Shown piece after piece: positions 1-64,000 of a stretch of DNA of 64,000 nt. Both the position numbers and the translations under genes were made by a program. The number at the start of each line of letters is the position of its first letter. The stretch's first letter is position 1. Source of the stretch: Thalassovita mediterranea (lineage in GTDB: Bacteria; Pseudomonadota; Alphaproteobacteria; Rhodobacterales; Rhodobacteraceae); the NCBI RefSeq assembly GCF_001458435.1, contig NZ_CYSF01000006.1, positions 558,001-622,000 on the forward strand, in the 5' to 3' direction. The notes under the pieces were generated by a model that saw only the letters and a list, made by a program, of their open reading frames with translations, searched no databases and had not been told where the DNA came from.

Positions 1-1
1 G

Positions 2-361
2 TCGCCCGGCGTGTTCCTGAACACCACCAACGACATGCGCATCAACCGTGAAGAGATGTTTGCGCCGCTGACCTCTGTGATCAAAGTTGGCAGCTATGAC
101 GAGGCGCTAGCCACCGTCAACGACACCAACTTTGGCCTGACCTCGGGCATTGTGACCAAATCGCTGGCCCGCGCGACGCACTTCCGCCGCAATGCGCAGA
201 CCGGTGTTGTCACCGTGAACCTGCCTACCGCAGGCACGGACTACCACGTGCCGTTCGGCGGTCGTGGCGACAGCTCCTACGGTCCGCGTGAACAGGGCAA
301 AGCCGCGGCAGAGTTCTACACCACCGTGAAAACCGCCTATATCAGCGCAGGTGCTGTCTGA
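2..361 (+). CDS. aldehyde dehydrogenase, C-terminal part (cut by window start)
   Basis: The frame is open from the window edge, so only about the last 119 residues are visible. They contain the aldehyde dehydrogenase C-terminal signature: an EEMFAPL segment, an NFGLTSGI segment, and the closing VPFGGRGDSSYGPREQG stretch. That last stretch resembles alpha-ketoglutaric semialdehyde dehydrogenases (NAD(P)+-dependent oxidation of a semialdehyde to the acid). The catalytic cysteine and the cofactor loop lie outside the window. The stop overlaps the next start (TGATG at 359-363), so the two genes are translationally coupled. Substrate is inferred only from resemblance and from neighbours that look like amino-acid or betaine catabolism. 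Confidence 0.85.
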   Translation, partial: SPGVFLNTTNDMRINREEMFAPLTSVIKVGSYDEALATVNDTNFGLTSGIVTKSLARATHFRRNAQTGVVTVNLPTAGTDYHVPFGGRGDSSYGPREQGKAAAEFYTTVKTAYISAGAV

Positions 362-1341
362 TGCTGATTGATGGTCTTCAATACGCCAACTGGTCGGAGA
401 AGATCTTCCGCCAGCTTCGTGAAGGGGGCGTGGATGCAATCCACGTCACCATCGCCTACCACGAAAACTTTCGTGAAACGGTTCTGAACTTTGAAAAGTG
501 GAACCGCTGGTTCGAAGAGTATCCGGACCTGATCATGAAAGGCCTGTGGGCCAGCGACATCGACAAGGCGCGTGAAACTGGCCGCACGGCAGTATTCTTC
601 GGGTTTCAGAACCCCTCGCCCATCGAAGACGACATTGGGCTGGTCGAAATCGTTCACACCCTTGGCGCACGCTTCATGCAGCTGTCCTATAACAACCAGT
701 CGCTGCTGGCGACCGGCTGTTATGAGGCCGAAGATCCCGGCATCACCCGCATGGGTAAAAAGGTCATCAAAGAGATGAACCGCGTGGGTCTGGTCATCGA
801 CATGAGCCATTCTGCCGATCGTTCCACCATCGAAGCGGCAGAGCTGTCCGAACGTCCAATCACCATCACCCACGCCAACCCGCATGAATGGGCACCGGCA
901 TTGCGCAACAAACGGGACAACGTGTTGCGCGCGGTGACGGAAAACGGCGGCATGCTGGGCTTCTCAGTCTACCCGCACCACCTGAAGGACAAATCCGACT
1001 GCACGTTGGAAAGCTTCTGCGAAATGGTGGCGCGCACTGCCGACAAATATGGTGCGGAACATCTGGGGATCGGCACAGACCTGTGTCTGGATCAACCCGA
1101 CAGCATCGTCGAATGGATGCGCGTTGGCCGCTGGACCAAGGAAATCGACTACGGCGAAGGATCCAAATCCGCGCCCGGTTTCCCGCAAATGCCCAGCTGG
1201 TTCGAAGACAACCGCCACTTTGGCAACATCGAGAACGGCCTGAAGGCCGTGGGAATGAACGACGACGAAGTCGCCGGGATCATGGGCGGCAACTGGTACC
1301 GCTTTTTTGCAGAAAACTTCGAGCCACAAGCCAAAAGCTAA
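361..1341 (+). CDS. M19 (renal/membrane dipeptidase) fold protein with incomplete metal site
   Basis: 326 aa, aligning along its length with the M19 metallopeptidase family. The later metal ligands are present: His in IDMSHSAD, His in ITHANPHEW and Asp in GIGTD, followed by the family ending GGNWYRFF. The first half of the binuclear zinc site is missing. The usual DGHNDLP near the N-terminus is DGLQYAN, so the HxD pair is gone, and the usual GxEGGHS is GFQNPSP, so the bridging Glu is Gln. No signal peptide is visible, so it should be cytoplasmic. Classical two-zinc dipeptidase activity is therefore doubtful. It is coupled to the aldehyde dehydrogenase upstream and followed after 62 bp by a BCCT carrier. 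Related M19 proteins occur beside dimethylglycine catabolism genes in Pseudomonas, so a role in amine or betaine breakdown is possible. Confidence 0.85.
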   Translation: MLIDGLQYANWSEKIFRQLREGGVDAIHVTIAYHENFRETVLNFEKWNRWFEEYPDLIMKGLWASDIDKARETGRTAVFFGFQNPSPIEDDIGLVEIVHTLGARFMQLSYNNQSLLATGCYEAEDPGITRMGKKVIKEMNRVGLVIDMSHSADRSTIEAAELSERPITITHANPHEWAPALRNKRDNVLRAVTENGGMLGFSVYPHHLKDKSDCTLESFCEMVARTADKYGAEHLGIGTDLCLDQPDSIVEWMRVGRWTKEIDYGEGSKSAPGFPQMPSWFEDNRHFGNIENGLKAVGMNDDEVAGIMGGNWYRFFAENFEPQAKS

Positions 1342-1403
1342 CGGATTCGAAGAAATATTGTGGCCCCGGGTGAACAGGAGGGGCCACCACCAAGGAGGGA
1401 AGT

Positions 1404-2948
1404 ATGACGGACAAATCGTTGGAAACAAACGGTCAGGAAGGCAAGGTGAACAAGCCGCTTTTCCTGATCTCAGGGGGCTTTATCGGGCTGTTCTGTATCG
1501 CTGCGCTGGTCAACCTTGACGCGCTGTCAGCGGCTGTAGACTGGGGTTTTAACATCTCTGCCACGTATTTCGGACTGTACTGGCAGGTTCTGCTGCTGGC
1601 GACATTCCTGATCGGTCTACTGCTGTGCGTTCTGCCCGGCGGCAAAGCGATCCTAGGCAATCTGGCCGCGCCGGAATTTACCACATTCCAGTGGGGTTCG
1701 ATGATCATGTGTACGCTGCTTGCTGGCGGCGGCGTGTTCTGGGCTGCAGGTGAGCCGATTGCGCACTACCTGTATTCCCCGCCACTCTACGGCGCTGAAG
1801 CAGGCACGCCTGAGGCCGTAAATGCAGCCATGGCACAGAGCTTCATGCACTGGGGTTTCCTAGCCTGGGCCATCCTTGGTTCGCTGTCGACCGTAATGCT
1901 GATGCACTACCACTATGAAAAGGGTCTGCCTCTGGCGCCGCGCACCCTGCTATACCCTGTGTTTGGGGACAAAGCGATCAACGGCCCGATTGGTCTGATT
2001 GCTGATGCCTCATCGATCATCGCTGTGGTTGCGGGCACTGTTGGTCCTATCGGTTTCCTTGGGCTACAGGTCGCCTATGGTCTGGAGGATCTGTTTGGCA
2101 TCCCGAACGGGTTTGCAACGCAGTTCATGGTGATTGCGGCACTTGTCAGCATCTACACCATTTCTGCAATGACTGGCCTGTCGCGTGGCATTCAGCTCTT
2201 GTCCAAGATCAACGTCATTCTGGCCGCTGCACTGCTGCTGTTTGTGTTGATCGCAGGGCCGACCGGTTTTATCTTTGGCTCGTTCTTCTCTGGTTTTGGC
2301 ACCTACATTGCCAACTTCTTCCAGATGGCGCTGTATCGTGGTGATGCGGGTCTGTTTGGCGCACCTGGCTGGCTGGGCTGGTGGACTGTGTTCTTCTGGG
2401 GCTGGTTCATGGGCTATGGCCCGCTGATGGCGATGTTCATCGCCCGTGTCTCGCGCGGCCGTTCGATCCGTTCGATCATCATCATGCTGTCGATCATCGC
2501 GCCGATCGTGACCAACTTCTGGTTCACCATCATCGGTGGCACCGGCATCTCGATGGAACTGGCTGATCCGGGCACCATCTCGAAAGCCTTCGAAGGGTTC
2601 AACCTGCCTGCGGCGCTGCTGGCGATCACGTCAAACCTGCCGATGGGCTTCCTGATCTCGATCCTGTTCCTTATCCTGACCACGATCTTCGTAGCCACCA
2701 CCGGCGACTCGATGAGCTATGTGATCTCCGCCACCATGACCAAAGGCGACAACCCGCCGGCGGCTGTGCGTGTTTTCTGGGGGATCGCTATGGGGGTCAT
2801 GGCCGTGATCCTGATCTCCGTCGGATCGGGCGGTGTCTCCAAACTGCAGAGCTTTATCGTTGTCACAGCAGTACCTGTGTCACTGATTTTGCTGCCTTCG
2901 CTGTGGGATGCCCTGCGCATCACCTTGGCGAAAGGGAAAGAGAACTAA
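1404..2948 (+). CDS. BCCT family transporter
   Basis: 514 aa with about twelve hydrophobic segments, a usual BCCT length. A strong ribosome site (AAGGAGGGA, 1392-1400) precedes the ATG. The family signature is in the middle: a WTVFFWGWFMGYGPLM segment followed by FIARVSRGRSIR, and an earlier FWAAGEPIAHY segment. BCCT proteins are secondary carriers, often Na+- or H+-coupled, for quaternary ammonium compounds such as glycine betaine, choline or carnitine. Against the classical WAWWISW tryptophan box this protein has WGWFMGY, so two aromatic positions differ and the substrate may not be a standard betaine. It sits between catabolic genes, which suggests nutrient uptake rather than osmoprotection. 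Confidence 0.93.
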   Translation: MTDKSLETNGQEGKVNKPLFLISGGFIGLFCIAALVNLDALSAAVDWGFNISATYFGLYWQVLLLATFLIGLLLCVLPGGKAILGNLAAPEFTTFQWGSMIMCTLLAGGGVFWAAGEPIAHYLYSPPLYGAEAGTPEAVNAAMAQSFMHWGFLAWAILGSLSTVMLMHYHYEKGLPLAPRTLLYPVFGDKAINGPIGLIADASSIIAVVAGTVGPIGFLGLQVAYGLEDLFGIPNGFATQFMVIAALVSIYTISAMTGLSRGIQLLSKINVILAAALLLFVLIAGPTGFIFGSFFSGFGTYIANFFQMALYRGDAGLFGAPGWLGWWTVFFWGWFMGYGPLMAMFIARVSRGRSIRSIIIMLSIIAPIVTNFWFTIIGGTGISMELADPGTISKAFEGFNLPAALLAITSNLPMGFLISILFLILTTIFVATTGDSMSYVISATMTKGDNPPAAVRVFWGIAMGVMAVILISVGSGGVSKLQSFIVVTAVPVSLILLPSLWDALRITLAKGKEN

Positions 2949-2954
2949 GTTATG

Positions 2955-2978
2955 GTTGGGCGCCTTTGGGCGCCTAAC
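2955..2978 (+). other. intercistronic hairpin
   Basis: A 10-bp stem with one G-U pair and a 4-nt loop (GTTGGGCGCC / GGCGCCTAAC) lies a few bases after the BCCT stop. No T-run follows, so it is more likely an RNA-stabilising or processing hairpin, or a weak attenuator, than a full terminator. Confidence 0.55.
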
Positions 2979-3064
2979 ACTCTCGTCGTGTATTCGCGGC
3001 CTGTTTCCGGCATGTCGCCTTACCCCCCGAATGCACAACCGTTCTGACTGCAAAGGCCAAGAGC

Positions 3065-4768
3065 ATGACCGATATTCAACGCCGTGCCCCCAACACCGTT
3101 ATGCGCCTCGCGCGTTTGGGTTCCATCCACCAATCCCGCCTGTCATTCATGCGCGTGCTGACCCGTCGTCTGGCCCGTGAAGGCTGGCGTTTTGAGAAAA
3201 CCGCATTTGATGTGAATGACGCAGGCGAAGGCCATGCGGTTTACACCGTGCACGGTCCCGAACGTTCGTATTCACTGATTGCATTCGCCCACGATCTGCC
3301 AGCTGAAAAACGATCCGACCGCGTGATCGCGGAGGCATGGGATGCGACCTTTACCCTGTTTGATGGCATCCCCACTGCCCAAGACATCGAACGCCTTAGC
3401 AACAACATCCCGGTTCAAGAAGCTGGCCGCGTCACCGGAACAGAATTGTCCGTGTCGCGCGCCAACCGTTCCGTGCGACTGTGGGAACATGTGGTGTCCT
3501 GCCTAGCAGATGGACGCCAACCTGACCCCGAACAGATTAATGCCGTTGGCTATCTGATGCGCACCACTGCGGTCTATGGATCCGGCAAGCTGGGCGCGGC
3601 TGATCGCGAAATGATTGCCGACCGCCCCGAATTCGCCGCCCCGTTTCAGGTGGAAATGCTGTCGGTCTACCTGACCCGCTGGTTCGTGCTGGATTTGGTA
3701 CAGCATATGGCAAACCGTCGCGCTGCCGCAAACGGCACCACCGCTGCAAGCCTGTCGCCTGAACTGGGCCGTTCGATGGGGATCGGCAACTCTACCGGCC
3801 TCGGCATGGCACCGTTTCTGCTGAACCATCCGGTTCTGTTCAACAACTGGATTTCCGCCCGCGAAAACGCAATTCAGACCGTGCGCAGCCTGGCATCCGC
3901 CAGCCCTGAAGACGTGGCACTGTTCAAGTCGCTGGTCGCGCGCAGCAAAGTCACTATCGCTAAATGGCATTCTGAACATCCGATCCAGATCGAGAAGCTA
4001 CAGGGCCTGCGATCTGACGTGGCCAAGGTAGACGCCTATCTGGCTGCAGCAGATCTGACGGATGACCACCCTTGGGATAAGCTTTATCGTTGGGCAGCGG
4101 ACACGCTCTCGCTGGAGGGGCAGGAATGGATTGCCTCCCTGATCCTTGAACCCTACGGGGCATTGGTGGACGACTTTGCATGGGATATGGCAGCCGACAA
4201 CACCGCCACCTTCCGTATCGCTGGCGCGATGAGTGTGCGCGATCTGCGCGCCCTACTGACCGACGTGTATTCTTGGGCGATCGATACTGACTGGCAGAGC
4301 CCAGCCAACCGCGCCCGTGCGTGGTATGTTTCCGAAGAAAAACTGGAACCGCGGCTGGGTGAACGGTTCGAAGAGCCGATCGAGGAATATGAACAACCGC
4401 TGGCACCGGGTCGCGATGCCGCGCAGCTGTTCAAAGCGCTGTCCCACTGGCCGGATGAGGCACAGGTAGCCGACTTCCTACTGCGCCACCCCGAACACCG
4501 CCACGTACTGCGCCGTGCCCAGATCGTTGGCCGTGCGCCTTATGCGGAAATTCGCGACAACACGATTTCCGATCAGGTTCTGCCAATCGACATGCTGCGT
4601 TGCAAACTGGCCTTCTTTGGGGCCACGCAATTTGACCCGCGTTCGGATCGCTGGGTGCGCATCTGCATGTACGGCAACGCGCCGCTGCCGATGGAACTGA
4701 CCCCTGAAAACGCCGACTTCTGGGTATTCCCGGCTGCTGACACCAAACTCGAGGAGAGCGCAGCATGA
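3065..4768 (+). CDS. conserved-looking protein of unknown function, 567 aa
   Basis: I do not recognise the family. The protein has no signal peptide and no clear membrane segment, so it is probably a soluble cytoplasmic protein. The N-terminus is basic (MTDIQRRAPNTVMRLARLG). Further on are many Trp/Arg-rich helices and an acidic stretch (EERFEEPIEEYEQPLAPG is approximate, near residues 435-455). No nucleotide-binding or metal motif stands out. It overlaps the next gene by 4 bp (ATGA), so both are made from one message with the BCCT gene upstream. The coupling to a DUF3726-like protein and a dehydrogenase suggests an enzyme or accessory factor of the same catabolic route, but the reaction cannot be named. 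Confidence 0.85.
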   Translation: MTDIQRRAPNTVMRLARLGSIHQSRLSFMRVLTRRLAREGWRFEKTAFDVNDAGEGHAVYTVHGPERSYSLIAFAHDLPAEKRSDRVIAEAWDATFTLFDGIPTAQDIERLSNNIPVQEAGRVTGTELSVSRANRSVRLWEHVVSCLADGRQPDPEQINAVGYLMRTTAVYGSGKLGAADREMIADRPEFAAPFQVEMLSVYLTRWFVLDLVQHMANRRAAANGTTAASLSPELGRSMGIGNSTGLGMAPFLLNHPVLFNNWISARENAIQTVRSLASASPEDVALFKSLVARSKVTIAKWHSEHPIQIEKLQGLRSDVAKVDAYLAAADLTDDHPWDKLYRWAADTLSLEGQEWIASLILEPYGALVDDFAWDMAADNTATFRIAGAMSVRDLRALLTDVYSWAIDTDWQSPANRARAWYVSEEKLEPRLGERFEEPIEEYEQPLAPGRDAAQLFKALSHWPDEAQVADFLLRHPEHRHVLRRAQIVGRAPYAEIRDNTISDQVLPIDMLRCKLAFFGATQFDPRSDRWVRICMYGNAPLPMELTPENADFWVFPAADTKLEESAA

Positions 4769-5415
4769 GCCACTCATTGAACGAAATCGAAGCGATGAGC
4801 AAACGCGCCGCACGCGGCGCTGGCCTGTCCTGGGGCCTGTCCGAAGAGGCCGCCAAAGGTACGCGCTGGCTGTCGGCATTCGGTTTTCCGGGAACAGAAA
4901 TGCTGACCGAGCTGTTGCAGATGAACGACCGCATCCCGCCGATTGATGTATCGCCCGTCTCTCTCAGTGCGGATATCTGGCACGCCCCAACCCGCCGGAT
5001 GAGCCCGTTGATCGCAGGCGCATCGCTGTCGGACTGCGCCGTGCGCCTGTTGGAACGCGGCACCATCACCATGCAAAACGTCAGCCTGCCCTTGCTGGCG
5101 GTGCCCTTCATGGGCGGCGCGGCATTGCGCCTTGGCGTGCCCGTCGCCGCCGAATGGGACGGTGCGCGGGTTGCCACTGATGGCAAGCAACTGTGCGTGC
5201 AAGGCGAAGCAGAGGCGTTGCGATCCAAACATGCCGCCACGCTGGTCTTTTCTGCCCCTGCAGAAATGACCGGAAAACGCGAACCCGTCATGCGCGCCGA
5301 AGTGTGCGAAGATAGCTGGGACCAGCTGGGCAAATTTGCCCACCGCACCTTTGCCCCCGCCACCGAAGAAAGCCGCCTGCGCGGCGCGGGCGCGGGCGTT
5401 AGCGACAACGACTAA
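4765..5415 (+). CDS. DUF3726-like protein
   Basis: 216 aa. The N-terminus (SLNEIEAMSKRAARGAGLSW followed by GLSEEAAKG) resembles my memory of the DUF3726 family, whose function is unknown. There is no signal peptide, membrane segment or obvious catalytic motif. Its start overlaps the stop of the 567-aa gene, so the two are coupled and probably work together. The family assignment is from memory and should be treated as likely, not certain. Confidence 0.75.
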   Translation: MSHSLNEIEAMSKRAARGAGLSWGLSEEAAKGTRWLSAFGFPGTEMLTELLQMNDRIPPIDVSPVSLSADIWHAPTRRMSPLIAGASLSDCAVRLLERGTITMQNVSLPLLAVPFMGGAALRLGVPVAAEWDGARVATDGKQLCVQGEAEALRSKHAATLVFSAPAEMTGKREPVMRAEVCEDSWDQLGKFAHRTFAPATEESRLRGAGAGVSDND

Positions 5416-5422
5416 TCTCTTG

Positions 5423-5448
5423 TGCGGGTGGATCCTCCCCCACCCGCA
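5423..5448 (+). other. intercistronic hairpin
   Basis: A perfect 9-bp stem (TGCGGGTGG / CCACCCGCA) with an 8-nt loop sits in the 61-bp gap between the DUF3726-like gene and the dehydrogenase. It lacks a T-run. Like the hairpin at 2955-2978 it may protect or partition the operon message. Confidence 0.55.
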
Positions 5449-5476
5449 TCCGATGTGTGAAATAGAAAGATCAAAC

Positions 5477-6484
5477 ATGACCGCCACGGAAACACTCTCC
5501 CTCGCAGAAATCGAAACGCTCGCCTTTGACGCACTGGTCAAGGCAGGCACATCCGAAGAGAATGCCCGCCCCCTCGCCGTTGCCACCGCCATGACAGAAG
5601 CGGATGGCGTTGCATCGCATGGCCTTGCCTACATCCCGATCTATGCCCAGCACGTTGAATGCGGCAAGGTTGACGGGCAGGCAAAACCTGTTGTGGATCA
5701 ACCCCGCCCTGCCGTCGTCACCGTGGACGCGGCCACGGGTTTTGCCCATAGCGCCATCGATCTCGGCTTTGAAAAACTGATCCCGCTGGCCAAAGAAATG
5801 GGCGTTGCGGTTCTGGCTGTGAACAATTCCTACAACTGTGGTGTTCTGGGTGTGCACACCCAACGTCTGGCACAGGCAGGCCTGATGGGCATCGGTTTCA
5901 CCAACGCGCCAGCCTCCATCGCACCGTCGGGCGGCGCCAAGCCTGTTGTAGGCACCAACCCATTCTCCATCTCGGCCCCCGACGCTGAAGGGAACGCCGC
6001 GCTGCTGATCGACCAATCTGCCAGCACCATCGCCAAAAGTGAGGTGATGAAACACGCCCGCGAAGGCCAACCCGTGCCCGAAGGCTGGGTTCTGGATGCA
6101 AACGGCCAGCCCACCACCGATCCTGAGGCAGGCCTGAAAGGGTCCATGGTTCCCTCTGGCGGCTACAAAGGCGTGGGCATCGCGCTGACCGTGGAACTGA
6201 TGGCCGCAGCCATGACTGGCGCGACCCTCGGCTCTGTCGCCAGCCCGTTCTCTGGCACCGCAGGTGGCCCGCCGAAGACCGGCCAGTTTTTCATCGCGAT
6301 TGACCCCGAAGCCACATCCGGCGGTTTGTTCCAGGAAAAACTGGCGGCGCTGGTCGCATCGTTCCGCGACCAAGACGGGGCGCGCCTGCCCGGCGATGGC
6401 CGCCAGACTGCCCGCGTGCGCGCAGCAACAGACGGCGTGGCCGTAAACGCCGCCCTGCTAGAGAAAGTACGTGCACTGCTGTGA
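5477..6484 (+). CDS. Ldh2/YlbC-type malate/L-lactate/ureidoglycolate dehydrogenase family oxidoreductase
   Basis: 335 aa from the ATG at 5477, preceded by an AGAAAGA-type ribosome site. The frame is open further upstream, but that part reads through the intergenic hairpin. The protein matches the type-2 malate/lactate dehydrogenase family: an ADGVASHG substrate segment, a VGTNPFSISAP segment and a GYKGVGIALTVELM segment typical of the NAD(P)H-binding region. The family reduces or oxidises 2-oxo/2-hydroxy acids and also includes reductases of cyclic imino acids (delta1-piperideine- or pyrroline-2-carboxylate). Together with the semialdehyde dehydrogenase and BCCT carrier this leaves open a proline- or lysine-type betaine pathway. 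Substrate unproven. Confidence 0.88.
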   Translation: MTATETLSLAEIETLAFDALVKAGTSEENARPLAVATAMTEADGVASHGLAYIPIYAQHVECGKVDGQAKPVVDQPRPAVVTVDAATGFAHSAIDLGFEKLIPLAKEMGVAVLAVNNSYNCGVLGVHTQRLAQAGLMGIGFTNAPASIAPSGGAKPVVGTNPFSISAPDAEGNAALLIDQSASTIAKSEVMKHAREGQPVPEGWVLDANGQPTTDPEAGLKGSMVPSGGYKGVGIALTVELMAAAMTGATLGSVASPFSGTAGGPPKTGQFFIAIDPEATSGGLFQEKLAALVASFRDQDGARLPGDGRQTARVRAATDGVAVNAALLEKVRALL

Positions 6485-6518
6485 GCGACGGATAACAGCA
6501 ACGCGACAGCGCAATAAA

Positions 6519-6554
6519 AAGGCCGGTCATCCCATATCGGGAATGACTGGCCTT
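6519..6554. terminator. bidirectional terminator-like hairpin
   Basis: An A-flanked stem (AAGGCCGGTCATCCC against GGGAATGACTGGCCTT, with one bulge) lies between the convergent dehydrogenase and IclR genes. A-rich and T-rich flanks fit use on both strands. Confidence 0.75.
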
Positions 6555-6612
6555 CATTGTATTTGCAGACAGCACGTGGGCTTATCCCAACGTGATCATG
6601 CCAAACGAGATA

Positions 6613-7407
6613 TCAACTCTCTGTCCAATTCAGGGTCTGCCCATTGTAGTAGGCGGTCAGTTCATCCGCGAAAGTTTTGTAGATATCCATGACCTCATCA
6701 ACCGATGGTGCCTGCAGATTATCAATGCGTTCCATGTAAGGACAGTTCACGACCGAAATCGCGCGACAATCCTTATCGAACACGGGAAATACCAAGTTGG
6801 TGACCCCCAGAACGGTAGATGAGGGCATCCGCTCATATCCGACTTCGCGGATCCGTGCGACATGGTCCATAAACTCCGCACGGTCGATTTCTGGCTCTCC
6901 GGGTGCCAGCTGGTGGTCATCCAGCAGCTCGTCGATTTGCTCATCCGTTCGAAACGCTGCAAGCACACGACCAGTACCAGTATTGCCCAGACCGACAACG
7001 GATCCCGCCCGCAGCGAAAGCCCCCAACTCCACGGCGAGGAAACCGAGGCGACGATGACAATGCTGCCATTGCTTTCCATCCCCATATGGCAGGACTGCC
7101 ATGCCCGTTTGGTAATCACCCGCATCCGGGGAATCGCTATTTCCAACAAACGCTCCACCGGAGGGAGCCGCTGAGAGACCGCAAATAGCTTCAGGCTGAG
7201 CGAATAGAGGTCATCTTCGACGGAACGAATGACATAGCCACGCTGAACCAGCGTGGACAGCATACGGTAGATTTCACTCTGCGAGCGGTCCAGCGCCTTT
7301 GCAATGTCACCCTGGGACATACCGCTACCGCTAATCGACAAAAGTTCAATAATATCAAGGCCCTTTTCAAGGGCTGGCGCACTGTATTTGGTCGTTTTCT
7401 GTGTCAA
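6613..7407 (-). CDS. IclR family transcriptional regulator
   Basis: 264 aa. The N-terminal 60-80 residues form a winged helix-turn-helix (ALEKGLDIIELL, then MSQGDIAKALDRSQSEIYRML). The rest is the IclR effector domain, with the typical central GNTGTGRVLAAF region and a VFDKDCRAISVVNC segment near the end. It is transcribed divergently from the L-fuconate catabolic operon, with 260 bp between the starts. The simplest reading is that it senses L-fuconate, 2-keto-3-deoxy-L-fuconate or a related acid and controls that operon. Effector inferred from position only. Confidence 0.92.
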   Translation of the reverse strand: MTQKTTKYSAPALEKGLDIIELLSISGSGMSQGDIAKALDRSQSEIYRMLSTLVQRGYVIRSVEDDLYSLSLKLFAVSQRLPPVERLLEIAIPRMRVITKRAWQSCHMGMESNGSIVIVASVSSPWSWGLSLRAGSVVGLGNTGTGRVLAAFRTDEQIDELLDDHQLAPGEPEIDRAEFMDHVARIREVGYERMPSSTVLGVTNLVFPVFDKDCRAISVVNCPYMERIDNLQAPSVDEVMDIYKTFADELTAYYNGQTLNWTES

Positions 7408-7474
7408 TTCGCGCTCCTCCGCGGGTGGTTATAGCAAACTCGGCTCGTCTCTCAAGGCTAGCAACGGAAACTGA

Positions 7475-7514
7475 CATGTTAGCACTTCTTTCATGTTAGT
7501 ATTTACAGATAAAT
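7475..7514. promoter_or_regulatory. candidate IclR operator: direct repeat CATGTTAG
   Basis: CATGTTAG occurs at 7475-7482 and again at 7492-7499, a 17-bp spacing. An AT-rich imperfect palindrome (AAATGAATTATTT) follows at about 7511-7523. The site lies between the iclR-type gene and the SDR gene, close to the iclR start. Binding is inferred, not shown. Confidence 0.4.
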
Positions 7515-7667
7515 GAATTATTTGTATTTGGATAAAAGAGGAGTTGCTTGGAGGAGGAAAATTGGTGGCGCGTGAGCAACGCGCATCCGCAGCATTCGAG
7601 GAGGGCACAGCCCTGCCGTCACAACGCAAAGCGCACCAAATCCCCTTCATCTGAAATCGAGGACGAA

Positions 7668-8417
7668 ATGCTACAATCGAAGTACCGACTGGCCGGAAAA
7701 CGGGCCCTGATTACGGCCGCAGGCCAAGGCATCGGACGTGCAAGCGTCGAACGCTATGTCGCCGAAGGGGCCAAGGTCATCGCCTGTGACATCAACGAAA
7801 CCGCTCTGGCTGAATTGTCCGCCCTTGAGGGTGTCACTGCGCTGAAACTGGACGTCACAGATGCCGAAGCCGTCACACAGGCCGTGGCAGAGGCAGGCCC
7901 GCTGGACATTTTGTTCAACTGCGCTGGGTTTGTCGGCGCTGGGTCCATTCTGGAATGTGACGACGACCAGTGGGATTTCAGCTTCAACCTGAACGCCAAG
8001 GCGATGTTCCGGCTGGCCAAACTGGTACTGCCCGGAATGCTGGAAAACGGAGGCGGTGCCATTATCAACATGGCATCGGTTGCATCGTCGGTCAAAGGTG
8101 TCCCCAACCGCTTTTCCTATTGCGCCTCGAAGGCGGCGGTTGTTGGCCTGACCAAGTCCATCGCCGCGGATTTTGTCACCAAAGGCATCCGCTGCAATGC
8201 GATCTGCCCCGGCACCGTTGATAGTCCCAGCCTGCATGACCGCCTGCGCGCCACAGGTGACTATGAAAAATCGCTGCAAGACTTCATCGCGCGCCAGCCG
8301 ATGGAACGCATCGGCAAGGCCGAAGAGATCGCCGCGCTTGCCACATATCTGGCCAGTGATGAGGCCGCCTTCACAACGGGTCAGACGTTCGCCATCGACG
8401 GCGGTTGGACCATCTAA
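7668..8417 (+). CDS. SDR dehydrogenase, probable 2-keto-3-deoxy-L-fuconate dehydrogenase
   Basis: 249 aa from the ATG at 7668; the frame extends upstream but that part is not SDR-like. Nucleotide motif TAAGQGIG near residues 14-21, NCAG, catalytic Ser region, YCASK (Tyr-x3-Lys) and PGTV are all present. A CAGFVGAGSILECDDDQWDF segment and a SSVKGVPNRF segment closely resemble the 2-keto-3-deoxy-L-fuconate dehydrogenase of the Xanthomonas L-fucose pathway. That enzyme oxidises 2-keto-3-deoxy-L-fuconate at C4 with NAD+ to the 2,4-diketo acid. It is first in an operon with the hydrolase and dehydratase of the same route. Confidence 0.88.
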   Translation: MLQSKYRLAGKRALITAAGQGIGRASVERYVAEGAKVIACDINETALAELSALEGVTALKLDVTDAEAVTQAVAEAGPLDILFNCAGFVGAGSILECDDDQWDFSFNLNAKAMFRLAKLVLPGMLENGGGAIINMASVASSVKGVPNRFSYCASKAAVVGLTKSIAADFVTKGIRCNAICPGTVDSPSLHDRLRATGDYEKSLQDFIARQPMERIGKAEEIAALATYLASDEAAFTTGQTFAIDGGWTI

Positions 8418-8431
8418 CCGAGGAAAAGAAT

Positions 8432-9277
8432 ATGAAACTTCTGCGTTATGGCCCTGTTGGGCAGGAAAAACCGGGCCTGCTGGATACAGACGGCAACATC
8501 CGCGACCTATCTGACAAAGTCGCTGATATCTCGGGCGCTGTGCTGTCGGATGCTGGCCTTGCTACGATCCGCGACTTGGACGTAGACGCCCTTCCCTTGG
8601 TCGAAGGTTCCCCCCGCATTGGGGCCTGCGTCGGGCAGGTGGGCAAATTCATCTGTATCGGTCTGAACTATGCCGATCACGCCGCTGAAAGCGGCATGGA
8701 ATTGCCCGAAGAGCCGGTGATCTTCTTCAAAGCAACCTCAGCGATTACCGGTCCCGATGACACCGTGGAAATCCCCCGCAATTCGGTCAAAACCGACTGG
8801 GAGGTCGAACTGGGCGTCGTGATCGGGAAAGAGGCCAAGTACGTATCCGAAGCAGATGCGCTGGATCATGTCGCTGGATACTGCGTCGTGAATGACCTGT
8901 CTGAACGTGACTTCCAGCTGCATCGTTCGGGCCAATGGGTCAAAGGTAAATCCGCTGACACTTTCGGCCCAATCGGTCCGTGGTTGGTAACACGCGACGA
9001 AATCACCGACCCGCAGAACCTGCCAATGTATCTGGAAGTGAACGGGCACCGCTATCAGGACGGTTCCACCAAAACTATGCACTTTGATGTCGCGACGGTC
9101 ATCTCGCATCTGTCGCAATTCATGTCGCTGCAACCCGGCGATGTCATTTCGACCGGCACCCCTCCGGGCGTCGGGCTGGGCCAGACACCCGAGGTCTACT
9201 TGAAACCCGGCGACGTAATGGAATTGGGCATCGAGGGTCTGGGCGTACAACGCCAAAAGGTCGAGGCAAGCGCATGA
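8432..9277 (+). CDS. fumarylacetoacetate hydrolase family protein, probable 2,4-diketo-3-deoxy-L-fuconate hydrolase
   Basis: 281 aa from the ATG at 8432, with GAGGAAAAG as ribosome site 15 bp after the SDR stop. The FAH fold core is present: a CIGLNYADHAAESG segment, a DWEVELGVVIG segment supplying acidic metal ligands, an NDLSERDFQ segment and a KSADTFGPIGPW segment, ending GTPPGVGLG. The family uses Mg2+ or Mn2+ to hydrolyse a C-C bond in diketo acids. In the non-phosphorylating L-fucose pathway this step gives pyruvate and L-lactate. Its 3' end overlaps the dehydratase start (ATGA, 9274-9277). Confidence 0.88.
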   Translation: MKLLRYGPVGQEKPGLLDTDGNIRDLSDKVADISGAVLSDAGLATIRDLDVDALPLVEGSPRIGACVGQVGKFICIGLNYADHAAESGMELPEEPVIFFKATSAITGPDDTVEIPRNSVKTDWEVELGVVIGKEAKYVSEADALDHVAGYCVVNDLSERDFQLHRSGQWVKGKSADTFGPIGPWLVTRDEITDPQNLPMYLEVNGHRYQDGSTKTMHFDVATVISHLSQFMSLQPGDVISTGTPPGVGLGQTPEVYLKPGDVMELGIEGLGVQRQKVEASA

Positions 9278-10563
9278 CCAAGATCACAGGTCTCAGAACC
9301 GAAGATCTGCGCTTCCCAACCTCGGCCAGCTTGGATGGGTCGGACGCAATGAACCCCGATCCGGACTATTCCGCGGCCTATGTGGTTCTGGAAACAGATG
9401 GTCCTCATGCAGGCCATGGCCTTACGTTTACAATCGGTCGGGGCAACGAAGTGTGCGTTGCCGCGATCGAAGCATTGGGCGCGCTGGTCATCGGTTTGGA
9501 CCTGGACTGGATCACTGAAGATATGGGCCGGTTCTGGCGCCATATCACCAGCGACAGCCAATTGCGCTGGATCGGCCCGGACAAGGGCGCGATCCATCTA
9601 GCGACCGGTGCCGTGGTCAATGCCGTTTGGGATCTGTGGGCCAAAGAGGCTGACAAACCAGTGTGGCAACTGGTCGGTGAAATGAGCCCCGAAGAAATCG
9701 TGCGCCTAGTCGATTTCCGCTATCTGACGGACGCGATTACCCCCGACGAGGCGCTGGCTCTGCTGACAAAGGCCGCCAGCGGAAAACAACAGCGCATCGC
9801 GTCGCTACAGGCCGAAGGATACCCCTGCTACACAACCTCGGCTGGTTGGCTTGGCTATACTGATGAAAAGCTGCGCCGCTTGTGCCGCGAAGCGAAAGCG
9901 GCTGGTTTCACCCACACCAAGTTCAAGGTGGGCCGCGACCTGGCCGATGACATCCGCCGCCTGACCATCGCACGCGAAGAATTGGGCGACGACATGAATA
10001 TCATGATCGACGCCAATCAGGTCTGGGAAGTGGATCAAGCCATCGACTGGGTCAAGGCGCTGTCGTTTGCGCGTCCTTTCTTTATCGAAGAACCGACAAG
10101 CCCTGATGATATTTTCGGCCACAAGACCATTCGCGAAAGTGTGGCACCGATCAAGGTTGCGACGGGCGAGATGTGCCAGAACCGCATCATGTTCAAACAG
10201 TTCATCCAGCAAGGCGCGATTGACATCGTTCAGATCGACAGCTGCCGGATGGGTGGCCTGAACGAAGTGCTGGCCGTCATGCTCATCGCCGCAAAATACG
10301 ATCTGCCCGTCTGGCCTCATGCTGGCGGCGTGGGCCTGTGTGAATATGTGCAGCACATGTCGATGATCGACTATGTCGCCATATCGGGTGAGAAGGACAG
10401 CAAGAGGATCGAATTTGTCGATCATCTGCACGAACACTTTGTGGATCCCTGCGTTGTCAAAAATGGTGCCTACATGGCCCCGCAGCGCCCTGGCTTCTCG
10501 ATCCAGATGAAACCCGAAAGCATCAGAAATTTCCGTTTCCTGCCAAAACTGGCAGCGGAATAA
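9274..10563 (+). CDS. fucD: L-fuconate dehydratase (enolase superfamily)
   Basis: 429 aa, usual length for L-fuconate dehydratase. The N-terminal lid contains RFPTSASLDGSDAMNPDPDY, typical of this group. The barrel has a KFKVG Lys-x-Lys catalytic motif near residue 213, metal ligands in MIDANQVW (Asp), FIEEP (Glu) and ATGEM (Glu), and the catalytic His in WPHAGGVG. The reaction is dehydration of L-fuconate to 2-keto-3-deoxy-L-fuconate. Coupling to the two next enzymes of the route supports the assignment. L-fucose dehydrogenase and lactonase are not in the window. Confidence 0.93.
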   Translation: MTKITGLRTEDLRFPTSASLDGSDAMNPDPDYSAAYVVLETDGPHAGHGLTFTIGRGNEVCVAAIEALGALVIGLDLDWITEDMGRFWRHITSDSQLRWIGPDKGAIHLATGAVVNAVWDLWAKEADKPVWQLVGEMSPEEIVRLVDFRYLTDAITPDEALALLTKAASGKQQRIASLQAEGYPCYTTSAGWLGYTDEKLRRLCREAKAAGFTHTKFKVGRDLADDIRRLTIAREELGDDMNIMIDANQVWEVDQAIDWVKALSFARPFFIEEPTSPDDIFGHKTIRESVAPIKVATGEMCQNRIMFKQFIQQGAIDIVQIDSCRMGGLNEVLAVMLIAAKYDLPVWPHAGGVGLCEYVQHMSMIDYVAISGEKDSKRIEFVDHLHEHFVDPCVVKNGAYMAPQRPGFSIQMKPESIRNFRFLPKLAAE

Positions 10564-10627
10564 CCCCTGCCGCCTGACACAACAACAAAACAAACAGGCG
10601 GTTCAAAATCTTCATGGAGGAAAAGAA

Positions 10628-11602
10628 ATGTTCACTTTCAAACAAGCTGTCTTTGGTGCGGCCTGCCTGTCTGCGTTTGGCGCAACCGCGGGCGTGGCAC
10701 AGGAAACCCTGCGTTTTGGCCACGTTTATGAGGCGTCTACCCCTTATCACGCGGCAATGGTCAATGCGGCCGAACTGTTAGAAGCAAAGACCGACGGTCG
10801 CTACACAATGGAAGTGTTCCCCGCATCCCAGCTCGGCAAAGAAGCCGCGCTGAACGAGGCGTTGTCGCTTGGTACTGTTGATGCGATCTATACCGGCGTT
10901 GCCTTCCTCGGTCAGTCATATGGCCCGATCAGCATCTCGGATTATCCGTTCACAATGCGCTCGTTTGAGCATTGGAAAGCCTATGTAAACTCTGACCTCT
11001 TTGATGAGATGGCAGGCGAATACAAAAACATCTCAGGCAACACCATTGCCACGATGACCTACTATGGCGCCCGCCATGTGACATCGAACAAACCGATTTT
11101 GGCCCCCGCCGACATGGACGGCCTGAAAATCCGTACCCCCAACGCCCCTGCGTATCAGATGTTCCCGAAAGCAACCGGCGCCAACCCGACACCGATGGCA
11201 TTTGCCGAGGTGTATCTGGCCCTGCAGCAAGGTGTTGTGGATGCGCAGGAAAATCCGCTGCCGACCATCCAGTTCAAGAAGTTCTACGAAGTGCAGTCCA
11301 ACATCAACCTGACTGGCCATATCACCAACTCTTTGGCAGTTGTGGTATCGCCAGTCACGTTGGGCAAAATGGGCGACGATGGACAGCTATTGCTGGATGC
11401 ACTGGCTGAAGCTGCCGCTGCCACTTCGGAAGAAATAGTTCAATCCGAAGCAGAGCTTGTCAGTTGGTTCCGCGACCAGGGTGTAAACGTGAACGAAGTA
11501 GACCGCGCACCGTTCATGGCAGCTGTCTCACCAATGCTGACCAGCGGCAATGTTCCGTGGGACAAAGAAATCTTTGAACGCCTGCAAGCCATCCAAGAAT
11601 AA
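10628..11602 (+). CDS. dctP: TRAP transporter solute-binding protein DctP family
   Basis: 324 aa with an N-terminal signal peptide (cleavage probably after GVAQ, near residue 24), so it is periplasmic. An AGGAAAAG-type ribosome site precedes the ATG. The DctP hallmark is present: the KIRTPNAPAYQMFPKATGAN stretch with its substrate-carboxylate Arg, followed by MAFAEVYLALQQGVVDAQENP. Such proteins deliver sugar acids or other carboxylates to the DctQM permease. Its place behind the fuconate enzymes suggests L-fuconate or a related aldonic acid as ligand. Confidence 0.93.
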   Translation: MFTFKQAVFGAACLSAFGATAGVAQETLRFGHVYEASTPYHAAMVNAAELLEAKTDGRYTMEVFPASQLGKEAALNEALSLGTVDAIYTGVAFLGQSYGPISISDYPFTMRSFEHWKAYVNSDLFDEMAGEYKNISGNTIATMTYYGARHVTSNKPILAPADMDGLKIRTPNAPAYQMFPKATGANPTPMAFAEVYLALQQGVVDAQENPLPTIQFKKFYEVQSNINLTGHITNSLAVVVSPVTLGKMGDDGQLLLDALAEAAAATSEEIVQSEAELVSWFRDQGVNVNEVDRAPFMAAVSPMLTSGNVPWDKEIFERLQAIQE

Positions 11603-11611
11603 TCCTTGTGA

Positions 11612-11645
11612 CGGGCCCGGATCATCTCTGGGCCCGCCTTTCTTT
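11612..11645 (+). terminator. intra-operon hairpin with T-rich tail (partial terminator)
   Basis: A 7-bp GC stem (CGGGCCC / GGGCCCG) followed by CCTTTCTTTCT lies between the binding-protein gene and the dctQ gene. In binding-protein-dependent transporters such sites let the binding protein be made in excess over the membrane subunits. No other terminator or promoter is seen here, so some readthrough is expected. Confidence 0.65.
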
Positions 11646-11661
11646 CTGGGAGGAGAGAACA

Positions 11662-12204
11662 ATGTCGAGGGACGAAACCCCACCTGAAATTGACTTCGAT
11701 GCGCTGGCTGCCGAAGACGAAGCACACTTTCAGACTTACAAGATCACTTTCGCCGACTACGGGCTGTTGTCGATATTCGCGGCGTTGTTCGGGGTGGTCT
11801 TCTTGCAGTTTTTCACACGCTACGTGCTTAACGACTCTGTCGCGTGGACCGAAGAGGCGGCGCGCTATTTGCTGATCATCTTGGGCTTTGCTGGTGCGAT
11901 CCGCTGTCAGGCGGTTGGCAGCCACATCGCACTGGAATTCGTCGACAAATACTACGGCCGTAAACTGGGGCTGGTTCACCTGTTTGCCTTGGCCGCATCT
12001 GTCGTGTTGTTCGCTGTTATCATTTGGTCCGCCTATGAACTGATCCAACGGACATCTTTTCAGCAGATGGTCTCGCTTCCATTCCCGAAATACTACCTGC
12101 ACATCGCCGTTATGGTCTTAACCACAGGCAACCTTGGCGTCGTCGCCTTTCAAATCGTGCAGCGCCTGAAAACCCTGAAATCCCGAGGTGCAACATGGGC
12201 CTGA
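11662..12204 (+). CDS. dctQ: TRAP transporter small membrane subunit DctQ
   Basis: 180 aa from ATG 11662, chosen for the GGGAGGAGAG ribosome site just upstream. Four hydrophobic segments with the DctQ features VFLQFFTRYVLNDSVAWTEE and AIRCQAVGSHIAL are visible. It joins the large DctM subunit in the inner membrane and is needed for Na+-driven uptake. Its last 10 bases overlap the dctM start. Confidence 0.9.
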   Translation: MSRDETPPEIDFDALAAEDEAHFQTYKITFADYGLLSIFAALFGVVFLQFFTRYVLNDSVAWTEEAARYLLIILGFAGAIRCQAVGSHIALEFVDKYYGRKLGLVHLFALAASVVLFAVIIWSAYELIQRTSFQQMVSLPFPKYYLHIAVMVLTTGNLGVVAFQIVQRLKTLKSRGATWA

Positions 12205-13475
12205 TCATTCTCTTTGCATCGCTCTTTATTCTGATGGCGCTGCGGGTGCCGATTGCGTTCTCTCTGGCGCTGTCGTCTTTTGCTTACATCCTCTATTCCG
12301 GTCTGCCGCCCGTCTTGCTGATGCACAATATGGTCAATGGCATGGACAGCTTCCCATTGCTGGCGATCCCGTTCTTTATCCTTGCTGGGGCGCTAATGAA
12401 CTCGGCGGGCATCACTGCGCGCATCTTTGGATTTGCCCGTGCCATTGTCGGCTGGATGCACGGCGGTTTAGGCCATGTAAATGTCGGTGCCAGCATCATC
12501 TTTGCCGGCATGTCCGGTGCCGCTGTAGCAGATGCCGGTGGATTGGGGGCTATCGAAATCAAAGCGATGCGCGAAGCGGGCTATGACGACGATTTCAGCG
12601 TCGGCGTAACCGCGGCCTCTTCTACCATTGGGCCGATCATCCCCCCCTCTCTGCCGCTGGTGATTTTTGGTGTTATGGCCTCTGTCTCCATCGGGAAACT
12701 CTTTGTCGCGGGCATTATCCCCGGGCTGTTGATGGCACTGTCGCTATCCGCAATGATCTGGTGGATGTCGCGCAAACGGGACTATCCGCGCGACGTCAGC
12801 TTTAGCCCCACCGTGATCGCCACCCGTTTCAAAGCGGCTTTCCTACCGCTGATGACCCCCGTGATCATCGTCGGTGGCATCGTATCTGGCGCGTTCACAC
12901 CGACCGAAGCCGCGATCGGCGCCGCCGCTTACGCGTTGTTCCTTGGTACAATCGTGTACCGCACACTCAGCGTCCGGAAACTGGCGGTCATTTCACTGGA
13001 AACCATCGAAACAACTGCTGCGATCATGATGATTGTTGGCGCAGCCTCGGTCTTTGCGTGGATTTTGACCGCCAATCAGGTCGCCGCCCAATTTGCCGAA
13101 TTTGTCCTGTCGTTCACCGACAGCAAAGCGGTCGTACTACTATTGATCATGGCGGTGGTGTTGATTGTCGGGCTGTTCATGGAAACCATCGCAGCGATTT
13201 CCATTCTGGTTCCGGTGCTGATGCCGGTCGCCGCACAGTTCGGGATCGATCCGGTCCACTTGGGGATCATCGTCATCTTGAATCTTATGCTGGGACTGTT
13301 GACCCCGCCGGTCGGCATGGTGCTGTTTGTTCTGTCGCGCGTTTCGAAGGTGCCGTTTGAACAATGCGTCCGTGCCACCCTGCCCTTCCTAATCCCACTG
13401 ATCGGGGTGCTATTACTGCTGACGTTCGTGCCCTCACTGGTGCTTTGGTTACCGGAGCTGCTTTACGGCGCCTAA
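12195..13475 (+). CDS. dctM: TRAP transporter large permease subunit DctM
   Basis: 426 aa, normal DctM length, strongly hydrophobic throughout (about 11-12 segments). Family marks include MVNGMDSFPLLAIPFFILAG near the N-terminus, FAGMSGAAVADAGGLG, AASSTIGPIIPPSLPLVIFG and LTPPVGMVLFVLSRV near the end. It is the Na+-coupled channel of the transporter, last gene of the operon, followed 27 bp later by a strong terminator. Confidence 0.95.
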   Translation: MGLIILFASLFILMALRVPIAFSLALSSFAYILYSGLPPVLLMHNMVNGMDSFPLLAIPFFILAGALMNSAGITARIFGFARAIVGWMHGGLGHVNVGASIIFAGMSGAAVADAGGLGAIEIKAMREAGYDDDFSVGVTAASSTIGPIIPPSLPLVIFGVMASVSIGKLFVAGIIPGLLMALSLSAMIWWMSRKRDYPRDVSFSPTVIATRFKAAFLPLMTPVIIVGGIVSGAFTPTEAAIGAAAYALFLGTIVYRTLSVRKLAVISLETIETTAAIMMIVGAASVFAWILTANQVAAQFAEFVLSFTDSKAVVLLLIMAVVLIVGLFMETIAAISILVPVLMPVAAQFGIDPVHLGIIVILNLMLGLLTPPVGMVLFVLSRVSKVPFEQCVRATLPFLIPLIGVLLLLTFVPSLVLWLPELLYGA

Positions 13476-13502
13476 CGGCCATCCATGTCCCGAAAACATG
13501 CA

Positions 13503-13540
13503 ACCAGCCTGTCGCTGTGCAAAGCGGCAGGCTGGTTTTT
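13503..13540 (+). terminator. Rho-independent terminator after the TRAP operon
   Basis: A 14-bp stem (ACCAGCCTGTCGCT / AGCGGCAGGCTGGT, one mismatch) with a 6-nt loop is followed by TTTTT. It closes the fuconate-TRAP operon. Confidence 0.9.
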
Positions 13541-13950
13541 TAGTTCAAAAGCAGCGTCATAGACCACGCGTTGCCTCCGCCTACAAGCTGACGCTACGAA
13601 ATGCTAACAAAAATTGAATTTCGCTCCATCCCTGCCAGAGCACGGCACAACTATTGCACCTTCGCCCTGCAAGGTTGCTCAACCAAAAACACGACAGCAT
13701 CCAAGCTTCAGAATTTCAGCTTTAGCGGATCGCCCAACACAGGGTGCACCAAATAAATTATTGCGTGATCAAGGGGTAAGTTGCATCCAATGCGCATCAA
13801 AAATTCTGCCGTAAAGGCAATCATTGATTTCCGTTTCATTAAAAAACAGTCCCTGCGAACGCTAAAAACCTGAGCTACCCCTCGAAATTTGGACACTGAT
13901 ATAAGCTACGATTTGCTGTCCGCTGATCTTCGACAAAAAGGAGATCAGCG
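13541..13950. other. gene-free stretch before IS remnants
   Basis: About 410 bp without a convincing gene. Short open frames here lack ribosome sites and family features. The segment from about 13872 (CTACCCCTCGAAATTTGGACAC) looks like the end of an IS3-type element leading into the OrfA remnant at 13951, although no matching right end is found. Confidence 0.5.
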
Positions 13951-14046
13951 ATGTCGAAACGGAAACAACACGCGCCTGAGTTCAAGACGAAAGTCGCGCT
14001 TAAGGCTGATCCTCCCCCCACTGAAGTGATCCGCGCTTATAGTTAG
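13951..14046 (+). pseudogene. IS3-family OrfA remnant 1
   Basis: Codes for 31 residues starting MSKRKQHAPEFKTKVALKA, the N-terminal start of IS3-type OrfA transposase subunits, preceded by an AAGGAGATCAGCG ribosome site. It ends at TAG after the ADPPPTEVIRAYS stretch. A normal OrfA is about 90-100 aa, so most of the gene and all of OrfB are gone. Confidence 0.75.
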
Positions 14047-14063
14047 GAAACGGAGGATCACAT

Positions 14064-14303
14064 ATGGGAAACAAACGACACAAGCCGGAAGAGATTGTCA
14101 CGAAGCTTAGGCAGATTGAGGTGCTGTGCTGCCAGGGAATGCCGCGCATTGATGCAATCAGGCAGGTTCAGATAACGGACAGACATTCCATCGCTGGCGT
14201 AAACAATACGGCGGTATCCATGCCGCCCTGCGCGGGTTTGACTGCGCAGTCAAAAAGCTCAGAAATGCCCCACTCAGGAAACCGCACATATAAGGTTAAC
14301 TGA
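14064..14303 (+). pseudogene. IS3-family OrfA remnant 2, frameshifted
   Basis: Begins MGNKRHKPEEIVTKLRQIEV, followed by LCCQGMPRIDAIRQVQIT, the N-terminus of the IS407-type OrfA. After about residue 38 the frame shifts: the expected TFHRWRKQYGGI continues in another frame from about 14182. A one-base loss near 14178-14183 explains it. No OrfB follows. This remnant starts 17 bp after the first one, and the two come from different IS3 subgroups, so IS elements have inserted here at least twice and decayed. Confidence 0.75.
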
Positions 14304-14633
14304 AGCGCTGTCAGGTGAGCCGGGGGGGAGAGTAATGATCGGGCAAGTCGCGACTAAACCGAAAACAAACCCAACGCCGCCCACAAGGGGGCAGCGCAGG
14401 GGCTTGAGCGTCAAAAAAACACAAGTCATTGATTTTTATTAATATATGGCGGAGGAGGTGTCCCCCTGCATCTAACTTATATGAACCTATCTGCACGCAT
14501 ATGCACTCATATGAACCGGTCATTTGTACTTTAAGTACTTGTTATTATGTGTTATATTTTAGATGAGCTGTCTCATACCGTGCCACGGCGCCTCAGCCAA
14601 TCTTAATCTTTATAATGGGTAGGATATTGGGTA
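14304..14633. other. left junction region of the integrative element
   Basis: 330 bp without a gene. It holds the left attachment repeat (14427-14460). Inside the element, ATGAACC repeats at 14481-14487 and 14511-14517 are 30 bp apart and come with CATATG repeats; these could be arm-type integrase sites. The DNA is clearly more AT-rich than the flanking chromosome. Confidence 0.5.
14427..14460. repeat. attachment site, integrase-side copy
   Basis: TATGGCGGAGGAGGTG (14445-14460) is identical to the 3' end of the tRNA-Ser gene (25693-25708, other copy). Eighteen bp to the left the 11-mer CATTGATTTTT is also shared at the same distance (14427-14437 and 25675-25685). The repeat marks one end of an element of about 11.2 kb; this copy ends inside the tRNA and would not make a functional tRNA. 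Confidence 0.85.
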
Positions 14634-15866
14634 ATGCCAAAGATCGCAAAAGAACTGTCTCCACTTGAAGTTTCGCGCCTGAACAAACCTGGGTTTAAGG
14701 CTGTTGGCGTCGTTCCCGGACTTGGGTTACAAATTCGAGGGCAAGCGCGCTCTTGGATATTGCGGGTTAAGATCGCTGATAAGGTTAGAGATATTGGCTT
14801 AGGTGGATATCCGGGTGTCACGCTAGCGATGGCACGCGAAGCAGCTCGGCAACTACGAAGCAAAATCGAATCTGGGATAGATCCGATCCAGGAGCGCAAA
14901 GTCCGTAACGACGAGTTGCGAGCAGCACAACGAAAACGCCTACTTTTTGTGGATGCCTGTCGTCAGTTTCTTGAAGACAAGCAAACTGAATGGGGCAATG
15001 CCAAACATCGGCAACAATGGGAAAATACCCTCCGAACACATGCTCTGCCAGTCTTGGGTAATCTCGCAGTGGACGACATCGAATTGGCCCATGTCTTGGA
15101 GGTTCTTAAGCCTATTTGGCACAAAACACCCGAGACGGCTAAACGCACACGTGGCCGGATAGAAAAGGTTTTAGACTGGGCCAAGGTACATGGACACCGA
15201 GATGGCGAAAATCCTGCTCGATGGCAGGGAAATTTGGAGAACGCGCTACCTTCCATTGCTAAGGTCCGCGTCGTGAAACACCATCCAGCGCTACCCTATC
15301 ATGAAATTGGAGCATTCATAAAACGACTGAGAGAGCGCAACGGAACAGCGGCAGTTGCTCTAGAGTTCCTCATTCTGACATCTGCACGGTCAGGAGAGGT
15401 TCGAGGAGCGACGTGGCAGGAATTTGATTTGAAAAAGCGTGAATGGATAATTCCCGCAGAGCGTATGAAAGCCCGTAAAGAGCATCGCGTCCCGCTCTCA
15501 GATCGCGCGGTCGAAATTCTTACGGAAATCCCAAAGGGCCAAGGTGATGAAATTGTGTTTAAAGCAGTGCGAGGTGGGGTTTTGTCAGACATGACACTCG
15601 GTGCAGTTCTGAAGCGCATGGAAGTGCCAGTCACGACTCATGGTTTCAGAAGTACTTTCCGAGACTGGGCTGGCGAAACGACAGCATTCCCAAGAGAGGT
15701 CATCGAGCATGCGCTTGCGCATCAACTCAAGGATAAGGCCGAAGCTGCATATGCCAGAGGAACGCTGATGGAAAAACGGCGGAAATTAATGGCTGCTTGG
15801 GCAGAATATTGCGAACAAGCCACAAATGCTCCGGGCACTGTCATCCAGATACGTACATCGCATTAA
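14634..15866 (+). CDS. int: tyrosine recombinase/integrase, P4 type
   Basis: 410 aa, a typical length for island and P4-type integrases. N-terminal DUF4102-like arm-binding domain (residues 1-90, including the segment from IRGQARSWILRVKI to DIGLGGYPGVTLAMAR), then a SAM-like core-binding domain (about 100-190). The catalytic domain has Arg in TSARSGEVRGATW, the HGFRSTFRDW box (His-x-x-Arg), a His in ALAHQ and the nucleophile Tyr in AAYARGT. It recombines the attachment site at the tRNA-Ser 3' end. It starts 173 bp inside the left repeat and reads into the element. Confidence 0.95.
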   Translation: MPKIAKELSPLEVSRLNKPGFKAVGVVPGLGLQIRGQARSWILRVKIADKVRDIGLGGYPGVTLAMAREAARQLRSKIESGIDPIQERKVRNDELRAAQRKRLLFVDACRQFLEDKQTEWGNAKHRQQWENTLRTHALPVLGNLAVDDIELAHVLEVLKPIWHKTPETAKRTRGRIEKVLDWAKVHGHRDGENPARWQGNLENALPSIAKVRVVKHHPALPYHEIGAFIKRLRERNGTAAVALEFLILTSARSGEVRGATWQEFDLKKREWIIPAERMKARKEHRVPLSDRAVEILTEIPKGQGDEIVFKAVRGGVLSDMTLGAVLKRMEVPVTTHGFRSTFRDWAGETTAFPREVIEHALAHQLKDKAEAAYARGTLMEKRRKLMAAWAEYCEQATNAPGTVIQIRTSH

Positions 15867-16106
15867 GGGATTATAGATTTTCCCGAAACGCCTACCTATA
15901 CACAATATTTAGTTGCTCAAAAAATTTACAATACACTATATTGACATGCACTGGGTCTATCTGGCACACTCAAGAAAGGCACATGTATGGGCGCTTCGTT
16001 GCATACCCATTTCTACCGCACCACGGAAGTAACCAAGCTGACCAGATTATGCTGGAGCTTCGTTATGATGCCTTCCCACACTGGAAACAACCCGGAGGTC
16101 ATAGAA

Positions 16107-16346
16107 ATGGACCAAAACCAAAATACATTGCGTGCGCAATTGGATTGCATTCAAATCTTTGGGGCACTGCCAGATGACGCGCTGGTTGACCTAAAAACGG
16201 TAAGTACGCTCGCATCTCGAAGCCGTTCTTCAATCTATCGCGACATACGACTGGGCTACTTCGTGAAGCCCCTACGTCTCGGCAAGATATCAAGCCGATG
16301 GCGTGTTGAAGATGTCCGTGCCTATCTCAATGGCAACTCTATGTAA
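16107..16346 (+). CDS. alpA: AlpA-like DNA-binding protein (excisionase/regulator)
   Basis: 79 aa from the ATG at 16107, preceded by CGGAGGTC. The frame extends upstream, but that part shows no family features. The core LVDLKTVSTLASRSRSSIYR is an AlpA/MerR-type helix-turn-helix, followed by LRLGKISSRWRVEDVRAYL. Such proteins often activate integrase or act as excisionases in P4-like elements. Its place between integrase and primase fits this. Confidence 0.8.
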   Translation: MDQNQNTLRAQLDCIQIFGALPDDALVDLKTVSTLASRSRSSIYRDIRLGYFVKPLRLGKISSRWRVEDVRAYLNGNSM

Positions 16347-16436
16347 AAACCGCGCGCTCAAAGGCAGCTGTAGAACGGTTTACCGTCTGTTATTTAGCTT
16401 CTCTACGGCGCGCCTCCAAATAACATGGAGAGTCAA

Positions 16437-16646
16437 ATGTCATACGTTACCGTCATCAAGTCGGTCCAACTGTCGACGCTGATCCAACGCTTCTTTTTAG
16501 ACGGCGAAGGTAAAGTCAAAAAATACTTACTCAGTGGAATTTGGGACGGAAAATTTCCCAAATCGCAGAAATTTGGCCATCGGCCGATCTTGGCTAACGA
16601 GGGTTTACAGAGTCGTTGTGAGTGGTGGTTGGAGGATGAGAAATGA
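16437..16646 (+). CDS. small unknown protein coupled to primase
   Basis: 69 aa from ATG 16437 (MSYVTVIKSVQLS), with GGAGAG as ribosome site; ATG 16425 is an alternative. It is basic and Trp-containing, with the pattern SGIWDGKFPKSQKF, but I know no family. It overlaps the primase start (ATGA, 16643-16646), so it is probably made with the primase. Upstream is a 7-bp inverted repeat (GTTATTT 16389-16395 / AAATAAC 16418-16424) that may be a control site. Confidence 0.6.
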   Translation: MSYVTVIKSVQLSTLIQRFFLDGEGKVKKYLLSGIWDGKFPKSQKFGHRPILANEGLQSRCEWWLEDEK

Positions 16647-19012
16647 GCAAGTCTACGATTTTATCTGTTCTGCCGGATAACATCCCTGATCTTCTTAAGC
16701 GCATTCATCGTTGGGGGGTATGGGCGACTGATGGTGAAAAGCCCGGTGGGCGTTTCGGAAAAGTCCCGGTTCACCCAGTTACAGGTGTGAATACAAATCC
16801 CCACAGTCCGAATGCTTGGCGCGACATCGAGACTGCAATAAATATTTATAAGGGCGGCAAAGCTGGGTACCGTTCGGTTGCCGGTATCTTTTTTGACCTG
16901 CCCTCCGAACCCGAACCGATCATGGAAAGGGAAGACGGCACGCCGTTGTACCTAATTGGCCTGGATTTTGACCAATGCGTTACGTCAGAATGCGGTAAAC
17001 CTTTCATAAGCCAAGATGTTCAAGATGTGCTCGCGTCGCTCGGCGGTTCATATCACGAAATTTCGCCGTCAGGCACCGGTGTCCGCGCATTTGTCACCTA
17101 CTCGAAGCCCCTAAAAGGAGGGAACAAAAACAACCGAGAAATGTACTCCAAGGGGCGATTTCTTACCGTTACCGGGCATGGGTCTGGCAAGGTTGTCGAA
17201 GCAGGAGAGGCGCTTGAACAGTTCGAACAAGAGTGGTTCGGTAGTTCGAAGCGACAAGAGGAGAAGCCAACTGCTTCCCAGGTCCGTAACCCGTTCGAAA
17301 ACGCAGGTTGCGGGTTTGAATTGCCCGCCTCAGTGGGCGAGGGATCACGTAACGCAACTATGCTGGCCTATATCGGGTCACTGCGTGGTCGCGGTATTCC
17401 TGAAGACGTTCTTACGCTTGCGGCACGTCAGGCGAACCAAGAGCGGTTTAGGCCACCCATTGACGATGATGAGCTGAAAGGTTTGATAAACAGATACGCG
17501 GAGCAAGCCAAAGGCGAACCTGAGGGAGCACAAATAGACCCTGCTTCATGGCCCGATCCGAAGCCCATCGAATTTGGTCTTCCAGAAGTTCCGCCTTTCG
17601 ATTTGGAATTGTTACCCAACGCATACCGTTCGTTCGTTCAGGATGCCGCCGAGAGGATGCAGTGCCCAGCGGATTTTATTGCCGCACCGCTAATTGTCGC
17701 CAGTGCAGCTGCACTGGGGAACCGGGTAGTTGTCGCTCCCAAGGCCCGAGATATCGGGTGGCTTGTCCCTGTAACGCTTTGGGGCGCGATAGTGGCGCGT
17801 CCCGGCATGATGAAGTCACCAGTGATTTCAATGGCGCTTAAGCCATTGCATGCTCTCGAAAAGGATATGCTTCAAGAACACGAATTACGTTTGCGACAGC
17901 ACGAACTTGAGAAACTGCGATACGATGTGGAAAAGAAGTCGATCGAGAGTGCGATAAAGAAGGGCAACCCCATTAATGCCGATGCGATGCCGGTGGCTCC
18001 GTCTCAACCAGAACCGGAGCGGCTGGTGACAAATGATGCTACGGCACCAAAATTGGCGATGCTCTGTGCGGCATCGCCACGTGGTATAATTAATGTGCGC
18101 GATGAACTCACTGGGTGGATGGAAAATCTGCGTGCCGAGGGGCGTGAGGCAGATCGAGCTTTTTATCTTGAGGGTTGGAACGGCTTAAATTCATTTCAGG
18201 TCGATCGCGTTGGTCGTGGAAGTGATCATATCAAAACCTTGAACATTCTTATGTTCGGCGGGATTCAACCCGGCAAGTTGCAAAACTACGTCCGAGCAGC
18301 AACCCAAGGTGGGGCTGGCGATGATGGATTGATGCAGCGGTTTCAGATGTTGGTTTGGCCGGACCTCCCCAAGGATTGGAAAAATGTCGATCGAAAGCCT
18401 GACATCGCGGCTGAAGACGCAGTTTTAGAGGTTTTTCGAAAACTCCGAGGTGTTGATACGACTGTAATCGGCGCAAAGCGAGGAATGGACCTTGAATCAC
18501 CCGCTTGGCTGCACTTCACGGATGAGGCGCAAGAAAGTTTCGACAAGTGGCGCGAGAAGGTGGAGTTGGCGCTACGCTCAGGGGAACGACATCCAGCTAT
18601 GGAGTCGCACCTTGCTAAGTACCGCAGTCTGATACCAGCCTTGTCGCTTCTGGTTCATCTGATTGACGGCGGAACTGGGCCTATCACCAAACTGGCGCTT
18701 GGACGCGCTATCAAGTGGCACAAATATTTGTGGGCTCATGCGCGCCGCGTTTACGCTAGCGCAAAGAACAGTGCTGATCTCTCCGCGAAGTCGCTCGCAG
18801 ACAAGATCGAGGCGGCAAAAGTGCGTGATGGCTTCACGATACGCGATGTGTATAGGAACGGTTGGGCCAACCTCACGTCGCGTGAAGATGCCACAGAGGC
18901 GATTGCAATCCTGATCGAACATGGGTGGTTGTGTGCTAGCCGTCAGGAAACCGGTGGCAAGCCTTTGGAGACCTTTCTCATTAATCCGAAGATAAACGTA
19001 AAAGGAGGGTGA
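16643..19012 (+). CDS. primase/DUF3987-type replication protein
   Basis: 789 aa. The N-terminal part (about 15-200) resembles prim-pol style proteins of mobile elements: RWGVWATDG, then LIGLDFDQC with acidic residues and SPSGTGVRAFV. A helical linker follows (RNATMLAYIGSLRGRGIPEDVL, then ARQANQ). The C-terminal half fits DUF3987: APLIVASAAALGNRVVVAPK, RPGMMKSPVISMALKPLH and DELTGWMENL. The Walker-type motif is weak (GMMKSP). It should start or prime replication of the element. Codon use looks less GC-rich than the flanking chromosome. Confidence 0.85.
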   Translation: MSKSTILSVLPDNIPDLLKRIHRWGVWATDGEKPGGRFGKVPVHPVTGVNTNPHSPNAWRDIETAINIYKGGKAGYRSVAGIFFDLPSEPEPIMEREDGTPLYLIGLDFDQCVTSECGKPFISQDVQDVLASLGGSYHEISPSGTGVRAFVTYSKPLKGGNKNNREMYSKGRFLTVTGHGSGKVVEAGEALEQFEQEWFGSSKRQEEKPTASQVRNPFENAGCGFELPASVGEGSRNATMLAYIGSLRGRGIPEDVLTLAARQANQERFRPPIDDDELKGLINRYAEQAKGEPEGAQIDPASWPDPKPIEFGLPEVPPFDLELLPNAYRSFVQDAAERMQCPADFIAAPLIVASAAALGNRVVVAPKARDIGWLVPVTLWGAIVARPGMMKSPVISMALKPLHALEKDMLQEHELRLRQHELEKLRYDVEKKSIESAIKKGNPINADAMPVAPSQPEPERLVTNDATAPKLAMLCAASPRGIINVRDELTGWMENLRAEGREADRAFYLEGWNGLNSFQVDRVGRGSDHIKTLNILMFGGIQPGKLQNYVRAATQGGAGDDGLMQRFQMLVWPDLPKDWKNVDRKPDIAAEDAVLEVFRKLRGVDTTVIGAKRGMDLESPAWLHFTDEAQESFDKWREKVELALRSGERHPAMESHLAKYRSLIPALSLLVHLIDGGTGPITKLALGRAIKWHKYLWAHARRVYASAKNSADLSAKSLADKIEAAKVRDGFTIRDVYRNGWANLTSREDATEAIAILIEHGWLCASRQETGGKPLETFLINPKINVKGG

Positions 19013-19018
19013 GGGACC

Positions 19019-19119
19019 TTTTGTCAGTAATGTCAGTAGGGGGTACCCTCTTATTATTACAAAAATCTGCGTTTTCTTCGTAAAAACGGGCGGGGGGCAC
19101 ACTGACAAAACTGACAAAA
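19019..19119. repeat. inverted repeat with four ACTGACA/TGTCAGT copies, candidate element origin
   Basis: Arms 19019-19037 and 19101-19119 are inverted copies of each other with 17 of 19 positions matching and 63 bp between them. Each arm holds two copies of TGTCAGT (or ACTGACA), so the site carries four iteron-like units. It starts seven bases after the primase gene, the expected place for an origin or for a binding site of the Rep protein. Function inferred. Confidence 0.5.
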
Positions 19120-19270
19120 GCCCCCTTTGATCTCCCTAGAAAGCAATCCGGCTAATTTTGTTTTCTTACAGCAGATAGACGATTCACATCGCTTCGATTT
19201 TGTTATATTATAACAGCAACGCGACGAACAAAATTATACCCACACCGAGTGATCACAACAGGAGGTGAAA

Positions 19271-19615
19271 ATGGACGAAACATTCAGAGACAACGAACAG
19301 TTCAGGGACGGGCTTTTATCTGCATTGCTGTCGTATCAGACAAGCCAGTCAAATCACCTAACACCGGAAGCATCAGAAGCGCAGACACTCGCTCCGCTGC
19401 ACATGAGGCTTCAAAAAAAAGTGGATGCTATACCAGCCACAACAAAACAAAAAGGGCTCAGCCTGCTTGAGATTCAAGTGCGCATGAAAGGCCGAAAAGG
19501 TGGCATGCCTCACATTGGAGAGCTTGCTGCTGCTCTCCGAAAGCTCGGATGGAAACGGCGACGACAGTGGTCAGACAGTGAAGATGGCTTTCGAGCTAAA
19601 TGGTATCCGAATTGA
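19271..19615 (+). CDS. small unknown protein of the element
   Basis: 114 aa from ATG 19271, with a consensus AGGAGGTG ribosome site at 19260-19267. The C-terminal half (GLSLLEIQVRMKGRKGGMPH, then IGELAAALRKLGWKRRRQW and a closing RAKWYPN) resembles a winged-helix type DNA-binding tail seen in mobile-element primase partners, but I cannot name a family. The N-terminus is acidic and polar. Confidence 0.7.
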   Translation: MDETFRDNEQFRDGLLSALLSYQTSQSNHLTPEASEAQTLAPLHMRLQKKVDAIPATTKQKGLSLLEIQVRMKGRKGGMPHIGELAAALRKLGWKRRRQWSDSEDGFRAKWYPN

Positions 19616-19649
19616 ACAAACACAACACACGAAAATCAGGGACAAGAAA

Positions 19650-19943
19650 ATGGCCAATTTACAAATTTCGGTACACAGCGACTTGCGCGAACAAGCTCAA
19701 CCTCTACTAGACGCATTGCAGCATATCTCAGATTCTATCGAGGGCTTTTACGGCTACAAGTTAGGCTGTCAGGATAAAATGGAAGCGAACTATGATGCTA
19801 TGATCTGGGGCTCCAATCATTTAGCTGGTCTAGTTTCAAAAGAGCGCCCCAGTGATGAATTTGGGTATAGCGAAGAACAAGATGAAGAACTCAAAAAGCT
19901 ACTTTTTGGGATACCTTTCCCCCCAGATACGCCATATGACTAG
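19650..19943 (+). CDS. small acidic unknown protein of the element
   Basis: 97 aa from ATG 19650 (MANLQISVHSDLREQ), 34 bp after the previous gene and probably in the same message. It is acidic, with an EEQDEELKKLL stretch near the end. No signal peptide or membrane segment. I do not recognise the family. Confidence 0.6.
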   Translation: MANLQISVHSDLREQAQPLLDALQHISDSIEGFYGYKLGCQDKMEANYDAMIWGSNHLAGLVSKERPSDEFGYSEEQDEELKKLLFGIPFPPDTPYD

Positions 19944-20159
19944 CCTACTCAGCCACTGTGGATTATTGTGGCTTCTGATACACACGCGCAAAACAGAACT
20001 TGGTAAAGCCGCGATCATCTTTGGTGAGATTTCCCAACGTAATTCCATGCGTAATATTGAACACTTCAAGCCGTGCCCGGTTGCCAATATTAGCCGCGAT
20101 ATCGCACCAGAGATCGTAATCGTTCAAAATAACTGGAACGAAAAGGAGCTATCGAGATG

Positions 20160-20957
20160 TCAGTTACTCTCCTCTCGTAATGCGGCTAAAATTGCGCGCG
20201 CACGGATGCGCACCGGCTCGTCGACCATGGCACCATCCACAGACACCGCATTGTCCCCCGACTCAAGAACGCGTTTTGCCCAGTAAATCTCATCTTCTGA
20301 AGGGGCGAACGCACGCTTTACCTCGGCTATCTGTCTGGGGTGAATGCAAAGCTTGCCGGTGAACCCAAGATCACGGGCATGGCGCGCGTCCTCAAAAGTG
20401 ACTACTGGTTCGTTGAGCTGAACCGTGACCCCGTCTATCGGAGGGGCAATACCGCCCAAGCGGGAGGCGAGCACCAGTTCGCTGCGCGCCGGCAACAGAA
20501 TTTCGCGCAGATGCGCACATCCTAGGTCGGCGCAGAAATCGACCGAGCCGAACGCCAGACGCGCAACCCCGTCAACCGCCGCGATCGTGCGCGCATTGGC
20601 AAGGCCGAGCGCGCTCTCGATTAGCGCAATGACCGGTAGCCCCGGCAGGGCAGCCACAACCTGCGCCACCGCTTCGGCGGTCTCGGATTTCGGCAGGATG
20701 ACAGCGGCAAATCCCTTGCCAGAGACTGCGGCAAGGTCTGCCGCGTGCCACGGCGTGCCGATGGCGTTGATGCGCACGATCACTGGCAAATCGGTGAACG
20801 CCGCATCAAGCGCTGTGCGGGCCGTCTCCTTGTCTGCGGCGGCGACGGCATCTTCGAGATCGAGGATTACCGCATCCGCGCCGCAAGCTGCGGCCTTGAC
20901 GAACCGCTCGGGCTTGGAAGCGGGCACGAAAAGCGGCGTTGCGATAGAACTTACCAT
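20160..20957 (-). CDS. ccl: CitE-like lyase, probable (S)-citramalyl-CoA lyase
   Basis: 265 aa, a HpcH/HpaI/CitE-type barrel. Visible features: PLFVPASKPERF at the start, DLEDAV (Asp/Glu pair), VRINA, ALIES with the metal-ligand Glu, FGSVDFCADLG with the metal-ligand Asp, and GKLCIHPRQI. Such Mg2+ enzymes cleave a 3-hydroxyacyl-CoA or citramalyl-CoA to acetyl-CoA and a keto acid. With a CoA-transferase and a MaoC hydratase next to it, the best guess is cleavage of (S)-citramalyl-CoA to acetyl-CoA and pyruvate, the last step of itaconate breakdown. It overlaps the hydratase gene by 7 bp. Confidence 0.85.
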   Translation of the reverse strand: MVSSIATPLFVPASKPERFVKAAACGADAVILDLEDAVAAADKETARTALDAAFTDLPVIVRINAIGTPWHAADLAAVSGKGFAAVILPKSETAEAVAQVVAALPGLPVIALIESALGLANARTIAAVDGVARLAFGSVDFCADLGCAHLREILLPARSELVLASRLGGIAPPIDGVTVQLNEPVVTFEDARHARDLGFTGKLCIHPRQIAEVKRAFAPSEDEIYWAKRVLESGDNAVSVDGAMVDEPVRIRARAILAALREESN

Positions 20958-21793
20958 TGTGCCGTCGCCTCCATTGCAACGGGACCGCCGGTGCGGGCGG
21001 TCCAGAGCTTGAGCGCATCGCCTTCCTCCGCCGCGTTCACCGTGAAATTGGCGTTGTCATAGATCGGCGAGAGCGAACGGAACGCAAAGGTCTTCGGTGC
21101 CTGCCCGCGCAGGTCGGCTGCGAATTGACAGAGCATAGTGGCCTGCATCGGGCCGTGCACCACGAGACCGGGATACCCTTCGACATCGATGCAGAACGGT
21201 TTGTCGTAATGGATGCGGTGGCCGTTAAAGGTCAATGCGGAGTAGCGAAAAAGCAGCGTCGGGTGCGGTTCCACGACCCGTGAATGCTCTCCGACCGCCG
21301 CAGGCTTGGGCTCGGCCTTGGGTTTGCCTTGCGAAGCGGCGGGGATGTCGCGGTACACGATGTCCTGGCGTTCACTCAGCACGGCGCGGCCATTGGCGGA
21401 GACCTCGTGCTGGACCGTGACAAAGCACAGTGCGCCCGAGCGGCCTTCTTTCAGTTGGACATCGACGATCGTCGAATGGCGCGTGACCTCTTCACCGATG
21501 CGTATCCCACTGTGAAAGGTAAAGGAGCCACCAGCCCACATACGTCGCGGCAGAGGCACCGGCGGCAAAAAGTCGCCAAGTGCGGGGTGACCGTCGCGAC
21601 CGAGTTCAGACATGGGCGCGGTCGGCTGGGCAAGACACAGGTGGATCAAGAGCGGTGCCTCGTGTTCCTTCTCGGTGCCGGAGGTCCGGTCAAAGGTGGC
21701 GTTGAACTGACGCACAAGCATGGTCGAAAGAACTTCACTGTCTTTTTGCTCGCGCCCGATCCAGCCTTGCAGCTTGGCGATATCGATTTGCAT
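20951..21793 (-). CDS. ich: MaoC/HotDog-type hydratase, probable itaconyl-CoA or mesaconyl-CoA hydratase
   Basis: 280 aa from the ATG at 21793 (MQIDIAKLQGWIGRE); the frame stays open far upstream inside the CoA-transferase gene but that part is shadow. The protein resembles FAS1/HTD2-like MaoC dehydratases with two hot-dog repeats: an N-terminal half with RRMWAGGSFTFHSGIRIG and a C-terminal half with FRYSALTFNGHRIHYD and YPGLVVHGPMQATML. The hydratase Asp/His pair is probably the His and Asp in HRIHYD. It adds water to an unsaturated C5-dicarboxyl-CoA to make citramalyl-CoA. Start is 2 bp after the transferase stop. Confidence 0.82.
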   Translation of the reverse strand: MQIDIAKLQGWIGREQKDSEVLSTMLVRQFNATFDRTSGTEKEHEAPLLIHLCLAQPTAPMSELGRDGHPALGDFLPPVPLPRRMWAGGSFTFHSGIRIGEEVTRHSTIVDVQLKEGRSGALCFVTVQHEVSANGRAVLSERQDIVYRDIPAASQGKPKAEPKPAAVGEHSRVVEPHPTLLFRYSALTFNGHRIHYDKPFCIDVEGYPGLVVHGPMQATMLCQFAADLRGQAPKTFAFRSLSPIYDNANFTVNAAEEGDALKLWTARTGGPVAMEATAQW

Positions 21794-21795
21794 CG

Positions 21796-22890
21796 TCACT
21801 CCTCCAGGGGTTTCAAGGCGGGCACGGCGCCGTAATTGCGCTCTTCGCCGACGAAACGCGCAGCGGGCGCGGGAAAGCTGACAGGTCCGTTCGGGCTGTC
21901 GACGGTGATACGACGCAGGTGCGGATGCTGGGACAGACCGGCCATGTCGTTGACCGATGCCAGGGCGATACCCGTGACTGACAGCCGTTCCAGCGCGGCG
22001 GCGGAATCCATCTTGCTGAAGGCTGCCGCGACGACCGTATCGGTTTCCGTACGGTTGTTGACGCGGGCCACGTTGGTGGCGAACCGAGGATCGCTGGCCA
22101 AAGCCTCGTCCCCGATGAAATCGCGGCAGAGCATCCGCCATTCGCGGTCGCTTTGGATAGCGATCAGGATCGCGGAGCCGGACTTGGGCTGGAACGCGCC
22201 GTAGGGCGCGATCGACGGGTGCGCCAGACCGATGCGTTTCGGGCTCTTGCCACCCTCGTGGTTCAGGAGCGGAACGGTCAGCCAGTCGGCCATGACGTCG
22301 AACATCGACACCGAAATGTCGGCGCCCTGCCCCGTGACGCCACGACGGATCAGCGCTTCGAGAATGGCCGCATATGCCGTCGCGCCGGTCGCGATATCGA
22401 CGATGGAAATGCCGACACGTGCAGGTTCGGACGGTCCGCCAGTCAGCGAGCAAAGGCCGCTTTCGGCTTGGATCAGAAGGTCATAGGCCTTTCGGTCCGC
22501 CATCGGGCCGTGGTCGCCGTAGCCGGAGATCGAACAGGTGACCAGACGCGGATAATCGCGGCGCAACCGTTCGGTCCCAAACCCGAGTTTCGCCAGAGAT
22601 CCTGGTTTCAGGTTCTGGATCAGAACGTCGGCGTCAGCGAGAAGCGCTTCGAGCGCCTCCTTTCCCTTGTCCGAGCCTAGATCCAGCGTTACTGCGTCTT
22701 TGCCACGATTGAGCCAGACAAAATAGCTCGATTGCCCTTTGGCGACATCGTCGTATCCGCGGGCAAAGTCGCCTTCGGGGCGCTCGATCTTGAACACCTT
22801 GGCCCCTGCGTCTGCAAACTTGGACGTTGCGAACGGAGCTGCGACGGCCTGCTCAATGGCAACAACGGTAATTCCTTCAAGCCGCAGCAT
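21796..22890 (-). CDS. ict: CaiB/BaiF (family III) CoA-transferase, probable itaconate CoA-transferase
   Basis: 364 aa. Begins LEGITVVAIEQAVAAPFATS, typical of family III transferases, with DAGAKVFKIERPEGDFAR, LNRGKDAVTLDL and a KAYDLLIQAESG stretch whose Asp should form the acyl/CoA intermediate. Such enzymes move CoA from succinyl-CoA or acetyl-CoA to a free acid. The order transferase, hydratase, lyase and the acyl-CoA dehydrogenase in front match the Pseudomonas ict/ich/ccl itaconate operon. A mesaconyl-CoA C1-C4 transferase role is the main alternative. Confidence 0.83.
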   Translation of the reverse strand: MLRLEGITVVAIEQAVAAPFATSKFADAGAKVFKIERPEGDFARGYDDVAKGQSSYFVWLNRGKDAVTLDLGSDKGKEALEALLADADVLIQNLKPGSLAKLGFGTERLRRDYPRLVTCSISGYGDHGPMADRKAYDLLIQAESGLCSLTGGPSEPARVGISIVDIATGATAYAAILEALIRRGVTGQGADISVSMFDVMADWLTVPLLNHEGGKSPKRIGLAHPSIAPYGAFQPKSGSAILIAIQSDREWRMLCRDFIGDEALASDPRFATNVARVNNRTETDTVVAAAFSKMDSAAALERLSVTGIALASVNDMAGLSQHPHLRRITVDSPNGPVSFPAPAARFVGEERNYGAVPALKPLEE

Positions 22891-24050
22891 TAGAACGACC
22901 TCGGCATGCCGAGGATATGCTCGGCGACGTAGGAAAGGATCAGGTTGGTCGAGATCGGCGCGACCTGATAGAGACGCGTTTCACGGAACTTGCGTTCAAC
23001 GTCGTATTCGTTTGCGAAACCAAAACCACCATGGAATTGAATACAGGCGTTCGCAGCTTCCCAGCTTGCCTTTGCGGCAAGGTACTTGGCCATATTCGCT
23101 TCGGCCCCGCAGGGCTGGCCCGCGTCGTAAAGCGCGCAAGCCTTATAGCGCATCAAGTTGGCGGCCTCGACTTCGATAAAGGCCTCGGCGATAGGGAACT
23201 GCACGCCCTGGTTCATGCCGATGGGGCGGCCAAAGACCTGACGATCGCTGACATAGGCGGTGACTTTGTCGGTGAACCAATAGCCGTCGCCGATACACTC
23301 CGCCGCGATCAGGGCGCGTTCGGCGTTCAGGCCGGTCAGGATGTATTTGAATCCCTTGCCTTCTTCTCCGATCAGGTTCTCTTCGGGGATTTCTAGGTTA
23401 TCGAAAAACAGCTCATTTGTTTCGTGGTTGACCATGTTCGGGATAGGCTGGACCGTCATGCCCGATTTCATGGCCTCTTTAATATCGACAAGGAAGATCG
23501 ACAGGCCTTCGGATTTCTTCTTCACCTCGGCCAGCGGCGTGGTCCGTGCCAGAAGAATCATGTAATCCGAGTGCTGCACCCGGCTGATCCAAACCTTCTG
23601 ACCGTTGATCACATAGCGGCCGTCTTTCTTGACGGCGGTGGTTTTGATCTTTGTGGTGTCGGTGCCAGTGGTGGGCTCGGTCACGCCCATAGACTGAAGA
23701 CGTAATTCACCTGCAGCAATCTTAGGTAGAAATTTTTGCCGTTGCTCTTCAGATCCATGCCGAACCAATGTGTTCATGTTGTACATCTGCCCATGACACG
23801 CGCCAGAGTTTCCACCTGCGCGGTTTATTTCTTCCATAATGACGCTTGCCTCTATCAGACCGAGGCCCGCACCGCCGTATTCCTCTGGGATCAGGGCAGC
23901 CATCCAGCCTTCCTTGGTCAACGCATCAACGAAGGTTTCGGGGTAGGCTTTTTCTTCGTCAACCGTTCGATGATATTCAGCAGGAAACTGTGCACAGAGT
24001 GCCTTCACGCCGTCCCGGATGTCTTGATAATCGTCAGTCAAAAAATTCAT
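22890..24050 (-). CDS. acyl-CoA dehydrogenase
   Basis: 386 aa from the ATG at 24050 (MNFLTDDYQDIRDGVKAL). FAD-dependent acyl-CoA dehydrogenase marks: IPEEYGGAGLG, MGVTEPTTGTDTTKIKT, GQKVWISRVQ, and near the end IQFHGGFGFANEYDVERKFRE, where the family catalytic base region lies. An acyl-CoA dehydrogenase is also found in the Pseudomonas itaconate operon, where its exact step is not established. It is the first gene of the operon and faces the LysR gene with 106 bp between starts. Confidence 0.92.
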   Translation of the reverse strand: MNFLTDDYQDIRDGVKALCAQFPAEYHRTVDEEKAYPETFVDALTKEGWMAALIPEEYGGAGLGLIEASVIMEEINRAGGNSGACHGQMYNMNTLVRHGSEEQRQKFLPKIAAGELRLQSMGVTEPTTGTDTTKIKTTAVKKDGRYVINGQKVWISRVQHSDYMILLARTTPLAEVKKKSEGLSIFLVDIKEAMKSGMTVQPIPNMVNHETNELFFDNLEIPEENLIGEEGKGFKYILTGLNAERALIAAECIGDGYWFTDKVTAYVSDRQVFGRPIGMNQGVQFPIAEAFIEVEAANLMRYKACALYDAGQPCGAEANMAKYLAAKASWEAANACIQFHGGFGFANEYDVERKFRETRLYQVAPISTNLILSYVAEHILGMPRSF

Positions 24051-24126
24051 GTCTGGATTCCTGTCATTATTTTTAGACAAAGTATTGGTAGTGCTAGCAT
24101 TTCGCAAATATATGTTTAGTATTATT

Positions 24127-24147
24127 CCCATATATAATTTGTATGGG
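24127..24147. promoter_or_regulatory. candidate LysR operator
   Basis: CCCATA (24127-24132) and TATGGG (24142-24147) form a 6-bp perfect inverted repeat with a 9-bp AT spacer, 9 bp before the LysR start in the divergent intergenic gap. The place fits autoregulation of the LysR gene and control of the acyl-CoA dehydrogenase operon. Confidence 0.5.
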
Positions 24148-24156
24148 ACTGGGCGC

Positions 24157-25101
24157 ATGCTTGACACACGGCAGCTGCGATATTTTCTGGAAATCGCGAA
24201 ACAAGGATCAATTACAGCAGCATCTGTGACTTTGGGAGTGGCACAACCGGCGCTTTCATTGCATCTTCGAAAACTCGAAGATCAGTTGGGGACGCCTCTG
24301 ATGCACAGACAGCGCAGTGGTGTGATTCCGACTGAGGCGGGGCTGTTATTGATCGAACGGGGCCGCAGGATCGTGGATGAGATGTCGCGCACGATCGACG
24401 ACATTAGTACACTAGGGTCTGATCCCTCAGGCATCGTTCGTATTGGTTTACCCGGCACAATCAGTGCCATTGTGTCGCTTCCATTGATAACCGCTGCACA
24501 CAAGCGCTATCCACGTATTACAATCAACATAGCAGAAGCGATGAGCGGATTTATTAGCACATGGGCGGCTGAGGATAGGGTAGATTTGTGCATTCTCTAT
24601 CGCGACATCGGGTTACCAGGATTTCGATCTGAACTTTTACTTGAGGAGAATCTTGTTGTCTTATCGCAGGCTAGAATTGATGCGGCAGAGCACGTGTCCC
24701 TAAAAAAGTTGTCCAAGCAAATGATGGTTCTACCCAGTAAAGGACATGGCCTGCGTGACTTAATCGACAAAGAGTTCCAAGCTATCGGAATTAACGCTAG
24801 CGTGGCCCTAGAAATCGATTCCTACGCCAACATTAAGAGCTTGGTAGCAAACGGGTTCGGTGCTTCAATCCTACCAGCCCATGCGGTAAGGGACGAACGA
24901 GATACCGGGACGTTGTTTGTCAGCCAGATTGAAGAGGGCGGGCTGCGCAGGCAAGTTCACTTAATCACTCCAACTAGGAGGCCAGTCACACGGGCTCAGT
25001 TGTTGGTGACGGAGTTGCTGCGTGAAGTAGTAAGTGACCTAATCAACACGGAGACTTGGTCTGGAGCCAAACTGCCGGATGGCTCTATAAAGTTTCCGTA
25101 G
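24157..25101 (+). CDS. LysR family transcriptional regulator of the CoA operon
   Basis: 314 aa from ATG 24157 (MLDTRQLRYFLEIAKQGSIT). N-terminal helix-turn-helix (AASVTLGVAQPALSLHLRKL, then EDQLG), then the periplasmic-binding-like effector domain. It is divergent from the acyl-CoA dehydrogenase gene, as ItcR/RipR-type LysR regulators are from itaconate operons. The likely effector is itaconate or a CoA-pathway intermediate, inferred from the neighbour genes. Confidence 0.9.
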   Translation: MLDTRQLRYFLEIAKQGSITAASVTLGVAQPALSLHLRKLEDQLGTPLMHRQRSGVIPTEAGLLLIERGRRIVDEMSRTIDDISTLGSDPSGIVRIGLPGTISAIVSLPLITAAHKRYPRITINIAEAMSGFISTWAAEDRVDLCILYRDIGLPGFRSELLLEENLVVLSQARIDAAEHVSLKKLSKQMMVLPSKGHGLRDLIDKEFQAIGINASVALEIDSYANIKSLVANGFGASILPAHAVRDERDTGTLFVSQIEEGGLRRQVHLITPTRRPVTRAQLLVTELLREVVSDLINTETWSGAKLPDGSIKFP

Positions 25102-25674
25102 TTTATTTATGCTGGCTTTCCCTGCAAATTTAATCGATATTAAAAAACTAAAAACCAGCTAAAAAGTACCTTCGGACTACTATGAAGTCGTCTTTGTTTG
25201 ATCAATACTATGCTTCGGTTTGACCGTTTTAAGACTGCATAACTCGATTAGATTGGCAGGTATAAATATCCTTAATTCTCAGAGATGAGTATTACCATAG
25301 TAGTGATAGAAGTGATAAAACACTGGAAGCGTGGGCAGAAGTTAATTTTTTTAAACCTCGCATTTGCCGAATCCACTGTATAACACTTTCTTTTAACCAC
25401 TGGTCAATGTATTGCGAAATAAAGCAATCTTGAGTTGTTTTTTGAAGATTAATGCGCGCAATGAACAGAATACACATTTGTACGGGCACACCCACCCCGA
25501 TCGGTCCCTGTACCCCCTAAACCAAATGAGTTCAGTAAAAATAGCTATAAATGATTACATAGCCATTTGTTAATTAGAAGTCCGGAAGCCGACCCTTGGT
25601 TAAATTTGAGAAAATCAAGCATCCGCATTATCAATGGGTAAGAGAATGGGTAGCCGCATAATTAACGCATAACA
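25102..25674. other. AT-rich gene-free end of the element
   Basis: 573 bp with no convincing gene. AT-rich, with many short TA-rich repeats; it may contain integrase arm sites beside the attachment repeat. A short open frame on the minus strand (25292-25495) has no ribosome site and no family features and was not called. Confidence 0.5.
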
Positions 25675-25708
25675 CATTGATTTTTCCAGGGTTATGGCGG
25701 AGGAGGTG
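25675..25708. repeat. attachment site, tRNA-side copy
   Basis: Second copy of the repeat at 14427-14460: CATTGATTTTT at 25675-25685 and TATGGCGGAGGAGGTG at 25693-25708. The 16-mer covers the last 14 bases of tRNA-Ser, including the encoded CCA, plus two bases downstream. Insertion of the element therefore keeps the tRNA gene complete. Confidence 0.85.
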
Positions 25709-25784
25709 GGATTCGAACCCACGGTAGACTTTCACCTACGTCGGTTTTCAAGACCGGTGCATTCAACCACTCTGCCACTCCTCC
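25695..25784 (-). tRNA. tRNA-Ser (UGA)
   Basis: 90 nt on the minus strand, starting GGAGGAGTGGCAGAGTGGTT. The acceptor stem GGAGGAG pairs with CTCCTCC, and the anticodon TGA (25748-25750) sits in the loop CTTGAAA. A long variable arm, the T-arm GGGTTCGAATCCC and an encoded 3' CCA after discriminator G are all present. The long variable arm is typical of class II serine tRNAs. Its 3' end is the attachment site of the integrative element. Confidence 0.97.
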
Positions 25785-26094
25785 GACTGGAATGGACTTA
25801 ACGGTAGCGAATTGATTCTGAAAGACTGTTCTAGGCAGAAAATCTGCCAGGCGCGGCTTTTGCCCCTACCTGGACCAGGCACAGAGGCCCGCACACCTAC
25901 GTGCAGCCTCGGTTAGAATGCGTCACATTCGCGTCAGGCATCGGGGAAATTTGCCGATTGCGCATGCCGATCTGGGCTTGTGGGTTTTCTTGACAGGCGC
26001 TTGCGGCTAAGGTTTCGCGCAACGGACACCCGCAGGCAGCAAAGACCGGACCAAACCGGCGGACCTCACGGGGCAAAGGACAGAGGCGAGAGAG
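25785..26094. other. intergenic region between tRNA-Ser and the SPOR gene
   Basis: 310 bp. It must hold the tRNA promoter (minus strand) and the promoter of the SPOR lipoprotein gene (plus strand), but no strong -35/-10 pair stands out. A small hairpin (GGCAGA 25834 / TCTGCC 25843) is present. Nothing else is seen. Confidence 0.4.
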
Positions 26095-26979
26095 ATGATC
26101 AAAACAACCGCAGTATCCAATCGCAGCGGCGCAGCACGACTGGGCCTGATCCTCGCTGGTGCGGCGCTAACGCTCAGCGCCTGTCAGGATGGGGCCAACG
26201 GATCGCTTTTTGCCAAAGCACCGCGCGAAGCTGCGGCAGATAGCGTTACTTTGGTTGAACGCGATATCGAAGCGCCGGATGTCTTCCAACAGACCGAGGC
26301 GGGCCTTTGGGATGGTCGCCCGTCGCTGGGGGGGGTGTGGGTGGCTCATCCCGATGTCAGTGAACCTGAGCGCGTTATCATCCGCAACGAGGCGAACGGT
26401 AAATTTGTCATCGGTGCCCTGTTCCGCCGTGAACGCGCCAATCCTGGCCCGCGCTTCCAGACTTCGTCCGATGCTGCAGCCGCGCTGTCGATGCTGGCCG
26501 GTCAACCGGTTCAGCTGAGCGTCACCGCCCTGCGCCGCGAAGAAGTCCCAAGCGAGGCGCCCGTTGCCCCGCCCGCTGATCAGGTGGCCGCTGCCGCCAA
26601 ACCGATCGAGGAAAAGGCGCTGGATCCGATTTCGTCCGCCGCTGCGGCAATTGACAATGCCGAGGCCAAGGCAAATCCCGCTTCCACAGCCGCCGCGGCC
26701 CCGAAACCAGCGCCCAAACCCGCACCCAAACCTGCCGCGTCAAGCCTGAAGAAGCCGTTCCTGCAGCTCGGCATCTTCTCGGTCAAGGCGAACGCTGAAA
26801 AGGCCGCCAACCAGATGGAGGCCGCAGGCATGCCATCGGTGCTGAAAGAGGCTAGCCTGAAGGGCAAGACCTACTGGCGTGTTCTGGTCGGCCCTGCCCA
26901 GACCAGCGCAGAACGCACCAGCCTGTTGAACAAGATCAAGGCCAAAGGCTTTGCCGATGCTTATGCGGTGCGCAACTGA
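26095..26979 (+). CDS. SPOR domain-containing lipoprotein
   Basis: 294 aa. N-terminal signal with a lipobox (LTLSAC; Cys near residue 30) points to an outer- or inner-membrane lipoprotein. The middle has an Ala/Pro/Lys-rich flexible linker (KPAPKPAPKPA). Residues from about 220 to the end form a SPOR domain (FLQLGIFSVKANAEKAANQM and YWRVLVGPAQT), which binds denuded peptidoglycan at division septa. It sits before a D,D-carboxypeptidase gene, consistent with a cell-wall role. Confidence 0.9.
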   Translation: MIKTTAVSNRSGAARLGLILAGAALTLSACQDGANGSLFAKAPREAAADSVTLVERDIEAPDVFQQTEAGLWDGRPSLGGVWVAHPDVSEPERVIIRNEANGKFVIGALFRRERANPGPRFQTSSDAAAALSMLAGQPVQLSVTALRREEVPSEAPVAPPADQVAAAAKPIEEKALDPISSAAAAIDNAEAKANPASTAAAAPKPAPKPAPKPAASSLKKPFLQLGIFSVKANAEKAANQMEAAGMPSVLKEASLKGKTYWRVLVGPAQTSAERTSLLNKIKAKGFADAYAVRN

Positions 26980-27047
26980 TCCCATTCTGGTCCCCTGCGC
27001 GATGCTATACGGTTTCGCACAGGACCCTAATTGACGGAGGTTGATCC

Positions 27048-28217
27048 ATGATCCCCCTGCTACGTAAATCCGCACTTGGCGCACTGACCGCGCTGCTGAT
27101 GACCACCAGCGTGCATGCATTTGAGACGCAGGCCAAATCTGCCTATGTGGTGGATCTGAAAACCGGCACGGTACTGTTGAACAAAAACGCCGACATCCCG
27201 CTGCCGCCCGCGTCGATGTCCAAGCTGATGACGCTTTACATCGCGTTTGAGGCCGTGCGCGATGGCCGCCTTAGCCTTGATGAAAAGCTGCCGGTTTCTG
27301 AACACGCGATGAGCTTTGGCGGTTCCACCATGTTCTTGGACACCACCGACCGCGTGCGAGTCGAGGATCTGATCCGTGGCATCATCGTTCTGTCTGGCAA
27401 CGACGCCTGTGTGGTCATCGCCGAAGCGCTGAGTCCCGATGGAACCGAGGCAGGCTTTGCCCGCTACATGACCCAACGCGCGCAGGCACTGGGCATGACC
27501 AATTCCACCTTCGCAAATTCCAGCGGCTGGCCCGCCATTGGACACCGCATGTCGATGCGCGATCTGGCCCTGCTGGGCACCCGCTTGATCGAGGATTTCC
27601 CACAGTATTATGCCCTGTTTTCCGAGCGCGAGTTCAAATTCGACGGTCGCGCCCCGCAAAACACCCGCAACCGCAACCCGCTATTGGGTCTGGGTATCGG
27701 CGCGGACGGCCTGAAAACCGGTCACACCGAGGAAGCGGGCTTTGGTCTGGTGGGCTCTGCTAAACAGGGCGAGCGTCGGGTGGTTTTCGTCATTTCCGGT
27801 CTGGAAACAGCCAAAGCCCGCGCCAAAGAAGCGGAAACCATTGTGAACTGGGCCTTTCGTCAGTTTGTGATGCGTGACGTGGCCAAACAGGGTGAGGTGG
27901 TCGCCAATGCCGATGTCTGGATGGGCGATGCGCCTAGCGTGGGCTTGACCCCCGCAGCGGATATTGCTGCACTTTTGCCCGCGCTGGACAGCAAAACCGT
28001 CGAGGCAGAAGTTGTTTACAACGGCCCGATCGAAGCACCGATTGCCGAAGGTCAGGAGCTGGGCCAGCTGATCCTGACACCTGACGGACTAGAACCGCTG
28101 TCCTTCCCACTGGTCGCGGACCGTGCGGTTGCGGCTGGTGGCTTCCTGACCCGTGTCGGCACTGCTGCAACCATGTTGCTGCGCCGTCTGGAACAAGGCC
28201 CAGAGGACGCATCGTGA
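27048..28217 (+). CDS. dacC: D-alanyl-D-alanine carboxypeptidase (PBP5/6 family)
   Basis: 389 aa with an N-terminal signal peptide (cleavage near HAFE, about residue 24). The catalytic motifs are complete: S-x-x-K as SMSK at about residues 56-59 inside PPASMSKLMT, SGN in VLSGNDAC, and KTG in LKTGHTEEAG. It trims the terminal D-Ala from peptidoglycan pentapeptides in the periplasm. A C-terminal beta domain follows, ending in a weakly amphipathic tail that could bind the membrane. Its last bases overlap the tmk start. Confidence 0.93.
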   Translation: MIPLLRKSALGALTALLMTTSVHAFETQAKSAYVVDLKTGTVLLNKNADIPLPPASMSKLMTLYIAFEAVRDGRLSLDEKLPVSEHAMSFGGSTMFLDTTDRVRVEDLIRGIIVLSGNDACVVIAEALSPDGTEAGFARYMTQRAQALGMTNSTFANSSGWPAIGHRMSMRDLALLGTRLIEDFPQYYALFSEREFKFDGRAPQNTRNRNPLLGLGIGADGLKTGHTEEAGFGLVGSAKQGERRVVFVISGLETAKARAKEAETIVNWAFRQFVMRDVAKQGEVVANADVWMGDAPSVGLTPAADIAALLPALDSKTVEAEVVYNGPIEAPIAEGQELGQLILTPDGLEPLSFPLVADRAVAAGGFLTRVGTAATMLLRRLEQGPEDAS

Positions 28218-28876
28218 CCACGACGAACGCAACGGCGACAGCTGGCCCGCAATCAGGTCTGTTCATCAGTTTTGAAGGCATCGACGGATCGGGTAAATCC
28301 ACCCAATGCCGCCGCCTTGTCGCAGCGCTAGAGGCGCAGGGGCGCGAGGTTGTGCTGACCCGCGAACCGGGCGGATCGCCGGGGGCCGAGGAAATCCGCG
28401 CTCTGGTCCTACAAGGCGACGCTGACCGCTGGTCGGCTGAAACAGAGATCCTGTTGTTCACCGCCGCCCGCCGCGACCATCTGGAACGCACCATTCTGCC
28501 CGCGCTGGCCGCTGGTAAAGTGGTGATCTGCGACCGTTTTGCCGACAGCACGCGGATGTATCAGGGGCTAAGCCGTGGGGATTTGCGGGGCACGGTGGAT
28601 CAGCTGCATGACCTGATGATCGGGCGCGAGCCGGATCTGACCATCCTGATCGACATGGACCCAGAGGTGGGCCTGTCCCGCGCCCTGTCCCGTCAGGGGG
28701 TCGAGGAACGCTTTGAAAGCTTCGGCGCGGATCTGCAACGCCAGATGCGGGCGGGCTTTCTGGCGCTGGCTGATGAATTTGCCGACCGCTTCCGTATCAT
28801 CAATGGCGCGCAAGATATGGACGGCGTTGCCGCCGACATTCTGGCCGCTGTCAACGTTGCACTGGCAGAGGCGTGA
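28214..28876 (+). CDS. tmk: thymidylate kinase
   Basis: 220 aa, starting at a GTG that overlaps the dacC stop (GTGA, 28214-28217). P-loop FEGIDGSGKST near residue 20, DR(F/Y/H)-type motif in CDRFADSTRMYQG, and TREPGGSPGAEEIR are all present. The enzyme phosphorylates dTMP to dTDP with ATP for DNA synthesis. It is followed by holB, the usual order in this group. Confidence 0.96.
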   Translation: MTTTNATATAGPQSGLFISFEGIDGSGKSTQCRRLVAALEAQGREVVLTREPGGSPGAEEIRALVLQGDADRWSAETEILLFTAARRDHLERTILPALAAGKVVICDRFADSTRMYQGLSRGDLRGTVDQLHDLMIGREPDLTILIDMDPEVGLSRALSRQGVEERFESFGADLQRQMRAGFLALADEFADRFRIINGAQDMDGVAADILAAVNVALAEA

Positions 28877-28879
28877 TCC

Positions 28880-30001
28880 GTGGCGGACGTTGACCTACCC
28901 GAACCTGACCGCGTCGAAGGTGCGCCGCATCCGCGTGAAACCCACCGCCTTTACGGTCAAGAAACGGCACAGGCCGAATTTCTGCAGGCGTTCAATTCTG
29001 GCCGTCTGCATCACGGCTGGCTGATCACCGGCCCCAAGGGCATCGGTAAGGCCACGCTGGCCTGGCAAATCGCACGGTTTCTGCTGACCCAGCCCGTTGA
29101 TCAGGGCACTGGCCTGTTTGGCGCACCGGAAAAGCCCACCACCCTCGACAGTCCCGAAGATCATCCGGTTAACGCCCGCATTCAGGCGATGTCGGAACCG
29201 GGTCTGTTCCTGCTGCGCCGTGGCCCCAACGACAAGGGCGACAAGCTGGCCGCCGAAATCCTTGTTGGTGAGGTGCGCAAGCTGAAAAACTTCTTCGCAC
29301 TGTCGGCGGCAGATGGCGGACGGCGTGTGGTGATTGTGGACGCTGCAGACGAAATGAACGTCTCTGCCGCCAACGCGCTGCTGAAAGTGTTGGAGGAACC
29401 CCCTGCCAACACCACCATGCTGCTGATCTGTCACCAGCCCTCGCGCCTGTTGCCAACTATCCGGTCGCGCTGCCGCGAACTGCGACTGGCCCCGCTAGGA
29501 CCGGATGCGATGGAACAGGCGCTGTCACAGGCGGACGTGCATGAAATGGAACAGCCCGCCGCGCTGGCGGAACTGTCTGCCGGTTCAGTGGGTGAGGCGA
29601 TCCGCCTGACCAGCCTTAACGGGCTGGGCATTTATCAGTCGCTGGTGGACCTCTACGCCACCCTGCCCCGTCTGGACCGGGGCCGCGCATTGCAACTGGC
29701 CGAAAGCGCAACCGCCCGTGGGGCGGAGGCCAAGCTGGACCTGCTCTTTGCGCTCAACGATCTGCTGCTGTCACGACTGGCCCGTTTTGGCGCCCTAGGC
29801 ATGCCTCCCATGGTCGAGGTGGCGCGCGGCGAGGCAGAGCTGATCGCCCGCCTATGCCCCTACCCTGCAAAGGCCCGCGCTTGGGCCGAACTGGCGCAAG
29901 AGATTGGCGCGCGCAGCCGCCATGGCCGGTCGGTCAATCTTGACCCTGCCGCGCTCATCCTAGATACGATTTTTAAGATACAGAAAACCGCAGCCGCCTG
30001 A
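28880..30001 (+). CDS. holB: DNA polymerase III subunit delta'
   Basis: 373 aa from a GTG start 3 bp after tmk. Marks: GWLITGPKGIGKATLAWQIA (AAA+ P-loop-like segment), VVIVDAADEMNVSAANALLK, then VLEEPPANTTMLLICHQPSRL, and TIRSRCRELRL (SRC motif). It is a clamp-loader subunit in the replisome. The typical zinc-module cysteines of some delta' proteins are not visible, as in other alphaproteobacterial forms. Confidence 0.93.
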   Translation: MADVDLPEPDRVEGAPHPRETHRLYGQETAQAEFLQAFNSGRLHHGWLITGPKGIGKATLAWQIARFLLTQPVDQGTGLFGAPEKPTTLDSPEDHPVNARIQAMSEPGLFLLRRGPNDKGDKLAAEILVGEVRKLKNFFALSAADGGRRVVIVDAADEMNVSAANALLKVLEEPPANTTMLLICHQPSRLLPTIRSRCRELRLAPLGPDAMEQALSQADVHEMEQPAALAELSAGSVGEAIRLTSLNGLGIYQSLVDLYATLPRLDRGRALQLAESATARGAEAKLDLLFALNDLLLSRLARFGALGMPPMVEVARGEAELIARLCPYPAKARAWAELAQEIGARSRHGRSVNLDPAALILDTIFKIQKTAAA

Positions 30002-30034
30002 ACCTCGTCGTCAGGCGACAGGCAGAGACGATAG

Positions 30035-30841
30035 ATGACCCAGACCATTCAGATCACCGACAGCCACTGTCACCTCGACTTCCCCGACTTCGACGAAGAG
30101 CGCGATCAGATCGTCGCCCGCGCGGTCGAGGCAGGCGTGACCCGCATGGTCACCATCTGCACCAAGCTGGAGGCAGAGCCGCGCGTGCGCGCCATCGCTG
30201 AAGCGTACGATCCGGTGTTTTACGCCGCAGGCACGCACCCGATGTCCGCCGCCGAGGTGCCGCTGGTGTCGGTTGAGGAACTGGTCAAACTGGCCGCGCA
30301 CCCGAAATTCGTCGGCATCGGTGAGAGCGGTCTGGATTACCACTACACCGCCGACAGCGCCGAGGTGCAAAAAGAGAGCCTTTTGGTACATATCGAGGCC
30401 GCGCGTCAAACCAAGCTGCCACTGATCATCCACGCCCGCGCTGCGGATGAGGATATGGCAGATATCCTCAGTTCAGAATACCGCAACGGTGCCTATTCCT
30501 GCGTGATGCACTGCTATTGCTCTGGCCCTGAGCTGGCGAAATCGGTGCTGGATCTGGGTTTCTACCTGTCGATGTCGGGCATCGCCACCTTCCCCAAATC
30601 GCAGGACGTGCGCGATATCTTCGCGAGCGCCCCTGTGGATCGCATTCTGGTGGAAACGGATAGCCCCTATCTGGCGCCGAAACCCTTCCGCGGCAAACGC
30701 AATGAGCCGGGCTATAGCGTCCATACCGCGCAGCTGGGCGCCGAGGTGTTCGGCATGGACTACGCCGATTTCGCTGCCCGCACGCAGGAAAACTTCGACC
30801 GGCTGTTCTGGAAAGCCGCCGCCTATGAGGTGGCCGCCTGA
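30035..30841 (+). CDS. tatD: TatD family metal-dependent hydrolase
   Basis: 268 aa. Metal motifs: DSHCHLDFPDFDEERD at the start, the Glu in IGESGLDYHY, His in IIHARAADEDM, and the closing ETDSPYLAPKPFRGKRNEP. The family includes Mg2+-dependent 3'-5' DNases and tRNA-decay enzymes in the cytoplasm. The stop overlaps the next start (TGATG, 30839-30843). Confidence 0.94.
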   Translation: MTQTIQITDSHCHLDFPDFDEERDQIVARAVEAGVTRMVTICTKLEAEPRVRAIAEAYDPVFYAAGTHPMSAAEVPLVSVEELVKLAAHPKFVGIGESGLDYHYTADSAEVQKESLLVHIEAARQTKLPLIIHARAADEDMADILSSEYRNGAYSCVMHCYCSGPELAKSVLDLGFYLSMSGIATFPKSQDVRDIFASAPVDRILVETDSPYLAPKPFRGKRNEPGYSVHTAQLGAEVFGMDYADFAARTQENFDRLFWKAAAYEVAA

Positions 30842-31638
30842 TGGCTCAGTTGCGCTTCACCATCCTTGGCTGTGGATCGTCGGGCGGGGTGCCGCGACTG
30901 GGCGGTATCTGGGGGGATTGCGACCCCGAAAACCCCAAAAACACCCGCCGCCGCTGTTCGATGCTGGTGGAACGTGTGACGGATCAAGGCACCACCCGCG
31001 TGCTGATCGACACCACGCCGGATATGCGCCAGCAGTTGCTGGATGCAGGCGTAGGGGAATTGGATGCGGTGCTGTGGACCCATGCCCATGCCGATCACGT
31101 ACATGGTCTGGACGATCTGCGCATGGTGGTGTTCAACATGCGCGCGCGCCTGCCCGTCTGGGCCGATGCACCGACGCAAAAGGATCTGTCTGACCGCTTC
31201 GGCTATGCCTTTGTACAGCCCGAAGGCAGCTCTTACCCCCCCATCCTCGACATGCACACCATAGACGGTGACGTGGTGATCGACGGCGCCGGTGGTCCGA
31301 TCACCTTCACCCCCTTTGCGGTCAATCACGGCAGCATTGACGCGCTTGGCTTCCGCATTGGTGGTCTAGTATACCTGCCCGACGTGGCCAAAATCCACGA
31401 AGAGGTGGTGCCGCATCTAGAGAATTTGGATGTCTGGGTGCTAGACGCCCTGCGCCGCACGCCGCACCCAACGCATCTGCACTATGATGCCGCGCTGGAA
31501 TGGTTCGCGCGGATGCAGCCCAAACGCGGCATCCTGACCAACATGCATGTGGATCTGGACTACGCCACGGTCGAGGCGGAGACACCCGATCACATCAACG
31601 CCGCCTATGACGGCATGGTCATCACATTAGCTGATTAA
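30841..31638 (+). CDS. MBL-fold metal-dependent hydrolase (PhnP-like)
   Basis: 265 aa. Begins FTILGCGSSGGVPRLGGIWG, typical of the PhnP/cyclic phosphodiesterase-like branch. The zinc motif HAHADH is at about residues 81-86, with further His residues in NHGSID and MHVDLDY. Probably a phosphodiesterase acting on a small molecule; the substrate cannot be read from the sequence. Translationally coupled to tatD. Confidence 0.88.
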   Translation: MAQLRFTILGCGSSGGVPRLGGIWGDCDPENPKNTRRRCSMLVERVTDQGTTRVLIDTTPDMRQQLLDAGVGELDAVLWTHAHADHVHGLDDLRMVVFNMRARLPVWADAPTQKDLSDRFGYAFVQPEGSSYPPILDMHTIDGDVVIDGAGGPITFTPFAVNHGSIDALGFRIGGLVYLPDVAKIHEEVVPHLENLDVWVLDALRRTPHPTHLHYDAALEWFARMQPKRGILTNMHVDLDYATVEAETPDHINAAYDGMVITLAD

Positions 31639-31687
31639 GACACGCGGCACCGCCCGCATGAGGGCCGCACATACAAGGCCCTGAGCA

Positions 31688-32629
31688 ATGCAAGATCTGT
31701 TCAACATCATCCTGCCGGTCTTCCTCGTCATTGGGGTGGGCTACGCGGGCACCCGTGGCGGCTATATGAGCCGTGACCAGATCGACGGGCTGATGAAGTA
31801 CACCCAGAACTTCGCCATCCCCTGCCTGCTGTTCACCGCCATCGCCCGTCTGGATCTGAGCCAGAGCTTTGACTGGCGGCTCCTCACCTCATTCTACGTT
31901 GGCGCGGGTACCAGTTTTGTCCTCGCCATGCTGGGCACACGGTTCCTGTTCAAACGGGGCGCGGTGGACAGTGTGGCGATCGGCTTCATCGGCCTGTTCT
32001 CAAACTCAGTCCTACTAGGACTTGCGATTACCGAGCGCGCCTATGGGGTGGAGGCGTTGGCGTCAAACTTTGCCATCGTGTCGATTCATGCGCCGTTTTG
32101 CTATTTCCTGGGTATCACCGTGATGGAGGTGGTGCGCGGACGCGCCAATGGCAGCGGTCAGGGCGTCGGGCGCACTGTTCTGAATATTGGCAATGCGATG
32201 TTCAGAAACGCGCTGGTGGTGGCACTGGCGCTGGGGTTCATCGTGAACCTCACCGGATTGGTAATGCCAGAACCTGCGCAGGTGGCGCTGGATCTAATTG
32301 CCCGCACCGCCCTGCCCGCAGCACTGTTTGGGTTGGGCGGTGTGCTGGTGCGCTATAGGCTAGATGGGGATCTGCGGGTGATGGGCTATGTGCTATCGAT
32401 GTCGCTGATCGTGCATCCGGCGCTGGTGATCACCCTTGGCACCGCACTAGGACTGAGCGACGGCGCGCTACGTTCTGCCGTGGTGACGGCAGCAATGGCG
32501 CCGGGGATCAATACCTATCTCTTTGCGTCGATCTACGGCGTCGGACAGAAGGTTGCCGCTTCGTCGGTTCTGATCGGAACAGCCGCCAGTATCCTGACCG
32601 TCTGGGGCTGGCTGCAGCTTTTGCCGTAA
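31688..32629 (+). CDS. AEC family (auxin efflux carrier-type) transporter
   Basis: 313 aa, about ten hydrophobic segments, starting with a typical IILPVFLVIGVGYAGTRGGY. Family features include the TQNFAIPCLLFTAIARLDL stretch and the end LIGTAASILTVWGWLQLL. AEC carriers move organic acids or related anions across the inner membrane. It is 49 bp after the MBL gene and ends at tandem hairpins. Confidence 0.88.
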   Translation: MQDLFNIILPVFLVIGVGYAGTRGGYMSRDQIDGLMKYTQNFAIPCLLFTAIARLDLSQSFDWRLLTSFYVGAGTSFVLAMLGTRFLFKRGAVDSVAIGFIGLFSNSVLLGLAITERAYGVEALASNFAIVSIHAPFCYFLGITVMEVVRGRANGSGQGVGRTVLNIGNAMFRNALVVALALGFIVNLTGLVMPEPAQVALDLIARTALPAALFGLGGVLVRYRLDGDLRVMGYVLSMSLIVHPALVITLGTALGLSDGALRSAVVTAAMAPGINTYLFASIYGVGQKVAASSVLIGTAASILTVWGWLQLLP

Positions 32630-32675
32630 CCCTTTCTGATCCAGAAAGGGGCGGCGGAAAGTGGATCACTTTCCG
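32630..32675. terminator. two adjacent hairpins between convergent genes
   Basis: CCCTTTCTG (32630-32638) / CAGAAAGGG (32642-32650) and CGGAAAGTG (32655-32663) / CACTTTCCG (32667-32675) are both perfect 9-bp stems. The second overlaps the znuB stop. There is no long T-run, so termination efficiency is uncertain. Confidence 0.6.
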
Positions 32676-33475
32676 CGCAGCGTGCCCCGCACCCCGTCGC
32701 CTACAGACACGGCAAGGAAGATCAGCGCAGCAACGCAGACGATGCTTGGCCCTGCCGGGGCGTCAAAGACCAACGCCCCCTGCAACCCGCCAAGGACAGA
32801 GCTAACGCCAATCACCGCCGCCAGAACCGCCATGGCCTCTGGCGTGCGCACCAAGGGCCGCGCAGCAGCGGCTGGCACGATCAACAAGGCCGCGATCAAC
32901 ACCACGCCCACCACTTTGATCGCCACCGCAACCACAACCGCCAGCGACAATGTCAGCACCAGCTGTTCACGTTTGGGATCAATGCCACTGGCATGCGCCA
33001 TGTCGGGATTGAGCGTCGACATCAACAGTGCAGACCAGCGCCAGCAGACCAGTGCCAGCACCAATAGCGCCCCGCCCCAGATCACCGCCAGATCACCACG
33101 GCTGACCGCCAGAATATCACCGAAGAGATAGGCCATCAGGTCGACCCGCACACCTTGCAGGAACGACACGGCCACCAGGCCGAACGCCAGCGCCGAATGG
33201 CTCAGCACCCCGAGGAGCGTATCCATCGCATAGCCGCGCCCAGACAGCGTGCTGACCGTCACCGCCATCGCCAGCGACACGCCCAACACACCAGCGAAGA
33301 TCGAAATCTCAAAGCCCAGCGCTAGCGCGACGCCCAAAATGGCCGCATGCGCGGTTGCGTCGCCAAAATAGGCCATCCGCCGCCAGACCACAAAACAGCC
33401 CAAGGGCGCGGCGGCGATCATCACGCCAACGCCGGCCAGCATCGCGCGCATCATAAAACTGTCGAGCAGATCCAT
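32666..33475 (-). CDS. znuB: zinc ABC transporter permease
   Basis: 269 aa, about eight hydrophobic segments, ABC-3 family: GVMIAAAPLGCFVVWRRMAY, FGDATAHAAILGVALALGF and DTLLGVLSHSALAFGLV. It is the inner-membrane channel of the zinc importer. Its start overlaps the ATPase stop by one base, and it belongs to the zur-znuC-znuB operon. Confidence 0.95.
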   Translation of the reverse strand: MDLLDSFMMRAMLAGVGVMIAAAPLGCFVVWRRMAYFGDATAHAAILGVALALGFEISIFAGVLGVSLAMAVTVSTLSGRGYAMDTLLGVLSHSALAFGLVAVSFLQGVRVDLMAYLFGDILAVSRGDLAVIWGGALLVLALVCWRWSALLMSTLNPDMAHASGIDPKREQLVLTLSLAVVVAVAIKVVGVVLIAALLIVPAAAARPLVRTPEAMAVLAAVIGVSSVLGGLQGALVFDAPAGPSIVCVAALIFLAVSVGDGVRGTLRGK

Positions 33476-34287
33476 CAGTGTGCCCCCTCATGCTTAACCG
33501 CCGCACCATGCGCCTGCGTATGATCATGGCTATCCTCATGACCGCAATCGTGATCATGCAGGCAGTTGCCTTCGCTATCGTGCGAATGATCGTGGTCATG
33601 ACGATACAGCGCCAGCGCCCCACCGGTGCCCGACCCAAACAGCGCACGATATTCCGGCGCAGAGGCGACGATTTCAGGCGCCCCGTGACAACAGACATGC
33701 CCGTTGAGGCAGATCACCCGATCCGAGGCGGCCATAACAACATGCAGCTCATGACTGACCATCAGTACCGCGCAGCCCTCTGCCTGACGGATCTCTTCAA
33801 TCTGGCGATAGAACGCAGCGGATCCCGGTTGATCGAGACCCTGCGTCGCCTCATCCAAAATCAGCAAATCCGGCTTTTCCAGCATCGCCCGCGCCAGCAG
33901 CACCCGCTGGAACTGCCCCCCAGACAGGGCCGCCATCTGCCGATCCGCCAGATCCGGCACGCCTGCCTGTTCCAGAACGGCGCAGACCTTGGCCCGTGGC
34001 AGACGGCGCGGCAAGCCGAGAAAGCGTGCCACGGTGATCGGCAGCGTCGGATCAATCTGCAGGCTTTGCGGCACATATCCAATGCGCAGTCCGGGCGCAC
34101 GGGTGACGCGGCCAGAACTGGGTTTCAACGCACCGATCACGGTTTTCATCAGCGTGGATTTACCCGACCCGTTGGGGCCGACCACAGTGACAATCTCCCC
34201 ACGATCAATGTGGAAATCCACGTCACGCAAGGCAACCACCGCGCCCTGATGCACAGCGGCGCCTTCAATCTCGATCAAGCGGGTCAT
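33475..34287 (-). CDS. znuC: zinc ABC transporter ATP-binding protein with His-rich tail
   Basis: 270 aa. Walker A GPNGSGKST, signature LSGGQFQRVLLARAML, Walker B LLILDEAT and the switch His in MVSHELHVV are present. The last 45 residues or so are His-rich (RHDHDHSHDS, HDHDCGHEDSHDH, AHGAAVKHEGAH), a tail found in some ZnuC proteins and thought to bind zinc at the cytoplasmic side. Start is 1 bp after the zur stop. Confidence 0.95.
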   Translation of the reverse strand: MTRLIEIEGAAVHQGAVVALRDVDFHIDRGEIVTVVGPNGSGKSTLMKTVIGALKPSSGRVTRAPGLRIGYVPQSLQIDPTLPITVARFLGLPRRLPRAKVCAVLEQAGVPDLADRQMAALSGGQFQRVLLARAMLEKPDLLILDEATQGLDQPGSAAFYRQIEEIRQAEGCAVLMVSHELHVVMAASDRVICLNGHVCCHGAPEIVASAPEYRALFGSGTGGALALYRHDHDHSHDSEGNCLHDHDCGHEDSHDHTQAHGAAVKHEGAH

Positions 34288-34288
34288 C

Positions 34289-34789
34289 TTACGCTCCGTC
34301 GGTACAATCGGGGCACAGCCCCTCTACTTCGACCACCGCCTGTTCAATCTGGAACCCAACGGCGGCGGCAGCTTTGCCCAACTGACCATCGGTGCCGGGC
34401 GCCTCTGCCTCGGCGACTTTGTTGCAGGAACGGCAAATCAGAAAGGCGGGACTATGATCCGCGCCCGGATGGGTGCAGGCGACAAAGGCATTGAGCCGTT
34501 CGACCTTATGCACGAACCCATGTGTGGTCAGAAAATCCAACGCCCGATAGGCCACAGGCGGCTGTGATCCCAGCCCTTCGCCACGTAGCACATCAAGGAT
34601 TTCATAGGCCCCCATCGCGCGATGTTCAGCCAAAAGGATTTCCGCCACACGCCGACGCACAGGGGTGAGTTTAACCCCGTTTTCGCTACAATAAGCCTCT
34701 AGCGCAGCAACCGCATCTGCGACGCAATGGGAATGGTCGTGCGGCTGAAAGCTCTTGGCGGGGTCTGCGGGCTGTCCGTCGCTGGGCAT
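34289..34789 (-). CDS. zur: Fur family zinc uptake regulator
   Basis: 166 aa. N-terminal winged helix (KLTPVRRRVAEILL, AYEILDVLRGEGLGSQPPVAYRAL), dimerisation domain with two Cys-x2-Cys motifs (CRSC and CPDC) that hold structural zinc, and a His-rich hinge start (HDHSHC). In Zn-rich cells it represses uptake genes. It is the first gene of the zur-znuCB operon and is divergent from znuA, with which it shares the control region. Confidence 0.93.
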   Translation of the reverse strand: MPSDGQPADPAKSFQPHDHSHCVADAVAALEAYCSENGVKLTPVRRRVAEILLAEHRAMGAYEILDVLRGEGLGSQPPVAYRALDFLTTHGFVHKVERLNAFVACTHPGADHSPAFLICRSCNKVAEAEAPGTDGQLGKAAAAVGFQIEQAVVEVEGLCPDCTDGA

Positions 34790-34812
34790 GAGCGCTCCTC
34801 TTCTGGATCAAA

Positions 34813-34874
34813 GGGCTTGTAATGTTATGTTATACACTATACAAGCCCCATCTCAAGATATGTTATATGATAAC
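34813..34874. promoter_or_regulatory. candidate Zur-controlled divergent promoter
   Basis: Two motifs lie in the 98-bp gap. GTTATATGATAAC (34862-34874) is a palindrome of GTTAT and ATAAC arms with a 3-bp centre, close to known Zur boxes. GGGCTTGTA (34813-34821) and TACAAGCCC (34840-34848) form a perfect 9-bp inverted repeat around an AT-rich stretch with another GTTAT half-site. Zinc repression of both gene sets is inferred. Confidence 0.65.
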
Positions 34875-34887
34875 AAAGGATCCTCAG

Positions 34888-36000
34888 ATGGCGTTGTCCC
34901 TGTTCCGGTTCACCCTTTCCTCTTCCGCGCTCTTGGCTGCCAGCACGGCAGTTGCAGAGGTGCCCAAAGTTGTCACCGACATCGCGCCCGTCCATGCGCT
35001 GGTGTCGCAGGTGATGGGCGATCTGGGCCAGCCCGATCTGCTGGTGGATCCTGGCAACTCCCCCCACCATTACAGCCTGCGCCCTTCGCAGGCACTGGCG
35101 CTGGAACACGCCGATATGGTGGTCTGGATCGGCGAACCGCTGACCCCATGGCTGCATGAGCCGCTGGAAACACTGGCCGAAGGCGCCACCCATCTGGAAC
35201 TGCTGGAGGCAGACGGCACCATCCAGCACAACTTCCGTGAAACCGTTGTTTTTGGCGGTGGGGCACACGACGATCACGAAGGCCATGGGCACGACGACCA
35301 CGCGGATCATGACAAGCATGATGATCACGACGATCACGGGCACAAAGATCATGATGACCACGGCCATGAAAAACACGACGATCACGAAGGCCATGATCAC
35401 GACAGCCATAAAGAACACGATCATGACGAACATGCGCACAATGATCATGCAGAGGGTCACGACGATCACCACGATCATGACCACGACGGTGTCGACCCCC
35501 ACGCTTGGCTGGACCCGGAAAACGGCCGTATCTGGCTGGATGTGATCGCCGGTCAACTGAGCGCGCTGGATCCCGAAAACGCCGCGACCTACCGAGCCAA
35601 TGCCGATGCAGGCAAAGCGGAGCTGGCAGAGGTAATCGCGCAGGTTCATGCGCAGTTGGAACCTGTCGAAGGCAAACCCTTTGTCGTTTTCCACGACGCC
35701 TACCAGTACTTTGAAACCCGTTTCCATCTGCAGGCTCTGGGTGCGATCCGTGTTGGCGACGCGACGGATCCCAGCCCCGCCCGCATCGCAGAAATCCAAG
35801 AGGCAGTGCGCGACGCAAATGTTGCCTGCGCCTTCAGCGAACCACAGTTCAGCCCGCGCCTGATCCAAACCGTTTTCGATGGCTTGGACGTGAATGTGGC
35901 AGCTCTGGATCCGCTTGGTGCCGATCAGCCCGAAGGCGCGGCGCGCTATGCTGGCATCATCAAATCAGTGGCCGATGAAATCGCAGGCTGCCTAAACTAA
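34888..36000 (+). CDS. znuA: zinc ABC transporter substrate-binding protein
   Basis: 370 aa from ATG 34888, with a signal peptide (cleavage after TAVAE, about residue 24); the upstream open frame reads through the Zur sites. Zn ligands are visible in NSPHHYSLRPS, in VDPHAWLDPENG after the loop, in VFHDAYQYF, and an acidic ligand region near AFSEPQFSP. An insertion of about 80 residues (approximately 127-206) carries 28 histidines, mostly as DH and DDH units, that should capture zinc in the periplasm. It is divergent from zur. Confidence 0.96.
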   Translation: MALSLFRFTLSSSALLAASTAVAEVPKVVTDIAPVHALVSQVMGDLGQPDLLVDPGNSPHHYSLRPSQALALEHADMVVWIGEPLTPWLHEPLETLAEGATHLELLEADGTIQHNFRETVVFGGGAHDDHEGHGHDDHADHDKHDDHDDHGHKDHDDHGHEKHDDHEGHDHDSHKEHDHDEHAHNDHAEGHDDHHDHDHDGVDPHAWLDPENGRIWLDVIAGQLSALDPENAATYRANADAGKAELAEVIAQVHAQLEPVEGKPFVVFHDAYQYFETRFHLQALGAIRVGDATDPSPARIAEIQEAVRDANVACAFSEPQFSPRLIQTVFDGLDVNVAALDPLGADQPEGAARYAGIIKSVADEIAGCLN

Positions 36001-36042
36001 AATCGGCCAGACTTTATCTGCCCACTGGGCCATACGAACCTG

Positions 36043-36077
36043 CGCCCCCCTGTTTCCCACACGGGGGCGTTATTTTT
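36043..36077 (+). terminator. Rho-independent terminator after znuA
   Basis: Stem CGCCCCC (36043-36049) / GGGGGCG (36063-36069), followed by TTATTTTT. Confidence 0.8.
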
Positions 36078-36175
36078 CGGGCACCTTTTTGCCGAAAAGC
36101 CGAAAGTGATTGGTCCTTACTGGCAACAAGCCCTAGGTTGAGGCTAACTGATCTATTCACACGGCCCGATCTCTA

Positions 36176-38008
36176 TTGTCATTTTTCCACTTCAAACATC
36201 TCTTGCACTCTGGCGTCGGGCTTGCGTTTTGCATCGCAACCCTCAGCACACTGTCAACGCTGCCTGCAAACGCACAGGAAACTGAAAAAGTTGACGTCAC
36301 GCTGAACGTGCTTGCGACCACCGATAGTGGATTGCAGGGCAAGCTTAGGGCCGCATCGCTGCTACGACAGGCCGCAACGGAAGAGGCCCCAACCGCGCAG
36401 GATTACTTTGCCGCCGCGCTAGCGGATTACCGGCGCCTGACCGAGGTGCTTTATGCCAACGGTTACTATTCTGGACTGATCGAAATCCGGCTCAACGGTC
36501 AAGAAGCGGCCCTGATCCCGGTCACTGCCCCACCAAAAACGATCCGCAGTGTGGCGATCAATGTCCGCCCCGGCAAACCCTTCCGCTTTGGGACTGCGCG
36601 CATCGCCCCGCTGCCCGCCAACACTGCCCCCACAGAGGGTTTCCAAAAGGGCGCACGTGCAAACGCAGAAACCGTGATCCGTGCCGCGCGCGATGCTCAG
36701 ACGGCATGGCGTGATGCTGGTCACGCCAAGGTGCGTGTCTCAAGTCAGGACCTGAGTGCTGACCACGCCCGCCAACAACTAGATGCCACAATCGCGCTAG
36801 CCCCCGGCCCCAAGGTGACATTCGGGCGCTTATTGCCTGATGGCGAAAAACGGGTGCGGGCCGAACGTATTCAGGAAATCGCCGGCCTGCCCAGCGGGGA
36901 AACATTCACCCCAGCCGCTGTAGATCAGGCCGCGACCCGACTGCGGCGCAGTGGCGCCTTTCGATCTGTTTCGCTACGAGAAGCGGATGCGCTACGGGCT
37001 GGCGACGTGCTGGATGTCGAAGCAAGTCTTGTTGATGCTGCCCCCCGCCGATTTGGTGCAGGCGTGGAAATCGCGACTGAAACCGGCCTACAGCTCAGCG
37101 GGTTCTGGATGCACCGCAACCTCTTGGGTGGGGCCGAACGACTGCGCATCGAAGGTGCTGTACGCGACATCGGGACCGATACTGAACGCCTTGACTACAG
37201 CCTCAGCGCCCGTCTGGATCGCCCCGCCAGTTTCGGACCAGACACCACCGCATTCCTCAGCTTTGATATTTCTTCGGAACAAGAACCCCTGTTCGATCTC
37301 GATGTGTTGGATCTGGGCTTTGGGGCAAGCCGCCAGTTGCGGGACGATCTGAAGGGCGAGGTTGAACTGTCTTTCAGTCGAGCAGAGGCCGACACTGCAT
37401 TGGGAACGGCACGATTCACACTGGCCAGTGTGGCGCTCAGCATGGAATGGGACCGGCGCGACAACACGCTGAACCCGACAAACGGCCATTTCCTACGCGG
37501 GTCCCTGACGCCCTATCTGGGTCTGGATGGCACCGAAAGCGGCGCGCAGGCGACACTAGACGGTCGAATCTATCGCCCCGTGTTGAACGACCGCTTGATC
37601 GCGGCGGCCCGATTGCAGTTTGGCGCAGTGGCAGGATCATCAATTGCGGGCACACAGCCCAATCTACTGTTCCAGTCCGGCGGCGGTGGCACCGTGCGCG
37701 GCCAACCGTTTCAATCGCTGGGGGTGGGCACAGGCAGCAACCGCACAGGCGGGCGCAGTTTTCTGGGTCTTTCGGGCGAATTACGCGGCAAGATCAACAA
37801 TAAATTCAGCCTCGTCGGGTTCGCAGATGCGGGCTACATCGGCAGCGAAAGCTTTGTGAATGGTGATGGCGACTGGCACGCAGGCGCGGGTCTGGGGCTG
37901 CGTTATGATACGGTGGTGGGCCCCATTCGACTGGACGTCGCCACCCCGATCCGCGGCGATAGCAGCGACCGCGTGCAAATCTATGTCGGGATCGGGCAGG
38001 CCTTTTGA
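36176..38008 (+). CDS. tamA: TamA-type outer-membrane autotransporter assembly protein
   Basis: 610 aa with a TTG start (36176) and a signal peptide (cleavage after ANAQ, about residue 34). Three POTRA-like units (residues about 35-270) precede a 16-strand beta-barrel surface-antigen domain. The barrel has the typical VEWDRRDN-like segment (SMEWDRRDNTLNPTNG), an FQSGGGGTVRGQPFQSLG lid-lock stretch and closes with the aromatic VQIYVGIGQAF. In the outer membrane it works with TamB. The stop overlaps the tamB start. Confidence 0.92.
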   Translation: MSFFHFKHLLHSGVGLAFCIATLSTLSTLPANAQETEKVDVTLNVLATTDSGLQGKLRAASLLRQAATEEAPTAQDYFAAALADYRRLTEVLYANGYYSGLIEIRLNGQEAALIPVTAPPKTIRSVAINVRPGKPFRFGTARIAPLPANTAPTEGFQKGARANAETVIRAARDAQTAWRDAGHAKVRVSSQDLSADHARQQLDATIALAPGPKVTFGRLLPDGEKRVRAERIQEIAGLPSGETFTPAAVDQAATRLRRSGAFRSVSLREADALRAGDVLDVEASLVDAAPRRFGAGVEIATETGLQLSGFWMHRNLLGGAERLRIEGAVRDIGTDTERLDYSLSARLDRPASFGPDTTAFLSFDISSEQEPLFDLDVLDLGFGASRQLRDDLKGEVELSFSRAEADTALGTARFTLASVALSMEWDRRDNTLNPTNGHFLRGSLTPYLGLDGTESGAQATLDGRIYRPVLNDRLIAAARLQFGAVAGSSIAGTQPNLLFQSGGGGTVRGQPFQSLGVGTGSNRTGGRSFLGLSGELRGKINNKFSLVGFADAGYIGSESFVNGDGDWHAGAGLGLRYDTVVGPIRLDVATPIRGDSSDRVQIYVGIGQAF

Positions 38009-41000
38009 TGATGACGAAATCCACTCAGCACCCTGACCGCATGCGCCGCACACTCTGGCTGGGCACAGCCATGTGCGCCCTGCCCCTGCTCAGCACGCCG
38101 GTGCCCGCGCAGCAGGCAGTCCCTGCAGAGGAAGACGGCGGCAGCTACCTAGAAACCCTGCTGGAAGACAACCTATCCAGCCCAGGTCGCGCGGTAGAGA
38201 TCACCGGCTTTAAAGGCGCACTGTCGTCAAAGGCGCAGCTAGACAGCCTGAGCATTGCCGACGCTGAAGGTGTCTGGCTCCGCCTTGAAAACGTCGAGTT
38301 GGATTGGACACGCAGCGCCCTGCTGCAAGGCCGCGTCGAGGTAAACGCCCTGCGGGCAGAAAATCTGGACTGGCCGCGCATGCCCCTGCCTTCTGATGCG
38401 CTACCCAGCCCAGAGGCACAGCCCTTTGCGCTGCCAGAACTGCCAGTTTCAATCACCATCGGTGATCTTGGCATCGAGCAGGCGAACATCGGCGCATCGA
38501 TTTTGGGGCAGGATGTTCAACTGTCACTGTCGGGCACAATGATGCTGGCTGATGGTGCTGGCCAAACACAGCTAGAAATAACCCGCAGCGATGAGGTTCA
38601 GGGCGATTTCACCCTGAACGCCAGCTATCATAACACCAACCAAGAAGCCGCAATCGACCTGCGTATTCGCGAAGGCAAAGGCGGATTGCTGAGCCAAAGC
38701 CTGAACCTGCCCGGTGCCCCATCTGTCGCCTTTGAAATCAACGGCGCAGGGCCATTGTCGGATTTTCAGGCCACGACAACCCTATCCAGCGATGGCGCGG
38801 AACGGCTGCAAGGCACGCTGCGCTTGGGAACGCAACAACCGACCTCTGCTCCACAAACGCAGGGCGACGCGGCACCGCCGCGCCAAACCTTCAGCGCCAG
38901 TCTGGGCGGGGATCTGACACCGCTGTTTGCCCCCGAATACCGTGATTTCTTTGGCACAGATCTGCGGCTGAACGTCAGCGGCAGTCAACTGGCTGGGGAA
39001 TTGCGCCTTGATCAGCTGTCCCTGCGCAGTCAGGCAATGCGCCTTAACGGCATGGTGACGCTGCAGAACGGATGGCCGGAACTGATCGCCATCGACGGGC
39101 AAATTGCAGCCCCGGCGAAGAATGGCCGCGCTGCCCCTGTCTTGTTGCCGCTGGGCGATACGCCAACGCAGGTGGAACGTGTTCAGTTTACGATAAACCA
39201 CGATGCCGCGCACGGGGACGACTGGCAGTTGGATGCCGATATCATCGGGCTGCGACAGACAGATTTTCCCCTGTCAGAGGCACGCCTTGCAGGACGCGGG
39301 CAGATCACAACCGGCGACGGTCTTAATCAGGTCGCAGGGGATCTGACCCTCACCGCCGAAGGCATTGATCCGAAAGATCCCGCGTTAGCGCAGGCCTTGG
39401 GTCGGGTGATCGACATGACAACCCGCTTCGCGCTGAAAGAGGGCGATGCGCTGACACTGAGCGATATGCAAATGCGTGGGGCGGATTATCAACTGACCGG
39501 TGATCTGTCCCTGGGCCGCAACACCGATGGCGCCCTTACACTCACCCCTGACCTGCTGGTAGAGGCGGACGACCTCAGCCGCTTTGCGATGATAAGTGGG
39601 CAATCGCTGTCAGGGCAGGCGCGGCTGACAGCGACGGGCACCCTGCAGCCCCTGTCGGGTGCTTTCGACCTCAACCTCAGCGGACAGACAGACGATCTGA
39701 CACTGGGTCAACCACAGCTAGACACCCTGCTGTCCGGCACCAGTCGCCTGACACTGAACGGACGGCGCGATGCCAATGGCACCACTATCGCGCCGCTCCA
39801 GCTGCAAAGTGAGGCGGCCCTGATCCGCGCCGAAGCCGCGCTGAAATCCCGCGACAGCACGCTGGATCTACGGGCCGAGCTGACCGATGCCGCGCGCCTG
39901 ACGCCGGAACTGTCCGGTCCTGCCAGCCTGACCCTGACGGCCCGCCAAACCGATGCAGACGACTGGCATGTGCAAACCACCCTCAACGCGCCGGCACAAA
40001 TGCGCGCCGAGACAGAGCTGACGCTTTCACAAGTGTCGGGCGATGCACCCACGGTGGCAGGCACCCTGTCCCTATCTGCATCCGATCTGTCCCCCTACAG
40101 CGCGCTGGCTACCCTGCCCGTGCCACTGTCTGGCGCGATTGATCTGTCGCTGACAGGATCCGGTCAGCCACTGCAACAGCTGTTTGACGTCTCAGCAACC
40201 CTCAACAGCCGTGATCTGGCGATTACCAACCCCATTGTCGATGCCCTGCTGGCCGGTGCGTCGACCCTGCGTGTTGAGGCGCAGAAGACCTCAGACGCCC
40301 CGATCTTCCTGCGGGATGTGGTGATCAACACGCCAGAACTGCAATTCACCCTCACAGGCAGTGGCGACACCCAATCCGCGGACGTTCAATATACCGCGCG
40401 ATTGCGCGACATGGCCCTTTTGGGCGCGGGGATCAACGGCGCCCTCAGCACCGCAGGTCAGGCCAAACTAGCGGACGGGCAATGGCAAATTGATAGCCGC
40501 CACAGTGGACCGGGGGGCGCCAGCCTGCGCACCACGGGGCGCGTGGCGCAAGATTTTGCTGACACTGCGCTGGCAATTGCAGGGGATCTGCCCCTCAGCC
40601 TGGCAAACGCATTGATCCAACCCCGCAACATCAGCGGTTTTGCCCGTGTGGACCTGCGCGTTGATGGGCCGCCTGCGCTATCTTCGCTTTCTGGGCAGAT
40701 CACCACCCGCGACGCGCGCCTGTCCTTGCCAACCCTGCGCCAGTCGATCGAGGCCATCAGCGGCAGTGTCACATTGGGGGGCAGCCGCGCCACATTGGAT
40801 CTAAGCGCACGACCTGCATTGGGTGGGCAGGTCACGCTGGACGGACAGGTTGCGCTGGACCCCACCCTGCGCGCGGACCTTGAGGTTGCGCTGCGGGATG
40901 TGATTGCCCGCGATCCCAGCCTTTATGACACCACGCTCTCAGGCCGCATGTCCTTGACGGGCAATGTCGGGCAAGGTGGCGCTGCGCTGCGCGGCCAGAT

Positions 41001-41859
41001 TGATCTGGGCGCCACAGAGTTGCGCCTTCCCGCCAATTCCGCCCCCAGTTTTGCCAGTCTGCCGGGACTAAAACACCGCAATGAACCCGCAGCAGTGCGC
41101 CGCTTGCGCGGGTGGGCTGGCCTGATCGAGGCACCGACCACAGGTGGCAACGGCCGCGCCAGCGCCATCGCATTGGATCTGCAGGTAAATGCACCATCGC
41201 AGATTTTTGTGCGTGGCCGCGGACTAGACGCTGAACTAGGGGGCGCGCTGCGTGTCGGCGGCACCACTATCGATGTCATTCCCGAGGGGCAATTCGATCT
41301 GATACGAGGGCGACTGGACATTCTGGGCAACAGATTGACCCTGACCGAGGGGCTCATTCAGCTGCAAGGTGCCTTTGATCCTTTCATCCGCTTTGTCGCC
41401 GAAACCCAAGCCGACGACGTGACCGCCATGATCTCTATCGAAGGTGAAGCAAGCGCGCCCGTGCTGGGGTTTTCGTCCACACCAGACTTGCCTGAGGATG
41501 AAGTGCTGTCCCTCTTGCTGTTTGGACGTGAAATCAACTCCATCTCACCGTTGCAAGCGGTGCGTCTGGCAAATGCGCTGCGCACATTGTCTGGGCAAGG
41601 TGGCGAAGGGCTGACCAGTGGCGTGCGTCGGGAACTGGCGCTGGATGATCTGGATGTGACCACGGATGAGGATGGCACCGCGCAAGCGCGGGTTGGCAAG
41701 TATATCAACGAAAACATCTACACAGAGATTACCGCCGACACCGCTGGAAACAGCCGCATCGACCTGAACCTACAGCTTAGCCCCAGCGTGACCGCGCGGG
41801 GACGGTTGGGATCGGATGGCGACACTGGCATTGGTCTGTTTATCGAACGCGACTACTGA
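38008..41859 (+). CDS. tamB: TamB inner-membrane partner of TamA
   Basis: 1283 aa from ATG 38008. An N-terminal hydrophobic anchor (about residues 12-33) leads into a long run of amphipathic beta-strand repeats. The C-terminal about 350 residues carry the DUF490 domain, ending GRLGSDGDTGIGLFIERDY, the usual TamB tail. It spans the periplasm and supplies lipids or substrate proteins to the outer membrane. The stop overlaps thiD, encoded on the other strand, by 7 bp. Confidence 0.95.
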   Translation: MMTKSTQHPDRMRRTLWLGTAMCALPLLSTPVPAQQAVPAEEDGGSYLETLLEDNLSSPGRAVEITGFKGALSSKAQLDSLSIADAEGVWLRLENVELDWTRSALLQGRVEVNALRAENLDWPRMPLPSDALPSPEAQPFALPELPVSITIGDLGIEQANIGASILGQDVQLSLSGTMMLADGAGQTQLEITRSDEVQGDFTLNASYHNTNQEAAIDLRIREGKGGLLSQSLNLPGAPSVAFEINGAGPLSDFQATTTLSSDGAERLQGTLRLGTQQPTSAPQTQGDAAPPRQTFSASLGGDLTPLFAPEYRDFFGTDLRLNVSGSQLAGELRLDQLSLRSQAMRLNGMVTLQNGWPELIAIDGQIAAPAKNGRAAPVLLPLGDTPTQVERVQFTINHDAAHGDDWQLDADIIGLRQTDFPLSEARLAGRGQITTGDGLNQVAGDLTLTAEGIDPKDPALAQALGRVIDMTTRFALKEGDALTLSDMQMRGADYQLTGDLSLGRNTDGALTLTPDLLVEADDLSRFAMISGQSLSGQARLTATGTLQPLSGAFDLNLSGQTDDLTLGQPQLDTLLSGTSRLTLNGRRDANGTTIAPLQLQSEAALIRAEAALKSRDSTLDLRAELTDAARLTPELSGPASLTLTARQTDADDWHVQTTLNAPAQMRAETELTLSQVSGDAPTVAGTLSLSASDLSPYSALATLPVPLSGAIDLSLTGSGQPLQQLFDVSATLNSRDLAITNPIVDALLAGASTLRVEAQKTSDAPIFLRDVVINTPELQFTLTGSGDTQSADVQYTARLRDMALLGAGINGALSTAGQAKLADGQWQIDSRHSGPGGASLRTTGRVAQDFADTALAIAGDLPLSLANALIQPRNISGFARVDLRVDGPPALSSLSGQITTRDARLSLPTLRQSIEAISGSVTLGGSRATLDLSARPALGGQVTLDGQVALDPTLRADLEVALRDVIARDPSLYDTTLSGRMSLTGNVGQGGAALRGQIDLGATELRLPANSAPSFASLPGLKHRNEPAAVRRLRGWAGLIEAPTTGGNGRASAIALDLQVNAPSQIFVRGRGLDAELGGALRVGGTTIDVIPEGQFDLIRGRLDILGNRLTLTEGLIQLQGAFDPFIRFVAETQADDVTAMISIEGEASAPVLGFSSTPDLPEDEVLSLLLFGREINSISPLQAVRLANALRTLSGQGGEGLTSGVRRELALDDLDVTTDEDGTAQARVGKYINENIYTEITADTAGNSRIDLNLQLSPSVTARGRLGSDGDTGIGLFIERDY

Positions 41860-42581
41860 TCGCGCGCAGCGGCGAAGCGGTGCTGAATATGGGCCTGCGC
41901 TGCACGGCACGCATCCGGCAGCGTATGGTTCTGTGACAGACCACAGGCAATCGCTGCTGCCAGCGCACAGCCCGTGCCGCGCAGGCTGCCCTGCTGACGC
42001 GGAACAGCGAAACGATGCGCCGTTTGCGGGGTGATCAGGTGATCGACCACCTCGGCGCCGTCGCCATGCCCCCCCTTAATCAAAACGGCGCCTGCCCCGC
42101 GATCCATCAGCGCTTGGCTCACCGCATCCTCCGCCACGCCTAACCGCGCGGCCAGCTGCGCAGCCTCGGGCAGGTTCGGCGTGATAAGGGTGGTCAGGGG
42201 CAGCAAGCGGTCCAACAAAACGTCCAGCCCCGCCTCATCAATCAACGCCTTGCCGGAGGAGGAGGCAATCACAGGATCAAGGACAACGGGGACCTCAGGG
42301 CGTTCCACAAGTGCGCCCGCTACCTCTTCGACCGCCGCGCCTGTGCCCAACATGCCGATCTTGATGGCGCCTACCGGCCCTTGCGCGAACGCCGCGTTGA
42401 TCTGTGCGGCCAATGTCGTGGGGCTGCACATTTCTGCCGCCAGAACAGCGCGATCCGTCTGCGCCGTGACCGCCGTGACCGCGACGCGTGCGCCAACGCC
42501 GAAGGCGACGGCGGTCGCACAATCGCGCAACACCCCTGCACCGCCAGAACTGTCGATGCCACCGATCATCAAAACCGCCAT
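41853..42581 (-). CDS. thiD: hydroxymethylpyrimidine/phosphomethylpyrimidine kinase
   Basis: 242 aa, slightly shorter than the usual ThiD length of about 265. Ribokinase-type fold with IGGIDSSGGAGVLRD (substrate end), VAVTAVTAQTD, VVLDPVIASSSGKAL and near the end GTGCALAAAIACGL (anion hole and catalytic Asp region). The usual DSSGGAG and GTGC motifs are present; the DTFVATSG-like Asp is not obvious. It phosphorylates HMP and HMP-P. Last gene of the thi operon. Confidence 0.9.
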   Translation of the reverse strand: MAVLMIGGIDSSGGAGVLRDCATAVAFGVGARVAVTAVTAQTDRAVLAAEMCSPTTLAAQINAAFAQGPVGAIKIGMLGTGAAVEEVAGALVERPEVPVVLDPVIASSSGKALIDEAGLDVLLDRLLPLTTLITPNLPEAAQLAARLGVAEDAVSQALMDRGAGAVLIKGGHGDGAEVVDHLITPQTAHRFAVPRQQGSLRGTGCALAAAIACGLSQNHTLPDACRAAQAHIQHRFAAARDQ

Positions 42582-42584
42582 TGC

Positions 42585-43538
42585 CTACTCTCCTGCGGCC
42601 CAAAGCACCAGATCGCTATGGCCCAGCGCCACCAGTTGATCCGCCGCCGCCCAAGCACGCAGGCCAGAGCGGCAGGTCAGAACGGTGCGTGCTTGCGTGA
42701 TCGGCAAGGTCGTCAGCGCCTCCATACCCAAGCGTATGGATTGCGGGTGGGGCAGCGGCGCCTCTGCCTCGGGGCGCAATTCGATCACCCGATCCTGCGC
42801 GGTGATCTGATCCACACTGACAAAGCGATGCCCCGTCACCTCTGGCGCGCCCTCAAATCGGAAGGATGACACGCGCCAAGCAGCCAGATCCACCTGCATC
42901 ATCTGCCCCAATGGCGAAGGTTCCAGCCCCAACAGACACGACAATGCCATCTGCGCCTGCAACGCGCCCAGCGTGGCGACCGCTGGCCCCATAACGCCCG
43001 CCTCGACGCAGGTTTGGCGCTGGGTCGGCAGGTCAGGAAACAGCGCCCGATAGGACGGCGCCCCACCACAAAATCCGCCCACATAGCCTGAACGCCCTAG
43101 GACCGAGGCAGAGATCAGCGGCACCCCAGCCGACAGGCAGGCATCCGACAGCGTATAGGTGGCGGCAAAACTGTCAGCGGCGTCCACCACCAGATCGACG
43201 CCCTGCAAACTCGCCGCGACCGACGCCGCATCCAGATAGGCCACTTGCGCAGACACAGAAACCTCTGGGTTCAGGCCCAGCACCGCCTCTGCCGCCACAA
43301 CCGCCTTGGGGCGGCCCAGATCAGCGTGGCGAAACAGGGTTTGACGGTGCAGGTTGCTCTCTTCGATGACGTCCCCGTCGATCAATGAGAGGTGCCCAAC
43401 ACCCGCCCCCGCCAGCGCCGGAATCACGGTCGCGCCCAGTCCACCGCAGCCCACCACCAGAACCCGCGCCGCCCGCAGGCGGGCCTGTCCCGATGCCCCG
43501 ACCTCGGGCAATTGTTCCTGGCGGCTGTAGCGGCTCAC
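42585..43538 (-). CDS. thiF: ThiF/MoeB-type adenylyltransferase fused to a rhodanese domain
   Basis: 317 aa. Residues about 1-220 form the E1-like adenylyltransferase: GCGGLGATVIPALAGAGVGH, then a FRHADLG segment and DAADSFAATY. The catalytic-type Cys of ThiF is present in QTCVEAGVMGP. The CxxC zinc pair just before it in E. coli ThiF (CYRC) is SYRA here. The last 80 residues form a rhodanese domain, with the catalytic loop CRSGLRA. The protein should adenylate ThiS and pass sulfur from the rhodanese Cys. Its stop is 3 bp from the thiD start. Confidence 0.9.
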   Translation of the reverse strand: MSRYSRQEQLPEVGASGQARLRAARVLVVGCGGLGATVIPALAGAGVGHLSLIDGDVIEESNLHRQTLFRHADLGRPKAVVAAEAVLGLNPEVSVSAQVAYLDAASVAASLQGVDLVVDAADSFAATYTLSDACLSAGVPLISASVLGRSGYVGGFCGGAPSYRALFPDLPTQRQTCVEAGVMGPAVATLGALQAQMALSCLLGLEPSPLGQMMQVDLAAWRVSSFRFEGAPEVTGHRFVSVDQITAQDRVIELRPEAEAPLPHPQSIRLGMEALTTLPITQARTVLTCRSGLRAWAAADQLVALGHSDLVLWAAGE

Positions 43539-44140
43539 CGGCCTGCCTCAGCACCAGTGATCTTCAGCCATTCCTGCGTGCGCGCCTCTGGCGTGTCTGA
43601 CAGCATGATGTCGGTCACCACGGCCGCGCTATCGGCGCCGGCAGCAAAAACGGCAGGCAAACGGTCCGGCGTCAGGCCACCGATGGCCACCAGTGGCAGA
43701 TCACCCACCCGCGCCTTCCATCTGCTGAGTTTTTCCAGACCCTGCGGCGCCCACTTCATCTTCTTCAGCTTGGTTTCATAGACCGGCCCCAGCGCCACAT
43801 AGGCAGGATCGGCGGCCAAGGCGCGTTCCAGCTCCGCCTCATCATGGGTGGACAGGCCAAAACGCACCCCCTTGCGGCGCAACGCGTCGAGGTCGGCGGT
43901 ATCCAAATCCTCCTGCCCGAGATGGACGAAATTGCAGTTCAGATCCAACGCCAGCTGCCAGTAGTCGTTCACAACCAATTGCGCGCCATGCACGGCGCAG
44001 AAATCACGCGCCCGCGCGATCTGGCGGCGCAGCTCTGCCTCTGGCAGGTCTTTCAGGCGCAGCTGCACCAGTTTCACGCCATGCGGTACCAACAATTCAA
44101 GTTGGCTGACATGACCAACGATCAGATAAAAGGGATCCAT
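43535..44140 (-). CDS. thiE: thiamine phosphate synthase
   Basis: 201 aa. TIM barrel with VQLRLKDL, VVNDYWQLAL, NFVHLGQEDL, LGPVYETKLK and VAIGGLTPD. It joins HMP-PP and thiazole phosphate to thiamine phosphate. The usual GPIFPTxTK motif is GPVYETKLKK here, within the variation seen in alphaproteobacteria. It overlaps thiF by 4 bp and thiG by one base. Confidence 0.9.
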   Translation of the reverse strand: MDPFYLIVGHVSQLELLVPHGVKLVQLRLKDLPEAELRRQIARARDFCAVHGAQLVVNDYWQLALDLNCNFVHLGQEDLDTADLDALRRKGVRFGLSTHDEAELERALAADPAYVALGPVYETKLKKMKWAPQGLEKLSRWKARVGDLPLVAIGGLTPDRLPAVFAAGADSAAVVTDIMLSDTPEARTQEWLKITGAEAGR

Positions 44141-44916
44141 TACATGCCCTCACTTGCACTAAAATCTGCCATTCCAAAAATCGGGGTCGAGGCGGCGGCC
44201 ATATCGCGCCGTGGCATCAACCCCGCCTGTGCCGCCATCTGCCCTGCACGCACCGCCTGACCAAAGGCGGCGGCCATCGCGACAGGATCCAGCGCCTTCG
44301 CCACAGCGGTGTTCAACAGGACCGCGTCATAGCCCAGTTCCATCGCCTGCGCGGCCTGCGACGGCGCGCCGATACCGGCGTCTACCACCAGCGGGATATC
44401 GGGGAAATGCGCCCGCATCGCGCGTAGACCGTCGATGTTTCGCAGCCCCTGTCCCGACCCGATGGGCGCCCCCCAGGGCATCAGCACCTGACAGCCGGCC
44501 TCCACCAGTTTTTCGCCAAGGATCAGGTCCTCCGTGGTGTAGGGAAAGACCTCAAACCCATCCGCACACAAAACCCGCGCCGCTTCGACCAAGGCGAAAG
44601 GATCGGGTTGCAAAGTGTCGGCGTGGCCGATCACCTCTAGCTTGATCCAGTTGGTTTGAAACACCTCGCGCGCCATCTGGGCAGTTGTCACCGCCTCAGC
44701 CGCAGTGTGGCAACCGGCGGTGTTGGGCAGGATGCGGCAGCCGCTGGCGGCGATCAGATCGCGAAACCCCGCACCGCCCTGCCCCTCGCGGCGCAGGGAG
44801 ACGGTGATCACCTCTGTGCCGGATGCTTGAATCGCCTGCTGCAACACAGCGGGTGAGGGATATTGCGCGGTGCCCAGCATCAGGCGGCTTTCCAGTTCTA
44901 CGCCGTAAAACATCAC
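44140..44916 (-). CDS. thiG: thiazole synthase
   Basis: 258 aa, normal length. Barrel with [46 protein letters not shown]-like [27 protein letters not shown] and the closing [18 protein letters not shown], then [11 protein letters not shown]. The lysine that forms the imine with DXP should be in WIKLEVI. It uses ThiS thiocarboxylate to build the thiazole ring. Start is one base after the thiS stop. Confidence 0.95.
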
Positions 44917-45103
44917 TCAGCCCCCCTGCATGGGCGACAGGACCTCGATCCGGTCGCCATCCGATAGCGTATGGTTTGCCCGCGACGGGCGCGGCACAAA
45001 CTGACCGTTCACCGCTGTGGCGACCGCTGCCGCCTCAAACCCCTGTTCGGTCAACAGATCCGCCAAAGTCACGGCCTGAACGGTGACGCCTTGCCCGTTT
45101 ACA

Positions 45104-45114
<11 letters not shown>
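44917..45114 (-). CDS. thiS: sulfur carrier protein ThiS
   Basis: 65 aa, ubiquitin-like, ending in the required Gly-Gly (PMQGG). Starts MQVDVNGQGVTVQAVTLADL. The C-terminal glycine is adenylated by ThiF and loaded with sulfur. Start overlaps the end of thiO by 11 bp. Confidence 0.95.
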
Positions 45115-47889
<2,775 letters not shown>

Positions 47890-48003
47890 TCAAGCGTTGA
47901 TCTCGAAAAGACCCAAGCCGAACGATGAGGCAGAAAGAGACCGCACTGATCCCATGAAAACAGGGCCCAAATGCGGCCCAAAGAACGCACTGCGTCCCTT
48001 GGT

Positions 48004-48110
48004 CTCCCTACGCCAGTGTCAACTGGGTCAGGTTCTAAGGGTCGCGTCGCCGGTGCAAGGTTGCCCTTGCGCCTGTCAGCCTCTCAGTCTCCTTGGTGAG
48101 ACTCCCCCGA
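48004..48110 (-). promoter_or_regulatory. TPP riboswitch (THI element)
   Basis: On the minus strand the conserved aptamer pieces appear in order: GGGGGAGT, CTGAGAGGCTGA, then after a GC-rich variable stem (P3), GACCCTTAGAACCTGACCCA, the GTTGACACTGGCG bend and the closing TAGGGAG. CTGAGA and ACCTGA are the TPP-binding internal loops. Its place upstream of thiC indicates repression by thiamine pyrophosphate. Confidence 0.95.
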
Positions 48111-48220
48111 CAAGGCGGAACATGGGCCGCAGGTGCCCTAGTGTCAACGGGCTTCCCGCCGCTCTTGCGTCGGGGGCGGCAGCGATGGCATGAAAAGATC
48201 AGTGAAATCAGGGGCAAAGC

Positions 48221-48985
48221 ATGGTGAAATTTTCTGCGAACTTAGGATTTCTGTGGGCGGACCTGCCGCTGCCAGAAGCGATCCGCGCTGCCAAACGTGC
48301 CGGATTTGATGCGGTTGAATGCCATTGGCCCTATGATGTCGATCCAGCAGAGGTCCGCGCCGCGCTGCAGGAAACGGGCCTACCGATGTTGGGTCTAAAC
48401 ACCGTTTTGGGCGATCCAGCGGCGGGGGAATTTGGCCTAACTGCGCTGGTAGATCGTGCCGAAGATGCGCTGGCGGCGATAGATCAGGCCATCACCTATG
48501 CAGCCAAAACAGGCACGTCGAATATTCATGTCATGGCAGGCAAAGCCGCAGGAATTGAGGCTGAGGCCGCGTTTATCACCGCCCTGAAAACAGGCTGTGA
48601 CCGTGCGCAGGCGTATGGTTTGACCCTGTTGATAGAGCCGATCAATGATCACGACGTGCCGGGCTATTTCCTGACCACACCGGATCAGGCGGCGGCGATC
48701 ATTGATCAGGTCGGCGCGCCCAATTTGGCGATGATGTTTGATTGCTACCACGTCGCCCGCATGGGTCTGGATGTGATCGCAGAGCTGGACAAACATCTGC
48801 CCCGCATTGGCCATATCCAATTTGCAGGTGTCCCAAATCGCGGCCGGCCGGACCAAGGGACGCTCAACTACAAAGTGGTTTTTCAACATCTGAGGCAGCG
48901 CGGTTACAACGCGCCATTGGGGGCAGAATACCGCCCCCAAGGCGAAACCGAAGCCTCTCTCGCTTGGATGCAAACACTGGTTTAG
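48221..48985 (+). CDS. hyi: hydroxypyruvate isomerase-like TIM-barrel protein
   Basis: 254 aa, xylose-isomerase-like fold. Starts [20 protein letters not shown], with [26 protein letters not shown] (Glu ligand and Asp-His pair), [29 protein letters not shown] and GAEYRP (second Glu ligand). These match Hyi/OtnI-type enzymes that interconvert hydroxypyruvate and tartronate semialdehyde or related C3/C4 keto sugars. Its stop overlaps the GAPDH stop on the other strand. Confidence 0.88.
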
Positions 48986-50004
48986 GCGGCCTGCGCGACC
49001 GCGCCCAATGCTGCCATCACCCCAGCGGTATCCAGCATCCGGTTTGAGAAGCCCCATTCGTTGTCATACCAGCTGAGGACGCGCACCATGCCGCCCTCGG
49101 TCACTTTGGTCTGATCAACAGCAAAGATAGACGAATGCGGGTTGTGGTTAAAGTCGGTTGAAACCAAAGGCAGGGTGCTCTGCGCCAGCACGCCCTTCAA
49201 CGGGCCGTCCGCAGCAGCCACACCGATTGCTGCATTCACCTCTTCGACCGTGACCGGACGGGTCGGCATAAAGGTCAGGTCCACCACCGAAACATTGGGC
49301 GTCGGCACCCGAATAGCGGATCCGTCCAGCCGCCCTTTCAGGTGTGGTAGCACCAGCGCTACCGCCCGCGCTGCACCGGTTGAGGTGGGGATCATCGAAA
49401 CACCCGCGGCCCGCGCGCGATAAAGATCTTTGTGCATGGTATCCAGCGTTGGTTGATCGCCAGTGTAGGAATGCACCGTGGTCATATAGCCGGTCTCAAT
49501 GCCAAAGGCGTCATCCAACACCTTGGCCACTGGCGCCAGACAGTTGGTCGTGCATGATGCATTGGACACAATCCGATCTTCGACCGTTAGCGTGTGATCA
49601 TTCACACCATAAACCACGGTACGATCCGCATCCGTACCCGGCGCCGAAATCAATACACGGTCAGATCCGTTTTCCAGATGTTTGGCTGCCAGTTCGCGCT
49701 TGGTGAACAAGCCTGTGCATTCCAACGCGATATCTACATCCCCCCAAGGCAGAGCAGCAGGATCACGTTCGGCAGTCACACGAATTTTGTGGCCGTTCAC
49801 AATCAACATGTCACCGTCGACGTGTACGTCGGCATTCAATGTGCCATGGACGCTGTCATACTGCAGCAAATGGGCATTGGTCGTGACCGGACCCAAGTCA
49901 TTGATCGCAACAATTTCGACGTCTTTACGGCCGGATTCGATCCAAGCACGCAACACACAGCGGCCGATGCGGCCAAATCCATTGATGGCAAGTTTCGTTG
50001 TCAT
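48982..50004 (-). CDS. gap: type I glyceraldehyde-3-phosphate dehydrogenase
   Basis: 340 aa from the ATG at 50004 ([16 protein letters not shown]), normal length; an upstream in-frame start was not used because it precedes the usual N-terminus. Catalytic Cys in [12 protein letters not shown], His in VHSYTGDQ, and [12 protein letters not shown] at the end are present. It acts in glycolysis or gluconeogenesis with NAD+ or NADP+. The coenzyme Asp at the end of the second strand appears as Asn-Asp (AINDLG). Confidence 0.96.
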
Positions 50005-50299
50005 TTTGATGTTCCCTCCTCGGCTTGCCCGAATAGCGCGCCAGCGATGCACCGTGCCCGGCAGGCAGGTTTGCTTCATCCGACGCTCGAATCATGATAG
50101 CGCTAACATCATCTAGAGGCGCAGCCCCTAGAAAGCGAGTAAAATTTTCACGACAGTTGGTTTTCTGCGATTTGCTGCACATTGGACGCCCACCCAACAC
50201 CCGCCAAACGATCCAGACCGCAAGAGTTGTAGGCACAAGCGATTGACACGCGCGGCGAAAGCGGCAAATCAAAGGAAACCCCGCCCGCCGGAGCCCAAA

Positions 50300-51061
50300 A
50301 TGTCTGCGTCTAAATCCCTCCTTCACGACACCGCCCCCGCCGAAGTTCTCGCTCTGGGGCAAACAGGTATTTTGGTGCGGTTCGGTCGCCATGCGTCAGA
50401 TGCGGCGACAGCGGCCTGCCTTGCCTTCAACGATGATGTGCGCGCGGCAGCGTTTTCCGGTGTCACCGATGTGGTGCCCTCTCTCACATCCGTTCTGGTT
50501 CAATTTGATCCCACAGTGACAACACGTGCCACCCTCGGCGCAGCCTTGCAGCCATTGATCGACGCCCGACCCACAAACGCGCAGCTGCCTGCCGCCAAAA
50601 GGCGTTGGCACATTCCTGTAGCCTTCGGCGGTGAACACGGTCCTCAGCTGCAGGATTTTGCCGAACACAGCGGCCTAACGCAGGCACAGATCATCGCTGA
50701 TGCACAGGCTACAGACCTGCGTGTTCTGGCAATCGGATTTGCCCCAGGACAACCTTATCTAGGTTATTTGCCAGACACTTGGCAGGTTCCCCGCCAACGC
50801 GAGCTGACGCCGCAGGTTCCTGCGGGCGCCATTGTCACGGCAGTGCGCCAGATGGTGCTGTTTTGCAATGCCTCGACAACTGGTTGGCGGCAAATTGCAC
50901 AAACAGGGTTTCGGCCATTTCTACGCGAACGCAGCGAGGCGTTTGTACTGCAACAGGGCGACGCACTACGACTGCACCAAGTCAGCGACAGTGAGTATCG
51001 CGCCTTGATTGCGCAAAACAACGACGGCTTGGGCGGCGCCCGGCTGGAGGTGCTGACATGA
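50300..51061 (+). CDS. pxpB: 5-oxoprolinase subunit PxpB
   Basis: 253 aa from ATG 50300. KipI/allophanate-hydrolase subunit 1 family: LRVLAIGFAPGQPYLGYLP, PRQRELTPQVPAGAIVTA. With PxpC and PxpA it forms the ATP-dependent 5-oxoprolinase that opens pyroglutamate to glutamate. It overlaps pxpC by 4 bp. No pxpA (LamB/YcsF) lies in the window, so that subunit is elsewhere. Confidence 0.9.
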   Translation: MSASKSLLHDTAPAEVLALGQTGILVRFGRHASDAATAACLAFNDDVRAAAFSGVTDVVPSLTSVLVQFDPTVTTRATLGAALQPLIDARPTNAQLPAAKRRWHIPVAFGGEHGPQLQDFAEHSGLTQAQIIADAQATDLRVLAIGFAPGQPYLGYLPDTWQVPRQRELTPQVPAGAIVTAVRQMVLFCNASTTGWRQIAQTGFRPFLRERSEAFVLQQGDALRLHQVSDSEYRALIAQNNDGLGGARLEVLT

Positions 51062-52089
51062 ACGCGACCCTTCACATTCACCGCGCGGGTCCCGCAATGT
51101 CGGTTCAGGATCTGGGCCGACCGGGCTACATGGCACAGGGCATCGCAACAGGTGGGGCAGCTGATCGTTTGGCCCTGCTGGAAGGTGCCGCATTGCTGCA
51201 GTCGCGCAGTGTTTTACCCGCAATCGAAATGGCCGGTATGGGGGGCAGTTTCAGCGTCACCGCCCCCTGCCGCTTTGCCCTGACAGGCGCACCTATGCGC
51301 GCCACATTAGACGGTGAACCACTGGGCTGGAACGAGAGCCACTTGATCACCCCCGGTCAACGTCTGGATATCGGCAGGGCCAATGCTGGGGTTTATGGCT
51401 ACCTTATCTTTGCCGCGATGCTGGATGTGCCTGCATGGCTGGGGAGCGTCGCGACACAGGCTGCATTGGGCATCGGCGCCCTTTTGCAAGCTGGCGATAG
51501 TTTAATGATGCACGCAGACCCAGATCCAATGGCCGCCACCCGCCGCCTGAAGGTCGAGGATCGCCTTTCCGGTGGCACATTGCGCATGTTGCCCGGCCCG
51601 CAGACATCGCTGTTCGCCCCTGAAACGCTTTCGCGCGCACTGGCGACGGAATTTCAGCGCGATGCAGCCGCAAACCGCCAAGGCGTGCGCCTGCACCATG
51701 ATGGCGCACCTTTCCCAGCTGATGATGCGGCGGCGCTGGCGTCGGATTTCATCTGCGCGGGTGATGTGCAAATGACAGGCGACGGGGTGCCCTATGTGTT
51801 GATGGCAGATTGTCAAACGATGGGCGGTTATCCACGCCTTGGCACTGTGCTTCCGCAGGATTTACCCAAGCTGGCCCAGTCCTCACTTGGGGCCAAATTG
51901 CAACTGTCACTGATCACACTGGACGAGGCAGATCGCCTGTACATGTCAGAGGCAAGCCAGCTGAACACCTTAATGGCCAAGGCCGACGTGAAAATTCGCG
52001 ATCCCCACCAAATCCGTGATCTGCTGAGTTATCAGTTGATCAGTGGTGTGACCAACGGCGACGACCTGGACCGCGGGGGAGAGGCGTAA
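51058..52089 (+). CDS. pxpC: 5-oxoprolinase subunit PxpC
   Basis: 343 aa, KipA/biotin-dependent carboxyltransferase family. Features: LHIHRAGPAMSVQDLGRPGY, then MAQGIATGGAADRLALLEGA, the FALTGAPM segment, and MADCQTMGGYPRLGTVL. It is coupled to pxpB and should act in the same 5-oxoproline complex. The stop is 4 bp from the end of the convergent pseudoprotease gene. Confidence 0.9.
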   Translation: MNATLHIHRAGPAMSVQDLGRPGYMAQGIATGGAADRLALLEGAALLQSRSVLPAIEMAGMGGSFSVTAPCRFALTGAPMRATLDGEPLGWNESHLITPGQRLDIGRANAGVYGYLIFAAMLDVPAWLGSVATQAALGIGALLQAGDSLMMHADPDPMAATRRLKVEDRLSGGTLRMLPGPQTSLFAPETLSRALATEFQRDAAANRQGVRLHHDGAPFPADDAAALASDFICAGDVQMTGDGVPYVLMADCQTMGGYPRLGTVLPQDLPKLAQSSLGAKLQLSLITLDEADRLYMSEASQLNTLMAKADVKIRDPHQIRDLLSYQLISGVTNGDDLDRGGEA

Positions 52090-52093
52090 ACCC

Positions 52094-53236
52094 TTACCCA
52101 GCCTCGCGTTGCTTGGGGCTGGCGTCACGTCGATGCTCCAGCGCCACGCAATATTCGAAGAAATCCCCAACACTGCCCCATCCGGTTTTCATGCCCCCGT
52201 CCACAGTCGCCAGAGCAACCGCTTCAGGGGCGGCATCGGGCAGGATCAGGTCCAGCCGTTTCAAAACCGTTGCCAGATCAGACAAGATCACCGCATCCCC
52301 CGACTGGGAACGGGCGCATTGCAGACCAACACCTGTTGCGCCTTCAGGGCAGTGTTCGTTACCAGCAAGCGCCCACAACGCCCCCTGATGGCCCGCGCCA
52401 TATAAAGCAGCGCCGGCGTGCGCTCCTGTGGGGGTTTCACGCAGCAGGATACCCTCCATATCAACGCAGCAAAGGCTTCCGTCGCTATTTTGATAATGGC
52501 GACGATAAATTCCGATACCATCCACCGATGCGGTCACACCCTCACCGCGTCCGAAACGGCGCAGTGTCATGCCAATCGCTGCGGGAGCGACAGCGCGCGC
52601 GATGACCGTACTGGTCTGCGACACGGACTGGCCAGCCAAGGCACTATGCCAGCGCCGTCCGGTTTCCAGTGTGGCAAAGGCCCCATCACCATCCCAATCC
52701 CGCATCCAACGGCAAAGGTTGGCAATATGATCGCTATCCGAAATATCTGCATCTGCGAGCCCCGGATGCACAACCGGATCACCGCGACGCGCGCATTCCC
52801 CTGCCAACACTTGCCAGCTGGACAGCACACCGGGCTGGCGGGTTTGCCGATCCAAAACCAACAAACCGGCCGTACCTGTCGCCCCACACAAACGCCCAAT
52901 TGAATTGCCCGACTGCACTCTTGCACTTGCCACTGGGGCTGCAACAGCGGGGCGCGTCGCATCGACGCCACTATAATAGCTGGCGCAGACCTGATGCACA
53001 GCGATGCCAGCCACAACAGTAGGGATCATCGCTCGCTGCCCGCGTGACAGAACGACATCGTCGCGCAGGTGCAAACGTAAAACGATCTGATCACCGTTGG
53101 CAGAGGCCGTGGTGGGCGGCAGGCCCAGATCAACACCGGACACCCAATCAAAAACAGACAGCCGCGCCCATAATGCGTCGCGCGCCTGCACAAACTGGCG
53201 GAGCGTTGACTGTTGCAATGCAGCGGCGGCAGACAT
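52094..53236 (-). CDS. trypsin-fold protein with lost catalytic His and Ser (pseudoprotease)
   Basis: 380 aa, no signal peptide, so probably cytoplasmic. The N-terminal 70 residues (VFDWVSGVDLGLP...GDQIVLRLHLRDDV) match the helper region of a group of bacterial trypsin-fold proteins. In the core, TAGLLVLDRQTRQPGVLSSW followed by QVLAG stands where active members have the His of NHVLA: here it is Gln. The Asp region RDWDGDGAFATL is kept. The usual GDSGS is TGAHAGAAL, so the nucleophile Ser is missing. It may be a binding or sensor protein. It is divergent from the SARP-type regulator and part of the same cluster. Confidence 0.75.
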   Translation of the reverse strand: MSAAAALQQSTLRQFVQARDALWARLSVFDWVSGVDLGLPPTTASANGDQIVLRLHLRDDVVLSRGQRAMIPTVVAGIAVHQVCASYYSGVDATRPAVAAPVASARVQSGNSIGRLCGATGTAGLLVLDRQTRQPGVLSSWQVLAGECARRGDPVVHPGLADADISDSDHIANLCRWMRDWDGDGAFATLETGRRWHSALAGQSVSQTSTVIARAVAPAAIGMTLRRFGRGEGVTASVDGIGIYRRHYQNSDGSLCCVDMEGILLRETPTGAHAGAALYGAGHQGALWALAGNEHCPEGATGVGLQCARSQSGDAVILSDLATVLKRLDLILPDAAPEAVALATVDGGMKTGWGSVGDFFEYCVALEHRRDASPKQREAG

Positions 53237-53668
53237 TTCCTGTCCTTTCGATGATCATCCAATTGCGCGCGGCGGCACCTTGGCCATCACACCGCATTGA
53301 GTTGCGAATAGGTTCACACAAACTGAGACTGGTTCATCGCGTCGAGCGTTCGACAGGACCAAGAGGCCATGTCCTCATGAGTTGGGGCGCGTCCAGTCGA
53401 ACGCTCGACAGTCGAGTTTGTGACATATCTCCGTGAAGCCAGCGTGATCTGAAAAGGCCACGGTCCCCTAATGAAGCACGGACCACACCAAAACCCTGCC
53501 GCGAGGGCGCATCAAAATTCTGACCCTTCGGTTCAGAATTGTGTTAAGTTGAATTAATATTCTTATGGCTTATGAGAGTTTTAGAACGTGTCGCGGCAGG
53601 GGGACGCCCGCACAGATCTAGCTTTCAGTCGATTTTTACTGCTCAGCCCCCGATGCGAAAGACGGTTT
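53237..53668. other. 432-bp divergent control region of the SARP cluster
   Basis: No gene. It must hold promoters for the pseudoprotease and the regulator. The notable feature is the 14-bp inverted repeat at 53341-53409, described separately. An AT-rich stretch follows from about 53540 (AATTAATATTCTTATGGC), possibly containing a -10 box for the regulator. Confidence 0.5.
53341..53409. promoter_or_regulatory. paired palindromic operator candidates
   Basis: GTCGAGCGTTCGAC (53341-53354) and GTCGAACGCTCGAC (53396-53409) are perfect reverse complements, 55 bp apart start to start. Each arm is itself nearly palindromic (GTCGA, 4 bp, TCGAC). Outer CACAAACT (53317-53324) and AGTTTGTG (53415-53422) extend the symmetry. 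Two sites about five helical turns apart fit cooperative binding or DNA looping by one regulator. Confidence 0.55.
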
Positions 53669-55213
53669 ATGACCAAACCAGCAGAACGCATGGCCAATGC
53701 AAATCGCGCCATCCGTGCCACGATTGTGGTGCGGGGACGGTTTGTGCTGTCTGCGTCCGAAGGGCAGGATCTGACACCGCAACACCGCAAAGTACGAGGC
53801 ATTCTGGCACTACTCGCTATGACACCCGGGCGGCGGTGTTCACGCGCTTGGTTGCAGGCCATGTTGTGGTCGGACAAACCCCCTGAAAAGGCAGCAGCCA
53901 ACCTACGTCGTGCCCTCGCCAATCTGCGCAAGGATCTAGGGGATAACGCCGATCTGATCGGCGCCGACCGGCTAGAGGTCTGGCTGTGCAACAGCATTGC
54001 AGTCGACGATAAGCCCGCGCTGGCGGGACGCGCTGAACTGCTGGAACTGGTGGATGCCCCTGACCCCGCCTTTGACGATTGGTTGCGCGATCTGCGCGCA
54101 GGTGATGTTGCACGCAGCGCGAATTCACCCGAACCGCCAACACCGCCCAAGACGGCGCCGGAAAACGCCGCTAAGGCCATAGGAAATCAGATTACCGCCC
54201 CCCACGGACACAGCGAACAGGGGGGAACCGTGTTCGTGATCCGCCCGCTGGAACGCAATGGTGGCGGCGAAGCGCAGTTTCTGGAAATGATGCTGGTTGA
54301 TACCCTGTCATCCCGTCTGGAAGCTGAAGGCGCAGATGAGATCTTTGCCGCCGAAGAACCGGATCCCGAACGGCTGGGACGGGCCAGCGCAGTTGTCTAT
54401 CTGGAATTGACGTCCGTGGTTGCTGCAGGGTGGTGGAATGTGCATTTGCGCGCCCTTGCCGACCGCGAACGGCGGTTTCTGTGGTCCGGCCGTTTGCGTC
54501 TGCCGATGGATATGGGCCAATTGGCCGATGGAGCAGAAGTGCAGGCATTTGCCTCTCGCGCATTGGCGCAGGTTTTGTTGCGGTTCAGGTCACTGCGCCC
54601 GGCCCAACAGTCCCCGCTGATGTCAATGCACCGGGCCATTTCGCGGCTTTATGTATCCGACCTAGACCAGTTGAACAAAGCCGAGGGCGAGTTGATCACC
54701 CTCAGCAGTGGCGAAGGTGCGGCTGTGGCACTGGCATGGAGGGCATTTGCGCGTTTGGCCCAGTCAATGGAATTTGCCAACGGCAACACCGATCTGGCCG
54801 CCGAAGCCGAGAGCCTGGCGAATGAGGCGTTGTCGCTACGCCCGGCCAATCCTTTGATCTGTGCAATGGGCGCGCGTGTTGCGCTAGATTTAAAGGGCGA
54901 TCTGGACCTTGCCGAACACCTATCGCGCGCCGCGCTTTATAGCGATGACGGCAATCCCTATGCTCTTCAGGCGCAATCGCGTTTTGCCCTGCTGCACGGC
55001 GATGTGGATGCGGCACATCGTGCGGCACTGTCTGCACGTAAGGCAGCGGATGGGCTGCCACATGTGTTCGCCTGGGATATGGAGTTGCCTGACCGCATTG
55101 GGCAAAGGCGACATGCGCGCCGCACTGGACGCCGCGCAATCCGCACACCGCAACAATCCCTCCCATCGTGCCGCACTGCGCTATCTGGTTGCCCTACGGC
55201 TACTGGTCAATGA
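53669..55213 (+). CDS. SARP/winged-helix regulator with TPR-type C-terminus, frameshifted
   Basis: Residues about 15-120 form an OmpR/SARP-type winged-helix domain (IVVRGRFVLSASEG, ILALLAMTPGRRCSRAWLQ, NLRRALANLRKDLGD). The middle (FVIRPLERNGGGEAQFLEMM) and the end (many A-rich helical pairs) look like TPR repeats. The start is uncertain: ATG 53669, ATG 53690 and an upstream GTG (53588) are all possible. At 55088-55089 an extra C shifts the frame. Removing it continues the protein as MELLTALGKGDMRAALDAAQ up to 55349, so the stop at 55213 is not the original end. It should control the adjoining cluster. Confidence 0.8.
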   Translation: MTKPAERMANANRAIRATIVVRGRFVLSASEGQDLTPQHRKVRGILALLAMTPGRRCSRAWLQAMLWSDKPPEKAAANLRRALANLRKDLGDNADLIGADRLEVWLCNSIAVDDKPALAGRAELLELVDAPDPAFDDWLRDLRAGDVARSANSPEPPTPPKTAPENAAKAIGNQITAPHGHSEQGGTVFVIRPLERNGGGEAQFLEMMLVDTLSSRLEAEGADEIFAAEEPDPERLGRASAVVYLELTSVVAAGWWNVHLRALADRERRFLWSGRLRLPMDMGQLADGAEVQAFASRALAQVLLRFRSLRPAQQSPLMSMHRAISRLYVSDLDQLNKAEGELITLSSGEGAAVALAWRAFARLAQSMEFANGNTDLAAEAESLANEALSLRPANPLICAMGARVALDLKGDLDLAEHLSRAALYSDDGNPYALQAQSRFALLHGDVDAAHRAALSARKAADGLPHVFAWDMELPDRIGQRRHARRTGRRAIRTPQQSLPSCRTALSGCPTATGQ

Positions 55214-55349
55214 CCGCACAGGCGCCGAAGAGGCCGCGCAAAAACTGCGCCGCTATGAGCCCGGCTTTACCTTTGATCAGCTGCGCGACGAAGATTACCC
55301 CATGCTAACGCTGCGCAATACCGGGTTTGCCGCCCAATTGGTGATCTAG
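55089..55349 (+). pseudogene. out-of-frame C-terminus of the SARP/TPR regulator
   Basis: About 86 codons in the frame one base off from the regulator: LTALGKGDMRAALDAAQ, then NNPSHRAALRYLVALRLLVN and an end at NTGFAAQLVI. The helix pattern continues the TPR-like region, and a terminator follows 32 bp later, where a gene end is expected. A one-base C insertion or a sequencing error explains it. Confidence 0.7.
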
Positions 55350-55381
55350 ACGGCCGCCCCCCGCGCAATGACCAACGGATA

Positions 55382-55412
55382 GGCGGCGCGCCAATGCAAC
55401 GCGCCGCCTTTT
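55382..55412 (+). terminator. Rho-independent terminator after the SARP regulator
   Basis: Perfect 9-bp GC stem (GGCGGCGCG / CGCGCCGCC) with a 9-nt loop, followed by TTTT. It lies just beyond the restored end of the regulator (55349). Confidence 0.85.
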
Positions 55413-55416
55413 GCAA

Positions 55417-57189
55417 TCACGCACGCTGGCCAGCCACCAACGCCGCGGCAAGCGATGTGCCCGCAGCGCGGTAGCGTCGTGGGCTGCCATTGCCCAGAAC
55501 CGCACGACGCCCGAACGGCCCGATCGACCGATACTCAGATTGTGCCCCATAGCTTAGGTCTGCCCATTGATCCGGTGGCATCCCGTTTAACGCGTTGCCG
55601 CTGTACCAACTCTGGGCGGTGGTCGGGTCCGGCTTGGCAGACCATTGCGCGCCAACTGAGGTGATCTGCGCCTGTTGATGAGTGGCCAGCAAAGATGCCG
55701 AACCATCCCGCAACACCAATGCCCCCGCCGGCGCCGCACTGTCGTCTAGGAACGGATATCCTAGCGGGTCCCGCAGGGGGCGCACCCCATCCTCCACCCA
55801 GCTGCGCCGTGACGGGGCCGAGGGATCGGGATCGAACCCGACCTCATCGCGCAGCACCCAGGTCTGAACCGCGCGACCTTTGCGCAGTTTCACCTGCCAG
55901 CGGCCAAAAGGTGCGTGCGACAGTCCGGTGTTTCGGGTGGCAGACGGGGTGAGACTGATCCGTGTGCGCCACATGCCACGGCCCAATGGCTCATCCCAAA
56001 CGGCACCAATCGCGCGACCCTGATACAGAATTCGCCCCAATGCTGCACGTTTGCGGCGCAGTTTCAACTTGCTTCCATCCGGCGCGGTAAGACGTAGACG
56101 GGCGGGCCGGCCTTGATAGATCAACTCCAATGTGTTGGCAGAATGATCATCAGGCTGGATCCGCCAACCAACACTGCGCCCAGCTGTCAGCCGCGCATGG
56201 GCCTGATCCTGCAGGTGATTGCCCATTGGCACCACCATTTCAACATCGACCCCAATATTGCGATAGGACGCCAACAGCGCACTTAGCGCCGAAACCAAAG
56301 GCGCGGGCACGCCCATGCCCTCCTGTGGACCACCAAGGAAGCCGAAGGCAACCAGCATCACCATACGGAAGGGTTTGGTATCAGACCGGGCGGCGATCAC
56401 CTGATCAATCAACGCCCGAACCGCAGGCACCAGAACGCCGGTCATCAAGCCACCTGTCAGATCACGCACCACATCTTGGGGCAACTCCATACCGTGCAGG
56501 CGTGCATCTGCAGGCGCAGTGGACAAGATCATCTCACTCATCGCGGTACCGTGCGCCATCTCATCCGGTGGAAACAAATCGCGCCCCTTTGGGCCAGGTG
56601 CATAGACCGAACTGGGCATCAAAATCGCCAACTGACGGCGATTTTCACGATCGCCGGGGATCGAATGTCCCCGCGCCACCATGTCGGACAGCTGCTGTGC
56701 CGTCAGGACCTGCGGCCCAACAACCTGCCCCGCCTGCAAACGCAACCCACTGAATGTGGCAAAACGCGACTGCCCGTTCGGGTCCGTAAACGCAGGGTTC
56801 CAGAAGGCAATCCCCGCATCCAGCACCGCCATTTCGGCTACACCCTGGTCCGCTTGGCCGGTACGCGATGGCGGCAACGCTTGTGCCAGCGCGGAACTAC
56901 CGGTCGCTGCGGCCGTATCACGGCCTGCCAGAAACGATGGCTCCGACGGGTCACCGCCCATATCGACAATCGCCTGCGCCAGGCGGTCCTCGGCCATCAG
57001 CGTCGCCAACGGTTCCGCCAGATGGTCCACCGCATAAGCCCCTGTGCCGGCCGCATTCACCTGTTGATACAAAAGCCGCGTCACCACCGGCTGCCCGGCA
57101 GCAGGCGGTGCCAGCAATTCCGGTACGCCTGCAGGCAGCAGATTAGCGGGGACGTGACTGGGATTTGAAATATCCTCGAACGTCAGCAT
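55417..57189 (-). CDS. S8 (subtilisin) family serine peptidase, probably intracellular
   Basis: 590 aa from ATG 57189 (MLTFEDISNPSHVPANLLP). The triad is intact: Asp in EMAVLDAGIAFWN, His in PPDEMAHGTAMSEMI, Ser in YRAAGTSLAAALVAG, and the oxyanion Asn in VVPMGNHLQDQ. A long domain of about 200 residues separates His/Asn from Ser, rich in beta-strands. There is no signal peptide or visible propeptide, so cytoplasmic action is likely. Start is one base after the haloperoxidase-like gene ends, so the two are coupled. Confidence 0.85.
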   Translation of the reverse strand: MLTFEDISNPSHVPANLLPAGVPELLAPPAAGQPVVTRLLYQQVNAAGTGAYAVDHLAEPLATLMAEDRLAQAIVDMGGDPSEPSFLAGRDTAAATGSSALAQALPPSRTGQADQGVAEMAVLDAGIAFWNPAFTDPNGQSRFATFSGLRLQAGQVVGPQVLTAQQLSDMVARGHSIPGDRENRRQLAILMPSSVYAPGPKGRDLFPPDEMAHGTAMSEMILSTAPADARLHGMELPQDVVRDLTGGLMTGVLVPAVRALIDQVIAARSDTKPFRMVMLVAFGFLGGPQEGMGVPAPLVSALSALLASYRNIGVDVEMVVPMGNHLQDQAHARLTAGRSVGWRIQPDDHSANTLELIYQGRPARLRLTAPDGSKLKLRRKRAALGRILYQGRAIGAVWDEPLGRGMWRTRISLTPSATRNTGLSHAPFGRWQVKLRKGRAVQTWVLRDEVGFDPDPSAPSRRSWVEDGVRPLRDPLGYPFLDDSAAPAGALVLRDGSASLLATHQQAQITSVGAQWSAKPDPTTAQSWYSGNALNGMPPDQWADLSYGAQSEYRSIGPFGRRAVLGNGSPRRYRAAGTSLAAALVAGQRA

Positions 57190-57190
57190 G

Positions 57191-58303
57191 TTATGCCCCG
57201 ATTTCCTGAGCAACCTTTTGCATGGCAATGGCCAACACATCATCGCGCCCCGTCGGGGCCGGCGGGTTCAGACCCCCGGTTTTTTCAGGAGCGCCGCTCA
57301 ACCACTCCACCGTCTGCGAAGGATCAGCCTGATGCGCGGCATAGGCCGACCAGACGCCCGTTTCACCGGATGCCGACCAATACTGGTCCACCTCCGCCAC
57401 AGTCGGCGCGGTTGATGTCAGTCCCAAACGCTGCGCAAAGATCGGCGCCACTGCCGCAGCCAGTTTGCGCCCCATCCACCCATCATGTTCATAATGCACG
57501 CCCGAAAAGATACGGTTTTCCTCAATCCGGGCTGCGATCAGACGCAATTCTGTGCTGGCACACCCAAACATCAACGCCTCCATTGCAAAGGCCATTGCAT
57601 AGGCTTCGCTGGCGTGTCCACTGGGACAGGCGGCGTGCGCCGGCGTCGCAATGATCGGCGATACGGCAGACGACAGCTGGATCGGGCGAGGCGCATTCAA
57701 AAGGTGTTTCGCCTGCACCACCACCTTACCAATCGCTGCCAAGACAGCATCCAGAACAGCCATGGTCATCGGATGGCTGTAGCGGCTCATCGGATAGCTA
57801 AGCCCAAGAAAGCTGAGAATATCCGTTTGCTGTGCCACAATTTCACCCGCGCGTTCAGCACGCAGCCACCGACGGTCCAGAACAGGCTGCAACGCGGCCT
57901 TGGCCTTGGCCGCCCCATCAGGCGCGTTAGGATCGCTGGGAAATGGGCTGGTCATTTCACAAATCACCGCGCCATCCAGTTTCACCTCAACCGTGTCGGC
58001 GGCGCTGTTAGACATGGCAACGCTCAGGCCCTCAGCCAGTTTTTCTGTCATCATGATATGACGATGTAGCGGCTGCAAACGCGCCCACGCCATTTCCCAA
58101 CTGGGCAGCGGCACATGGTTTGACACGCTTGGATCCGCCTGGCCCGGCAGGGTCAACGCTACAGAATCCAAGGTCAAACTCAATCCCAGGGAGCCCCCCT
58201 GCCCCGCATGCGCCATCCCCGGCCCACCCTGTGTTTGTTGGGTTTGCTGCGTCTGTTGGGTTTGCTGTGTCTGCTGGGTCTGTTGTGTTTGTGCAAATGG
58301 CAT
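57191..58303 (-). CDS. PAP2/vanadium-haloperoxidase-type phosphatase with N-terminal TQQ repeats
   Basis: 370 aa. All three PAP2/V-haloperoxidase motifs are present: KHLLNAPRP (K-x6-RP), PSGH in ACPSGHASEAYA, and NRIFSGVHYEHD (R-x5-H-x3-D). These residues bind phosphate or vanadate; members are haloperoxidases or phosphatases. The first 26 residues are six exact TQQ repeats. No signal peptide or membrane segment is seen. It is the first gene of a two-gene operon with the S8 peptidase. Confidence 0.87.
   Translation of the reverse strand: MPFAQTQQTQQTQQTQQTQQTQQTQGGPGMAHAGQGGSLGLSLTLDSVALTLPGQADPSVSNHVPLPSWEMAWARLQPLHRHIMMTEKLAEGLSVAMSNSAADTVEVKLDGAVICEMTSPFPSDPNAPDGAAKAKAALQPVLDRRWLRAERAGEIVAQQTDILSFLGLSYPMSRYSHPMTMAVLDAVLAAIGKVVVQAKHLLNAPRPIQLSSAVSPIIATPAHAACPSGHASEAYAMAFAMEALMFGCASTELRLIAARIEENRIFSGVHYEHDGWMGRKLAAAVAPIFAQRLGLTSTAPTVAEVDQYWSASGETGVWSAYAAHQADPSQTVEWLSGAPEKTGGLNPPAPTGRDDVLAIAMQKVAQEIGA
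58235..58288 (-). repeat. six TQQ codon repeats
   Basis: Six 9-bp units coding Thr-Gln-Gln in the haloperoxidase-like gene. The six units use six different codon combinations (for example ACACAACAG, ACCCAGCAG, ACGCAGCAA), so the repeat is kept at protein level and is not a fresh slippage array. Confidence 0.85.
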
Positions 58304-58513
58304 TGGGGCCTCCCTTAAATTTTATCCAGCGCGGCGAAACGAGATCATCAAATATTCAATCTGCGCCTACGCGCGGTCTGCAATGCCCAAAAGCTTAACC
58401 AGCAAATCCACACAGGTCGCCAAAAAAATGTGCCCGTACTAAGCCGCTTGGCAAAGACCGTGTTTTGCGCCACTCATAGGGCAAACGGGCAATCCCCTAG
58501 AAAATTGGACGAC

Positions 58514-59140
58514 ATGATGTTGAGTATTGAGACCATTCTGGCCTTTAGCGCCACCAGTGCGCTCTTGGCTTTGATGCCGGGGCCGGACAACCTGTTCGTG
58601 CTGACGCAATCGGCGCTGGTGGGACGGCGTGCCGGATTGATGGTGGTGCTGGGCCTGTGCTGTGGGCTGGCGGTGCATACAGCGGCGGTGGCGCTGGGGC
58701 TGGCGGCAGCGATGCAGGCGATGCCCGCGGCATTCACCGTACTGAAAACGGTTGGCGCGGCCTATCTGGTCTATCTCGCTTGGGGCGCGTTTCGCGCGGG
58801 CGCGTCGGGCGGACCTGGGCAGGACACGCCACGTTTGAGTTCGGGCAAGCTGGTTGCACGGGGATTTGTGATGAACATCACCAATCCCAAAGTGGCGATT
58901 TTCATGCTGGCATTTCTACCGCAATTTGTCGTCGCCGATCAGGGTAATATTGCCGGACAGATCCTGTCTCTGGGTCTGATTATGGCGCTGGTCACCCTGG
59001 TGGTCTTTGGCGGTATTGCGTTGGCCTCGGGATTTGCCAGTGAAAAGATTGCCGGTTCAAGCCGCGCGCAGGTGATCATGAACCGGATGGCCGGCGTTGT
59101 CTTTCTGGGGTTGGCATTCAAACTGGTGACGCAGAAATAG
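58514..59140 (+). CDS. LysE family amino-acid exporter
   Basis: 208 aa from ATG 58514 (an ATG three bases later is also possible), usual length. Six hydrophobic segments; marks ALLALMPGPDNLFVLTQSAL near the start, GLCCGLAVHTAAVALGL, RGFVMNITNPKVAIFMLAF, and then LPQFV. LysE/RhtB proteins export amino acids such as lysine, threonine or homoserine lactone. The substrate cannot be read. Confidence 0.93.
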   Translation: MMLSIETILAFSATSALLALMPGPDNLFVLTQSALVGRRAGLMVVLGLCCGLAVHTAAVALGLAAAMQAMPAAFTVLKTVGAAYLVYLAWGAFRAGASGGPGQDTPRLSSGKLVARGFVMNITNPKVAIFMLAFLPQFVVADQGNIAGQILSLGLIMALVTLVVFGGIALASGFASEKIAGSSRAQVIMNRMAGVVFLGLAFKLVTQK

Positions 59141-59172
59141 GGTCTACGCCACCCACACGAACCACACACGAA

Positions 59173-59205
59173 AAAGGGCCACCCAAACGGGTGGCCCTTT
59201 CTATT
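59173..59205. terminator. bidirectional terminator
   Basis: Perfect 12-bp stem AAAGGGCCACCC / GGGTGGCCCTTT with a 4-nt loop and A/T-rich sides lies between the convergent LysE and 438-aa genes. Confidence 0.88.
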
Positions 59206-59221
59206 TCTACAAACGCAGCGT

Positions 59222-60538
59222 TTAGCCTTTGGTCGAGATCAGCTGCTGGGCGACCAGATCGTGATCCAGCCACAGAACGGGACCGGCGGGATCGCTGGCT
59301 TCGCCGAACATCAGCTGACCAGTGGCATTCACCACCTCATGGCTCAGCACGTCGCTGACCAGCACTTTGCGGTCCTTGTGCAGAGCAACAATCGCCTGCG
59401 AGGTGCCAACAGTTTTTTCAACCTGTTCGCCGCTGTTGGGCATGGGCCAAGCTTCGAAATTGTTGAAGGGCTGCATCACCGGATCCAGCTGATAGTCGTT
59501 CACGTCTTTCAGCAGACCTTCGACGGTGGCGCCATCCTTCAGCAGATCCTGACATTGCTGCCACAGGGCATCCACCCATGCACCGCCACCTTCCTTGCGC
59601 AGCGCTTCCAGCAGAGGCAGCAGCGACAACTCGATGCCCGCAAACACGTCGGACGAGTTGGTGCGGATTTCAGGGCAGTTGAAGACGGTCGCCTTGATGC
59701 CCTTTTCGAACGCCGCTTGCGCGTGGCCTTCGAGGTTCATCTTGGCGTAGCCTTGGGTGTAGTTGGTGTAGGTCTGCCATTTGTATTCGCCGTCAATCAG
59801 CACGCGGGTGCCGTGATAGCCATAGGCGGTGTAGCGAACCTGACCGCCCTCGCCCTCAATACGGGTGCGAATGGCGCTGCTGGCTTCGATCAGGTGGCCG
59901 AAGGTGTGCGCAGTCACCTCATCAAAGTTTTGCAGGATCAGCTTGCCCAGATCGCTATCCACCAGCGACTGCGACGGCATGTAACGCGCGCCGCGACCTT
60001 TGTAGATGCGGTTGGCGATCGCCATGAACACCTTAGCCCGCGGAATGCCGCCGGCCATGGTGTGGGCAAAGAACACGTTCTTGCCGGCGGGGATCAGCGC
60101 GTCCAGCTGCGCCATAACGTCGGCCAGCGCAGCTTTGAAACGGGTGACGCCGATTTCACGACAACGGTCGATCAGGTCAAAGTCCAGCTTGTGGTCCTGC
60201 CAGCCATCGATGGTCATTTCGCCCACCAGATCGGTCGGGTTTTTCTCGCCCTCAGGCGCGTCCATGTCGAAACCGGCCATCAGAGGCACGTTGATGATCT
60301 TGCCGCCCAGGTTTTCCTCGGCTGCGGCGTGCTCTTCTGCGGTCAGCGCGCGCAGGCTGCCGTCGTCTTCGCGGCGGCCAACGGTAATGCCGACAACGGT
60401 CATGCCCGCCGCTTTGGCCGCATCAATCAGGCCGGTGGCATAGCCCCGACCAAACAATTCACCGAACAGGACGAAAATGTCGCCCTCACCATAAAGGCTG
60501 TTCTTGCGGATGGCGGTCAGCGGAATGGAGTTTTTCAT
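59222..60538 (-). CDS. conserved-looking 438-aa protein, possible Rossmann-type reductase
   Basis: I do not recognise it with confidence. The start (YGEGDIFVLFGELFGRGYAT, then GLIDAAKAAGMTVVGITVGR) has a Rossmann-like beta-alpha-beta shape with Gly spacing similar to SDR enzymes. A resemblance to the FabMG-type enoyl-reductase family is possible but from memory only. No signal peptide or membrane segment. Both sides are flanked by terminators or promoters, so it is probably a single-gene unit. Confidence 0.8.
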   Translation of the reverse strand: MKNSIPLTAIRKNSLYGEGDIFVLFGELFGRGYATGLIDAAKAAGMTVVGITVGRREDDGSLRALTAEEHAAAEENLGGKIINVPLMAGFDMDAPEGEKNPTDLVGEMTIDGWQDHKLDFDLIDRCREIGVTRFKAALADVMAQLDALIPAGKNVFFAHTMAGGIPRAKVFMAIANRIYKGRGARYMPSQSLVDSDLGKLILQNFDEVTAHTFGHLIEASSAIRTRIEGEGGQVRYTAYGYHGTRVLIDGEYKWQTYTNYTQGYAKMNLEGHAQAAFEKGIKATVFNCPEIRTNSSDVFAGIELSLLPLLEALRKEGGGAWVDALWQQCQDLLKDGATVEGLLKDVNDYQLDPVMQPFNNFEAWPMPNSGEQVEKTVGTSQAIVALHKDRKVLVSDVLSHEVVNATGQLMFGEASDPAGPVLWLDHDLVAQQLISTKG

Positions 60539-60712
60539 CTCGGCCTTCTACTCTTGCTCTTTAGCGTTTGTTTCGCGCACAGCCAACGACAGCACGCTGC
60601 AATAATGACGTTACGACAAGCGCAACACTTGCCCCCAGATACCGCGCTTTTTCGCCCTGTACCATCAACAAGATCACATTCTTGTAATTTCATCACGATT
60701 TATACGCGTTTC

Positions 60713-60739
60713 AACCGGAAAACGCAGAGTTTTCCGGTT
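60713..60739. terminator. hairpin downstream of the 203-aa gene
   Basis: Perfect 11-bp stem AACCGGAAAAC / GTTTTCCGGTT with a 5-nt loop lies 45 bp past the end of the minus-strand gene that ends at 60784. No clear T-run on that strand, so terminator strength is uncertain. Confidence 0.5.
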
Positions 60740-60783
60740 AGCTTCCCAGTGTTAGCAGCAGATGACAGCCTAGAAATGAATAC

Positions 60784-61395
60784 TCAGGCCGCTTTGCCCG
60801 CAACATTCGGAGTTGCTGAAGCAGAATTTGCACCCTTGGTGCAGGCCTGATGCAGTTCCGTTGTGGTCGCAATCGCCTTGAGCCGCAGTTCAGAAACCGC
60901 AGATTTCTGAACCGACATTTTCTGTGCCACCTCTTCTAGGTTTTGCGGCAGATCATCCGCCAGATCAGCGGCGCAGGCCGCGCTCAGGCGGGCAGACAGG
61001 CGGTCTATCTCGGACCGGTGCTTTGCTGCTTCATCCGCCAATTCGGCAAATGCATTGTGGCAGCGCGCCTCTAATGCCGCGGTTCTGGCGCGCAGCGCCT
61101 TGGCCGCCGCAACCTGTTCAGGAGTTGGTCCTTCCTTGGCGGCGGCACGCATTCCGGGCCGCACAACCTTTCTACGCCCCGCTTCGGCAGTTTTGGCAGG
61201 CCCCGCAATAGAGCTGCCACCGTCCAGCGCATCAAGCTTTTCCAGAAAGCGCACTTTCTCTGTCAGGATCGCTTCGATCACTTTTTCCAGATCCTGAACC
61301 AATCGCACAAGATCACGCCGCAATACATCCTGACGCTGCTGCAATCGCAGCGACGGCCGGAAAAATGCCAAAAGGGGTCTCAGAAACTCAAACAC
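60784..61395 (-). CDS. coiled-coil protein of unknown function
   Basis: 203 aa, high in Ala, Arg, Glu and Lys. Two long helical segments (about 18-55 and 95-140) look like coiled coils (for example LRRDLVRLVQDLEKVIEAIL). The N-terminus MFEFLRPLLAFFRPSLRLQ is hydrophobic and basic and may contact the membrane. No family recognised. The gene has no close operon partner. Confidence 0.65.
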   Translation of the reverse strand: MFEFLRPLLAFFRPSLRLQQRQDVLRRDLVRLVQDLEKVIEAILTEKVRFLEKLDALDGGSSIAGPAKTAEAGRRKVVRPGMRAAAKEGPTPEQVAAAKALRARTAALEARCHNAFAELADEAAKHRSEIDRLSARLSAACAADLADDLPQNLEEVAQKMSVQKSAVSELRLKAIATTTELHQACTKGANSASATPNVAGKAA

Positions 61396-61490
61396 AACGA
61401 CCTCACACAGGCCCGCTGGGTATGGGCCTATGCATCCGGTAACGACATGCTGCGGTCTTTGTTTAGGACAAAATGCGCAGCGATGCGGCC

Positions 61491-62201
61491 TCAGGCCGCT
61501 TTTGCATCCGGGTCAAGGAATCGTGCCATCCACGCCACGCTGGTCGCGGTATCATCCTGTCCATCGCAAGACGCCAGCGCAGGATCAGCAACGGCCGTGC
61601 CAATACGATCAACCCGCTTGTTGATCAGATCACGGTTGATATCGGGATTGAAATCAGGGTGCTGCTGAATGGCCAGAAAATGATCCGCAATCGTGAAACC
61701 GCTTATCGGACAGAACGCACTGGACAGGAACACATCCGCCCCTTCCGGTGCTGCAGACACCTGATCCTGATGCATCGCATGCAACATCACACCCTCGGCC
61801 TGTCCTGCAAACGATGTTTCGCGAACCACGTTGACCGGCATAATGCCCACGCCCCAGCCTTTGGGGCTACGCACCACTTCACCACCCAACGCATGAGCGA
61901 TAGCCTGATGGCCGTAGCACACGCCGATCAGTTTGATCTGCTGCGCGTGTACCGCGCGGATGAAGTCAAACAGGCGATGCTGCCAATCCAGATCCTCAAA
62001 CACCGAGTATTTGCCGCCGGTGATGATGTAGCCATCATAGGCATCAGGTGCAGGCAGATCGTCCTTCACCGCGCTGATCACAGTCCATTCAGCCTGTGGC
62101 ATATGGCGAATCAGGGCCTGTTTGAACCGTTCAGGCGATGGCAGGTGTTTCGGTTTTTCGCCCGGTTCGGTGTGGCCAATGTGAAGAATGCAGATTTTCA
62201 T
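61491..62201 (-). CDS. class-I glutamine amidotransferase-like protein (GMP synthase amidotransferase type)
   Basis: 236 aa, a stand-alone GATase1 domain. The nucleophile Cys is in GVCYGHQAIAHALGG, and the His is in IQQHPDF. The third triad residue, usually Glu in HPE, is Asp here. Relatives act on gamma-glutamyl compounds or supply ammonia. It is divergent from the N-formylglutamate amidohydrolase, so a role in glutamate/glutamine compound turnover is plausible. Confidence 0.85.
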   Translation of the reverse strand: MKICILHIGHTEPGEKPKHLPSPERFKQALIRHMPQAEWTVISAVKDDLPAPDAYDGYIITGGKYSVFEDLDWQHRLFDFIRAVHAQQIKLIGVCYGHQAIAHALGGEVVRSPKGWGVGIMPVNVVRETSFAGQAEGVMLHAMHQDQVSAAPEGADVFLSSAFCPISGFTIADHFLAIQQHPDFNPDINRDLINKRVDRIGTAVADPALASCDGQDDTATSVAWMARFLDPDAKAA

Positions 62202-62308
62202 GATCGTCCTCGTACGGCGCCAATGCGCCCTGACTGAAGTCCAAATGCTGCCCTGTCCCTACTGCGGGCGGCAAAACATGAAAACGTTATTCAAAAAGCT
62301 TATTACCC

Positions 62309-62341
62309 TATAATCCACAAGGCATAACGAAATCTTATGCC
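62309..62341. promoter_or_regulatory. -10 box with downstream palindrome in the divergent gap
   Basis: TATAAT (62309-62314) is followed by a 7-bp perfect palindrome GGCATAA (62321-62327) / TTATGCC (62335-62341) with a 7-bp spacer. It could be the operator for the FGase gene, the GATase gene or both. The -35 box is weak (GTTATT). Confidence 0.45.
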
Positions 62342-62431
62342 TACTTTGAGCTAATCAATAAGATTTTCGATGAAGCGCGCAGCAAATAAGGTCGAATCGC
62401 AACTCGAACCCAGAACAGGCGCACAAACGTT

Positions 62432-63328
62432 ATGTCTTCGCACCCATCAATCATAAGCAGAAACACCCCACATCCGGCACTGACGGTATCCCACGGGCAA
62501 TCCCCGCTTATGCTGTCCTTCCCTCATTCGGGCGACGTTTACCCCGATGATTTCGGGTACCGTGAGGATCTCAGCTATTCTGACATCGACCATCCATCCG
62601 ACAAATACATGGATGAGATTTTCGCCGAGGGCCGCGAACTGGGCCTAAGCACGATTAAGGCAAACTTCCCCCGAGCTTATGTGGATGTAAACCGCCACCA
62701 GCATGACATCGACAAGGATATGCTGGATGATCCTGACAACTGGTTTGGCCGGTTCCTGCCCGGTTCCGTTCAGGCAGGCGCCACGCTGTTCTGGTCGAAA
62801 TCCTATGAAAAGCCACTCTATGACCGTAAGCTGACGCTGGCAGAGGCAAAGGCGCGCATCGCCAAATACTTCATCCCCTATCACCAAACCATGACCAGCA
62901 TGGTTGAAGGTCTGCGCCAAGAGCACGGTGAAGTTTATATCGTCGATTGCCATTCCATGACCCGCTATGATCGCAAGATGCGCGGCGGCACCGAACGCCC
63001 GCAGGTCGACATCGGGACCCGCAACGGCCATTCCTGCGCACCGGATCTGACCGAAAAGATGGCCCAACTGTTCACCGATCGCGGCTACGAAGTCGGGATC
63101 AACAAACGGTTTATTGGCGGTGAGATCACCCTGCGCTACGGCTGGCCCGACATCGACCAGCATATCTTGCAGGTCGAATTGCGCCGTGACCTCTACATGA
63201 ACGAGGCCACCCGCGAGCGGAACGAAAATTTTGCCAAGGTTCAGGCCGACTGCGCCGAGATCCTGCGTGAATACAAAACCTACGTTGAAAACAGAACGCC
63301 GAAACAAACGGCGCGTGTTGCCACCTAA
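62432..63328 (+). CDS. N-formylglutamate amidohydrolase
   Basis: 298 aa. Family features: LMLSFPHSGDVYPDDF, PRAYVDVNRHQHDID, VYIVDCHSMT and GGEITLRYGWP, then LQVELRRDLYMNE. The enzyme hydrolyses N-formylglutamate to formate and glutamate (histidine pathway) or acts on similar N-acyl amino acids. It is followed 19 bp later by an ABC solute-binding protein, which suggests uptake and use of a peptide or acyl-amino acid. Confidence 0.92.
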   Translation: MSSHPSIISRNTPHPALTVSHGQSPLMLSFPHSGDVYPDDFGYREDLSYSDIDHPSDKYMDEIFAEGRELGLSTIKANFPRAYVDVNRHQHDIDKDMLDDPDNWFGRFLPGSVQAGATLFWSKSYEKPLYDRKLTLAEAKARIAKYFIPYHQTMTSMVEGLRQEHGEVYIVDCHSMTRYDRKMRGGTERPQVDIGTRNGHSCAPDLTEKMAQLFTDRGYEVGINKRFIGGEITLRYGWPDIDQHILQVELRRDLYMNEATRERNENFAKVQADCAEILREYKTYVENRTPKQTARVAT

Positions 63329-63347
63329 CCCCACGGGAGACACCATT

Positions 63348-64000
63348 ATGAAAACCACCCTGTCCCTTCTGGCACTGGCCGCCACTGTGGCGCTGCCCAG
63401 CGTTGCCTCTGCTGACACGCTGCGCATGGCCTTTTCGTCCGCGCCGCGCTCTATCGACCCCTATCCCTTCGGCGGCGCCCCGACCGCATCGCTGAAAGAA
63501 CACGTGTTCGAAGCACTGGTTGCTGCCGATGACAGTCCCCTTCTGGCCGAAGGCTGGAAATGGACCAGCCCCACCACGCTGGAAGTGAAGCTGCGCGACG
63601 GCATCAAATTCCACAATGGCGCCGATCTGACCGCGCGCGACGTTGTCTACAGCGCCTGCCGCATGGCCTACAAAGTTGACGGTAAACGCAATCTGCTGAC
63701 CAGTTCCATGGGTCCGATTGCGGATGTTGTCGCGGTAGATGACCTGACCGTCCGCTTTGAAACCAAAGCCCCCTACCCGCTGTGGGTCCAAAAGATGAAG
63801 TTCCTGTCGATCCTGACAGCATCTGACGCGGATGTCCCCGCAGGCCCGATCAAATTTGACGCCGAAGGCGACTGCGGCATCGCGGCCTATCCGACCCGTT
63901 CGGATTTCGAAAAAGGCGATGCGGCGATCGGCACCGGCCCGTTCACCATGGTCAGCTTCGACAAATCTGGTGAGGCGGAACTGGCCCGTTTTGACGGCTA
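63348..64000 (+). CDS. ABC transporter substrate-binding protein, family 5 (partial, runs off the window)
   Basis: The first 217 residues are visible. A signal peptide (MKTTLSLLALAATVALPSVA, cleaved after SADT-type site) is followed by the family-5 (DppA/OppA-like) start: DTLRMAFSSAPRSIDPY, LLAEGWKWTSPTTLEVKLRD and GIKFHNGADLTARDVVYS, then GTGPFTMV. It should bind peptides or related compounds in the periplasm. The ribosome site is ACGGGAGA. The permease and ATPase genes are expected beyond the window. Confidence 0.92.
   Translation, partial: MKTTLSLLALAATVALPSVASADTLRMAFSSAPRSIDPYPFGGAPTASLKEHVFEALVAADDSPLLAEGWKWTSPTTLEVKLRDGIKFHNGADLTARDVVYSACRMAYKVDGKRNLLTSSMGPIADVVAVDDLTVRFETKAPYPLWVQKMKFLSILTASDADVPAGPIKFDAEGDCGIAAYPTRSDFEKGDAAIGTGPFTMVSFDKSGEAELARFDG

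Follow-up and report, generated by a model that had tools for sequence, protein, structure and literature searches.

Two overlapping genes encode a near-obligate protein pair in a probable N-methylglutamate-yielding operon of Thalassovita mediterranea

RESULTS

Layout of the operon

We analyzed a window of 64,000 nucleotides from T. mediterranea, in which two genes, whose products we call A and B, belong to a catabolic operon (Table 1). The initial annotation placed a 567-aa protein and a DUF3726-like protein, overlapping by 4 bp, between a transporter and a dehydrogenase; this layout holds, with an overlap that reads ATGA, a BCCT gene upstream, and an Ldh_2 gene downstream. The order of the operon is ALDH, M19, BCCT, A, B, Ldh2, preceded by a LysR gene divergent from ALDH; the 5′ end lies outside the window, as ALDH begins upstream of it. 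The top NCBIfam scores of ALDH were for alpha-ketoglutaric semialdehyde and 2,5-dioxovalerate dehydrogenases, under the equivalog cutoffs. BCCT and A are separated by 116 bp, in which a GC-rich repeat at 2955 to 2976 could form a short hairpin; no T run follows it.

Table 1. Genes of the operon and the overlap of A and B (window positions)
Feature	Position	Strand	Basis and remarks
Aldehyde dehydrogenase (ALDH), 3′ part	1..361	+	NCBIfam; whole gene, L002:14913-16361
M19-family hydrolase	361..1341	+	Nearest solved structure by sequence, 2i5g, "amidohydrolase"
BCCT transporter (betaine/carnitine/choline family)	1404..2948	+	Family profile match
Protein A, 567 aa, founder of an unnamed family	3065..4768	+	ORF, ATG start
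Stop/start overlap of A and B	4765..4768	+	Sequence; 4 bp
Protein B, 216 aa, DUF3726; predicted degenerate member of the Ldh2 family, extended by a conserved C-terminal tail	4765..5415	+	ATG start
Ldh2-family oxidoreductase (Ldh_2)	5477..6484	+	Nearest solved structure by sequence, 1wtj, delta1-piperideine-2-carboxylate reductase

Both A and B are real genes under purifying selection. In four close pairs (L003, L008, L029, and L010), dN of A and B was 0.033 to 0.146 and dS was 0.88 to 1.74; in a fifth pair (L012), dS was saturated. Minus-strand ORFs of 325 and 272 aa run over B; these are shadows. A is present once in the genome.

Ldh2 is the last gene of the operon, and the genes past the IclR gene at 6613 are another cluster. 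That region (6613 to 13475) holds genes for an IclR regulator, an SDR, an FAH hydrolase, an enolase-superfamily dehydratase, and, by reading, a TRAP transporter; the best NCBIfam model for the FAH hydrolase is 2,4-didehydro-3-deoxy-L-rhamnonate hydrolase, under the cutoff. The cluster resembles sugar-acid catabolism and stands outside the A-B operon. Farther on, a phage-type integrase and a DUF3987/primase-type protein (14634 to 19012) mark an integrated mobile element beside the catabolic clusters; a tRNA scan of positions 1 to 30000 found none next to this element and a single tRNA-Ser at 25695. An acyl-CoA catabolic cluster follows at 20160 to 24167, with HpcH/HpaI citrate-lyase-like and family III CoA-transferase genes and, by reading, an acyl-CoA dehydrogenase gene.

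Protein A

The initial annotation regarded both proteins as uncharacterized, and the profile searches and structure predictions that it proposed bear this out for A. None of 58 relatives of A matched a Pfam family at an E value of ≤0.01, and the window protein gave only a chance-level match (E value, 0.21). Searches of A by sequence against NCBIfam, PHROGs, and the PDB returned nothing significant. The AlphaFold model of A has a pLDDT of 91.8 and a pTM of 0.92. Its best match among solved structures had an E value of 0.45 in Foldseek and, in VIA-align, a Z score of 3.7 over 102 residues, with no related family listed; the best match among viral predicted structures had an E value of 0.12. As the searches used the whole 567-aa model, we regard a new fold, judged from the predicted structure, as likely rather than proved. 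Across the 58 sequences, which reach down to 28% identity, 29 columns are invariant, among them nine arginines and eight glycines. Inspection of A for a flavin, heme, metal, or nucleotide signature recognized none.

Protein B

For B, the view of an uncharacterized protein needs correction. The window B belongs to DUF3726 (PF12525), which it matches over residues 3 to 80 with an E value of 1.2e-27 and 96 bits against a gathering cutoff of 22.1. This Pfam model is limited to 73 positions at the N terminus and assigns neither a function nor a relationship, and our literature search for DUF3726 found no paper. In structure, B resembles Ldh2 enzymes. The AlphaFold model (pLDDT, 93.4) has Ldh2-family enzymes as all of its first 27 Foldseek matches (best E value, 4.1e-5), and VIA-align gave 15 Ldh2 entries with Z scores of 11.0 to 13.4, rmsd values of 3.3 to 3.9, and 167 to 191 residues; the next, unrelated entry scored 4.5. 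A clear hit to a known unrelated enzyme, which the initial annotation named as a possible refutation, was not found for A.

By sequence, the relationship is visible in relatives of B. The window B gave no match to Pfam Ldh_2 (PF02615) at an E value of ≤1. The gammaproteobacterial-type partner at L123, from the same phylum and another class, matches both DUF3726 (4.7e-11) and Ldh_2 (1.3e-10, over the cutoff); the partners of Natrinema (4.8e-9) and Ensifer (7.5e-4) also match Ldh_2. The Ldh_2 matches at L127, L137, L163, and L164 were below the cutoff. When a B profile was run over 4,455 ORFs, the Ldh2 proteins of the same operons ranked directly after the Bs. An hhalign comparison of B with an alignment of the neighboring Ldh2 proteins was weak (probability, 4.7; E value, 0.0025 in a search of one), and five gammaproteobacterial B rows found nothing against the same alignment. 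We base the Ldh2 ancestry of B on the Pfam matches of its partners, the profile ranking, and the predicted structure.

The Ldh_2 family includes malate/L-lactate, ureidoglycolate, and sulfolactate dehydrogenases and delta1-piperideine-2-carboxylate reductase. B appears to share its fold, with sequence similarity in three lineages, but is ∼120 residues shorter, lacks four conserved segments, and has a new tail. The four segments of the neighboring Ldh2 (SHG, GTNP, IDQSAS, and SGGYKG), which we take to be catalytic and nucleotide binding, are absent from the window B in the alignment and from all five aligned partners (L031, L123, L127, Natrinema, and Ensifer). Sequence and model together thus portray B as a degenerate Ldh2-family protein that has lost these segments. 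The tail, with the pattern P..E.SR..GAGAG..DND, is the most conserved part of B: the mean majority share is 0.70 at residues 196 to 216, against 0.27 to 0.45 elsewhere. Within the tail, the pLDDT drops from 84 to 53. Since it is conserved yet predicted to be disordered in the model of B alone, we infer that the tail may fold on A.

A and B occur together

Of the 394 genomes sampled from the family, 176 (∼45%) have A, as do 161 of the 347 of good quality. It was also found in 39 of 289 genomes of a class sample and 28 of 398 of a phylum sample, both of which contain T. mediterranea itself and other members of the family. DUF3726 is present in 155 of the 394 family genomes, and 152 of these have A (hypergeometric, 2e-78); separation in most genomes, which would have spoken against a pair, is therefore not what we find. 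Some genomes of the family sample have two copies of A. In Halocynthiibacter namhaensis RA2-3 (L030:9971-11676), A is broken across two frames, either a disrupted gene or a sequencing error.

We collected 73 loci, namely that of T. mediterranea, 32 from named genomes, and 40 others. A clear B adjoins A in 70. In 67, the profile search found B on the same strand at an E value of <1e-3; 33 of the 73 loci contributed rows to this profile and therefore match by construction, and DUF3726 is independent of it. The adjoining ORF is DUF3726 by Pfam at two more (L124 and L125), and at L128, also counted, B is split into two ORFs (84 and 28 bits). Outside the 70, L131 and L129 have weak B-like ORFs (23 and 14 bits, respectively). 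At L130, A runs on into a B-like domain in one ORF of 868 aa. This domain scored 13.1 bits among the 4,455 ORFs, level with Ldh2 proteins (11 to 19 bits), and 16.2 bits when the tail was searched alone; a Pfam search of the tail found nothing of note. We read L130 as an A-B fusion from this low score together with its position at the end of A.

The family reaches well beyond Rhodobacterales. A was found in 168 of 72,556 plasmid records, among them those of Phaeobacter, Sinorhizobium pSymB (27 to 28% identity), and the archaeon Natrinema versiforme (28.8%), whose A has its own B of 317 aa. In Phaeobacter inhibens, the operon (L135) is carried by a plasmid of 238 kb.

The near-constant adjacency, the fusion at L130, and the conserved tail of B, predicted to be disordered alone, all agree with the proposal of the initial annotation that so tight a pair works together. 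We consider the partnership of A and B very likely.

M19 is a third near-constant partner

A neighbor search for the pair together with BCCT, M19, and Ldh2, as first suggested, singled out M19. With an identity cutoff chosen per family and some of the 73 loci bounded by contig ends, M19 lay within 8 kb of A in 68, ALDH in 39, LysR and Ldh2 in 32 each, BCCT in 22, MgdC in 12, ProW in 7, and ProX in 6. M19 is thus the third near-constant partner of the pair.

The order ALDH, M19, A, DUF3726, Ldh, plus a BCCT or glycine-betaine ABC transporter, recurs in the annotated genomes of Ruegeria sp. TM1040, Phaeobacter inhibens 2.10, Aliiroseovarius crassostreae, and Aminobacter sp. SS-2016. Two small alphaproteobacterial genomes (L115 and L116; 1.4 Mb) have a ProXWV-type transporter, ALDH, M19, A, and B, with Ldh2 on the opposite strand. 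A DMSP demethylase (NF009133, over the cutoff) is encoded near the M19-A-B genes of one of them (L115:10815-11921). Sinorhizobium and Ensifer have the order IclR, A, B, M19, ABC transporter, aminotransferase, succinate-semialdehyde dehydrogenase, RidA, and the pSymB copy (L164:8220-19662) represents this rhizobial version, with a different downstream route; Aminobacter has a locus that resembles the rhizobial A-B-M19 arrangement. A literature search for S. meliloti locus tags found one passing reference, to the transport gene SMb20383 in connection with a dme mutant, and we give it no weight. In Natrinema, a dihydrodipicolinate-synthase-family gene lies near A. More distant M19-A-B loci (L062 to L080), with 42 to 48% identity to A, are without ALDH or BCCT; several adjoin conserved genes that are, by reading, GTPase-like and tRNA-pseudouridine-synthase-like.

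An N-methylglutamate dehydrogenase orthologue often accompanies the operon

At 12 of 33 loci (our own and the 32 from named genomes), a gene like MgdC or SoxA stands upstream of the operon. Sarcosine oxidase and N-methylglutamate dehydrogenase are of the same family. In a tree of 33 SoxA-like proteins, the operon-linked and gmaS-linked MgdC proteins fell into one clade (27 rows; support, 100/99), and five paralogues and the long-branched L117 fell outside. By sequence, then, the operon neighbor is an orthologue of MgdC, and MgdABCD, although outside the A-B pair, is a frequent neighbor and a candidate for the last step of the pathway. An AraC-type (TmaR-like) regulator stands beside both the operon-linked and the gmaS-linked genes, with 47 to 51% identity between the two kinds; according to PMC13390433, TmaR stands beside mgdABCD in Ruegeria pomeroyi.

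Among 20 genomes with A that we searched, 15 have an Mgd orthologue at 65 to 88% identity and 5 do not; other paralogues reach ≤57%. gmaS is present in 12 of the 20. Five genomes have the orthologue within 25 kb of gmaS, and four have it within 8 kb of A. For comparison we used 22 genomes without A, a hand-picked part of those listed from the family and phylum samples: 15 of 20 genomes with A had the orthologue versus 5 of these 22 (P = 0.0009), and among genomes without gmaS, it was found in 5 of 8 with A versus 1 of 15 without A (Fisher P = 0.009). Mgd without the methylamine pathway therefore tends to accompany the operon. Close linkage is confined to the 12 of 73 loci counted above, and the mgd copy of T. 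mediterranea is on another contig (C3).

DISCUSSION

A proposed route from homarine to N-methylglutamate

The mgd and TmaR-like neighbors, an Ldh2 like piperideine-2-carboxylate reductase, an ALDH like ketoglutarate-semialdehyde dehydrogenase, and the betaine-type transporters together indicate a pathway that yields N-methylglutamate. We consider this assignment probable, with slightly less assurance that the substrate is homarine. Homarine is N-methylpicolinate (C7H7NO2), and N-methylglutamate is C6H11NO4; by our own calculation, homarine + 4 H2O = N-methylglutamate + formate + 2[H]. As ALDH would oxidize and Ldh2 would reduce, the remaining step, given to A and B by elimination, should be a two-electron oxidation of the ring. 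In the proposed route, BCCT or another betaine-type transporter would import homarine, and A and B would attack the N-methylpyridinium ring, opening it in a two-electron oxidation. ALDH would oxidize the resulting C5 semialdehyde, M19 would hydrolyze an N-formyl or similar amide and release the formyl group, and Ldh2 would reduce an imine or enamine to N-methylglutamate, which Mgd would finally demethylate to glutamate.

A and B very probably form a complex. Within it, A, whose family is unnamed, may carry out catalysis or bind the substrate, and B may be a pseudo-dehydrogenase of Ldh2 descent that would dock on A by its conserved C-terminal tail; this enzyme would work with the M19 hydrolase. 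That the two carry out the ring attack is a tentative suggestion: with no cofactor signature recognized in A, we can only guess at a ring oxygenase by excluding the other enzymes. Taken whole, the picture of A and B as one enzyme that acts with M19 in an operon converting an imported N-methyl betaine, most likely homarine, to N-methylglutamate is our best explanation, and its chance of being right in every part falls a little short of even. Speaking against it are the small share of loci (12 of 73) with mgd close by, the separate contig of mgd in T. mediterranea, the 5 of 20 genomes with A that lack the Mgd orthologue, and the many loci where ALDH, Ldh2, or BCCT was not found.

A similar logic is found in the trigonelline pathway of Acinetobacter baylyi, whose tgn genes include a two-component flavin monooxygenase: oxidative opening of an N-methylpyridinium ring, an aldehyde dehydrogenase, and an amide hydrolase. 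Unlike that monooxygenase, A has no Pfam match or solved relative, and B matches only DUF3726 and Ldh2. A literature search for the trigonelline enzymes found no paper that describes them. Homarine catabolism itself was reportedly traced in a 2026 Nature Microbiology study to a six-gene operon with a regulator, with N-methylglutamate as the product, said to be spread over Rhodobacterales and abundant small-genome ocean clades. Such an operon would fit the one described here, and that work may already list its genes. The involvement of Mgd in homarine catabolism, a feature in common with our proposal, is stated in PMC13390433, which cites the 2026 work. Our literature search for a homarine gene list led only to this citing paper and to the metabolite papers PMC9723723, PMC9038784, and PMC12817926; for R. 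pomeroyi, the latter describe fast homarine drawdown (PMC12817926) and no confirmed homarine transporter (PMC9723723).

Other explanations

Instead of homarine, the operon could degrade a different N-methyl betaine, for example that of hydroxyproline or of proline, with A, B, and M19 responsible for some other ring opening or a demethylation. Alpha-ketoglutaric semialdehyde dehydrogenase, for which ALDH scores highest, is the last enzyme of hydroxyproline catabolism; moreover, BCCT and ProXWV-type transporters suit any betaine, Ldh2 relatives reduce cyclic imines, and the archaeal copy has its dihydrodipicolinate-synthase-family neighbor. We nevertheless think this route rather unlikely, as no further enzyme of it was recognized among the clusters recurring beside A and the recurrent demethylating neighbor is orthologous to N-methylglutamate dehydrogenase. 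A broader view makes A, B, and M19 a general module for opening or hydrolyzing N-heterocyclic amino acids, reused across pathways, of which homarine is one of several. Many relatives have M19, A, and B alone, which means that other pathways must use the module as well; the distant loci without ALDH, the rhizobial and similar Aminobacter arrangements with their different companions, and the genomes with two copies of A all suit such reuse. This view, a minor but serious possibility, is compatible with the homarine route rather than opposed to it.

A and B might also be an accessory or sensory pair, for instance one that chaperones or activates M19 or Ldh2, and B could assemble with Ldh2 itself. 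The loss of catalytic segments from B, the lack of a recognized cofactor motif in A, and the constancy of M19 would fit this role. However, the 29 invariant columns of A, with their arginines and glycines, resemble an active site more than they do a scaffold; B seems not to need Ldh2, which is near A in only 32 of the 73 loci; and the operon minus A and B has no candidate for attacking the substrate. We therefore hold an accessory role to be improbable. The chance that the pair is an annotation artefact, ORFs overprinted in GC-rich DNA as the long opposite-strand ORFs over B might suggest, is negligible given purifying selection on both genes, the DUF3726 match, the confident structures of A and B, and conservation into Archaea, and we rejected it.

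Implications

Homarine is an abundant plankton osmolyte. If the homarine route holds, it would supply the chemistry by which ocean bacteria open this compound and give a function to two orphan families, DUF3726 and the unnamed family of A. It would also provide a clear case of a dehydrogenase turned structural subunit, and A, a candidate for a new fold, is open to direct structure determination. More speculatively, and in our view doubtfully, A may be the first member of a new enzyme fold and, despite having no recognized cofactor motif, open carboxylates of the N-methylpyridinium or a related N-heterocyclic type, with B as a dead relative of imine reductases, stripped of its cofactor site, whose tail completes the active site of A. 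If true, this would be an enzyme with a pseudo-dehydrogenase subunit common to marine alphaproteobacteria, including those with genomes of 1.2 to 1.6 Mb, gammaproteobacteria, rhizobia, and a haloarchaeon.
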